64,000 nt of DNA from Arctopsyche grandis (taxonomy: Eukaryota > Arthropoda > Insecta > Trichoptera > Hydropsychidae): NCBI RefSeq assembly GCF_051622035.1, contig NC_135361.1, forward strand, positions 3,105,001 through 3,169,000, given 5' to 3'. Position numbers and translations under genes: made by a program. Positions 1 to 64,000 of the stretch are shown piece after piece. The notes under the pieces are model-generated. The model saw only the letters and a list, made by a program, of their open reading frames with translations, made no database searches and had not been told where the DNA came from. The stretch's first letter is position 1, and every line of letters begins with the position of its first letter.

Positions 1-702
1 AAATTTAAATACACTAAAGTCTTCAAACCAAACATGAAAATCAAATTTTATTCAATTGAAGAATCAACAAAATTATTTGATATCATTTGCAATGTTGACC
101 TTCTATATGAAGATGTCTGTTTTTCAAACAAATTTTTACTGAAGCAAATGAGAATAAAATATATTTAGAAATGGGCAATGTTATTTAAAGATCATTCCAC
201 TTGCAATGATGTGTATAAAATTGTAGCCCACATCCTTTCAATTCTACATTCCATTTCAATTTGCGAAGGAATATTTAGTCTAATGAGTGCAACCTGGAGA
301 AAGGAGAGAAACAAACTATTCTTAGAAACCGTAGAAGCTGAATTAATGCAATTGTAATGACTTAAGAAAAATTTTATCAAGCAAATCTGGCAAACATATT
401 TTGAAACAAGTTAAAATCTAGGAAAAAAACTATTATGATTGCATAATTTTTTGCATTTAAACCAAATATAATTTCTGTAATTGTATCCATTATATTTTAA
501 TAGCTGTGAATTATTAAGTGACTATTTTTATATGTTCTCTTCTACATACATATATACATATGTATATACTTATTTACATACATTATAATTTAATTAAAAA
601 TATTTTTTCTTAATTTCTTCATAAATTCTTAAACTTCTTTTTTTTTGATCGTTCGAAATAATGAATGTCCCGATCTGTAATTTTGTAAATCTGGCAACTC
701 TG
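1..702 (+). mobile_element. 3' end of a hAT-superfamily DNA transposon (degenerate)
   Basis: An open stretch at 247-357 translates to a tail with CEGIFSLMSATWRKERN and ends AELMQL-stop. This matches the C-terminal dimerisation region of hAT transposases (family pattern E-R-x-F-S-x-M, with R replaced by G here). The sequence upstream is frameshifted. The probable right terminus is GGCAACTCTG, ending at 702. Read inward from there on the minus strand, GTTGCCAGATTT followed by CGGGACATT parallels the left terminus of the MITE at 47476-47935 (GCTGCCAGATTT, then TGGGACATT). The left half lies outside the window. It sits inside an intron of, or upstream of, the FAM135 gene. Confidence 0.6.
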
Positions 703-1081
703 TGTATGATGTGTAAAATAACTGACAAATTCTGGGCTTTACACCCTTCCAAGGACTCTCACCCCTTCAAAAACAATCTATGGTCTAAGTACCATATGAT
801 GGTATACCAAATTTGCCGGTTCTATATTGAAAACAGTAGATTTCCATAATAGAAAAACAAATACTCATCTTTTAATAGTTGTTGCTAAGTAAGCTATTAT
901 GCACAAGTTGTACTTGAAATAGCCAAGGAAAACATCTTAATATTTTAATCATGTTAAATAAAATAATTGATTTTAAATAAGAGAAGTTACTGAAAAGTGT
1001 TAATCAACTCAATTGAGATATACATATGTACATAAGTAAAATAAACTATTATGTAATTAATTATTATTCTATGCAATTTAG
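703..1081. other. intronic sequence ahead of the first visible FAM135 exon
   Basis: AT-rich DNA without a supported feature, ending in the splice acceptor TGCAATTTAG at 1072-1081. It belongs to an intron whose donor lies upstream of the window. Confidence 0.6.
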
Positions 1082-9076
<7,995 letters not shown>

Positions 9077-11658
9077 CCACTTTTCTTTCGGCTAGCTGTG
9101 GAATTTATAAATTTGAACATTTGTATGTTTGATAGTGAAAGTGTATGGAAATGTCAATTTATTGTTTTCTTTGTAACAACGTTGTAAAGAAATATATACA
9201 TATAGTTTTTGGTACTTAAACATTTATTGTTATATTGAAAAAATCATATTAAATATTAATCTCCCAATTGTTGATTTGTTAAAATCAAAATTATATTAAG
9301 TGTTGTCTATAAGTGCAAATAATAGTGAGATTTGATTGCAATTTACTTTTGTAGTCGACATGTTTGTATATTAATTGATTTGAGGCCATCGTCGTGGAAT
9401 GACAGTTCATCTTCAATACGGTTGATTGTGATACATTTACACGCGAGTATCATATCAAAGATCATTTGATAAGAATATGTATGTAATTGGCAATAAGTCT
9501 AAATGCAAGTCTGCCTTAACTGTCATTCTGTGGCTTGATTCAAATGTATCCAAACTATTTGATAGATCACTCGTTATTCAATTCAGTCGTTCGAGACTTT
9601 TATTCACTCTTCGGGACCTAAAGTCTATCCAACTGACTGAAACTTTTTGTTTCTGTTAAAATATACTACATAAATGTAAAATTGTTTTTTAAAATATCCC
9701 ACACAAATAAAAACGAGCTTTCAGCTTAAATTCTTAGCGACTATACAAAATCATTACACCCTTTAAAATGATTTTTTGATCACTGCCAAAACTTCCACAT
9801 TGTGGTCGTACGAGTATCTTGTTCTTGAGATTGAGAACTTGATTCGGCATATGAATGTCACAAATATCTTAACCTAATCCTATCTGAAGTAAATGCGTTG
9901 TATGTGTTCACGAGTCGTGATTACTATTATAACTATTATTATTATACTATCAATTGGTTTAAAAACAAACAAAAAAAAAATACAAAAAGTCAATATTCAT
10001 ATGTGTATAAAGTTTATTAAGAATTTATTAAATATAAGAAACGGTGCTGTTCTTATGTTGTACCGAGTAATAAATCGACTAATGAATAAATAAATAAATG
10101 AATAAAACCAAACTGTAGGTTATTATTGTCGAAAGGGTAAAAAGTCGTGTGTGGATCTTTCATTAGACTATATTTGCATCGAGTACATACATATAGTTGT
10201 ATGTGCATACAATATTTTACTAGTCAAATGTTTATTATGTATTATTTTGTATTAGCAATAATAAATTGTAATCGTTTCAGACTTACAGTACTTACATAAT
10301 TATTGTCTTTTTATTATTAAAAAAATTTACACCGATCTGTAGATACATATGACTAAGCATTTACAATGTAACTAGCATTTTCTCAACGTTTTCGTTTATT
10401 GTAATTACAAAATGTGATTATTGATATGCACCAATTGTTTATATTATACATATATATATAAAAAAAACTTAAAATGTTAAAAAATTATATTTCATTTTTC
10501 ATACAATCTACTTATATTTAGTTTTATGTCAGTTTCCCACGTTTTGAATTATATTTTAACCTTTTCTAGTTAAATATAATGATAAAAACACCGTATTATT
10601 TGTTCAAATTATTAAATTAGAATCCAATGTTGTAATACATTGATAATTCAGAGCTTATAGTGTAACGTAGTGAAGCTTTTTTTTTATTATGAAATTTGTA
10701 TAAAAAAATAAACGCACTTTGTTCTACATATGTACTATAATTTTTTATATTACGTTGTTATAATATGCAATAATATTTTATACAAATATTTGAAATTATT
10801 ATATCTTATTGTTTTTATTATAAAAGAAAATAAAATGTTTTTGTTAATTATTTAATATACATATATATAGCGAAGACGGCCATAATATAAAATCAATGAA
10901 AGTATGTCCATAAATAAAAAAAATCATTATGAAAACACTGGCCTACGTTTGAGTAGAAAAACATAATATATTACATTAATATAAAGTTAAATTTAGCACT
11001 ACGGTATTTGAGATTGTCTTTCAACGACTGCGATTAGCCGTATAATTTAAATCGTACATGTCTGTATTCAGATAATCGCTGTGAAATGTTTTAAAAACAT
11101 ACATACATGTGTACTATTATTTGAATGTTATAATATTCAAACCGAGAGGGGAGATTGCACAATCTCGGCTTTAACTTAGTTTGAATATTATTGTAATTAT
11201 AGTTAAATTGTTAAAAAAAAAACATAAACATCATAAGTAAGTCAAAATTGAATGAAGTTCTCTCTTGAATGGTAACTACATATTGTCGTTTTATACAATA
11301 ATTGTATGATTTTTTTTAAAGAATGTAGATGTGATTTATCGGCATTTGTACAATTTTTATAATGATAATATAGAATTGACATTTATTTGTCCGTTTTATA
11401 AAAGTATTTGAAAGGAGTTTTCTTTACATATACATACAAATAGATGACAAATAGATGTTATTGCTGATTTCATATTATATAAATTGTACAAAAATCTATT
11501 TATCTATATATGGAACGCTTATCTTATATAGTAAATAATTGAAAATTTAAAAAAAACTTTAGTCGTATATAATTAGCATTGTCTGAGAGAGGTATATTGA
11601 ACGTTAGACTGAATTATGTCTTATAAAACTTAGTATCTGAATGTTCTTTAGTAAAAAA

Positions 11659-11743
<85 letters not shown>

Positions 11744-12443
11744 TATTATTTTATGTGACTGATAAATATATTTAAACAATATTATATAATATTATTATTA
11801 TAGCAATTTTCCGTGGGAATACTGGAGCTGTATGAACTTAAACTCTGTCCAAAAAATTATTGAATCTTTGATTATTAACTTAAATAAAAATGTGTATATT
11901 ATTATTATTATATATTATATAATATAATATTGTATCGAATGTTTACATGTATGTTTACGTGTGTATTGAATGAAATATACCTCACAAATTGCTCATTAAA
12001 AAAAGGTAAATAAAAAATTGTGAATAAGAATGATTGTGCATTGTGTATGTAATTATTATTATTATTATTATTATTAGTGATATAATTATTATTGTATATA
12101 TATTCATTTTCAATTTAGAGAAAAAATATTAGATTTTTTTTTCTTTTGTACATTCAAATTATAAAATAAATATGCCTAAACTATCAAAAACTTTTATCTT
12201 TAATAAAAATACCAATTCCTCTCTGTTCCTCCACATTTCCGGTCGACACAAACTCTTCAAAAATAAATAGAATGCATCTCTTCCATATTTTGATTGAAAA
12301 AATTAGAAAAATGCGCACAAAATTGCAAAGTGTACTTTTTACTACATAGATACATACAAGTTTAGCATTTTGTGCGGTTTTATCATAAAACTTTTTGAAT
12401 ATTTACTGCAGAGGTTATTAAAATTAAATCTCATAATAAATTT
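9077..12443. other. FAM135 3' UTR and AT-rich intergenic DNA
   Basis: Several AATAAA hexamers are present; the first good one is at 9706-9711, about 630 bp after the stop codon. No coding segment or structured RNA could be supported. The stretch holds an (AT)n tract at 11658-11739 and an (ATT)n tract near 12050-12076. Confidence 0.5.
11658..11739. repeat. (AT)n microsatellite
   Basis: About 80 bp of nearly pure alternating AT, preceded by TATGTATATA. Confidence 0.95.
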
Positions 12444-12802
12444 GGGGTTTGGTGCAAACGATCGACAAGCGCCAGACAGACTGAACCACAGATTAACTGG
12501 ATGGCTGCTTTAAACCCAATTCTCAACTTCACGAATGATAGATTGCACGTCAGATGACGAGTGACCTTTCGATGTGCACAGATGCAATTATTATAATTGA
12601 GTTGGATCTTTCTGGCGAGTTTAATAAGGCAAAATTCGGAACTAAAGTATCAGAAGCACAGAACGTATACAGGGTAGGTATGTCGGGACTTCGGGTAGAT
12701 TTCGCTTAGTGTAAGTGCGAGCAATGCGCACGAATAAGGTACACGTACAGTTAATCTGTGGTTCAGTTTGTCTGGCGCTTGTCGATCGTTTGCACCGCAT
12801 CG
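12444..12802. mobile_element. inverted-repeat MITE with ~49-bp termini
   Basis: Positions 12451-12499 (starting GGTGCAAACGATCGACAAGC) are the reverse complement of 12748-12796 with one mismatch. TAAATTT lies outside both ends (12437-12443 and 12803-12809), so a 7- to 8-bp target duplication is likely. No coding capacity is left. Superfamily uncertain; the size of the duplication would fit hAT. Confidence 0.75.
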
Positions 12803-12912
12803 TAAATTTATTATACTGTACATATGGTATTCTTACTTAGACTATAGGCTACAATTTTTTCAACGCCAGGCAATTTAACAAGTCTTCTTCTTCTACTTAT
12901 GTATATTTATAA

Positions 12913-13363
12913 GGTTGTGGCTATTTGCAGGTACTATATATGCAAATTATTGGCTATTTGCAGGTACTATATCTGCGACAGGCGCAAAGCCTTCTGCGCA
13001 TGCGCGTGAACTGTAACTGTCAGCGTGTTTACTGTTAAAATTTTGTTTTAAACTTCTAAAAATTTAGTTCGAACTCGTAAAGTGACGTAGAGTAAAAAAT
13101 ATAATCCAAATTAGTTAATATTATTAATTGTTAGAAAATTATTATCACATACAACGTATAATACCTGCATACAAGTACAAGCCGCGAACTAGCTAAATGA
13201 TATAAATCTATTATAATAACGTGCGAAATTTATTTGCCTCATTTATAATGAACGATATTTATAGCATACATTAAACGTAAGAAATTATAATCGGATTATT
13301 CACGCGCATGCGCAGAAGGCTTTGCGCCAGTCCCAGATATAGTACCTGCAAATAGCCACAGCC
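12913..13363. mobile_element. MITE with long terminal inverted repeats and TATTTATAA target duplication
   Basis: The left end (GTGGCTATTTGCAGGTACTA, then GGCGCAAAGCCTTCTGCGCA) is repeated inverted at 13301-13363. TATTTATAA flanks both sides (12904-12912 and 13364-13372). The first ~35 bp of the left end are partly duplicated in tandem (12917-12975). An 8- to 9-bp duplication suggests a hAT-like origin. Confidence 0.78.
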
Positions 13364-13372
13364 TATTTATAA

Positions 13373-13842
13373 AGGCGAATGTTTGTACATAATACAAACT
13401 AAATATGTATTCAAAACCATTATATCTCACGGTAGCTACTTACTGTAACTGACTGTAGACTTTTTTTCCACTTTCATTCACCCGAGCAATGCTGGGCACT
13501 TCAGCCAGATACATACATGATAGAGATGAATATTTCAACCCTCATAATATCACGTCATAGAGAACCAAGCATTTTAATATCCGTTCCTTAGAAATGAGTC
13601 ACGGAGTTATATCATACGAAGTTGTGTGCACAGAAGATGAAGTGACGTCACCAGTGACATCACCCCCCAGGGATTGGGGGGTGAGAAGAAAGGAATTCCC
13701 ACAAAAGTGAGTCACCGGAACACACCCTCCCGAATTTAGCACGAGGAACGAATTTTCACACATTCGAATACATACACACATAAAATAGTAACCATGGATA
13801 ATAAACAACTGGGGGAGGAAATCCAATACATGCTCCATAATC
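13373..13842 (+). promoter_or_regulatory. upstream region of the TEX47-like gene with tandem CRE motifs
   Basis: A full palindromic cAMP-response element TGACGTCA lies at 13643-13650 and a near copy TGACATCA at 13655-13662. A perfect 9-bp inverted repeat CACCCCCCA/TGGGGGGTG follows (13661-13683, loop GGGAT). This is about 160-200 bp before the start codon. CREB/CREM binding is known for such sites in general; its use here is inference. Confidence 0.4.
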
Positions 13843-16800
13843 ATGGACAGCTCTCGTCAAACCGTTCTGGACGTTATAGAGAGACACTTGGACACTATAA
13901 ATGCGGTAAATTTGCATACGATTGATTATTTATGAAGTTATATTCAGATGGTCGGGTGATTTTCAGCTTTTTCGTTGTTTTTTAGAAATCTTTCGTGCTG
14001 CGCGTCTTATATGTTGGAGAGCACACTTTCGAACCGGTTGAAGACGAATCTTTGGGTGCCTTCTATCAAGAGTTGATCAAAAAGATCAATTCTGGATATT
14101 GTGACGTGTATTTGTATGGATTTGTAATCGTCTATCAAAATTACTTTGCTGTTGTTATTGAGGTTAGAAAATATATAGATATGAAATGTCCAATCATACA
14201 TATGTATATATAATATCGCTATTCTGTGTGTCTGAGTGTGTGTGTATATATGTATCTGCGATAACGCTCGCCATAATATAATAGTCGTTTCGATTCGACA
14301 TACATATGCAGTTAAACCACTGCCAAAACGTATACAATATAATAACAAAAGAAAAAAACTTCTATATATACCGTTTGCTACCAATGTTTCCTCTAGGCAA
14401 ATTAGTCTCTGAGCATTTAGCGCCATCCATTGAAAATTTATTTAATTAATGAACTATTTAATTAATTTTTCTATTGGTGTTTTATATTGTTAATATGTAG
14501 GTAGTTAGATAGTTTTTATGGTTTTTTTTTTCATATGAAACAATCTATATATGTATATAAAATTGAATGTCTTTTTGTCTGTCTGTTTATCTGTCTCGTA
14601 TAGGCTCCAAAACCACTCAACCGATTACAATGGAACTTTCAGGATTTATTGTATGCATGTCCGGGAAGCTTACTGTGAAAAAAAACGGGAAAAAACCTCT
14701 TAACACACCTTAAGCGGGTGACGTAGTACTACGTTTCATATGACCTTTTTTCTACGTTTCATATGATTTTTTTTATATGAGGTTGAATTTTGAGCGATTT
14801 TTATAATCTATTGTATTTATTCGCGCAGCCTTGTGATTTTGCCCACTATCGCTAGTCGCCGCAAAATAAAATTCGCCCGCTAAAGGTGTGTTAATAATAA
14901 TATTCGTGATTACGATTTTACCGACGCGAAAGTTTGAAGCACCATAACCACGTTACCAGTTGGTTTATGACGACACGGCGTTGAAGAGACGTTGTTGAGC
15001 TCCAACCATCACTTAAAACGAGAATGGGAATTGCATGCCTTATTCTAGCATTGCAACGCATGCCGGGTTCAGCTAGTTAAATATAAATATATTTAAATAT
15101 ATGTAGGTATTTGAAAAAATTCGACCGAATGCTGATCGAAAACAGGACTGACACATTTCTTTTAATTTTGTTTTATTTAATAACTTAAAATACCAACACC
15201 CATGCGATGATATTTCATCGGGTACAACACTAGCTAAAAATAATATCATGATCGATTTTTTTCACTGCAACAAATGTTACCATTTCACTATAATAAAATA
15301 TTTTATATATGCAGTCTCTAAATAAGGGTGTTTTCTCTGTCGGTTTCTCGTTGCCTTTTAGAGAATTATTATTTTGAATAAAAATACCAATAATTTTATT
15401 TTACTACCGCTATCTATGTTTAAAACTAATAAACAAACGATGGATAAACGTCAACGACTATCTCGCCGGGCAGATTTCAAACGCGTCTTACACGATATTT
15501 TTGCACCATCGTAATGGCGGAGGATCCATTTACTTATATTGATGACCAAAATGAGCAATATGGCAAAGTATGAAAACGAACGAATAAGAGGCAAACTTTT
15601 TCCTGAATTGTAATCGTAAGTGAAACGTAAAGGAAGTATGTAAAAGGCATATTGAGTCGTTAGACCTCTTACCAAACGAAAGTCATATGGTAAATTGTAC
15701 AGAAGAGTGCATGTATGTTTAAATGATTAAGTTGGCATGGTTGACTCGAGTGTACATAAGCTTAAGTTGGTACGCTACATATTGCCCCTACCACGTGTCC
15801 CATCTGATTAGATCATACCTATACATGTATGTATATTTGATTTTCATTTTACATATACTCAGACAGCACGATAAATTATACAATATATGATGCAGTTTTC
15901 CTATAGGTATGACTTTCAATCTGACACATCTACAAACAGGTTTATTTGCCGTGGTGACGATTGTAAACCATCTCAAAAATGATAAAATGAAAGATAATAC
16001 ATTTTTACTGAAAATTGATGATTTTTCAACACTAGTAATATACCTATCTAATAAAAGCTTTTATTGCCAGGCCGGATATTTGAGCGATTAAGTCATTTTT
16101 GATGGAATTATTTTGAGACTGTTTTATCGTACAGTGGCTGTCAATCCTAGAGGCATTTCTTGGCATATTGATTTTAGTCGTAATAATCTCCAATGGTTAT
16201 CATTAAATACTTTTATTTATATCTAAACAGGGCTCGGAAGATACGATAATGAGACACATAGAATCGATAGTCGACTTGCGAAAATTTGGGAGTTTGAAAC
16301 TTTTAGCGGTCTATCACAATGTGAAAGAGGTAACATATTTTTAACGAATCGCTTTAAATTTGATTTAAATTTAAATTAAAAACCGACTTTTGCAGCGTTT
16401 CTTTTCAAATTGGCGTACATTTTACATCGACCCGCCTTCGGAGCGATTCGTCGACTTTGCCGATAAGAATTCAACCGAAGAAATACGTCAAATGTTATCG
16501 TATTGTGTGGAAAAATTGCACACGTTCACGTCGATGGTTTATGACAAGGTAAAATTTTACGGTTTAATGTGTGTGAAATTTTCGAATAATACATTTGTTT
16601 GAGCTTTTAGGGCGCACTGTCTGAAGATTTGTCGAACGATATGAAGACGCAGGCTCTTCCGGAATGTTCCACGATCAGATCGATAATATCTTCGGCCTTC
16701 GTAATGGACCTAAATCGGTACTTCGGTGCGTATCATACGCTGCCTGACTATTCGTACTCTTTCGGTGAGTAAATCTATTTTGCCAAACATTACGTGAAAA

Positions 16801-17669
16801 CGGTTCCTATATGCCTACTCCTCTAATGAATCAATAGATGATCAGAAACTTATAACGTTAATAGATAACAAACGTTTTTTTTATATGAGGGGTACAATTT
16901 TTGGAAGTGAAAAATCACGGGTTACTTGAATCGAAAAAAATTGAGAGCCACCGCGTTACGGCAAAAGGGCTCGTTGTTTGCTTGGCGTAATTAGTTTTCT
17001 TTTTTAACTAGGTTCTCCTGTTTCTGAATTATTAATTAGTTTGTTCAAGGCTATTTTTTGACGTTATTAAATCAGTGATTGTGTTATATACATAGAGTAT
17101 GATGTGTCATAATCAAGTGACACTTGTGGTGATTTACCTATTCGTTGTTTAACGAGCACTTGACTTTGTCGCCTACGTGTTTTTTTTCCTTTTCGGTCAA
17201 ATTGAACTTGATTTTGGTATTTAATTTTTGCATTAATTCTGATTTATTTGTTTTAGAAAAATGTTGGCCTGCTCCGTTTGACTTTACTCCGACTTTGTCG
17301 GATAATATTACAGCGGCTACTAAGTTTGTTCCGCTTTTAGAGGATATCCTGGGAGCTAATGTGAATGAGGAAAGTTTGGTTCAAAAAAGTCAAGTGGAAA
17401 GTAGTGTTGGTGGGGTAGAAATCGGTGAGATTTTTGTGGAAGGTAAAGAAATTCAGAAGGAATCAGAAGAAAATGAAGTTGTATCTCAACAGATTGTAGT
17501 GGAGAGTCAGAAAAATCCAGTTGAAACAAATTCACAGCAAATTGGATTAAAAAGTTTGGAAGAACGAGAAGCAATCGATATAGCAAGTGGAATTAATGGA
17601 ATAGAAATTCAAGGCATTGAAAAGGAGGATGAAAAAAATGAGACAGTAAGTCGGGAAAATGATGTGTAA
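13843..17669 (+). CDS. TEX47/BLUF-domain-like protein with charged repeat tail
   Basis: Six exons join in phase: 13843-13905, 13986-14162, 16231-16329, 16396-16548, 16611-16764 and 17257-17669, giving 352 aa. Residues ~22-115 contain VLRVLYVGEH, then GFVIVYQNYFAVVIEGSEDT and LLAVYHNVKERFFSNW. This order resembles the BLUF-fold protein TEX47 (a testis-expressed vertebrate protein with a VYP..VHVVE-type strand and a later SHN..R.F..W segment). The assignment is from memory of the family and tentative. The last exon is a Glu/Lys/Asn/Ile-rich low-complexity tail with loosely repeated VESQKN/VSQQI units. After the TAA at 17667-17669 the same frame stays open with the same composition to a second TAA at 17799-17801. 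An out-of-frame ATG at 13830 overlaps the start. Intron 2 holds a Helitron (14544-15076) and a repeat (15364-15645). Confidence 0.72.
14544..15076 (+). mobile_element. non-autonomous Helitron
   Basis: It starts TCTATATATGTATATAAAAT directly after an A and ends GCCGGGTTCAGCTAG directly before a T (15077). That is the Helitron pattern A|TC...CTRR|T with no target duplication. A short GCAT...ATGC hairpin precedes the 3' end. The 5' text TCTGTCTCGTATAGGCTCC is typical of insect Helitrons. It lies in intron 2 of the TEX47-like gene. Confidence 0.75.
15364..15645 (+). repeat. dispersed repeat, copy 1 (partner at 53833-54118)
   Basis: About 280 bp nearly identical to 53833-54118, from AATTATTATTTTGAATAAAA to GTATGTAAAA. 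It contains ATGGCGGAGGATCC in good start context. Copy 1 has a one-base deletion ahead of that ATG compared with copy 2. No inverted termini seen. See findings for a possible origin from a gene's first exon. Confidence 0.8.
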
Positions 17670-18050
17670 CTACGACAGATAAAAGTGGAAAGTCAAGAAA
17701 AACTATTGGAAATCCTAGAAATTTTTGAAAACAATGAAATTGATGAAAATCAAGAAAAATTACATGACTATGAAAGGGACACTCTTGAAGACGTAGATTA
17801 AATTAAAAAAAAAAAACAATATTGAATGAAAATATTCACGTAAATGAAGATTCTAATAAAATATTATCTCAAAATTATCAATTCCAAGCTAAATTTAAAG
17901 AGAAAAATACAATACTTTAGATATAATAATGTAATGTAATTTAATAGTTTTATGTTTCCTGGAATCTGAATTTGAAGAAAGACGAAGTTTTTGAAATTCC
18001 ATGAAACTTATGAACATACATATATAGAAATTTGATAAAATTGAGGTATA

Positions 18051-18276
18051 TCTAATATATAATTTCGAAAAAGACTTTGAATGTAAGTATATATGTATGT
18101 ATCTTTGGTTGGGAATTTCGTGAACAAGTCAAAATTATTTCAATGACGACGAGTCGATTTTTTTCTTTCGATTCAAATAAATTTAATAAAAAAAACAAAT
18201 GAATATTTACTATTAGATTCGCCATGTTTACGCTGTTTATATTACAAATACTGAGCGAAGCCGGGTAAACAACTAG
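18051..18276 (+). mobile_element. short non-autonomous Helitron
   Basis: It starts TCTAATATATAATTTCGAAA after an A and ends GAGCGAAGCCGGGTAAACAA plus CTAG before a T at 18277. Both ends fit the insect Helitron type. 226 bp, no coding capacity. Confidence 0.75.
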
Positions 18277-19364
18277 TTATATATACATATTTAATCATAT
18301 TATGATTATATAATATTATATATAATACGTTGTAGTCGATTTCATAATACATGGATACATGTACATATGTAGTGCGCATACTTGTAGATATTATTAAAAC
18401 GAAATAAAACACATTGATTGTGATGATGTAACATTTAATATATAATTTAAAAAATTCAATCATATTCATGTATATTTAAATACATACAATATATAATATA
18501 TACGTATATGTAAAAGTAAAGTCACATTTAATTTAATAATAATAATAGTATGTAATGACGAAAAATCTACTGACTATAACGTTACTGCTTGTAAAATTAC
18601 AATTTTTCTGTTATACTGCGAACAAAAACAAAACAATTTTAAAATATTAAACAGTCTTACATTATAATATGTATAATATATCAAGGTATAAAATAAATTG
18701 TTGCATTTTATTTATATAATGTAGAGTTAATTACAAAAGCCAGAATTCGATAGAAAGCGTTGGGGTTGTAGGAAATAATTCGACATGCTGAAGATATTCA
18801 TATCTAAACGTGAAAACTGAAGGCAAGCAACATTTATTGGGCTCGTTCAGATCGTACAGACCAAGGCATGCGCGATTGGTGCTCGTGTTTCGAACGCCGC
18901 TCTTTCATTGGTCGTTTGATTCAGTCGCTAAAGCGTCAACCAATGGGAGAGCGATTCTCGGTCACGTCAACACAATCGGTTCAGGTTGCTTTGAACGACA
19001 CAAAAACATAATAAAAACGCCTATATTAATATTTAAAAATGTGTGTATACATAAATATAAAATATATGCATATTAATATCGATACGATTTCTTATATGTT
19101 AAATTGAGTGGTCTATATATTTTTTCCGAATTAAAATACAAAATAAATTGTCGAATGGAAGAAGTTTTCAATTAATTTTATATAAATTATTAATGCTATT
19201 TACAATTTTTTAAATCTTAAAATTACAAAAATAAAAAAAGTAAGGAGTTTATGAATATGTTATATGTTCTGATTTTTGAATCTATACAAATAATAAAAAT
19301 TAAACTTAATATATGTAATATGATTATAATATGGCAAAAAAATAAATATATTATTATTTTTTAT

Positions 19365-19368
<4 letters not shown>

Positions 19369-19408
<40 letters not shown>
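19369..19408. repeat. (TA)n microsatellite
   Basis: About 40 bp of pure TA alternation. Confidence 0.9.
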
Positions 19409-19410
<2 letters not shown>

Positions 19411-19723
19411 AAGCCGAATTTAATTATGTAAAGACACTTATTTTATTATCACTTTTAAAAATACAAAAAAAAATAATAATATAAATATATCTTTCTCACA
19501 CTTAAAATGTTGACGAAACTTGTACTGGGAGGGTTTTTATTGTACTAATAATGAATAGGCACGTATAAATTAAATAAAAATTGTACGTTCGTTTGGCGGG
19601 CACTTAATAGGTTGACGACCTTGGCAATATGAAAATAAGTGCATCTCGCTCTGCAGTGCACAAGCTAAAGATGTTAGTTTACAGAAAAAGCATTTCAAGC
19701 ATTGGTCACATTGGAAGAAATTA

Positions 19724-20207
19724 AGATCTGACCGCACCATGCGTCAAACGAACGATCCGACACTTCACAACAGTGTGCGACAATATTAGTTAAACCGCAC
19801 TTGAACGACAACGATGCGACACTACGCAGTAAATTATGTCATTCGTTCGGTACCTCTGAGGAATATGGACAAAACGGACGCTATTATAGTATCTTTGATA
19901 TGCGAGGAAGAAAAACAGTCGAGAAAAACCAAAAGATTATGGCTACATGCTATTTCAAAGTCACGATATGAAGAAGGAGAGTAATTGTTGCAAGGCAACC
20001 CCCACTCAACGACACTTGCGTCACGTCGCGAACGACACCTTGCGTCAAAGTTGGTCGGAAAGTCAACTTTGACGCACGGTGTCGTTCTACGTCATGCGAC
20101 TGTCGCGCAGTGCGCTATGTCTCATACAATTTCATACAAACAATATTTTGTCGCGTACTGTTGGGAAGTGTCGGATCTTTCAGTTGTCGCATAGTGCGGT
20201 CAGACCT
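19724..20207 (+). mobile_element. PIF/Harbinger-type element with transposase remnant
   Basis: The termini AGATCTGACCGCACCATGCG (19724) and GCGGTCAGACCT (ending 20207) are inverted and extend about 60 bp with mismatches. A TTA target duplication flanks them (19721-19723 and 20208-20210). A 39-codon frame at 19865-19984 reads KTKRLWLHAISKSRYEEGE, matching the N-terminal region of Harbinger nucleases (R-x-W-x-H-x-I-x-x-x-R-x-x-x-G-E) and then stops. Multiple GCGACA/TGTCGC repeats lie just inside both ends. It sits about 130 bp beyond the TPPP stop codon. Confidence 0.8.
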
Positions 20208-20334
20208 TTATACAAAGTAATTGTCGAATTAAGCACTAGGGTTTGGAAGTCAACCAATTTAAGCACGCTGAACACATATGTATGTTATGAGTATGAGAAG
20301 AGTGGTGGAAGGATGATTATAGTGTGCGGGATAA

Positions 20335-23300
20335 TTAATGCGTTTTGTCGTACGTGTTCTTATGTTGGTATCCCGTGACGTATCCTGACGTGTCTGCAAG
20401 ATCCTTTCGACCGGCTATGCCCTTGCCCTTTCCGGTTTCGTCGAATCGCTGCTTGTGAGATCCAGTGTATTTGGAAGTGTCCGTTAGTCGCTCGACGGCT
20501 GCTGGAGATTTGACGACCTGCCGAAAAATAATAATAAAATTACTTCAGAAATGTTTCATTTAGCCAGCAGCATGGCTCGGTGGCTGGGCTTTTGCCTAGC
20601 ATCGACAGTATATCTGTAATGTTTACTTGAGGTGTGCGTGCATTCGCACGGCACATTTTAGGTATTATTTCCTAACGCATGCGCGCTTTAAGGTCTGTTC
20701 ATACTTAACAGCACTGCACGGCTTCAGTACTGCACGACTCCGTTTCAAATATGTCATTTTATTACATTTCTATTGATATCTACCTACACATCGCGGTCAC
20801 GTCACGTTTACAGCAATTTGGCCGAGTGCAAGGCAAAATCGGCTTACTTATACATTAGAGGCCATGACGATACGGCGCAATATTGCTTACGTCGTATTGT
20901 CGAGTATTTACAATATGAATGCATACACGTGCATTCGTAGCTACGCGTCAGAATACAAGTCAGCAAAAATATTTTGACGTTTATCGAACGAAAAATTATG
21001 GATAATCGTGCTGTTGTTGGAAGAAGAAGCAATAAAAAAGCACGGAGGCGTTTTGATGTGCATCCCATGTTAAAAAATAGAAAAACCGAAGGAGAGTTTT
21101 GGACACTGTATAAGAAGCTTGTGGATGATGGACAATTTTTTTTAAAATATTTCCGTAAAAAATTAAAAAAAAATTTAAATACTTTTTAAATATTTGCGCC
21201 AAAACCATGTCGAAAAATTGAACAGCTGTCAACTGTCACTATCGATAATTGGTCCAAAATAGCAAAACGGCAGACTCATGGCACGTAATTCGCGTGTATA
21301 TTTCCGCGATGGCCAAAAAAACGGATACGATACGTTGACGGATGTTGCTGTAAGGTATGAACAGGAAATGTCGGGTACTGCTGTAAGCCTGCCGTGGCGT
21401 AAACGTGACGGTTGGTATGAATATACCCATACAAAATGTACCAAAGAATACTTTTCGTACGGTCGGATACCTGCTGAAGTCGGTACGTGCTGACTAGGTA
21501 TGAACAGACCTTTATGTGTTCATGCGTTGTTGTTTATTTTGTACTTGGTTATGTACAGTGTGGTTTTTTTATTAGAACAGTGATGTGCGGTTGTTCTTGT
21601 GCGATATTCATGAACAACCGTCTCGTTCTCCGACGAAAGGGTCTCTTAGATTATATTCGTTGGGGGGGTGGTGGCCTCAAGTTGAGGGCTTTAAGGGCCA
21701 AATTCCTTGACCTTTACAGCGGACTTAGAATGCTGCTGGTCAGATTTTTGTGATTCCAGGTCGATCGTTCCCTATCAGAGTTTGTCAATTTTTCTGATTT
21801 CATTATTGAAAAGGTTCCTGAATTAAATTGGATAAAAACCTTCCTACCTACTATGTCACCACTATCTGAGTATGATTCATGTACAAGTTAAAATTCATAG
21901 ATGTCTCGTTAATTTCGAGTTTTCATTGTCTTGTAATTCAGCGACTAAAAATGCTGCATTGTTTGTAATTGGCCAGGAAGGGCGCATTGAGTTTTACCTA
22001 CTAGGCCTTCCTGGTATATAGGAATATGTACATATGTATATAATAAAACTATGAAGGCGGAAGTATAGACATGTATTATTAGTTCGGTGATTATTCCGCA
22101 AAAAGTGATTTCGCACATGTCACTAAAATCCCGATCACGGATTATCTGGCACCCGAAAATTCCATCCATAGAGAGCTACTGACGCAAACTATCATACTAA
22201 CGAGAACTCGAGTACCAGATATTCCGTATTCGCGATTTTCGTGGCAACGATTGACGTGTACGTTATCGCAATGTGCGAAATAATCAGTTTTCCGTATTAT
22301 TAGTTTGTTTGATTGTGGTGTTTCATTGTATTTTATTTATTTATTTAATCAACCATGCACACAGATTAAGGTACCGGTACACACATTTTATTAAACGCGA
22401 CATCTATGGTCAAACGATTTACAGCCACCTGTCACAGCGATATCTATGGACAAATTTATGCAGCATTTTTAATCAGTGAAAATCGAGATGGTGAATAGCT
22501 TGAATTTTTGCGAAAGGATTAGAACAGGGTTGCCAATTTGTTGTAACCGTTTCAATGAAAGCAGATCAATTGGCAAACTGTGATAGGAAATGATCAACCA
22601 TGGAGTCAAATATCCAAGATCTGGCCAGCAGCATACGGGTTAGAACCCGTGATCACACAATTTAAAGCATTACATGCTAACTATTAGGGCCTTCGACACA
22701 GTCAATATTAGTTGCAATTTCATCAATATGGGACCTAAATACGGATGATATTGTAAGTAATATTGACTGTGTCGAAGGCCCCATGATCTATGCTGCTGAT
22801 TATGCAGCATACCAAATTAAACATTCACTAGACCCAGCCGTGCCAACTTAATCATTTACATATGCCCTCTTCTGGATTTTAAAACAAAATCCATGCATAT
22901 ATATTATATGTATGTATACACAAAATAAGAGATATAGGCATTTAAGCACCGAAACGAGCGCTAAACAAACAGTAGTCGTAAATAACAAACAACTACAATT
23001 AATTAGCAAGATTTGGATCTTCCGTTCAATTTATAGCACAAAAATTCAGGTTTCAAGAACGTCCTCCAACAGGTGACAGACAATAATAAATAAAACAAAT
23101 ATAAATCGCGTGCGGCATACAGCATGTTAACGACAATGCCACTTATCGCAATTACGTTCTCCGCGTGAATCTATTACCGGCACACCAATTTCGCATACAA
23201 ACGATGAGACCGCCATTATCATATGTGATTTATAAAACACAATCAGTCGCAGATTTGATTTTTAATTGTCATATCAAGCGTATGATACGCCCCGGAGTCA

Positions 23301-25276
23301 TCATCGAATCAAATATTACCGTGTGTGCCTGACTGTTTAACTGCCTATTCAAATATAATATATATGCACGTATCTATTGCGCAATCGTTATTGCGATATC
23401 GACTGTGTCCAGTATGAAGTCATCGCTGATTGCGTGGAAATTGGATTTTGTTGCAATGAGTGGCATTTAATAGTTTAAAAAACAAATCAATTGATATGGA
23501 CGCGTCAGATAGCATCGAGGATTTCACGTTGTGAAATTTCCGTAGGGGTCGACCGGGCCGAATTGGTCTGAGTGCCCGAGTACGTACAAATATGGGACTA
23601 ATGTCTTACTAGTATACTTCACGTATATTTTTATTGCATATGTGCCAGGGATTAGCCCAAGGCGATACATTTGGTTAGATTATTTTTTGCCCGCAAATAC
23701 TATATTTGATGATTGGTGCTCTTTGAATACTGGCTTACTATAGCTGGTAATTGGACTATTCGTCACATTGGGGTGGTCACAAAGACAATTTTTGCCATGA
23801 AAATCGCGAATACTCAATATTTGGCACTCAAGTTCTCGTTACTATGATAGTTATCGTTAGTATGATGAACTTTTCAGCTGTCAGATGTTCCGTTATAGAG
23901 ATTTTAGTGACTTTGTGACGAGTAATTTGTGACCAGTTATCACCGAACCACTATAGCTGTGCACCTGATTTCGCGTTCGCACCAAAAAGCCCTCGACGTA
24001 TATAACAGTCAGACGTATATAACAGTCAGTGGCTGTTATATACCAATTCATAGAGGGGGCTGTAGTAGCTTGTCAACCATACCGGTTATCAAATGCAGAC
24101 AAAAAGTGCATGCATATATACTATACTGGGAGGGCTGCAGGCCATATGGAAAAATAGCATGCATATATATACTATACTGGGAGCGCTGCAGCCCATATGG
24201 ATGGAAAATAGCATGCATTTGTACTATACTGGGAGTTCTGTAGCCCCGCAGCCCATATAGACGAGCCGCCACTGATAACAGCCAATAAGGTCTCCCGACC
24301 CATCGACCAATGAGAGTAGCCGCTGGGTATAAATATTGGGCGGTTTCGGTCCTTGCCTCATTTAGAGCCGACAGGCCGACGGATCAAGTATTAACAATTT
24401 TTTAAACATAGCAGGATAGAATATAATAAAGACATCTGATACACAAAAAATTTGTGAGAAATGCAAATATTCAACAAATTCGAAATGCTAATAAATCGAA
24501 TTTACGAGAAATTGAGGAGGAGAATACCGATATATTGGATCCGTCATAATAATTAAGCTAGAAAAACCAGAAAATTCTAGCAGGAGATGGTCGGTCTGTG
24601 TTTTTTAATAACCACAAGATTTTGCAACAGCGCATTTGGCCGAGATTTGAACCCACGACCTCTACTGGTTGCAATACCTCTACCAGTGCACTATGCCGTG
24701 GCTATCTCCTTACCAACACGATAGCGGAAGCTATCGACATTTTTCAATGTCGAAAAAGTCCAATGTCAATTAGCAAAAAACATATTCGCAAAACTATCTA
24801 AAACAATAAGGCAAGGAAAGAAAATAATATTTTTTTAAAGAACTTCCAATTATAATTACCCCAGTTCCTGTGTGTCCCGGTGGTCCGCAATTTGACATCT
24901 TGGTCTTGATCTCCTCGACGTCGATCTTCTTGTTCTTGGCCAGGTCGTCGAGGAACTTCTTATAGTCCTCGATGCCAACCTTGAGCGACTTTAACTTCTT
25001 GAAGTAGATACCTGTGTCCGTCGTGGTGATCTTCTTATCAATGACCTTAGCCTGCTTCATCCACTTGTCACTCTGTGACAGTGTGATCAATTTGCCATCG
25101 GATTTGCCTTCACCGAACCTGCTGAAGGTTTTGAAGGTCTCTTTGAAGGTGCAACCCCCGGCCGGCGTGGGTGATGGACACGCTTCTCCATTGGATGCTG
25201 ATTTGACATCCCCGTTGCTGGCTTCGATCTTCAGCTCTGACAGCTCTTTGACTGGTGCGGCTTCTGTGTCCGTCAT
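20335..25276 (-). CDS. TPPP: tubulin polymerization-promoting protein (TPPP/p25-alpha, ringmaker)
   Basis: There are two coding exons on the minus strand: 25276-24860 (139 codons) and 20517-20335 (60 codons plus TAA), total 199 aa. The join is phase 0, with donor GTAATT and acceptor TTTTCGGCAG. Exon 1 has the p25-alpha core ([19 protein letters not shown], then [19 protein letters not shown] and [12 protein letters not shown]). Exon 2 has [20 protein letters not shown], then GKGIAGR and SGYVTGY near the end. Family members bind and bundle microtubules. The length fits the family (176-219 aa). The ATG lies two bases after a splice acceptor (TTTTATTCCAG), so at least one 5' non-coding exon lies at higher coordinates. 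The 4.3-kb intron is packed with transposons. Confidence 0.95.
20572..20612 (+). mobile_element. SINE head fragment
   Basis: GCCAGCAGCATGGCTCGGTG matches the tRNA-like head of the local SINE, then diverges. Probably a truncated remnant. Confidence 0.5.
20691..21511 (+). mobile_element. PIF/Harbinger-type element with transposase remnant
   Basis: The termini AGGTCTGTTCATACTTAACA (20691) and TAGGTATGAACAGACCT (ending 21511) are inverted. A TTA target duplication flanks them (20688-20690, 21512-21514). The subterminal CAGCACTGCACGGCTTCAG is matched loosely inverted near 21465-21490. A frame from 20998 reads [20 protein letters not shown] and EFWTLYKKL, the N-terminal motif of Harbinger nucleases, then ends after 62 codons. 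The rest of the catalytic domain is gone. It lies in the TPPP intron. Confidence 0.85.
21731..22019 (+). mobile_element. SINE, 5'-truncated, tail type A
   Basis: The body (GATTCCAGGTCGATCGTTCC) and the 3' hairpin at 21971-22014 (stem CCAGGAAGG/CCTTCCTGG) match the copy at 7862. Most of the tRNA-like head is missing. Confidence 0.7.
22082..22293. mobile_element. Mutator-like MITE, family member 1
   Basis: It starts GTTCGGTGATTATTCCGCAA and ends GCGAAATAATCAGTTTTCC. A perfect 9-bp target duplication GTATTATTA flanks it (22073-22081 and 22294-22302). The two halves are near-palindromic. Relatives are at 23746, 46731, 47189, 48722, 49031 and 49621. Confidence 0.82.
22333..22645 (-). mobile_element. 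SINE, minus strand, diverged tail
   Basis: Read on the minus strand, the head (CGTATGCTGCTGGCCAGATC) is followed by GACTCCATGGTTGATCATTT and AAACGGTT, as in the other copies. The 3' end is a type-B-like tail (TCCATAGATATCGCTGTGAC) finishing in (AAAT)n. Confidence 0.65.
22687..22781. repeat. 95-bp near-perfect palindrome (foldback MITE)
   Basis: The first 24 bases (GGGCCTTCGACACAGTCAAT and four more) are exactly the reverse complement of the last 24 (22758-22781). The inner arms still pair partly (CAATTTCATC against GATGATATTG). No clear target duplication. Confidence 0.8.
23746..23949. mobile_element. Mutator-like MITE, family member 2
   Basis: It starts GGTAATTGGACTATTCGTCA and ends CAGTTATCACCGAACC. 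A perfect 9-bp target duplication ACTATAGCT lies at 23737-23745 and 23950-23958. Opposite orientation to the copies at 46731 and 47189. Confidence 0.85.
24027..24274 (-). mobile_element. non-autonomous hAT element with internal minisatellite
   Basis: The termini CAGTGGCTG (24027) and GAGCCGCCACTG (ending 24274) are flanked by ATAACAGT/ATAACAGC (7 of 8 bases equal). Inside, a unit of roughly 47-55 bp containing ACTATACTGGGAG and CTGCAGCCCATATGG is repeated three times. It is the same family as 7840-8484, shorter and without the SINE. Confidence 0.8.
24336..24440 (+). promoter_or_regulatory. possible solo-LTR core (TATA box plus AATAAA)
   Basis: GGGTATAAATATTGGGCGG near 24336 is followed about 90 bp later by AATAAAGACATCTGATACAC. 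This spacing is seen in LTR U3-R regions. No LTR boundaries or target duplication were found, so it is only suggestive. Confidence 0.25.
24590..24735 (-). mobile_element. second tRNA-like SINE type, minus strand
   Basis: Read on the minus strand: GATAGCCACGGCATAGTGCA, then CTGGTAGAGG, then a B box GGGTTCAAATC, then an A-rich end. This looks like a tRNA-related SINE head and short body. It is distinct from the SINE at 7862. Confidence 0.45.
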
Positions 25277-25279
25277 GTC

Positions 25280-25804
25280 TGGAATAAAATTAAACGCTCC
25301 GTGTGAAAACCATATAATGGATAAAATAAGTCTTAGTAGAAGCCTTTCCATTTGTGGAGGCCTACCCCCACTCTGTGGAAAATATGCGCAGGCTAGGATC
25401 GTGACTTCTGCGTACCTTTTTAGAGGAATGGGGATAGACCTTTATAAATGGAAAGACTTGTTGATAAAATCACAGAAAAATTAAATTCTAAAGTTAGTGA
25501 TTAATTTATAGCCCGCTCGTGAGCATTAACTAATAACATACTCAGTTTGATGACATGACTTAGAAATGTTCAATTAAAAATACTAAAAAAATTCAATGTG
25601 ACACAAATAATTGAATTTTGATTAAGAATTGATTAAGAAGTAGCATCCAAACTAAATTTTAGTAGAAAAAATGGAAACGACTAGGTACATACATATATGT
25701 ATATAAGGGCGGAAACACAGAGATGGACGGAACGGCACTCGGTCTTGAACGCGGTCAAGAAAGGATCTTATTGTTTCTCCTACATTTCTTCAAATACGGG
25801 ATTT
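25280..25804. other. TPPP 5' intron sequence
   Basis: Follows the acceptor at 25279-25280 (minus strand). Apart from GC-richer sequence near 25350-25440, nothing supportable is seen. Confidence 0.4.
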
Positions 25805-26893
25805 GCTGTTATTTATTTATTTATTTATTTATTTTTTATTTTATTAATTGAAAAATCAACAGACAGGATGTACAGAGATAGGTATAAAAAACACAAAAAG
25901 TAAATAAATAATATATGTAACACCCGAGTCCAATAATAGATTTTTACAAAAATGAAAAAGATAAATATAAGGAAAACAAATTAAAAAGTAAAGAATAAAG
26001 GCATGACAAAATATGTAGTACATTGCATAATTAAACTATAGTATTAAAATATTTGGAAAAGGTTATAAGATAGAATATAAGAAGAAATTGAAATTTACAA
26101 ATATAAAAAACAAATGAAAAAGGTAAATACAAAATAAACAAATGAAATGGAAAGGAATGAAAGCTATAATATGATTAAATAGCACATTACATAACTAAAC
26201 TAAAGTATAAAAATAATGGAAATATTGGAAAAATAGAATAGAAGAAAAAATGAATCAATCGGTCAAGATTCTCTTGATGTTAGACCTGAATTGATGTAGG
26301 GAAATACCAAACAGATCAACCTCATTCAGCTCTCCGTTAAACATACGATAAACGCGCTGCAGATAAAAATATTTTTGGGAATTAGTATTGAAAGGATCAA
26401 GTGAAAAGAGTGTAACGCGTCTAGGGTATCGAACTGGGATTCTGAAATTAACCTTATTCAGTAAATCAGAACAATCAAGGAAACCATTTATGAGCTTAAA
26501 GAAGAATATAGCATCAGAATGTCGACGCCTGACAGAAAGATTGTTAAAAGAAAGGATTTTTAAAATGTCGGAAACAGTAGAATGGGTATAGGTAGGAAAA
26601 AGGTAGCGTAAGGATTTAATAAATTTAAGTTGAACTTTCTCAATACAATTAATATGGGATAAATAAAAAGGTGACCAGATAATTGAGGCAAATTCAAGGT
26701 GAGACCTTACAAAGGAAAAATAAAGTAATTTTAGTACATAAGGATCATTAAAGGGTTTAAAGTATATATTGTTATCAATCACTGTCAAGCATATATCAAT
26801 ACAAGGACAAAATATCACCGAAAACACTCCAGGGGGTAGTTTTGGTATGGTGTGCCTTGAATATATACTAGGCGTGCCGCATTTTTTTCGCAT
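25805..26893 (-). mobile_element. 5'-truncated non-LTR retrotransposon (LINE) with (AAAT)n tail
   Basis: The minus-strand frame 26893-26255 contains [39 protein letters not shown] and VYRMFNGEL near the end. This is the region just after the reverse transcriptase in jockey/CR1-type ORF2 proteins. Homology begins around 26770 (FKPFNDPYVLKLLYFSFVRS); the part before it looks unrelated, so the element is truncated there. A ~410-bp T-rich 3' UTR (as read on the minus strand) ends in AAATAAATAAAT at about 25808-25840. The same family is seen at 56891-57620. Confidence 0.75.
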
Positions 26894-26899
26894 GTTTAA

Positions 26900-27487
26900 A
26901 AGTATCTAAAAAACCATGTACCGCGTTCTTTTCTGTGTGATTTCGCCCTATTGGTGATCGGATAAATGCACCCAAGAGTGCCGCACTCTCGAGACATCCA
27001 AACTTTCAAAGGTGCTCAAGAAGAACTAACGCAATAGAATTCCACAAAAAAACGTCAAGGAGTATCTAAATGTTATCCTATGTTATTTTTATTAGTTCTG
27101 GAATTGCATATATTGTGTGAGTTCTTCTTGAGCGAACCATATATAATACATTTTTCATTGACAGAATCTTGATAATCAGGTCCAATTTCAAATTGGGCTC
27201 ATTCCATAAGCTGATTGTCAATACATATTTCAGAGTGAATAACTGACTAACGCTGATGTACATAGATTAGAACTTTTGTTAAAAGGAATTTCTATTTTTA
27301 AGAAATGAACCACAAATTATCGCAAAATATATTTATATCAAAGGTCAAACACAATCTAAATCTCATAACAGAAAAAAGGCATAATAAAGTATTCGTAATG
27401 AAAAATTCCATCATATTTCATATTGATTAACCATCAAAAAAGTGAATTTCAACATTATTTTATTTTATGTATTGTATCAATAATCAT
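26900..27487. other. no feature seen
   Basis: AT-rich sequence between the LINE fragment and the SINE; no supported feature. Confidence 0.4.
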
Positions 27488-27790
27488 GCACACTCGTCTA
27501 ACAGATTGCTCCAACGGAACGAGTGTGCTGTATGGATTAAGAATTATTTATTAATTATTTAAATAGTACATCTTTGGTCAAACGGTTAACAGCCACTGAG
27601 ACATCTATGGACAAATATTTGCAGCATTTTCTAATCGGTGAAAATCGAGATGCTGAATAACTCGAATTATTGCCAAAGGCTTAGGAAAGGGTTGCCAATT
27701 TTTTGGAACTGTTTCAATAAAATAAATTGGATAGGAAACGATCAACCTTGGAGTCACATACCCAAGGTCTGGCCAACAGCATACGGGATA
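27488..27790 (-). mobile_element. SINE, minus strand, tail type B with perfect hairpin
   Basis: Head, body (GACTCCAAGGTTGATCGTTT, AAACAGTTCC) and AATGCTGCA match the SINE family. The tail then differs from type A: TCCATAGATGTCTCAGTGGC leads to a hairpin at 27488-27528 with a perfect 10-bp stem GCACACTCGT/ACGAGTGTGC and a 21-nt apical part ending CTGTTAG. Confidence 0.7.
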
Positions 27791-30700
27791 GAACATAGAT
27801 AAATAGATAGAACACACACAATTGAAAGCATTACATACCAACCATTGATCTTATGCATGATAAATGGTTTAACATGAACATTAATGGACCGGCATTTCAA
27901 TAGAAAAGATATATTATATCTTGATTTAATGTATATCATATCTTGAGATTCAATAGATATCGATCTGATATCATATCTTATGAATCGATAGCGCTGTTTG
28001 TAGCGTAACAAATAAAACACTTTTCATATATAATGATAAATCTACAGTTGCATCTATACAAGGTGGGGCCGAAAGTGGCCAAGTTCATCATCAGTGACCA
28101 AACTCATTTAATTAAAATGCACAACGATTGGGTCCACTGTCGAATTTTTTAGCAGTTTCGCGTGTATTTTCACTATGGCGCAATCAATTAGCATTTCCGC
28201 AGTTAGCGTCACGCGCGCCACAGTTTGAGATCACCCGCTAAAAACAGATAAAACTCAACCGGTGACGCAACTAAATATCTACATACATACTATACTCCTA
28301 ACATAACGGTTTGGTTTTTGTGTAATACAATAGTATAGTCTTATGGGGGGGGATGTTATGTAGATGGCTATCAAACTAATGCGCAATTATTATATGACTC
28401 TTTGTTGTTGAACGTGTGACAATTCAATTAGGCAATATATGTAAGTCTCATAAAAACATTAAAATAAAAAATCAAAATTGTCCTGCTTATGGAAGCAGTG
28501 GAAAATTTAATGTTATATTTTGAAGATTGGATCTTACGGGTCTGTATTGATTAGACTATTAGATATGAGTCTGTATCGATTAGATATGACTTGATTTGGC
28601 AATTTGACAAAACAACCGCCCGAAAGAAAAAGCCGGTTTTCGGCTTTTTTTACAAATATAAAGCCGGTTGACTGGCTTTCATCGGTTTCAGAAAATTAAG
28701 TTTTGAATTTTTATATCGGAAAAAAACTCCATAAAGCATCGAGTGTTCGGCTACTTTTGTGTTGTTATGAAGTTCCAAATTTTGCGATAATTGTTCTAGT
28801 TATAAATTTGCCTTCTCTCAATGGATGAAGCGGAAGCTCCCCGCGTATATTAACAACTTATGATATCGTTTTCTATACTTTTATACCTGAACGCGCATAA
28901 ACTACAAATTATGGAAAGCCAATTTGCCGAAATTCTGAAAGGCCTTGTGTAGGTTATTGAAACTACTTTCAATAATAGTTTATTGGTTTATGACCTGGTC
29001 TTCGTCCATTACTAAATCCCAAAGCCACCGCTAAGTGCTGTACCTTTTTTTTGTTGTTCAAAGAAATATACGCGTATTCCCAGTGTGTCACCTCAATTTT
29101 GGAACAACGGGTTTCCAATTTTTTTTCAATAAAATTATTTTGAAAATATGTAGGTACATACATATGTACATATATACATTTTTTTTCGTCCAAGTCACAT
29201 GAAAGTTCATTAATTTTTTCAAGATTTGTATAAATTTTGACAAAAATTATATGATTTTTAGATTTAATAACGAGTTTCCAGAAAGTTTTGATTTTTAAGA
29301 ACGAGTTTCCGGAAACCCATGGAAACCATTAGGGTGACACCACTGCCTATTCCCTAAGAAAGTTTTGATTTACACTTTTTTTTTTGATCTTTCATAGAAA
29401 TTTGAAACTCATAATTGTTAGTTTTGAGGGGGAAAATAAAAGCCGATTTTTCGGTTTCGGTTTAAGCTTGGAAGCCCTAGTACTTATACCATGATATGGA
29501 TGCAATCCTATTCAAGATATTAAGATAAACATAAAAGCTTTATGAGACAGATAAGTGTCTAGACAGAATAGCCATTTGAATAATATAACACTGTAATATT
29601 AAGAATCATAAAGAATATTTTTTAAAACAATCTCACGCAAAACTTCAATAAGAATAACTGTATCGTAAGGATCGTATAGCATGCGGAATATTTTGTCTTG
29701 GGGCTATTTTATATCGGTATTATACATATAGAATTTATCTACTAAAGTGGCATTTAAATTTGAATGTTGTTCCAAGGTTCAAATAGATGTTTTTTTCAAT
29801 TTTTTGAAAGTACAATAGCAGATTTGGATGAGTATGATGAGTTTAATTTTAAAACCACACAAAAAATTGGTTGAATTCGTTTGATAAACTGTTAGTCATT
29901 TTAATTTAAAATATTCAAATTTGTATCAGTTTAAACTTACGCTATTATTCACATTTTTAAATACGAATTTTTCGTATTTGTTTATCATTTACATAATACA
30001 GCAATATTTTCATACTTTTATATCTATTAAAATTTCATAAATTTCCAGTTGTATTTTCTTATAACATCATGAAACATTTCTTATTAAAATTTGTCATTAA
30101 GAAAATATCTCATTAGTTTAGGTACTTAGATGCATGCATTCGCCGCATTATTTTTTTACCATGCGATGATTATTTTTATTTTTTTGTGAGATGATTATCA
30201 TTGAAGAGTCGCAATAGAGTAATTGTTAAATCTCTATCAGGTGGGTGAGCAGTTAGTTACTAATGTGAGATCATAGCGGTAGTATAGTATTATATGTATG
30301 TATATATATGTATAGTATACACATATACATATGTAGCTATCGGTCATAGTTATTTTCGGTCTGTTGCTTTTAAATTTTGATCAATTCGTCGTTGATGTTT
30401 TTTTTTTAAATAGTACGTGTCGACCTTAAAATGCATCGTATACTTACATACTTGAATAAGTACCATAAAATATTTTCCACTTCAACTGATAGTGTACTTT
30501 TATTATAGATTTGACAATCGAAGTGCTTTATCATACATGTCAATTAAATTATTGATAACTTTCACATAAAATTATTTTAAATTAAATAAAAAGTTCCTAT
30601 ATTATTCAAAAAATCCTTACTATTACTCAAAAATATTCACACTCATGTATGAGTGTATGTATGTCAACACTATAAATTTTTGTATACGATATTTTTTATA

Positions 30701-33504
30701 AAAATGATTTCATATATAGATGAATTCAATCAACAGCAATGACTGATCAAATTTTGAAACTTATATTCCGCTTTCTATTCACACTTTCGATATAAAAACT
30801 GAAAGAACCTGCATTTGCATTTCGGCACAGTGAAAAATCGCGTACGCTCGAAGTACGCATATATTTATACGAAAATAACAACTTTCTTCGATGTGTTTGA
30901 GAAAATTGTTATGTAAAAGTATTCATTGGATTAAAAACAACGTTTGATTGTAACTTGAGATACATAGCTAATTTTTTTCAGCCGCTTTCATTATAAAAAC
31001 CAAATCGCACATATTTTTTCAATGTATTTTGGAACACCAAAACATTTCAATTTAAATATAATGATAAATAACATAATTTTATTGGAATTGTGTCCGTATA
31101 AATAAAAATAAACAAGCCAACAATTATTTCGCATCGTTCGTTCTACATATATAACCAGTACATCCTGTTTTGAAACCTTCACTGGGTCACTTCTAATTAA
31201 ACAATTCACATTTTGAACATTGCATAGAAACGTTTGAATGTTAGAAAACGTGATGTTAGTATTTTTTTTGTACTATAATTGCGTCACACTCACGTTTACT
31301 GTATAGATATGATGAAGAAAAAATATGGTAATAAAATTAAGCATGATCTCATCGATGAATACTTTCAAGAAAACATGTTATCATACCGAATATATTGTTT
31401 TGTTTGATTCATTATTTAATGCTGCAACTTGGAAACGATTCCTAAATATTTCTACAATATCAAACTACGTATCATCTGTGGATATAATATTTCTGAAAAT
31501 ACGTATGTCTATTTATACAAACGTTACACGTTTTATCAGCAAACAGTTCACCAAATTATCTAATATAATATCTCGCTTTATCTGATAATCGGAAATTAAA
31601 TGCATTTTAACCATGAATGTTACAATGAAATAAAATCAACAACTCTTGGGAATATCGTTGTTGAAAAAATATTCGATTATATAAATATATGTACATAAGT
31701 ATGTAGGTATCAAATTTTGATTTTCACTCGTGAAAATTCTTAGAAAAAATCATGCAATCTTTATATTGTTTCCGTATGTTAGTTAATATAGTAAGAACAT
31801 TCGAAAAATGGTGTGCGAAATTTAAACGTGTGGGTGTGAACTATTTTTTGCAATCAATCAATCAATTGTTCGGATCAATTATTCTATTCTGAGTATAATC
31901 TGGATTAGAATAGACTCAATTTATTTTTTTCCTATCGAATTGTCGGCACGAGAGTGTGGGTTGAGTCGTAATCGAAAAGATTAGAGTCGAATTGAATAAA
32001 ATTGTAGTGGAAATGAATATTCAATGTTTTTTAAGGCGATTATTATTGCGCATTGTATGTAGTATAATAATTTGCACGCAACGAATTTCGTTCGTCACAC
32101 ATTTCACTAAAACACATGGAAGTAACGTAATTTACTTTTTTGGGCTTGGTCATTGTTCATATATTAACTTTCCCATAGAAGGTACGATCGATATGTGAAA
32201 AACGCTCTAAATGCCTTTTATTTTTAACTGAACATCCTTCCTTCTCATTCCAGCCCCTTCAACCGACACATGTAACGAATTTTTGCGCGCTTTGTTTATT
32301 TTCAATCAATATCAGGCAACACCTGTACAATATGTAATAATTTATAAATACATACTCAAGTCAATAAAGAAGACTAAATGTTCAGCGACACGATTGCGTG
32401 CACCAAGTCACTAGCAATTTAAATAACAAACATTCAAAATGGCGTACGTTAAAATGGCCGACCACCTAAAAATTTGTAGGTTATCTCGCCATGACAATAG
32501 TCGTAGTTGAAGACGCTACGATAGATCTTAAGGCATGTCAAGGGACTTCATTTTTGAGAATTTCTTGTCTACGTGTCTACGAAGATATATAGATATAAGA
32601 AATTGAACCCGCATTGGATCAAAAATTCAGCAATTCTGATCCTTTAATCGTTTATCCTCACAATTTTATAAATTTAAAGAAAAACTTCATCAATCAAATC
32701 CAGATCAGATTGGAAACCTGGATAGTTTTCACACTATCAAGTGATTTGAGATTTGACCCTCTTTTTCTCAGTTCTATATAATGTATTCGAAGCAAGTAGG
32801 AAACTAGAACGTTCTATTTAGTTTCGTGACCTAGTAAACTTTAGCGAAGAAAATATACTACCATCAGAAAGCTCAAACTCATAATTATTTATATTGCAAT
32901 ACATTATGAAAACACCACATACACTTTCGTACAGCATATTTTGATCAATTATGTATTATACTACACATACATATATTATAATAAGTACCACGCCTTTTTT
33001 CACTTACAGGTCATGAACACGTGTGTATATAATATTCAGACTCAATATAACATATTATGTATTTCGTCATTGAAGAATTGTGTGGCATTGAATGTGTTAG
33101 TATTATATTTTTTTTTTAAATACATACATATTATATTTAATATAATCAATACGAAATAAATTGTTCGCAATTGAATTTTTTTTTATATATATGTACATAC
33201 ATATAGTATAATATAAAATATGCGAATTTGCATCACAACAAGTCAAAGTTTTGCAAAGGCTTATGTTCAAATTTAAAGTAATTAATATAAACTATTTTTA
33301 TAAAATTAATGTAAAATAAACAACTCAAAATTTGAATAGAACTTACAATTTTTATAATGCAGAATAAAAGAGTCCTCAAATATTTCATAATGGTTCAATC
33401 AACAAATGTATTTACTAGAAGTCAAAATATATACATAATATCTACCAAAAACATACATATTTTCACATATGCTTAAGAATAAAATATGAAATTTATGAAA
33501 AAAA
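27791..33504. other. long AT-rich stretch, no gene seen
   Basis: No ORF with recognisable content. Around 28610-29485 there are AAAAAGCCGGTTTTCGGCTT-type inverted motifs and a terminus-like TTGGAAGCCCTA (ending near 29480), suggesting a decayed hAT-like element without a matching left end. The remainder shows only low-complexity TACATATGTA-type sequence. Confidence 0.4.
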
Positions 33505-33845
33505 CATAAACTTGGATATTTGTGACTCCAAGTCGATCGTTTCTTATCAGAGTTTGCCAATTTATTTGATTTCATTGTTGAAACGTTTCCTCCATTAAAT
33601 TGGCAAAAATAATCCTACCTGCTATATCACAAATATCTGAATTTGATTTATGTACAATATGTAAAATTTTTATCTTCAAGTCTTAATCCATAGATTTCTC
33701 TATGTATTAATTCATTAATTAATTAATCGTTAATTTTGTGTTATTCAGCCTGTCGAAATACAGTGATTTACGTAATAAAAATGCTGCAATATTTGCAATT
33801 AATTGTCTAGGAAGGCGCATTGGGGTCTGTCTGTTAGGCTTGCCA
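33505..33845 (+). mobile_element. SINE, tail type A (left partner of a tail-to-tail pair)
   Basis: The body GACTCCAAGTCGATCGTTTC and AAACGTTTCC matches the family. The 3' end AGGAAGGCGCATTGGGG leads directly into a second copy in the opposite orientation. Confidence 0.65.
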
Positions 33846-34140
33846 GGAAGGCTTGACAGGAAGACTCCAATGCGCCTTCCTGGACAATTAATTACAAACA
33901 ATGCAGCATTTTATTATTACATAAATCACTGTATTTCCAGAAGCTGAAGAGCACGAAATAACAATTAATTAAATAATTAATCCATTGAGACATCTATGCA
34001 TTTTAGATTTGTAGATAATGTTTACAAATTCTACATACAATAAATACAGAAGACTTGTGACAACAGGAAAGATGATTTTTTGCCAATTTTGAGGAACCGT
34101 TTCAACAATAATCAGATAAAATTGGCAAACTCTGATAAAC
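33846..34140 (-). mobile_element. SINE, minus strand, tail type A (right partner)
   Basis: Minus-strand reading gives TTTGCCAATTTTATCTGATT, AAACGGTTCC and a CCAGGAAGGCGCATTGGAG tail. It meets the copy at 33505 tail to tail. Confidence 0.65.
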
Positions 34141-34149
34141 ATATGTAAA

Positions 34150-35395
34150 ATAAAATAAAATAAAAATAATTCTGATTTTTGACACTTTCCGATCGACCTT
34201 CAAATATCACTGAAAATAACAAATTTCCCACTTAATTGGCAATATATATTGAATTTTTAATAATCCATACACGATTTTGAACTCTAAATAAGAAAAAACA
34301 AGTAAAATAACCAAAATTTTCTATATCCGCATACGGAAAAATCCAAGTTTTCCACGAAATTTCCTTATCTGATAATCAAGCACTGACTTAATACTATACA
34401 CCAACACACACCGACACCCAAATAAAGCCACTCGTTTTAGCAACCCTCTTCGACTTGGACAAAGTCGGGAAAAACCTCGCGTGCGAAAATCCACACGGCG
34501 GCGATCGCCAACCGAGGGTGTGCGTGCCGAATGAAACCGCACGCGTAAATCACCTTAGAACATATTAGACCCCAAGTGGGTGATCACTTCCGACCTCGGC
34601 GACTAAAAATATAAACGATATCACGTATTATTGGGTGTGGGACTTCCATCCACCATTGGTGTCGACCTTCTGTGACCTTGTGACCTCGTGTGGTTCCACC
34701 ATGTACTATATCGTGCTTGTTTACTAGTATTGTAATAAAATGGCCGTGCGAAAAACAAAGGCTAATAAATTTCAGTGAGAAATTGCGTAGGGACTTATGG
34801 GCTCACACATTGAGTGTGATATATGTAGAGCCCAGTTTATATCATTTGCCTGATGACTGATGTTTCATTTGATTATGATTGTAATAAATGTATTGAAAGG
34901 TTTCGCAATGTATTTTCCTTTCTTCGTCCACCCATCTATACTTTAACTCTCTTGGGTACCATTTTAATACTTCTGCTGTCCACATTTCTTCTAGCCACAT
35001 GTCCTACCCATTAACATTACAATCTCACACGTGTATTTTTTTTTTGTACTAGTCTCTATACTGGTGAACTACGGACGAAATACAAGCAGGAGACAATGAA
35101 GAGGATATTAGGACAATACAACTACTACAGGGCTCTCTACTCTCTACTAACAAGGGGTTGCAGGGGTTGAAGGACATGTGTCTCACTTTGAGGCCAGTCT
35201 CAGGATGAGAGTGGCCTCCCTACGTCGTCGTATATTTATATCGTCAAATATTTTGCTTTTTGCCGCGTCTTCTCATTTCCGCTTATCTATGTATGTTCAG
35301 TGGATGGAGCTATGTATGTACTTCACCGGCCATCATAAATATGTAGACATTAAATTGATTAATTATTATTATTATTTTATAATAATTAATCCATC
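34150..35395. other. intergenic; GC-richer island at 34400-34720
   Basis: No coding exon is supported. The GC-richer island has GGCGGCGATCGCCAACCGAG and GTGACCTTGTGACCTCGTGT and is a candidate promoter or 5' non-coding exon, for instance of TPPP, whose 5' UTR must lie to the right of 25280. Confidence 0.35.
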
Positions 35396-35741
35396 GGTTG
35401 CTGTATCTCCAAACGTTACGTTTGCTGATGTTTGTTCCGGAGCTGCTGGGAGCATGACACCAACTGTTAATACTCTTTCGACTACAAATGCTAAGAGTGG
35501 TGATACAACTATGTCTACTGTCGCATCATCGACTATTTCATCTGTTCCTCAGTGTCGTGATTCTACAGTGACCGTATTGCCTTCTTCTTCTTCTTCCGTT
35601 TTATCTCCGCTGGCAAGTCTTGCGACTTCAAATCAGTCATTTCTTGTTCCAAAAAGACTCACGCGCCAGACTGAGAGATCGAAAAATATCAATCTACTAC
35701 CAAAACGTACGCGGTCTCAGGACCAAGGTGGCCGCGTTTAA
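35396..35741 (+). pseudogene. LINE ORF1, C-terminal fragment
   Basis: A Ser/Thr-rich frame (VSPNVTFADVCSGAAG ... SSSSSVLSPLASLAT) ends with TAA at 35739-35741 and overlaps the start of ORF2 in another frame. The position and overlap fit a truncated ORF1; no zinc knuckle is retained. The open frame extends upstream into non-element DNA. Confidence 0.5.
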
Positions 35742-38541
35742 TACGGCGATTTATTCTATTGTCGATGATATGGTGGCGTTAACTGAAACATGGTTAACGC
35801 CATCATTTTTTAATTCGGAGTTCTTTGATTCTTCGTGGACAGTGCATCGTCGGGACAGAGAGCAACGACGTGGTGGGGGTGTTTTATTTGCTTCTCGTGT
35901 CTGGTTGCGGTCTGTCAGGTTGAAGAACTTTGAAACTCCTTCTGGCGAGGACTTATGGGTGAGAGTTGATTTTGTATTTGCGAGAGTTTTTATTTGTGTT
36001 GTTTACATTCCGCCCGCTGCGAAAGACGATGTATATGAGTTATTGTTTGCAAATATGATGAATGTACGTGATTTCATAAATGAACGTGACATATTATTAA
36101 TAATGGGTGATTTTAATATGCCTAGTGCCAATATTCATGTCCGCAATAAATTTAATTTTGTTATTTCCTATTGCGACCTAGTACAGGTTGGTTCACCCAT
36201 TAGTCCAAGTAAGCTTGATATTATGTTGGTGAATGAATCCAATGTGTCAGCAACGATGATCCTATGCCCAAAAGGAACTGCGATCATCCCTGAGGACCTA
36301 TATCATGATGCATTACAAATTGAGCTTCTGTTTTTGTCTTCTGTGAGACCTGTTTCAGCTTGTTCATCTGTTGGGATTCCTTCATCACGGTGGAATTTTG
36401 CTCGCGTTGATTCTGAATTGGTTTATAATGAGGTTCGTTCTATGGACTGGCGCCAAATGTACCTCATGAATACTGGTGATGCTGTTGAATTTTTGTATAA
36501 CACACTATATAATATTTTTGACAGTTATGTTCCTCGGTTCATCAGTTATCCTAATTTAGAACTACATCGTCGGGTTTTTCCACCGTGGTTTGGGTCCAAA
36601 CTTATAACTGATGTTCGTGCAAAATGGTTGTCTCATAGAAGATGGAAACGTAGCCAATCATTTCGTGACTATGAGAAATTTCGGATTCTTAGGAAGATCG
36701 TGAAACGTGGTGTGAGTGAGCGTTATACCCTCTATCTCAAAGAGATGGAGAGTGCTATCGCTAGTAATCCTCACCACTTTTTCAGATTTATTAAGAGTAA
36801 GCATATTTCACATGGCCTTGAGCATTCGTTCTCATTTAATAATAAAAGTTGTGTCGGTCCTGAGATCGCTAAAGCTTTTGCTAGTTTTTTTAGCTCTGTA
36901 TTTGATCAGAGATCACCATCCCTTGATGCTAATTTGGCTTCCCAAATTGGTACTGAAGGTGTTATTATAGACATTCCGCGGGTCTCGCTTGGAGATGTTA
37001 GGATAGCAATTTTGAAGCTGAAAGGGTCTGTTGGGCCTGACGGTGTGCCCCCTGACGTATTAAAGGCATGCTGTAATTCGCTCTTAGAGCCTCTTCAGTT
37101 TATTTTTAACCTTATTCTGGATTCTGGTAATTATCCTGATAAATGGAAATTATCTAGAGTCATTCCCATTCATAAAAGTGGCTCTAAAAATGAGGTTGAA
37201 AATTACAGACCTATTGCTATCATCTCGGCTATTCCCAAAATTTTCGATAATATCCTTCACCGTTTGATTCTTTTGCAGTTCAAAAGATTGTTGTGTGATG
37301 AGCAGCATGGTTTTTCACCATGTCGTTCCACTACCACTAATCTTGCCTGCTTTTCATATTATACCATGTCTAAAGTTGACCGTGGACAACAAGTTGATGT
37401 AGCCTACTTTGACTTTCGAAAAGCATTTGATCTTGTCAACAATGACGCTCTTATGATCAGATTAGCTGAAGTGGGCTTTTCTCCACGTCTTCTTAAACTC
37501 TTTGCTTCTTATCTTAGTGATAGGAAGCAATTTGTTAGATATGGTATTTATGAATCTCCTTCATTTTTTACGCGATCTGGTGTAACTCAGGGGTCCACCT
37601 TAGGCCCTTTACTATTTACAATAGTCATTAATAACCTCCCAAAAGTACTACGCAATGCTTCATGTCTCTTGTTTGCTGACGACGTTAAACTATTCTTTGC
37701 TGTTAAGGATGAGAGGCAAGCCTCTCTCCTTCAAGCTGATATTAACGCTGTTTTAGAGTTCAGTTCCAGTTTAGGGCTTGAACTGAATACTAGTAAATGT
37801 GCTATTATGAGTTATGGACGTGCGAATTCGCTCTATTGTCACGGATATTCCATTGGATCCGTATTGTTGAAGCGCGTGGAATCAATGGTCGACTTGGGTA
37901 TCACTTTTGATCCTCAATTCACCTTTCACAACCACATCAAGACAATCGCTGATGTTTCCTTTCGTCGACTTGGATTTGTCTTGAGATATGCTAGATTATT
38001 CTCCAACCCCTTGTCTTCTCGCTTGCTTTTCAACTCGCTTGTTAGAAGTAAGCTAGAGTATAATGCAATTGTGTGGAATCCGCACGAAGCAAACTACTCT
38101 CTTATTATAGAAAAAGTGCAAAAAGCATTTCTTCGTTTTCTTTATAAGAAAGAGTATGGGTACTACCCATATCTCTATCCTACTCCTTTCCTTTTGGGCA
38201 TGCTTGGGTATAATTCCCTTGAACTTCGGAGAAACTTCTCGTTAATTCGTTTCGTTCTCCAGCTATTGCGTGGTAATACGTCATGCCCGTTGTTGCTGGA
38301 ACAGTTGGGACTTTATGTCCCTAATAATTATGTGCGTGGTAGACATCATCATTTAATGGTTGTACCTGCTGCTCGCACAGTTCTTTTTCGAATGGCTCCT
38401 ATTCCAAGAGCTATTCGACTTCTCAATGAAATCGTTGCTGCTGTCCCTGAATGTGATATTTTCCACCTTGGGGAGCGTAGATTGTCGGATATTATCTTAA
38501 CATATTTATCTGGTAACCTGCGCTCATCATTACTTTCTTAA
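35620..38541 (+). CDS. LINE ORF2: AP-like endonuclease and reverse transcriptase
   Basis: 973 codons without a stop. The endonuclease domain is at about residues 20-240: YYQNVRG, the catalytic-Glu motif TETWL, VVYIPP, GDFNMP and LDIMLV. The reverse transcriptase follows: GPDGVPPDVLKAC, NYRPIAIISAIPKIFD, YFDFRKAFD, SGVTQGSTLGPLLF and the catalytic FADDVKLF at residue ~685. The C-terminal region has HINCIEKVQ-like text (SLIIEKVQKAFLRFLY). There is no RNase H domain, fitting jockey/CR1-type elements. The 973-codon start at 35620 is the first ATG in frame; the true start may differ. The protein would nick target DNA and copy its own RNA by target-primed reverse transcription. Confidence 0.88.
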   Translation: MRLQISHFLFQKDSRARLRDRKISIYYQNVRGLRTKVAAFNTAIYSIVDDMVALTETWLTPSFFNSEFFDSSWTVHRRDREQRRGGGVLFASRVWLRSVRLKNFETPSGEDLWVRVDFVFARVFICVVYIPPAAKDDVYELLFANMMNVRDFINERDILLIMGDFNMPSANIHVRNKFNFVISYCDLVQVGSPISPSKLDIMLVNESNVSATMILCPKGTAIIPEDLYHDALQIELLFLSSVRPVSACSSVGIPSSRWNFARVDSELVYNEVRSMDWRQMYLMNTGDAVEFLYNTLYNIFDSYVPRFISYPNLELHRRVFPPWFGSKLITDVRAKWLSHRRWKRSQSFRDYEKFRILRKIVKRGVSERYTLYLKEMESAIASNPHHFFRFIKSKHISHGLEHSFSFNNKSCVGPEIAKAFASFFSSVFDQRSPSLDANLASQIGTEGVIIDIPRVSLGDVRIAILKLKGSVGPDGVPPDVLKACCNSLLEPLQFIFNLILDSGNYPDKWKLSRVIPIHKSGSKNEVENYRPIAIISAIPKIFDNILHRLILLQFKRLLCDEQHGFSPCRSTTTNLACFSYYTMSKVDRGQQVDVAYFDFRKAFDLVNNDALMIRLAEVGFSPRLLKLFASYLSDRKQFVRYGIYESPSFFTRSGVTQGSTLGPLLFTIVINNLPKVLRNASCLLFADDVKLFFAVKDERQASLLQADINAVLEFSSSLGLELNTSKCAIMSYGRANSLYCHGYSIGSVLLKRVESMVDLGITFDPQFTFHNHIKTIADVSFRRLGFVLRYARLFSNPLSSRLLFNSLVRSKLEYNAIVWNPHEANYSLIIEKVQKAFLRFLYKKEYGYYPYLYPTPFLLGMLGYNSLELRRNFSLIRFVLQLLRGNTSCPLLLEQLGLYVPNNYVRGRHHHLMVVPAARTVLFRMAPIPRAIRLLNEIVAAVPECDIFHLGERRLSDIILTYLSGNLRSSLLS

Positions 38542-38898
38542 TTTGAATGTGATGAATGAGTGGAATCTTAATCTACTCTCTTCCATTTGGGCCTCGCTGT
38601 GATTTTATTTTTTATTCATATTTTGTTTTATTTTATTTTATTTTTTCTTTCTCTTTTGTACATTTTTATATACTATTTTAATTTTGATCAGTATAAACAA
38701 AGAATGGGATTTATGGATTTTATTTTTAATTTTTACACTTTTGTTATTTTTTTTTTTTTTTCTCTCTGAATGATGTATTATTTTCCTTTTGTTACTTTTT
38801 TTGTAATTTTATTTTACCATGTTTTCTGCTTTTGCTTTTTTCCTTTATTTACAGTTTACTTGTTTTTATATCATGTTTTTATATATTTTTCAAATGTA

Positions 38899-38941
38899 GG
38901 CCATTGTGGCGCATTAGGTTCTTCCTGTAATGCCACAATGG
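38899..38941 (+). other. 3'-terminal RNA hairpin of the LINE
   Basis: The 10-bp perfect stem CCATTGTGGC/GCCACAATGG (38901-38910 with 38932-38941) encloses a 21-nt apical part GCATTAGG...CCTGTAAT, which can form a further AGG/CCT pairing around TTCTT. The same layout ends the SINEs at 8225-8267 and 27488-27528, with different stem bases. Likely recognised by the element's reverse transcriptase (inference). Confidence 0.7.
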
Positions 38942-38960
38942 TCCAAAACTATTAAATTAA

Positions 38961-39744
38961 ATAATTATATTATTATTTGTATTATCTATATATTTTTTAT
39001 ATAGACGAAGGGGATTGCACTATTCTCCCTATCGTCTGGAATAAAAAAGCTATTGTTATTATTTTTTTATTATTTACTCTCACGAAGTTTAAAATTGCTT
39101 GAAATACAATTTTCAATAAAAAGCTCTTTTTCCTATAATGCTGTACATTAACATTAGAATAATATAATACAATGATTACTAACAAAATTTAATTAAAATA
39201 GATATAAGATGTATTGTGAACATAATTTCGTAATAATAAAAAGCATTTAAAAATCAAAAATAAAATAACGAGTTGTGAATTTGCTATTTATTTTTAATTT
39301 ATGACCCATTTAACATTTATTATTAAAAATATATTTCTAGTAAATAAATTAAAGCCCATTTCATAACTGTTTTTGCTTCTTTGATCAAATTGTATTTCGA
39401 GCAATGTGACATTTGTGCAATTGATTCCGAACACCGAGCAATTGATTTTTAATATATGTAGATAATAATTAGCCTTTTTAATAGCTAATATGTAGGTCAA
39501 CCACTAAAGAAATAAAATTATTTAAAACTACAAATCTACAAATCATATTCAATGTTCAATTCAGAGTAAGTGTTAATATAAATAGAAAGTTACAAATAAA
39601 TGTTATGTTAAAAAAAACTTAAAAATCATCCAAAAAAGAAACTCAATTTAACATACAAACATTCATCAGAATTGAAAAACTCAAACTTTCTAAATCATTT
39701 AAATCATTTTCACATTTATAAAATTATCTGTAACACGTATATAT
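38961..39744. other. no feature seen
   Basis: AT-rich DNA between the LINE end and the hAT element; nothing supportable. Confidence 0.4.
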
Positions 39745-42637
39745 CAGTGGCGTGCGGTCCATGGATGCGGTGGATGCGGCGCATCCCCTATAACCTTAAA
39801 AAGCCAAGAGTATTTTTAATAAATATTTGAATTTCGCTTCGATGTATTCTTAGTGATGTACGTGATTATGATGTAGTATATGATATATATTTCACATATC
39901 ACGTGTTTTTTGTTACATGATGCATTATATAGGATCTTTTGATAATTTTTATTAAGGATTCGCATAGGCCGCATTCGCATAGGCCGGCCACAGGCGAGTG
40001 ACGCTGGCGAGTAGACGCTGAGTGAAGTGCGCGCGCGTCATGGATTCGGAGTTCGGACCGATCCCATTTGCGCATGCGCACTATGAGGCTGTCATATTCG
40101 CGCGGACGCGTTGACACTTGTTTAACCTCTACGGTGGATTCGGTTTCTCTGTTTGCTTATCTATTGAGTTTCACTTGGAAGCCGCTGTTGATCGATATTT
40201 CCGCACGCTACGCCCCAAGTTATTTATCAAAAAGCTAGCCGATTCATTTCTTTAGACGAAGTTAATCATTTATACTGTAAGTTGGTTATTTTTTACTTTT
40301 GAATTAAGTTTTCATTTAAATTAGTTTCGTCTAACTTTATTTTTAGTTTACTGTTCCACTACTTACGAGTTTTCATTATTGCCTTTAATATGGATATCGA
40401 AAATAACAATGAGAGTGGACTTGTCGTCGAGATCAATAATAATTGCAATTGTTTAATTGAAAATGTGCTGAAAAGAAGATTTGCTTCTCTCCCATTTAAT
40501 GAAAAGGAGATTATTGTTAAGAGCCCCAAACCCACACCAATATTAAATATTCAGTCTAAAACAAAAACATTTAAAAGGTATTTTAACACAGAAACATACG
40601 AAAAAATTTCATGGATTTGTGGATGTGCTCACTTAACGAAATTATTCTGTTGGCCATGTATTTTATTTTCTCAAGAAGTGAATGTCTGGAGTAAATTTGG
40701 ATTTTCTGACCTAAACAATTTAAGTAAATCGCGCAAGAGACATGAATGTTCTCAAGCTCACATATGTTCTGCTGCTCAATTTAAAAAATTTGGAAAGGGA
40801 CCTCGTATAGAAAATTTTTTAAGTGCTCAATTTAAAGCAAATATTGAAATGCACAACAAAGAAGTTACTGCAAATAGATACATTTTGTCGAAATTAATAA
40901 GCGCGATCTGTTTTTTAGCAAAACAAGAACAACCTTTACGAGGACATTTTGAGCACCAGGAATCGGAAAATATAGGGAATTATATTGAATTGCTGTATCT
41001 GTTGAGTGAATCAGACATAAAATTGAAAACTCATTTAGATAACTCTACGGTGTTTACTGGACTATCGAACCATATACAAAATGACTTGGTATCCGCAATA
41101 TCAAAAGTCTTGCTAGATGAGATTAAAACTGAAATACGTGCATCAAAATTTGTTTCCATAATTGTGGACGAATCTACAGATATCAGTCGCAAAGCTCAGC
41201 TATCTACTATTTTTAGATATGTAGATGAAAATAATGAAATTCAGGAGAGATTTGTTGGATTTGTCGATGTTAGTCCCAATAGAACAGCTAATGCTCTTTT
41301 TCAGCACATACGTGAGACCTTGGAAGAATTTGGTTGTTTGGACAAATTAATTGCACAAACGTACGATGGAGCGGCTGTAATGTCCGGGGAGCATAATGGA
41401 GTGCAACGAAAAATTCGAGATATTTGTCCTAATTCTTTATTTGTCCATTGTTACGCTCACAGATTGAATTTAGTTTTGTCGCAATCTGTTAAACATATAT
41501 CCGGATGCAAACGTTTTTTCAGCCGTATGTTGTCATTTTCAACTTTTTTTTGTAAGTCTTCAAGAAGAATTTCCCTTCTCGATTGTCAAATAAAAAAACG
41601 ATTTCCCACTGCTGCCCCTACACGATGGAACTACAATAGCAAAATTTTAAATATGATATTAGAATATCAAACAGAATTAATGGAAATATTTAATCAAATA
41701 ATTAATGACGAAGACGAATGGGATACTGATGCTGTCATAAATGCTGAAGTCCTTCATCGTTATTTAAAAGAGTTTGAATTCAATTTCAATTTGCATTTAT
41801 TTTCTGCAATATTTAATTCGGCAGATTTTTTATTTGAAATTTTACAAAAAAAAACCTTTGACATATCGTATTGCGTAAGTGAAATTAAAAAATTTGTAAA
41901 ATATTTAGATAACAAAAAAGACGATTTTGATTCATTGTGGAACAAAGTAATAACTAAAAATTTTAATAGAAAAAGAAAATATGCTGAATGTGAAGAAGAT
42001 GTGAAAACAACGTATAAACTTCACTATTCTGAAATTTTAGAAACTCTTTCAGTAAATACAACCAATCGATTTCGAGATATCGAAAATTTAAAATTTCTCG
42101 AATTTTTTAACGTCAAAAAATTTAAAGAATATGAAAATAATTTTCCAGATTTCCTATTTAAATCACTCCACCTAACTTATGGAAAATACTTTGATTTTAT
42201 GAAATTAAAAAGCGAATTAATTTACATGTACTCAACGCAAGATTTTCATTTGAAATCTATAAATGACGTAAAGGAATTAATTGTGAAAGATGATCTAATA
42301 GACGTTTTGGAACAAGTATTTAGTTTAATACAATTAATTTGTACGATACCTTCCACGAGCGCATCGGCTGAACGATAATTTTCGACTATGAAAAGAATTA
42401 AAACGTTCACCAGAAGTAGTCAAAGTGAAGAAAGACTCTCTGGTCTTGCTTTAATTGCAATCGAAAAGAAAATAATGTCAAATTTAAAAAACAATAAAAA
42501 ATTCTATGATGCGGTTATCGATGAATTTTGTAAAAAGGAACGAAGAATAAAATTAAATTTTAAAAAATAAATTGGTCGGTTTTTTTTTTCAAACAAGGGA
42601 CAGCATCCCTTGTTTGAAAAGTCACCGCCCGCCACTG
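39745..42637 (+). mobile_element. near-complete hAT transposon
   Basis: The inverted termini CAGTGGCGTGCGG (39745) and CCGCCCGCCACTG (ending 42637) are flanked by perfect 8-bp target duplications GTATATAT (39737-39744 and 42638-42645). It encodes one transposase frame with a single internal stop. GC-rich promoter-like sequence lies at 39960-40120. A perfect 15-bp hairpin (42586-42620) lies 17 bp inside the right end, and a GGATGC/GCATCC hairpin near the left end. Confidence 0.93.
40390..42570 (+). pseudogene. hAT transposase, ZMYM1-like (TTF-type zinc finger, DUF4371), one premature stop
   Basis: The frame from ATG 40390 spans 727 codons including one internal TAA. A TTF-type zinc finger is at residues ~75-130 (ISWICGCAHLTKLFCWPC, later RKRHECSQAH). 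The RNase H-like catalytic part has IIVDESTDIS (~residue 257), TYDGAAVMSG and FVHCYAHRLNLVL. The C-terminus has the hAT dimerisation motif ASAER-stop-FSTMKRIKTF. The only break is TAA at 42376-42378, where hAT proteins usually have Ser; downstream the frame stays open to TAA at 42568-42570. Whether the shortened protein is active cannot be told. It may be catalytically dead through loss of dimerisation. Confidence 0.9.
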
Positions 42638-42645
42638 GTATATAT

Positions 42646-45600
42646 GTATTTCATCATAGGAAATATGCATGATGTCACACATTCTATCATATACCCTTTT
42701 ACTATGAAAGGTTTTGTCGTTATCACAGGAAAAATGTACCTACATACATATGTAGGTACAGTAAATTTCTTATCATTTATCTAATCTAATATCATTTATC
42801 ATTCATATCGAAACGTATCGGCAGTAAAAATTTACAACACCGAGCATTTTGAGTTTGCATAATTACCGATGACAGCTTACGTCAATATTTCTTTCAACGC
42901 TTGCCATTGTATTGCCACTTCTAACCTTCGACTATTCATCATAAATACATGCTCTCGACGTCTACTTTGAACCGAACTGAAATAAACACTATGCTAAAAG
43001 CTATATATGTATATATACATCTATATTAATGTTGTGTATATTGGATAGATTCGATATGGGTAAGTTTTCATTAGATTTCATGAAGTCGTGCTAGCGCGTT
43101 TTATAGTCGTCAAGTGGGTCACAACAGTATATAAATCACTATGTGTATGAAATGCACGTAAGCATATAAATAATTGCATGGTGAAAGGGTGCGGTGCATT
43201 CAGAGTCCTAATATGGCCATTAAATGTCACTTTCGTAGTCCTTTTACGTGAAATGACATTTTCCTGATGTGTACATAGACACGCTTCCAATTGCAGTATC
43301 GAAAGCGACAGTGGATTCTGTACAAGAATATCAAGTTTTTTTTACACGTTTGTTCAGACGAATTCCAAAACTCTCAAGTCACGACTGAGTTTAGTTTGAT
43401 ATTTTATTTTTAGTGAGTCTACATTAGTTTGGACGAGTCCGATTTTGTAACAGGAAAATTGTCACTTTTGCTAAATAATTATTACGCATAGAATGACCCA
43501 ATCATAGAAATAAACATGCGTGCTAAAACATGTTCGTGTAGTTTAGACCTTTCTAGCACGCGAGGGTATAAATCTAAATGCATATGTATGTATTTTACTA
43601 AATTCATATGTGTATGTATGCTAAACTACAGACCATTTACTTTTAATCCTATTTTATTATGCCAATAGGATTATTTGCAAAATTTACATAAAAAATTTCC
43701 CCTTCTCGCTTGGCAAAAAATAATTATATGAGCTTGTAATTTAGACATTAACAAAGCAATTTAATAAATTCGTACGTGTAAGTATTTTGATAAGAACCAT
43801 TTCGATCTTGATTATTTTATTATACTTATTGAATTATATGCGAATTTTTAAATTAATATTTTCCCCCTTCTTGTTATAACAAAAAAAAATGTATATAAAT
43901 TTGTAATTTAAGCATAATACAGCTTAGATATACTAAATTATGTTGCTAAATATAAATATACGAACATTGCTAAAAAAAATCTAAAATTAAAATACGATAA
44001 TTAATTGCAAGATTATGGTTGGAATATTTTTTTCAATGCAAAACATGTTAAATTTATTCAAAGCATGACCTGTTCTTATTTTATATAATATAGAAGATAT
44101 GTAATTATTTTAAATCAAAACATTTATTTATTATCAGTAGTATGTGTCAATAATTTCGCTATTAAGACCAAAACTTTCGTTGAATTGACAGTTGTTTACT
44201 ACAAAAACTATAAAATTATCATTCGGTTGATTTCTTAAAGCTTAAAACACATCATCTGATTGAAAAGATGGCGTTTTAAATTATTAGACATCAAGTTAAA
44301 ACATCGCATTATAAGAGAGCAATTCGATATGCATTGAAAATAAAAGTTTTAAGTGACTTTCTTCGATTTGAAAAAAACTCGTTCCATCATAGCTTAAGTG
44401 GAAAACTAGATTTGGCCATAAGCGAACTTTCAATATAAAATGTTTGCTTTTATTTAGAAATCATTTTCACTGTAGATAATAATTTAAACCAACTCTACAT
44501 ATATGGATGTATTATAATATCTCTCTAGCTAAAATTTATTCCTGTCAATTTCATGACAGACAGAATTAAAATATATTCACAGAAGATTAAAATTCTCTAT
44601 AATGAACAATTTAAATGCACACAATTGAACAATGAAAAGTGGATATCCTTATAAGGGAATCTTCTTAAAATAATGCTCAATGGGAAGCCGATTGAAATGG
44701 CGATAGTCGTATGTTTTTATACATGATTTTCACGTACAGAGAGTTACGTAATATTTGCAAACATGACTGTCGGTCCAATGGCAATAATTTGGAAACTTCT
44801 ATTTACTCTGGTGGTTTCCAAACGTCTCCGAAATTAAATGCAAAAAATCAAGCTGCGTACTTAGCGATAAGTGAAAATCTACAGATTTTATAATCAGATA
44901 AAATTTTAATAACTGCGCTTGAGAGATTGTATCCCGTATGGGCTATTTTCGTACCAGAAGAAATGTAAGAAAATGCGACGTGATTTTTGTGAAAATTTTG
45001 GAAATTGAATTGAATATAACAGCCTTATAGTACATAGCTTGAATCGATTTAAATTTACTTGATTTAATTGTGAGAAAAATTAATGGTATTACACAATTCA
45101 GAACTGTCTAAGGAAAATAGTACAAGAAACCACTTATTTTAATCAAACAATAATATTGAAAGAAAACACCGACAAATCCTTGTTGATATAGTCAACAGAA
45201 TCGAGGCTTTACAAATAACAGAAGGCTAAGTTTAGCATCAAACCACAATAATGTCTCTTTACTCGACAATTCCTATTCTATTCTACATTGCCCATACGAT
45301 TGACATCGCAATGGAGCGGTAAATTAGAAGCGAAATACGAATATAGAGAGTGGAATAATGTAACATCAGTAACAAGACGTGAGAAAATTAGTAGCATTAG
45401 TAATTAGTGTACAATGAGAGATTATCCGGAAAAGAAAACGGAAGACCAGTTTTCTACGCACATATTCATATAATTTTCACACAGACGCTTTGCGAAACAC
45501 GGACTGATAAAAGGAAATGAAATATATGTATGTATGCATGTACTTCCGTTCGTATATTCAGATTAAACCGATGTGAATTTCCCGGCTGGAAAATCGCTAA

Positions 45601-46254
45601 ATACTCCGAACAAGGGATGAAAACCCGCACAATAGACTCAAAACGCGTGTGAAAGAAACAGACAAAGAATACAAAAGCGTAATTAGCTGTTAAACTGGTT
45701 AAATTGTCTCGTGACGACAATCTTATAAGATGTATACAGTCTTTGATCAAATTTATATATCACCATCAGTAAGTAATGAACAGGAGCACCTACATACATA
45801 GATAATGTCTGAAGTGTTTCCCTTGAGTTTTCTTAAATAAATACATAAAATTCTGCAAATATTATGCACATGTAAGTAACAGGTGTCAATAATAGGTTTA
45901 TGTCATCGCAAATAAAGATACAATATTTACTTTATCATCGAAAATTCTCCAAGATAAAACCAACGCAAATGCACGATTTATACCTATGTACATATTAATA
46001 TTGTATATGCTCAAACTGGACTGGATCTATAAATATAGGGCACTAATTGAGAGATGTGGAACAATCGGAAGCTCCTAACTAGACATGTGTTCATATGATG
46101 TATTAATTTCGGCAAAGGGTCTGAACGTGTCTGAAACCTGTGCGTATAAACAAAGGGGGTGTGTTGGGATACTCACTTGAAGTAGAATTCAACGGCGTTG
46201 GTTCTTTGTTTTAAAAATTGTAGAACTATAGCGGTTTATAGTTCCAAATTGTAT
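42646..46254. other. AT-rich intergenic DNA, no gene seen
   Basis: Both strands scanned; only short unsupported frames. No terminal repeats, RNA genes or conserved coding motifs recognised. Confidence 0.5.
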
Positions 46255-46500
46255 ATGTTTTTTTTATTTTTTTTGATTGAGTGTGTTGGTTATCTCTATG
46301 CACGAGTGGCCGTCTCCGTAGTCGGCGCGGCACTGGATAAGTAGTGTTGTGATGCTGCAGGGTCGCCCCCCGCCAGAGCCGCTAGGAAAGTGCGCCAGGG
46401 GCGCTGGGGGTTCCCGGTATCGATCCGAAGGGAACAGGCGTGCACCCAATCTCACACTAATGCAATGCTCCCTAGAAAGGAACCGTTCTTGTCGCTTCCC
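46255..46500 (-). mobile_element. GC-rich retroposed fragment with A-rich tail (unclassified)
   Basis: On the minus strand this strikingly GC-rich piece (GGGAACCCCCAGCGCCCC, then GGCGGGGGGCGACCCTGCAG) ends in CACTCAATC followed by about 18 bases of A with one T (46259-46276). This looks like the 3' end of a retroposed RNA, possibly a non-LTR element. No domain recognised. Confidence 0.4.
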
Positions 46501-46730
46501 CCAATTCTATAAATATTCATGCTGAATGTATGGAAGTCCTTTGTGAGCGTTTCCCCCTATGTTGCAATGTGATTGATGATCTTTTCTCATTATTTTTAAA
46601 GTATGTTTATTCTCGGTGGCCCTTAAGACTCGAAAAATGAACTCTTACCAGGAGAACATCCCAAGCTGGAAGGTAATACGGGACAAGTACGCGTGTATGC
46701 GTGAGATTCATGGGAAGAGCCGATGAAGCC

Positions 46731-46920
46731 GGTACGGTGATTACTGGTCACAAAGTCAATAAAATCTCTATAACAGAACATCTGGCAGCCGAAAAGTCCA
46801 TCATACTAACGATAACTATCATACTAACGAGAACTTGAGTGCCAAATGTTGCGTATTCGCGATTTTAATGGCAAAAATTGTCTTTGTGACCACCGCAATG
46901 TGACTAATAATCCAATTACC
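46731..46920. mobile_element. Mutator-like MITE, family member 3 (no matching target duplication)
   Basis: It starts GGTACGGTGATTACTGGTCA and ends TAATAATCCAATTACC. The left flank GATGAAGCC is not repeated on the right, unlike its partner at 47189, so the duplication break point probably falls at its right end. Confidence 0.75.
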
Positions 46921-47188
46921 AATTTACTAGTTGAATCATATGTGTATTTAAAAAAAATGCTATTATATGTTAAGAGTCGAAGTGTATTTTCCGTTGTAAT
47001 ATATTCTAACTGGCATTTTAGGTCATTCATATTCGAAGTATGTTTATTCTCAGTGGTTCTTACGGCAAAAAAATAGTTGATTAAGACTCGAAATATAAAC
47101 TCTTACCAGGAGAATATCCCAAGCTGGAAGGCAATACGGGACAAGTACGCGTGTATGCGTGAGATTCATGGGAGGAGCCGATGAAACC

Positions 47189-47392
47189 GGTTCGGTGATT
47201 ATTGGTCACAAAGCACTGGTCACAAAATCAATAAAATCTCTATAACGGAACATTTGGCAGCCAAAAAGTCCATCATATTAACGATAACTATCATACTAAC
47301 GAGAACTTGAGTGCCAAATATTGCGTATTCGCGATTTTAATGGCAAAAATTGTCTTTGTGACCACGGCAATGTGACTAATAATCCAATTACC
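47189..47392. mobile_element. Mutator-like MITE, family member 4
   Basis: It starts GGTTCGGTGATTATTGGTCA and ends TAATAATCCAATTACC, with a perfect 9-bp target duplication GATGAAACC (47180-47188 and 47393-47401). Confidence 0.85.
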
Positions 47393-47475
47393 GATGAAAC
47401 CGTCTACCCCCACTCCTAATCTTGGAGTCGTTTTATCATTTTTCGAGTCTTCATCAACAGTTTGTGCCGTAAGGT

Positions 47476-47935
47476 TAGGGCTGCCAGATTTATTAATATC
47501 CATACTGGGACATTTGAATTGTATCCCCCAGGCACAGATATTACAAGAATGATAAGAACCTTTGTAAAAAGCGTAAACTTATCAAATTACATTTAAGATC
47601 CTTCCTTTTATAAACTAGTATTTCCTTTCTTTTTTTCAGTTTATTTAGTTATTTTAATACTAAATGAAATTATTTACATATTGCCAAAGAAGATTAAAAA
47701 AAATAGATTTTCTCAATCTCGCTTTTCTTGGTTTTTTAACCATGGATGTGCATCTACGGTAAGATTGAAATTCGTGCATTTTTTGCAATTTCATAACTGC
47801 GAGGGGTCGGTATTTCTGAACAATGAAAGTTCAATAAGCAGCTATCGAAAACCGGGACATTTGGCCAGAAATGTCCCGGTATCAGAGGCGTGAAACCGGG
47901 ACAATCCCGGAATACCGGGACGCCTGGCAGCCCTA
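47476..47935. mobile_element. non-autonomous hAT element (TAGGGCTGCCAG termini)
   Basis: The termini TAGGGCTGCCAG (47476) and CTGGCAGCCCTA (ending 47935) are perfect inverted repeats flanked by identical 8-bp CGTAAGGT (47468-47475 and 47936-47943). CCGGGACAATCCCGG-type inverted motifs lie near the right end. The left end resembles the hAT end at 1-702. Confidence 0.88.
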
Positions 47936-47943
47936 CGTAAGGT

Positions 47944-48712
47944 GGAGGGGGCTAAAAAAAACAGCCCCTGCTGAATTCTGAATTTACCACGTTCTGATTG
48001 TCTGCATTTACATAATGTATAATATTGATATTATACTTCCACAATTTGACCACCTATTGTCGAAAACCTTGGTTGGCTACCTCTATTTTTCTAGAAAGTA
48101 GTTATTGCGGTAGGCACGATTCAAATAATTTTCACCTTTTATTAATATCGCTCTGATATGATCTTTCAAATATTTATACTTTTCATTAGATATCGAGTGT
48201 GTGTGTGTGTGTATATATCTTAAATCGAGCATAGTAGAAGTGAAACTTCCGAGCTGTTTTTCAAAAGCTGGTACAAGTCCACAATTCTTAACAATGGCGT
48301 ACGTATTATATTTCAATTTTTACATTCTTCTTCATCATTAATTTCAAATGAGCAAGTAAAGTTGAGAAATCTATCAATAGAATAGTTACTAATATCAAGT
48401 CACGAATCTTTATTGTTTCTTTAAATAAATATGTACTTACTACATCTGCGAGTGTCGCAAAGCAAAATTTGACACTTTTGAGAAATATTTTAAGTGTTTT
48501 TGAAATCAAAAAATTAGCTGTAGATGGTCATTATATTAACAATTAATTTTGACAGAAATAAGATTTGAAAATGTGATTATGCGCAAATAATATTAGTTAT
48601 TTGCTTATATTGATTAATTCTAGACACTTTCATAAAACTTTTTGCAAAAATTAACTTCTCATAAAAATCACACTTCAAATTTAACTGTATACGATATTTA
48701 CATAGTACGTAT
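47944..48712. other. no feature seen
   Basis: AT-rich DNA with a short (GT)n at 48197-48212; nothing coding recognised. Confidence 0.4.
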
Positions 48713-48721
48713 GTTTACATA

Positions 48722-48923
48722 GTAAACGGATTATTCCCCAAAAAGCGATCTCGCGTGTGTCACTAAAATCTCAATCACAGAATATCTGGCACTCCAGTTC
48801 TCGTTAGTACAATATTTCACATGGGTAGCTTTCGATTGATGGAGTTTTTGGATGCCAGATGTTCCGTGATCGAAATTTTAGTGACGTGCAAGAGATCGCT
48901 TTTTGTGGAATAATCACCAAACC
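48722..48923. mobile_element. Mutator-like MITE, family member 5
   Basis: It starts GTAAACGGATTATTCCCCAA and ends GTGGAATAATCACCAAACC. Flanks GTTTACATA and GTATACATA match at 8 of 9 positions. The arms pair over about 70 bp each. Confidence 0.8.
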
Positions 48924-49030
48924 GTATACATATGTTTTACAATATCGCCCAAAATTCTCCCCTTTTATTTTTCATATGAGCAATTTTTTCTATTGTTGAA
49001 TTTCATCAATAGTAATTCATCATCTTTATG

Positions 49031-49442
49031 GGTTCGGTGATTATTGGTCACAAAGCACTCGTCCAAAAGTCACTAAAATCTCTATAACGGAACATCTGGC
49101 AGTCGAAAAGTCCATCATACTAACGATAACCAGTGCCGGCCTTACACCCAATGGCGCTCTGGGGCAATTTTTTTCTAAACACCCTTAGAAAAAAAATTCA
49201 CCTTTGGCGCTCTAATCTAAAATTTTGTAAGGCTTTTAGCGCTCTAATTTTAAAATTTAAAGCGCCTTTGGCGCATCGAACGGCGCCCTCGGACGCGACC
49301 CGACCCAGCCCCCCCCTAAAACCGGCACTGACGATAACTATCATACTAACGAGAACTTGAGTGCCAAATATTGCGTATTCGCGATTTTCATGGCAAAAAT
49401 TGTCTTTGTGACCACCGGAATATGACTAATAATCCAATCACC
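49031..49442. mobile_element. Mutator-like MITE, family member 6, split by a nested hAT MITE
   Basis: It starts GGTTCGGTGATTATTGGTCA and ends TAATAATCCAATCACC, with TCTTTATG on both sides (49023-49030 and 49443-49450). Removing the nested element (49131-49330 plus one 8-bp duplication) leaves 204 bp, the normal family length. Confidence 0.85.
49131..49330. mobile_element. non-autonomous hAT element nested in a MITE
   Basis: The termini CAGTGCCGGCCTTA and AAAACCGGCACTG are inverted and flanked by perfect 8-bp ACGATAAC (49123-49130 and 49331-49338). GGCGC repeats inside. 200 bp, no coding capacity. Confidence 0.9.
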
Positions 49443-49620
49443 TCTTTATGTATATGTAGATACATTTCCTTTACTTTATTAGATACATTTCCTTTAATTG
49501 TCTTAATTTTATTGATGTTTTTAATTTTTATTCACTATTTCATTTTTTATAATACATCAAATGCAACTATTAGACATGCTATTAAATTTAAATAATATGG
49601 AAACTGATTCTAATGAAAAC

Positions 49621-49861
49621 GGTTCGGTGATTACTAATCAAATGTGAAGCAGTCGCTTTAGATCGGTCACACGTGATCACCAGTCACACTAAAACTGGTC
49701 ACACCGTAAAATCGGTCAACCAGTTTTCTCGTGACCGATTTTAGGGTGTGATCAGTTTTAGGGTGTGACCAGTTTTAGTGTGACGAGTGATCACGTGTGA
49801 CCGATCTAAAGCGATCGGTTATCCTGTGACCGGTTCACATTTGACTAGTAGTCCGTTTACC
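49621..49861. mobile_element. Mutator-like foldback MITE, family member 7, with internal tandem motif
   Basis: It starts GGTTCGGTGATTACTAATCA and ends TGACTAGTAGTCCGTTTACC, with a perfect 9-bp target duplication AATGAAAAC (49612-49620 and 49862-49870). Almost the whole element is one palindrome. Both arms hold repeated AAACTGGTCACACC-like units. Confidence 0.85.
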
Positions 49862-49870
49862 AATGAAAAC

Positions 49871-50244
49871 ATGCTCGTAGTATGTAAAATACGTATTTAG
49901 ACAAATAAGTGTCAATTAAATTTTTAAATATAATAAATGATTGATTATACATATTTATAATCACAAATATTACTCGTGTTAATCATTTTATATTTAAATA
50001 TTACAAAAATAAATTAAACAACAAATTTTATGAAATTGAGGCTATGCGCAAAAAAAGTATATCTGCGACCAAAATTAGGTACTGTCAAAATAAATCCAAT
50101 AAACTCAGTACAAACGCATGTGTCGAATACGTTTGAATAGTCGTTGATTTTAGCACAAAATCATTTCAAAAACATTCACATCTTCATTGATGATCGCATA
50201 ATTGAATAGAGTACGTATTTCATACATTATTTCCGACAATTTCG
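49871..50244. promoter_or_regulatory. PDCL upstream region
   Basis: AT-rich; no clear TATA box or initiator could be singled out. It contains the 5' UTR of the phosducin-like gene. Confidence 0.35.
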
Positions 50245-51108
50245 ATGGCTACTCTAGAAGATAGAATCCTCGGCGAGAAAACCCACTACTACTGCAGCAG
50301 CAGTGAGGACGAAGACGACGATGACAAATCGGGATCCGAAGGGAGGAGCAAAGCGCCTGCAGCCCCAGCCCCACCCCCAGAACAGAGCATAAACGAATGG
50401 GGGGGCTCGGCCACCAACACCGGACCGAAAGGTGTCCTACATGACTGGCAACGCTTCAAACAACTCGAAGCAGAATCCAGAGCGGACCAAGAGCTCGAAC
50501 GTTTGGACCTCGTGAAGAAACTCACCCTGACATGCATGACCTCTCAAGAAGAAGACCAGTACAAGAAACAGAAAGAACTAGACGACGAACTCGACGAACT
50601 GCTCAACGATGAAATTCTACTCAACTTTCAAAAGCAAAGAATGCGCGAAATGCTAGCTCAAGCCGGCAGACTACCTCGCTTCGGTAAAGTCATCCAATTA
50701 AAGTCGAGTGATGCATTTCTGGACGCCATCGACAAAGAGAATAAGTCGGTGACTGTTATAATCCATCTATACGAGTATGTAGTCGAAGCCTGTCAGGTGA
50801 TGAACGGGTGTCTGGTCGCCCTGTCGCAAGACTACCCTTGCGTCAAGTTCTGCCGCATGTCCAGCTCGTTGGCCGGAGTCAGCAAGAAGTTCAAAGCCAG
50901 CGGAGTTCCAGCTCTACTCATATATAAAGCGGGCCAAATGATCGGAAACTTTGTGAGGATCACTGATGTATTGGGCGATGATTTCTTCGCCACGGATGTG
51001 GAGAGCTACTTGATAGAACACGGACTGCTGCCTGACAAGAGCTTCGTGCCGGAAATCGTACTGTCTCCGCAGAATAAAGACGAGGATAGCGACGTTAGCT
51101 TGGATTAA
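50245..51108 (+). CDS. PDCL: phosducin-like protein (PhLP1/PDCL)
   Basis: Single exon, 287 aa, start ATGGCTACTCTAG. An acidic Ser-rich N-terminus (YYCSSSEDEDDDDKSGSEG) precedes the conserved helix-1 motif GPKGVLHDWQRFKQLE (residues ~60-75), a charged helical stretch, then the thioredoxin-fold domain from ~145 (RFGKVIQL, VIIHLYEYVVEACQVMNGCL, YPCVKFCRM, VPALLIYKAGQMIGNFVRIT). The protein ends in an acidic tail. The helix-1 motif is typical of PDCL rather than PDCL3. Family role: co-chaperone with CCT for assembly of G-protein beta-gamma dimers, cytosolic. AATAAATTG at 51404-51412 is a candidate poly(A) signal. It lies convergent with UBA2. Absence of introns may mean an ancestral intronless gene or a retrocopy; the reading frame is intact. 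Confidence 0.95.
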   Translation: MATLEDRILGEKTHYYCSSSEDEDDDDKSGSEGRSKAPAAPAPPPEQSINEWGGSATNTGPKGVLHDWQRFKQLEAESRADQELERLDLVKKLTLTCMTSQEEDQYKKQKELDDELDELLNDEILLNFQKQRMREMLAQAGRLPRFGKVIQLKSSDAFLDAIDKENKSVTVIIHLYEYVVEACQVMNGCLVALSQDYPCVKFCRMSSSLAGVSKKFKASGVPALLIYKAGQMIGNFVRITDVLGDDFFATDVESYLIEHGLLPDKSFVPEIVLSPQNKDEDSDVSLD

Positions 51109-51703
51109 TTTCAACGGTCCAAAACTCATACTGAGCAATATTACGGCGTTCGAAGTTCGAACGTATAATTTAATAGTCATTTTAAAGTTCTCGGCGACAA
51201 GTTGGGATTCCGATTGAAGAACATTTGACTTGTTACGTCCGCGAGTGTCATTTATTATTGTATGAGTATTTAATACTTAACAAGACCAACTTAAGTAATT
51301 TTATAGATTCATTATTGTGTAAGATTTTATTTGTCTTTTTGATGTACTAGTATTTTTCTACGGCGACGTTTCTAAAACTGAGATCCGAGCTATTTAATAC
51401 TAGAAATAAATTGAAACGTGTTTGAGAATGTATGCCAAAATTACTCGCTCAAATGATGTAAAATGAAACGGCTCCTCGAATACAATTTCATTGAATAGTA
51501 CAAAAGTTTGAGAAATGTTGCCGTCCATTTTTTTCCGACGTCTGTAAATTTCGTCGTTATTAAAGATTACTGCCCGATTTATTCGAACTTACGTAGATTT
51601 AATTAACTTACTGTGTAAAGTCATCAATCATTATCACATATAAATGTATTTCTTTTAATTTTAAATGTTCTAGAAAGTAAGTTTAGAAAAAAAATAGTTT
51701 ACA
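51109..51703. other. PDCL 3' UTR and flank
   Basis: Contains AATAAA at about 51404; nothing else recognised. Confidence 0.5.
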
Positions 51704-53033
<1,330 letters not shown>

Positions 53034-53037
53034 TTAA

Positions 53038-53543
53038 CCGTTTGCCCGCGGCCGTCTTCTATGGAAGCTTTGCGCGACAAGTCTGTAGCGCGGCCGTCTT
53101 CCATAGAATTTCTGAACTTTGCACGGGATTTTGAGCCTTATATGCGCCTATTTCAACTGTTTTAAGGTTCAAAATTGGTTGAATATATTACTGAGAGTTG
53201 AATGCCATCTATTCAATTTGCTTAAAATTAATATATACCAGTCAAAATTAGTTTTTTGTGGAACCATACTGAAACCTCGTTTATGTGACGTCACGTCTGT
53301 TGAACAATGGCGACGATATGTCTCAATTGTATGAAGAATGATTATTTGACAATTAAGCCTAAACTACGAGATGTATTATGTATTTTATTGTTTAAAATAA
53401 TACTTTATGTATTAATTAACATATCTGGTTACTTGAGTAAATATTAAAATCTGTATTTAAAGGCGAAAACTCGATTGGCGCATTCGCCAAAAAGGTGCCG
53501 CATACAGGGCCTGTTCGCTATATTTATTGCCGCGGGCAAAGGG
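53038..53543. mobile_element. piggyBac-like non-autonomous element
   Basis: The termini CCGTTTGCCCGCGGC (53038) and GCCGCGGGCAAAGGG (ending 53543) are inverted with one mismatch. TTAA lies on each side (53034-53037 and 53544-53547), the piggyBac target site. A GCGGCCGTCTTC-ATAG/TATGG subterminal motif occurs twice near the left end (53048 and 53090 areas). No transposase remains. Confidence 0.82.
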
Positions 53544-53547
53544 TTAA

Positions 53548-55117
53548 ATTCAAACATGACACGTCTGAAGGAAAATCTTTTTAGCTATAATAGCAACTCA
53601 GATGAAGGATTGCTTTATGTTACTTTCATATGAACGGGTGACCAGATTTAGATTTGAATGCTTCAAAATGTAATTCTCACGTAACCATTGAAATAAACAA
53701 ACAAAAAAAAAACCTCTTATAGTAATCGAGTAGAGATAAAATTGTATAAATCCTCAGAATGCTAGTTTCAACCGGTGGTGACTTCACTTAAAAATTGAGC
53801 AAAAAACATACCTCTTCTATAATTGGTATATAAAATTATTATTTTGAATAAAAACAATAATTTTATTTTACTACCGCCATCTATGTTTACAACTAATAAA
53901 CAAACGATGGATAAACGTCAACGACTATCTCGCCGGGCAGATATCAAACGCGTCTTACACGATATTTTTTTCACCATCGTAATGGCGGAGGATCCATTTA
54001 CTTATATTGATGACCAAAATGAGCAATATGGCAAAGTATGAAAACGATCGGATGAGAGGCAAACTTTTTCCTGAATTGTAATCATAAGTGAAACGTAAAG
54101 GAGGTATGTATGTAAAAAAGCAGATGGCGACAAAACGGTAATACAAAACAATGCAAATATTCCAAATTGGACAATCACACAGAGGCATATGTGAACAATA
54201 CAAGTCAAAATTGATATATGCACCATGCTATGTATAAACAATACACATTAGACGTATAAAAAAACCATAATTGTATTATGAATCGTCTCTCAATAAGAGT
54301 TTGGATTATTTTAAGCGATGATCACCGACCAAACAGATTAAAAGCATACATTGAATACGTCTTTCACTGAATTTGTGGTTAATATTTTAATACTTTACAA
54401 AACAACTTGAAAGCACTTCCAGAAATTATATAAAAATAACTTCTAAAACAAGTTATTCTAAAGTGAGCTGCCATTTATATATTGACGAGCGATTATCTAT
54501 TGACGGCATTTGGAATGTGTTGCAATTTAACCGAGTATACCACGTGGATCCCAGATCTTGACGACCATATATATATGTGTACGACATGAACAAGTTTTAA
54601 GGGCAAACAAACAAATACGTAACTTTGGTAAGACAAGAAACTTTACTCTTAAATCGATTGTATGATACAAATAGTGAAAAATGGATAAACCGTGAAAAAC
54701 ACCCACTCAGGATTCACACATTTCTTTCAGGACAACTATGAATACATTGATGATAAAACGGATCAGATCTTACACTAGATATTTCTTCAAATAATTCGAG
54801 TATTGACTCACATTTTAGACTACGGTAATTTAGAACAAAAACTTATTGAAAGAATAACCTTGATATGGAGAAAGTCAACATTGGGGCTAAACAGACATTA
54901 TAAAATCGACAAAAAAAAAACAAACAATTAATACCAGATCGATGATAATATACACAAATGAATGTGCAATTTTTTTTCTGATGATTCACACACATAGCGA
55001 TGAATATAAAAATTAAATTATTTTACTTAACTTACATATCTTACGTAAATTACATTTACTTAACATTAAAAAAAATATTGTAAATAAAAAAAAAGGAAAA
55101 AACGTATTCTCATTTAA
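53548..55117. other. intergenic DNA between PDCL side and UBA2 3' end
   Basis: Holds the dispersed repeat at 53833-54118 and otherwise AT-rich DNA; the last few hundred bases probably include the UBA2 3' UTR (minus strand). Confidence 0.4.
53833..54118 (+). repeat. dispersed repeat, copy 2 (partner at 15364-15645)
   Basis: Nearly identical to 15364-15645. In this copy ATG at 53979 opens MAEDPFTYIDDQNEQYGK, immediately followed by a donor-like GTATGA. The upstream frame is also open from ATG at 53907. No matching terminal repeats. Confidence 0.8.
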
Positions 55118-58100
55118 TTAATCTATTATTGGAGTGTCGCTATCATCGTTTGACACCGACATTCTAGCTTTCTTGGAAGGCGGCTGATCGGGCAAGTCGA
55201 CCTCGGACTGCTTCTGTTTCTTCGGCATTTCCTCAACTTCTTCCTCCAGATCGTCTTCCACTATTTCCATATCGTCGTCGCTGTCATTATCAGCCATTTT
55301 ACTGGACGAACTTGGTTCCGACAATTTATTAGCTAAAACGAAACCTTGCATGAAAATTCTACACAAATACAAAAAACAAAAAACGAAAATAAACAATAAA
55401 TACCTGCACCGTTTCCATTGGAAGTGCTTTCTTTCGGCTTAAAACTATGACGATCGGCCACAATTTCGCACTCTTTAGCATGCGGATCATGTTTAATGAA
55501 CAATCGTAGCTCATATTCTTGATGGAAATCATCAACCTAAAAATTACAACATGTATAACTAACTGCCTTTCATCATATACAACAAATTACAAAATATAAT
55601 TAACATACAATTAAAACGCTTCCATCTCCGATGCCGAGATTGTGTAGAGTTTTTCCCATGTTCGCATCGGTTTCGCCCTTTTCCGATGATATCAAAACGA
55701 TACCCCTACCATCGTGCAGAGCATCCGGCGAGATCATGTTCAATTGTCTTATAAGGATTTCCGAATTCAACTCTCCAATAGTCAGCTTTAGGACGTCGCA
55801 GATCAGCAACACCGACGGCTTAAACGCACAAACATAGCACTTGGGATTCGGTGGATGAAGTCCTATTAAAAAAAAAAAAAACAATAATAATTAACCAACG
55901 ACAACATAATATGAATGACTCAAAGGAAAAAGACGAATTGATACCTCGATCAGGCACGAAGAGTTGTCCTCTGTGGTTGGGCTTCAATCTCAAGTATACC
56001 GATTGACATTTTTCCAACTGGTTCATGAGGACGTTGAAGGCATGCATTACGACTATTCCGGCGACGATTGCATTCGTAGTTGCTATCGCCGGTATGATGT
56101 TTCCAGCCATTGCTATAATTGTAATAATATAATATTAGAACTTTACATAATCAATACTACATATGTAGATCTAATTCTAGACACTATTAAATTGGACTAA
56201 AACCAACAACTGATAAGACATACAGTCCCCCTCCTTATAACACGCTTAGCTAAAACATGTTTTTCTATTACCCGTATATTACACAAATCAAATTTCTATA
56301 TCTTATTTATTGTATCAAATCTAATTTGTATTTATTTTAGGGGGTTGGGCGCGAAGGGTAAGAGGAAGTAGGAAGAAAAAAACTGATATATGAGGATCTG
56401 AAAAAAAGAAAATACCAGATACTAAAAAACAAATAAGCAAACATACATATTTTTCTTAATCTATATTAATGATATTTAATATATTGTTACGTACGCCGCC
56501 GAGTAAGTGCAATCGGATTAGGCCGAGTAGCATCCCCGAGACTGTGTGACCGTTATAATTGGTTTCAAGGATTATCTCCAGACTGAGTGCAAGTAGGCTA
56601 AACAATGGCCACCGAATTGGCCGCTATTGGTCCCTTCTCAGAAGTGACCGATAGCGTGGGACTGAGTGTCGTGGGAATACATATCCGGGTACATGCCTAA
56701 ACAATAGGGAAGTAACCGGACGTCGAAGATGTCCTGAGCGACCTATCCATTATAAAGCGGTACTTAGGCGATATCAAGACATTCTGGACGGAGCACTGCC
56801 AGTGTGTGTATCTCCTCAATCACCAATAAATGCTGTGACACGACTTTGGCCTTTTACTTGGATCCTCCACCCACCCCTACGCAATAATATATTTAAACAC
56901 TCTTCTATACTTCTTTATGCTAATGACACTAAATATATTATCTCTTATCATTACCATTTAAACCATTCAATTATAAATACATCCTCTTCTATTAAGAATC
57001 TTAATAACAAACTCGATTACTTTGAACATATTTCCTTCATTAACAATAAAGCATATAAATCTCTTGGATTCCTACTCGGCTCAACCAAACCCTTTAATGA
57101 TCCTCATGCACTTAAATTATTTTATTTTTCCCTTGGCAGGCCTCACCTTGAATTTTCCTCAACGATCTGGTCGCCTTTTTATATATCCCATATTAATTGT
57201 ATTGAAAAAGTCCAACTAAAATTTGTCAAATGCTCATGCTACCGTTTACCTATCTACGCCCATACTACTGTTTCCGATATTTTAAAACTCCTATCCTTTA
57301 ACAATCTTTCAGTCAGGCAACCACTCACTGATGCTTCATTTCTTTTTAAGCTCCTAAATGGTTTCCTTGATTGTCCCGATTTACTGAGTAAGGTTGGTTT
57401 CAGGATCCCGGTTAGGTATACTAGACACGTTGCACTCTTTTCACTTAATCCTTTCAAAACCAATTCCCTAAAATATTCCTATCTACAGCGTGTTTATCGT
57501 ATGTTCAACGGGGAGCTGTTGATTACGTTGATCTATTCGGTATTTCCTTGCATTTATTCTTTATCTTTATGCATTTCCACATCTGTTGTCTGTTGAAATA
57601 AAATATAAATAATCATATGCCGATTTTTCACAACACGGAACGCATCAACCATGTTGTAGAAGGTAGGATTTTAATTACATATACAGTGGCTACAAATGAA
57701 ACGTGAGATTAAACCGTTTACCGGGGCATGCCTATCATTATTGCATCAACGTTGAAAAGGTCAACGACTCCCATGTCACGTTTTCAAGTGGTAAATGGAC
57801 TTACATTTTATATCGAACCGTGATTTTTGAGCTATTCCAAATATATGAGCGCGTATATTGGCACAGCCTGATACGAAATCCATACCACTCTTGTCATCTT
57901 TGTCCCACACCAAATGATCGCCAGTTTTCAACATAGCGACGGAGTCTTTAAGGGCACAACAACTGTCAGCGAACACCTATAACAAATCCGACAGCACGAC
58001 AATCATGAGATAAAACTCTACAAAAGCTATTATAATTCAATAGACAAAACACTCACTTTAGCGCACTCTGCTATGCTCAACATGCGTTGATCCGGTAGCC

Positions 58101-61100
58101 CAGAATTGTTGGTCGAACTGCTGCTGCCTACGACTACATAAAAAAAATACACAATTAATACACACCAGCGGTAACTCTCCAAAGCGAGCAATTCGGAGAT
58201 ACGTACCGGCGTCTGGCAGATTGTTGATATCCAACGGTGTCGGTGGTCGCCTAGTTTTCCATAAGTTATCCATAGACAATAAGTATTGTATGTCGTCCTT
58301 GAACAGTTTGTTGAATAGTTTAGTCGGATCGTAGTTGCAAGAGTGCGCCCAAGTTCTGGTGCTCGTCCGCTCCACGTTGCCCTAATTGACAAAATCCGTA
58401 CACTAAATAAACACTGGTGACAAACAAAGTGCATATTATCATAGCGAAGGTATAATCACCTCTACGTTGCTTGAACTTGCACCGAGCGCTTGTTGGGCTG
58501 CGTTACCAGCGGCTTCGGGGTCTTTGGTATCGGGAGATACGTCTTGATCAGGATCCTCTTCGCCGAATAATTGGCTGTAATCAAAAATTACGCTTTGAAT
58601 ATAAAAATCATCAAGCAGTCATTTAAAGCTGACTATCAAAGATGTGAACAAACTACTTCTACCGCTACTACTCACTACATCTTTCACTTAAAATCTGGAA
58701 ACCCCTCTTCACATCCACGCAATAGTATAAGTTCTTATGCACAATGCAAGTAGAACATGCCAAGTACTATATACTGTACTTAACCTTTCCTCCCCTGTGA
58801 TATGTATTTACTACAACTCGACTCTAATAATTGGAATATCGATATGAAATATAATAGATACGAGGTTCAGAATTTTTGTATTCCTCAGTAATATAATTAC
58901 GAATTACGTCAAACGACCGCAAAGCTTGAATTCGAGAATGTAACTGAACTACCGATGGCTCGGTCCAATTTCATATCCAGCCTTAAATAAAAGCATTCCA
59001 AACTCGTTGCATTTATTTGCATGTGATATGTTATCATTCATACATTCTATTGACACATTATTCGCGATAATAAAACATGATTTGTTTTTCGATGATTAAT
59101 TTTAATGAAAATTTACGATTGTGATTATGAATTTTTATTTTGATGTATTTATTTTGTCTTTTTGTTTTTTGTTATATATTATATTTTTTTTATTATTTCA
59201 TAATTTTTATCATATTATTATTCTTATTATTTTGATATTTTTATTATACTGTTATTTCTATTTTTTTTCTTTTTTTGTTTTCTTTAACTATCTTACTCTA
59301 TTATCATTTTTGTTTCTTATTTTAAATGTTTGAGCTTTTCTTTTTTTTTACCTATATGTGAAAATTATTAATGGTTTACTTAACATAATTATATTTTTTT
59401 TACTATCAATCTATGTAACTTAATAAACTGTAAATTTTCCAAATAAATAAATAAATAAATGATATTGCATGTTTCTGCTGACTGAAAAGCGCTTTGAATG
59501 ATGAAACTTGAGAATATCTACATATATCGCAAAACGAGTCAAATCAAACATCTTAAAAATAATCTAACTACACCTCAGCGAAACTCACTTGAACAAATGT
59601 TTAGCCCAGACGATACAATGGATAAATTCAGACGGTGTGTTACGAATCGTACATCCCGGGAAAGACTTCTGAGTCGCTTTCGGCTGACACTCGTAGCATT
59701 CCGTCATCTCTTTTTTAATTAATTCAACCTGGAAACGCAAACAATCAATATAAAAAAGTTCCAGTGACCTAATCAGTTCCATGTATCGACGTATTAAATA
59801 CCTGGCCTGCATAACCGGCAGTGCCGCTCTCGATCAGCGGAACATCAGCAGCTAAGCACATACGATTTACATGATTTCTCGCGGCTCTGTTATCCAACGC
59901 GTTCATTACGAGAGCGAATGTCTCGAAGAAATTAAGTCCATATTCATGTCTAGATAAAAAAAAAAAAAATTATAATGTATAACGGATACATTCAATATTT
60001 CCATAAAACGATATATCGATGTATGAAGAAATGTAACATACGTGGTAATACTGTCATGGTAAGCTTTGATTGTGACATTTGGATTAAATTTAAGGGCTGT
60101 CTCTCGAGCCACTTCAGCTTTGGATTTGCCTACGTGTTCTTTGTGAAATAGGAACTGACGATTCAAGTTGCTCACGTCGATTGTATCCAGATCGATCTGA
60201 AAATTAAAATAATAACATACATATAAGAATCATAGATATTGAATGTCTCGAAAAGCAACAATGGAATGGATCACGACTACAAACTATTATTTTATGGGAC
60301 TAATGGAAACTTAGAATAGGCGTGAATGTTCGGTATTGTAACGTGGGAATATGAGAGAGAGAGGATCCATCGTCTAAGTGCAGTCGTGGGTGAACAATAG
60401 AGACCCCGGATTAGGCTAACGGGACTCAAAAAAAGGATACGCTGGAGTTTTCACAGACTTGAGCGAGTGTGTGCGCAAACAATAAGACTCGCCAGGGTAA
60501 ATCTTTAAATGCCTAGACAATAGACACATTAATGGATCGGGGAAGCTGTGCTGGGCAACTTGTCCTTTATAAGGAGGTACACGCGGTTTCGTGTGGACCT
60601 CCCGAATCGTTAAATAAATGCTGTGAAGCGACTTTGGGTTTTCATTTGGATCCTGAACTCTCCCCTACACAACAGTATCAAGGCTACTAGAGAAGCTCAT
60701 GAATTAATTGAAGGTTTCTCCTTAGGAAAAAGATGTTTACGACCCATTCGGAAGTACATACAGTAGAAAATAAGAGCGATCAAATTTTACTGCCAGAATT
60801 TTTAAATCAAATATATGAATCGATTTAAATTTGAATTGATCTAACTTTGAAAATTACAACACTTGTTGGATATGAAATAAAAATCATTTCCTATCAAGAG
60901 TTTACTAATTTATCTGATTTTCATTGAGACGGTTCCAACAAATTGGCAACCTTACCCATCTTCTCGCAAATTTCGAGTTTTCAGCCATATCGAATTTCGC
61001 TGAATTGTATAAAATGCTGTAAATGTAAAAATTCGATCATAGATGTCTCTGTGGCCCTGCGCTGCAAACCAAGCGGGCGCATGCTCATTTCATACTTTTG

Positions 61101-61980
61101 TCTCGGCTTTTGCCATTTTAAACTTGCCAGAAAGATCCAACTCAGTTTAAAGAATTGCCAATCATCAATGTACATCGAAATGTCATCTGCGCAACCCCAT
61201 GAATATCTCGTCTTTCGTACATGCTGAAATTCAAGCAATCGAAATGAACATGCAGCTGGGTGGTTTGCAATCATTTGCAGTAAACCCCTCCGTGGATATT
61301 AATTGATATGTATTTATGAACTTTGTATAATACTAATAGTATTTGTATTAAAATTTACAATGTCTCTGGCCAGGAATGCGCATTGGGGTTACCTGTTACA
61401 TCTTCCTGGTATAAATTAAAGATAAAATAAATAAATTTTGAAGACAATTGCAATGTTTGATATAAAAAAAGTAAATTTTATTGTTAGTGTATGTATTGTA
61501 CAAAAATATATATAATAACTGGTAGAGTAAAAATCATACAATAGAACTTTGAACTCAGCCGACATAAGTTTTAGAAACATTTTGTATGTCTGCTTAAAAT
61601 TCGAGAAACGCCCCCCTTTTCAAAAAAAAAAAGCACACGCTCAGAGATTGATCGATCGATATGCGCGCAAAAAACATGAACATAAAAAATGGCGCCAAAT
61701 ATGACAGGTGGGTTAGTCAATGGTAGCGTAGGGGTAGAAAGTTGAGGTTATGTGTCCGAGAAGTGGGTGTGGGTGAGGGGGTGGAGCGGGTGCGGGTGCG
61801 GGTGCGGGTGCGGGGGCGGAGGCGGAGGCGGGTACTGACGATGTGAATGTTGGTGAAGCCGGCCAGCACGAGGTTCTTGAGGATCTCGCAGCCAATTCCA
61901 CCGGCGCCGACGACCAGCACCCGAGCAGCGCTCACCGCACTGCCCAGCTTTGCCGAGGACAGCCTTTCGGTAGCCGACAT
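55118..61980 (-). CDS. Uba2: SUMO-activating enzyme subunit 2 (UBA2/SAE2), complete
   Basis: Twelve minus-strand exons join in phase: 61980-61840, 60196-60042, 59949-59802, 59728-59589, 58574-58460, 58381-58207, 58133-58057, 57976-57805, 56112-55945, 55862-55609, 55536-55404 and 55332-55118. They give 630 aa (human about 640). The ATP-binding loop [15 protein letters not shown] is in exon 1, and [20 protein letters not shown] in exon 2. The adenylation domain core is [20 protein letters not shown]. The first zinc-binding pair is ECYEC (C159, C162), and the catalytic cysteine is C174 in [10 protein letters not shown]. The second zinc pair is in KCYVCAFKP, then a ubiquitin-fold domain with [14 protein letters not shown]. 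The C-terminus is acidic with a PPSKKARM nuclear-signal-like stretch. With its partner SAE1 (not in this window) it activates SUMO and passes it to UBC9, mainly in the nucleus. Exon 1 uses the donor GTCAGT. Introns carry two solo LTRs, LINE pieces and SINE tails. Confidence 0.97.
56440..57620 (+). mobile_element. LINE fragment (same family as 25805-26893), interrupted by a solo LTR
   Basis: YINDI-like text just before 56485 and [13 protein letters not shown] just after 56886 are the two halves of a reverse transcriptase active-site region. Further on come [35 protein letters not shown] and VYRMFNGEL. Frameshifts and ANDT in place of ADDT show decay. It ends in an AATAAAATATAAATAA-type tail near 57620. 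It lies in UBA2 intron 8, opposite to the gene. Confidence 0.75.
56485..56886 (+). mobile_element. solo LTR 1
   Basis: It starts TGTTACGTACGCCGCC and ends CCCCTACGCAATA, with a 4-bp duplication ATAT on both sides (56481-56484 and 56887-56890). ATTATAAAGCGG serves as TATA box near 56752 and AATAAATGCTGTGA as poly(A) signal near 56825. The 3' part matches the LTR at 60337-60674 (ATGCTGTGA, ACTTTGG, TTGGATCCT). Confidence 0.8.
59090..59458 (+). mobile_element. LINE 3' UTR fragment with (AAAT)n tail
   Basis: A strongly T-rich plus strand followed by AAATAAATAAATAAAT at 59440-59458, like the 3' UTRs of the LINEs in this window. No coding part remains. In UBA2 intron 4. Confidence 0.45.
60337..60674 (+). 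mobile_element. solo LTR 2
   Basis: It starts TGTAACGTGGGAATATG and ends CCCCTACACAACA, with a 4-bp duplication GTAT (60333-60336 and 60675-60678). TTTATAAGG near 60570 and AATAAATGCTGTGAAG near 60615 are the promoter and poly(A) motifs. Related to solo LTR 1. In UBA2 intron 1. Confidence 0.8.
60876..61010 (+). mobile_element. SINE body fragment
   Basis: ATCATTTCCTATCAAGAGTT, GAGACGGTTCC and AATTTCGAGTTTTCAG match the SINE body. It continues into a type-B-like ATAGATGTCTCTGTGG and then unrelated sequence. Confidence 0.55.
61368..61410 (+). mobile_element. SINE type-A tail fragment
   Basis: CCAGGAATGCGCATTGGGG...CTTCCTGG is the type-A tail hairpin, partly decayed, followed by AATAAATAAAT. 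About 360 bp separates it from the body fragment at 60876. Confidence 0.5.
61788..61816 (+). other. G-quadruplex-forming (GGGTGC)n repeat beside UBA2 exon 1
   Basis: Five GGG runs spaced exactly three bases apart (CGGGTGCGGGTGCGGG...) lie on the plus strand, the template strand of UBA2, about 25 bp past the exon 1 splice donor. The canonical G3N3 pattern is met. Confidence 0.6.
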
Positions 61981-62247
61981 TTTCAGCGATCGCGTCTCTG
62001 CCTCTGCGTCTGCCTCTGCCACCGCCACTGCTGCTGCCACTGCAATCGCTCGACCCTTCCGAGGCCGCACACGTCTACAAAGATCGAAACGAGATTCGTC
62101 CAGAAAATGTCGGCTGTCGGCTGTCGGCTGTCGAGCAACCGCTACTCGCAACCAACCCCACGCTAGCGCTACTGCACTCGTGCCAACTTAAACGGTCTGA
62201 CACTAAGATCGGGCTGCCAACTTTATATACGATTTTATTACGCGATA
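61981..62247 (-). promoter_or_regulatory. UBA2 5' UTR and promoter region
   Basis: GC-rich DNA directly before the ATG, with GGCAGAGGCAGACGCAGAGG-like simple repeats on the minus strand and CGGCTGTCGGCTGTCGGCTG repeats on the plus strand (62110-62131). No TATA box. A LINE fragment begins right behind it at 62248. Confidence 0.4.
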
Positions 62248-62818
62248 TATCTCCTTCATTTTTTACGCGATCTGGTGTAACTCAGGGGTCCACCTTAGGC
62301 CCTTTACTATTTACAATAGTCATTAATAACCTCCCTAAAGTACTACGCAATGCTTCATGTCTCTTGTTTGCAGACGACGTTAAACTATTCTTTGCTGTTA
62401 AGGATGAGAGGCAAGCCTCTCTCCTTCAAGCTGATATTAACGCTGTTTTAGAGTTCAGTTCTAGTTAAGGGCTTGAACTGAATACTAGTAAACGTGCCAT
62501 TATGAGTTATGGACGCGCGAATTCGCTATATTGTCACGGATATTCCATTGGATCCGTATTGTTGAAGCGCGTGGAATCAATGGTCGACTTGGGTATCACT
62601 TTTGATCCTCAATTCACCTTTCACAACCACATCACATCACAAGACAATCGCTGACGTTTCCTTTCGTCGACTTAGATTTGTCTTGAGATATGCTAGATTA
62701 TTCTCCAACCCCTTGTCTTCTCGCTTGCTTTTCAACTCGCTTGTTAGAAGTAAGCTAGAGTATAATGCAATTGTGTGGAATCCGCATGAAGCAAACTACT
62801 CTCTTATTATAGAAAAAG
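62248..62818 (+). mobile_element. LINE fragment, same family as 35396-38960
   Basis: Aligns to 37554-38114 with about eleven substitutions by eye. There is one nonsense change (TTA to TAA within CTAGTTAAGGG at 62465) and a short ATCACATCACA duplication at about 62630. The right side is cut exactly where the LTR element begins. Confidence 0.88.
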
Positions 62819-64000
62819 TGTCTGGGGATCTAGTCTTGTTGTGAAGGTCTTCTTCACCACCAGTCCGCCATGTATTATAGACAGGTTCGTCTGTGTTCGG
62901 TATTAATACAGCTATATGTTGAATATGGTATTTATTTGGTAGTAACACGTATACACAAGTATGGTTAATTGTTGGTAAAAGTATGTCGTTCAGCGGTCTC
63001 TGGATATGGTAGAGTGTCACTGGCTCGGCATTCAGCTATGTTCAGAAGGTCTCTGGATGCGGCAGTGTGTTGCTGGCTCGTTGTTCGGCTATGTTCGGAA
63101 GGTCTCTGGATACGGCAGTGTGTTGCTGGCTCGTCCGGCTGGTTGATCTTCCAAGTCCGCGTAGTGTAGTGGTGGCTGGTCAGGAGCTGTATGTCGACGC
63201 TTGCTGCTGTGGGTCGACTGGCCTGGTGCTGTGTGTCGACGCTTGCTGCTGTGGGTCGACTGGCGTTGTTTGGGTTGTACCTCCTTTTATAGTGTTTCTG
63301 GAATCGCCTGACCCATGGTGGTGGTTTGTTGATGCGTAAGCGAGGAATGTTCTTTTGTCGAGGGGTAGAATTTTCTGGAACGATTGGTGCCGTTCCGCTC
63401 GATGTATTTTAATGGTGGCGGCGTGTTTCGACCGTTTTGGTTCCACTCGACTGGTAGGGGCGTTCCGCTTGAGTTTAATATAATGACTGCAGGTGTGTGT
63501 CGTCTGGGTTTCGTTCCGCTCGAGTGTGAAGGGTGGATCATTCTCGAAGGATTTTGGCATCGTTCCGCTTGAGTTGGATTTGGCGCCGTTCCGCCTGAGT
63601 TTAATATTGTGGCGGCTCGCTTATACGACATGGTCGAGTTTGGTTGCCTTCCTGCGAGTGGGAACCAACTCGGCTGGGTTCGGAGAGCTACTACTCACTC
63701 TGTCTTCAGCTGTCATATAATAAACACGTGCATTAACATGCCAGTCGTCTCATTCGTTCATCCTCCATACTGGTGACCCCCGACATCGAGCCACGCAGCC
63801 TCGATCAATTTCAACATGTCGCTCATCCCTGCCTCGCCGAGCCAGGCGGGGAAGCTACCCGCCGCGCCCCCATCGCCATCAACACAGCACGCCGCGGCCC
63901 GCGGGTGACAATAAACGAGCAGACACGGCTACCTACCTACCTACCTACCTACCGACGTCCAGCCACAACGTCGATGACAGGTGCTTAAAAAAATGGGGGA
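62819..64000 (+). mobile_element. LTR retrotransposon, CsRn1/Kabuki-like (5' LTR and gag start), partial
   Basis: A 5' LTR of about 949 bp runs from TGTCTGGGGATC (62819) to CCTCCA (63767), with CTTTTATAG as TATA box near 63284 and AATAAA at 63719-63724. The primer-binding site TGGTGACCCC at 63771-63780 matches the 3' end of tRNA-Trp, as known for the CsRn1 clade of Ty3/Gypsy elements. A gag-like ATG at 63816 (MSLIPASPSQ) stops after 30 codons at 63906-63908, so this copy may be defective. The rest lies beyond the window. Confidence 0.7.
63771..63780 (+). other. tRNA-Trp-type primer-binding site
   Basis: TGGTGACCCC three bases after the 5' LTR end is complementary to the 3' end (GGGGTCACCA) of tRNA-Trp. 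Confidence 0.6.

Follow-up and report, generated by a model that had tools for sequence, protein, structure and literature searches.

The window analysed here, a 64,000-nucleotide stretch of the Arctopsyche grandis genome (contig NC_135361.1, positions 3,105,001 to 3,169,000), contains a LINE and several SINEs that end in related hairpins. Also present are host-type genes (a DUF676 serine esterase at 7054-7653, a p25-alpha domain at 24797-25441 and a phosducin domain at 50206-51105), long (TA)n arrays at 11665-11740 and 52308-52379, and a 691-aa open frame with a DUF4371 domain at 40303-42375, which we take to be, probably, a relative of the hAT-like transposases. The LINE, here termed LINE L, lies on the forward strand. 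Its 989-aa frame (35572-38541, stop to stop) encodes an endonuclease/exonuclease/phosphatase domain (Pfam PF03372, E 6.8e-7) and a reverse transcriptase (PF00078, E 1.7e-27), and its phmmer matches are LINE-1 ORF2p and R2 chains; the reverse transcriptase motifs presumably place it on the CR1/L2/Jockey side, and suggest nothing finer. The frame is followed by a T-rich 3' UTR (38542-38898), a hairpin (38901-38941) composed of a 10-bp lower stem, an internal loop, a 4-bp upper stem (UAGG/CCUG) and the apical sequence UUCUU, and a 3' tail at 38942-38970, TCCAAAACTATT and then, in copies, an AAAT-type repeat.

The lower stem of this hairpin, CCATTGTGGC and GCCACAATGG around 21 nt, is exactly as the initial annotation had read it; counting flanking and wobble pairs it reaches 13 bp, and the folding z-score is -6.35. 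The same annotation ended the element at 38941, which proved too early: the alignment to the window runs on to 38964-38973 in six of seven fetched copies and to 39003 in the seventh, the AAAT repeat starting about 12 nt past the hairpin, and the hairpin itself is identical letter for letter in all seven. When the genome (475.7 Mb) was searched for copies of 38841-38960, all 40 places scored of 1091 candidates matched over the full length, the 39 non-self places at 99%. The hairpin is 3'-terminal in this LINE, whose high identity among copies suggests recent activity. A 572-bp fragment of LINE L, 96.9% identical, lies at 62249-62820. Directly downstream of LINE L, at 38999-39060, is another short repeat, which ends in TTATT repeats, has a possible hairpin of its own (GACGAAGGGG...CCCTATCGTC) and resembles pieces found in two fetched loci (L047 and L077); this repeat seems to be the 3' terminus of some other retroelement.

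SINE A is represented by a body at 7860-8226 (forward strand), with a central domain common to SINE B and a tRNA-like head in which we take motifs identified by eye to be A-box-like and B-box-like (the latter is GGCTTCGATCCC); ARAGORN, run with bacterial settings, found no tRNA in the window. Two covariance models are referred to from here on: R1 was trained on LINE rows only, and R2 on everything but SINE B. The hairpin of this SINE A copy follows its body at 8227-8267 (R1 E 5e-6), and others lie on the forward strand at 21973-22014 (with one extra base on the 5' side; R1 E 0.051, and R2 E 5e-7 with A in sample) and 61369-61410 (R1 E 0.0022). A decayed hairpin at 33807-33847 on the forward strand belongs to a second copy placed tail to tail with that of the hairpin at 33843-33883 on the reverse strand (R1 E 4.9e-7). 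The stem CCAGGAAGGC/GCCTTCCTGG that had been assigned to SINE A is exact in this last hairpin and imperfect at 8227-8267, where the arms read ...GGT and ...CTGT and nine of ten pairs form, one of them G-U. The two tail-to-tail copies span 33450-34180, and their hairpins are partly common, forming a long inverted repeat.

SINE B lies on the reverse strand, with its body at 27530-27784 and its hairpin at 27488-27528, where 11 bp are counted with a closing wobble and R2, trained without B, gives E 0.021. Its central domain is 89% identical to that of SINE A over 55 nt (two window copies compared), and the tails differ. The stem GCACACTCGT/ACGAGTGTGC that had been claimed for this copy is exact. 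The C at position 2 of its apical part, claimed as conserved, is an artefact of framing one old copy: 30 loci read differently, giving a family stem GCACACTCGTC/GACGAGTGTGC around a 19-nt inside, GCGTTGGAGCAATCTGTTA, and in 26 of 30 fetched loci, the window copy among them, at least 9 of the 10 stem pairs are intact in the most B-like stretch. SINE B is an old, large family (40 places scored of 1630 candidates, with non-self identities of 83-91%). A variant B tail, TACACTCGTC or close to it with the inside GAATTGGAGCGATCTGTAAT or close to it, was seen at L042:61-100 (minus), L011:2132-2171 and L085:3032-3071, and is perhaps a subtype, SINE B2. A further SINE B-like body, 76% identical to B, lies at 22400-22685 on the reverse strand; the model search of the window found no tail hairpin for it.

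Outside the window the same design ends three further LINE groups (C, G and F), a sister of LINE L (H), and SINEs with a G-type tail. C was found by the loop pattern and then by DNA similarity, and G and F via a reverse transcriptase motif; pairing was not used in finding them. With the known stems excluded, the exact loop pattern occurs at 18 places genome-wide, which by eye are decayed copies (11 L-like, 5 A-like), a place matched by chance and a locus (L054) carrying the sole new stem, that of family C. This is a repeat family of its own (40 places scored of 711 candidates) with the stem CTGGTGTGAC/GTCACATTGG, the apical part GCATTGGGGTAACCTGTCAG and, by eye, about 60 nt between hairpin and repeat tail; it is classed as a LINE on the basis of a LINE-like C-terminal reading frame upstream, read from an alignment, and one of 13 C hairpins has a weak protein match to LINE L (E 0.003). 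LINE G (L115 and L116) has CCACAGTGAC ... GTCACTGTGG with one broken pair in each, and in another copy (L044) a LINE protein with 38% identity to LINE L ends 110 nt upstream of the hairpin. LINE F (L093) has CCATAGTGAC ... GTCACTATGG, with protein homology to LINE L of 42% upstream; each of the 40 places scored, among 1565 candidates, covers the hairpin with at least 87% identity, and L090 is a decayed relative. LINE H (L053, L062, L065 and L077) is a close sister of LINE L with the same lower stem and a different apical part; only L053 of the four copies has LINE protein upstream, and there the identity to LINE L is 78-81%. LINE H, the G copy in L044 and the SINEs with G and F tails came to light when the fetched loci were searched with the models.

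Among the SINEs outside the window, the two with G tails show body identities of 85% over 78 nt (L018) and 76% over 203 nt (L049), and L018 carries what we take, by eye, to be a B-box-like motif, GGTTCGATCCC. A 35-nt body match tentatively makes L075 a SINE with an F tail. The design is absent from LINE families F1 (L088), which ends in another small hairpin, and F2 (L089), which has no visible one; nor was it recognized in what was fetched of L091, L092 and L094 or in 471 nt of L118 and L119, stretches in which the 3' ends are unlocated.

The initial annotation had described a 21-nt apical part with conserved letters, among them GG and CTGT. The letters are indeed conserved, but the part is not open: they form the two sides of a 4-bp upper helix. 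In six of eight folded copies, a lower stem of 9-13 bp is followed by an internal loop (3-6 nt per side), above which a second helix, 3-4 bp long, closes an apical loop of 4-5 nt (the loops in the folds read UUCUU, GUUUA, GCAA, GUAA and ACUAC). The second helix stands in a conserved register (UAGG/CCUG, UGGG/CCUG or UGGA/UCUG) in five of those six folds and is shifted in the A copy at 33843; two G copies take another minimum-energy fold, though the same pairs can form. In all, the conserved register is absent at minimum energy from three of the eight folded copies.

Across 23 aligned hairpins the upper stem reads UNGR/YCUG with a U-G wobble. Of the 23 rows, 22 retain the U-G pair at columns 15-27, the top pair of the helix alternates between AU (11 rows) and GC (10 rows), and the helix is broken at columns 17-25 in four rows. 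Upper-helix cells pair in 85 of 92 cases on the sense strand and in 49 on the antisense strand, a bias that points to an RNA in the LINE/SINE sense. RNAalifold, run on the 23 rows, predicts the lower stem alone, so the evidence for the upper helix consists of single folds and pair counts. Mean identity over the 21 pairs among seven family representatives is 0.80 in the upper stem, 0.72 in the internal loop, 0.59 in the lower stem and 0.30 in the apical loop, which is the least conserved part of the hairpin.

Covariation was measured by pair counts, with shuffled (500) and slid controls. In the 23 hairpins of LINEs and SINEs, 10 of 14 pairs have changed on both sides, and the covariation score is 0.737, against a shuffled mean of 0.216 (none of 500 as high) and at most 0.23 in the slid controls; columns 4 and 5 show UA, AU, GC and CG. 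The ten LINE rows taken by themselves have 7 of 14 pairs changed on both sides and a score of 0.433 (shuffled mean 0.215, 0/500 as high; slid controls at most 0.11). The count of both-side changes was equalled by 3 of 500 shuffles for the 10 rows and 5 of 500 for the 23, and for the count of further pair types the corresponding numbers are 22 and 13 of 500. The 23 rows are family representatives, partly picked as intact (17 from 95 motif-defined lines, plus L117, L018, L049, L090, L075 and the window B), so the percentages paired are biased upward. Loci with at least eight of ten pairs number 17/21 for C, 29/30 for B, 26/30 for A and 9/9 for L, counts that use each locus's most family-like stretch and also lean upward. 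The suggestion, first made from three stems, that compensatory change reflects a selected RNA structure is thus borne out by more copies, by three further LINE groups and a sister, by both controls and by out-of-sample models.

Among these models, R1 finds the LINE L hairpin at E 1.6e-16 (in sample) and, in the window, four SINE A hairpins (E 4.9e-7 to 0.051), with a fifth matched in part (E 0.17). SINE A can therefore be said firmly to have the same kind of hairpin as the LINEs. Run with default filters, R1 does not return the hairpin of SINE B at E<=0.1; with filters off, on eight B loci, six score 10.5-14.2 bits (E 0.03-0.46), one is matched in part (8.9 bits) and one not at all. R2 gives eight matches at E<=5 in the 64 kb, one of them the reverse strand of the LINE hairpin, and the window SINE B is the last of the eight; with filters off it matches 15 of 20 B loci on the B hairpin (E 0.0017-0.85; 11 reach E<=0.1), the other 5 showing no match at E<=1. 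The apical letters of B resemble those of L or A to a degree equalled by 132 and 70 of 2000 shuffles, which is not significant, and those of LINE G and LINE C to a degree reached by 0 and 2 of 2000; with family letters compared, A agrees with LINE C at 18 positions and B with LINE G at 16. That SINE B has the same kind of hairpin is supported, less strongly than for A.

This is a real, selected RNA hairpin, which most likely acts as a recognition element for a LINE reverse transcriptase; we consider it very probable that it is the 3' recognition element of a set of related stringent-type LINEs (L/H, C, G and F) and of their dependent SINEs. Several features that characterize stringent-type LINE/SINE pairs are found here: a LINE with endonuclease and reverse transcriptase, a common 3'-terminal sequence (the G stem is common to LINE and SINE, and the A and B stems are on no LINE seen here), a hairpin by a short repeat tail, and compensatory change. 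Because of published precedents, we infer that the reverse transcriptase binds the hairpin. The LINE protein would grip the lower stem as a shape and would recognize the letters of the upper stem and internal loop. As in zebrafish L2, the region that does so would probably lie between its endonuclease domain and its reverse transcriptase domain. Target-primed reverse transcription would then begin in the AAAT tail that follows the hairpin. The same upper part would be carried by the SINEs that this protein copies, some of which have a LINE stem (G), A and B having stems unseen on the LINEs here.

LINE/SINE 3' hairpins recognized by a LINE protein are a known kind, and what differs here is where the conservation lies and the number of stem types per genome. 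In the open-licence papers covered, we found no description of this hairpin. The stem swapping, which the initial annotation did not recognize, has precedents in reports of stem change and exchange (PMC3747384, PMC4176376). Among the closest is the zebrafish pair ZfL2-1 and ZfL2-2 (Hayashi et al. 2014, PMC4176376), whose 3' tails likewise have a stem-loop with upper and lower stem regions and downstream repeat units. According to that report's account of the tails, the stems are exchangeable (ZfL2-1 at about half the rate) and the loops are not, stem disruption is not tolerated, and bipartite recognition is proposed. As there, the stem seems replaceable provided that it is paired, with specificity residing elsewhere in the hairpin; the zebrafish stem-loop is needed for retrotransposition. 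Unlike in ZfL2, where the loop carries specificity, conservation is here lowest in the apical loop and resides in the upper stem and internal loop.

Other known tails are alike in some respects. Eel UnaL2 and UnaSINE1, as described in PMC5135761, are a LINE and a SINE with a common 3' hairpin, a small internal loop in the stem and short repeats after it, but they have a GGAUA loop and TGTAA repeats, neither of which is seen here; our hairpins have variable loops and an AAAT tail. In monocot L1/SINE tails, as summarized in a review (Ohshima 2013, PMC3747384), a variable stem with compensatory mutations is combined with conserved loop letters, so that, as here, a compensated stem occurs with conserved letters elsewhere in both LINE and SINE; unlike there, where UCU stands in the loop and CGAG lies 3' of the stem, we see no constant UCU and no CGAG after the hairpins. 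Plutella PxLINE1 and PxSE5 (PMC8010984) are, similarly, an insect LINE/SINE pair with a common 43-bp 3' end; they have ATGT repeats, the main text of that paper uses neither "hairpin" nor "stem-loop", and the comparison is by description only. An Rfam scan of the window gave no family at threshold; within 38800-39000 there are six matches at E<=10, none to a LINE family, and a match to MIR530, scoring 20.6 bits where the cut-off is 85, is attributed to chance.

The way in which a LINE reverse transcriptase chooses its RNA has been worked out closely in few cases. In this one genome, several SINE tails and the ends of five LINE families (L, H, C, G and F), whose lower stems differ except between L and H, follow one design and amount to an unusually rich natural mutagenesis series. 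The series predicts that the upper stem, the internal loop and the closing C-G matter and that the lower-stem letters and the apical loop do not, and it makes the choice of partner by the SINEs testable.

The stems of A and B raise the question of their origin. LINE G and the G-tailed SINEs have a common stem, CCACAGTGAC, if single changes in copies are allowed (L044, L115 and L116 compared with L018 and L049), as simple capture of a tail predicts. The initial annotation had envisaged LINE families with the A and B stems as well; sought by narrow patterns, these yielded no clear case. Among the fetched loci, with some places represented twice, A stems lie beside SINE bodies in 31 of 36 lines, in unclassified DNA in 5 and beside LINE protein in none, and B stems beside SINE bodies in 17 of 23, in unclassified DNA in 6 and beside LINE protein in none. 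The A stem occurs at 128 places with an upstream flank unlike the commonest SINE one (among the 100 of these that were listed, the SINE TTG at -4 to -2 is kept, by eye, in 79 and missing from the other 21), and at two places without T at either base before GGCC. The B stem occurs with a non-SINE base at -3 at five places, two of which are SINE B loci (L065 and L071).

We tentatively propose that SINEs A and B may be natural stem-swap mutants, whose lower stems were rewritten after capture and now match no LINE, and that they nonetheless multiplied to high numbers because the LINE protein reads only the internal loop and the U-G-bearing upper stem and takes any lower stem that pairs. Were this true, the genome would record the two-part recognition shown for zebrafish L2, with specificity in the upper stem and not in the apical loop. 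A credible alternative, which we hold with similar reserve, involves no drift: each SINE may have acquired tail and stem together from a LINE family that either died out or was not sampled. Capture of this sort seems to have happened for G, where LINE and SINE have a common stem; against it, the searches with the A and B stems, narrow as the patterns were, and the neighbourhoods of those stems gave no LINE. Between stems rewritten after capture and a LINE that is extinct or was missed, the balance is about even.

Readings that do without recognition by the reverse transcriptase fare less well. A Helitron terminus and the ends of DNA transposons were considered as well and set aside. The hairpin, which sits in the 3' UTR, could have been selected for another step in the life of the LINE and SINE transcripts: their 3'-end formation, their stability or their export. 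tRNA-headed SINEs and LINEs are normally transcribed by different polymerases, and their transcripts have little in common here but this tail. With a common 3' hairpin reported, in the published descriptions, as required for retrotransposition in stringent LINEs (PMC4176376, PMC5135761), we regard selection at such another step as unlikely. A process acting on DNA might instead keep the arms complementary: template switching in replication, which makes palindromes of quasi-palindromes and requires no selection on RNA, would change both arms in one step, and when stem A is compared with those of L, C, G and F, 4-5 pairs are indeed changed on both sides. Yet such switching would tend to erase internal loops and wobbles, and here an unpaired internal loop persists and the U-G wobble, a pair in sense-strand RNA alone, is kept in nearly every row; it also leaves unexplained the conserved letters and the 3'-terminal position behind different 5' bodies, and we consider it very unlikely as the source of the covariation.

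A chance likeness among hairpins picked by eye has next to no probability, and is already refuted for the LINE and SINE A: stems alone are not rare in 64 kb (a loose scan for 9-10 pairs with 17-25-nt loops gave 275 lines), but every model match in the window (7/7 for R1 at E<=1, 8/8 for R2 at E<=5) falls inside these elements, the apical consensus with at most three mismatches has three window matches (the LINE and two A copies) where 0.06 are expected, and the strict apical pattern occurs at 780 genome places and its reversed control at none. Two further matches of R2, at L077:890-928 (minus) and L067:2091-2134, score 17.0 and 17.8 bits, the latter with a SINE-like body upstream.
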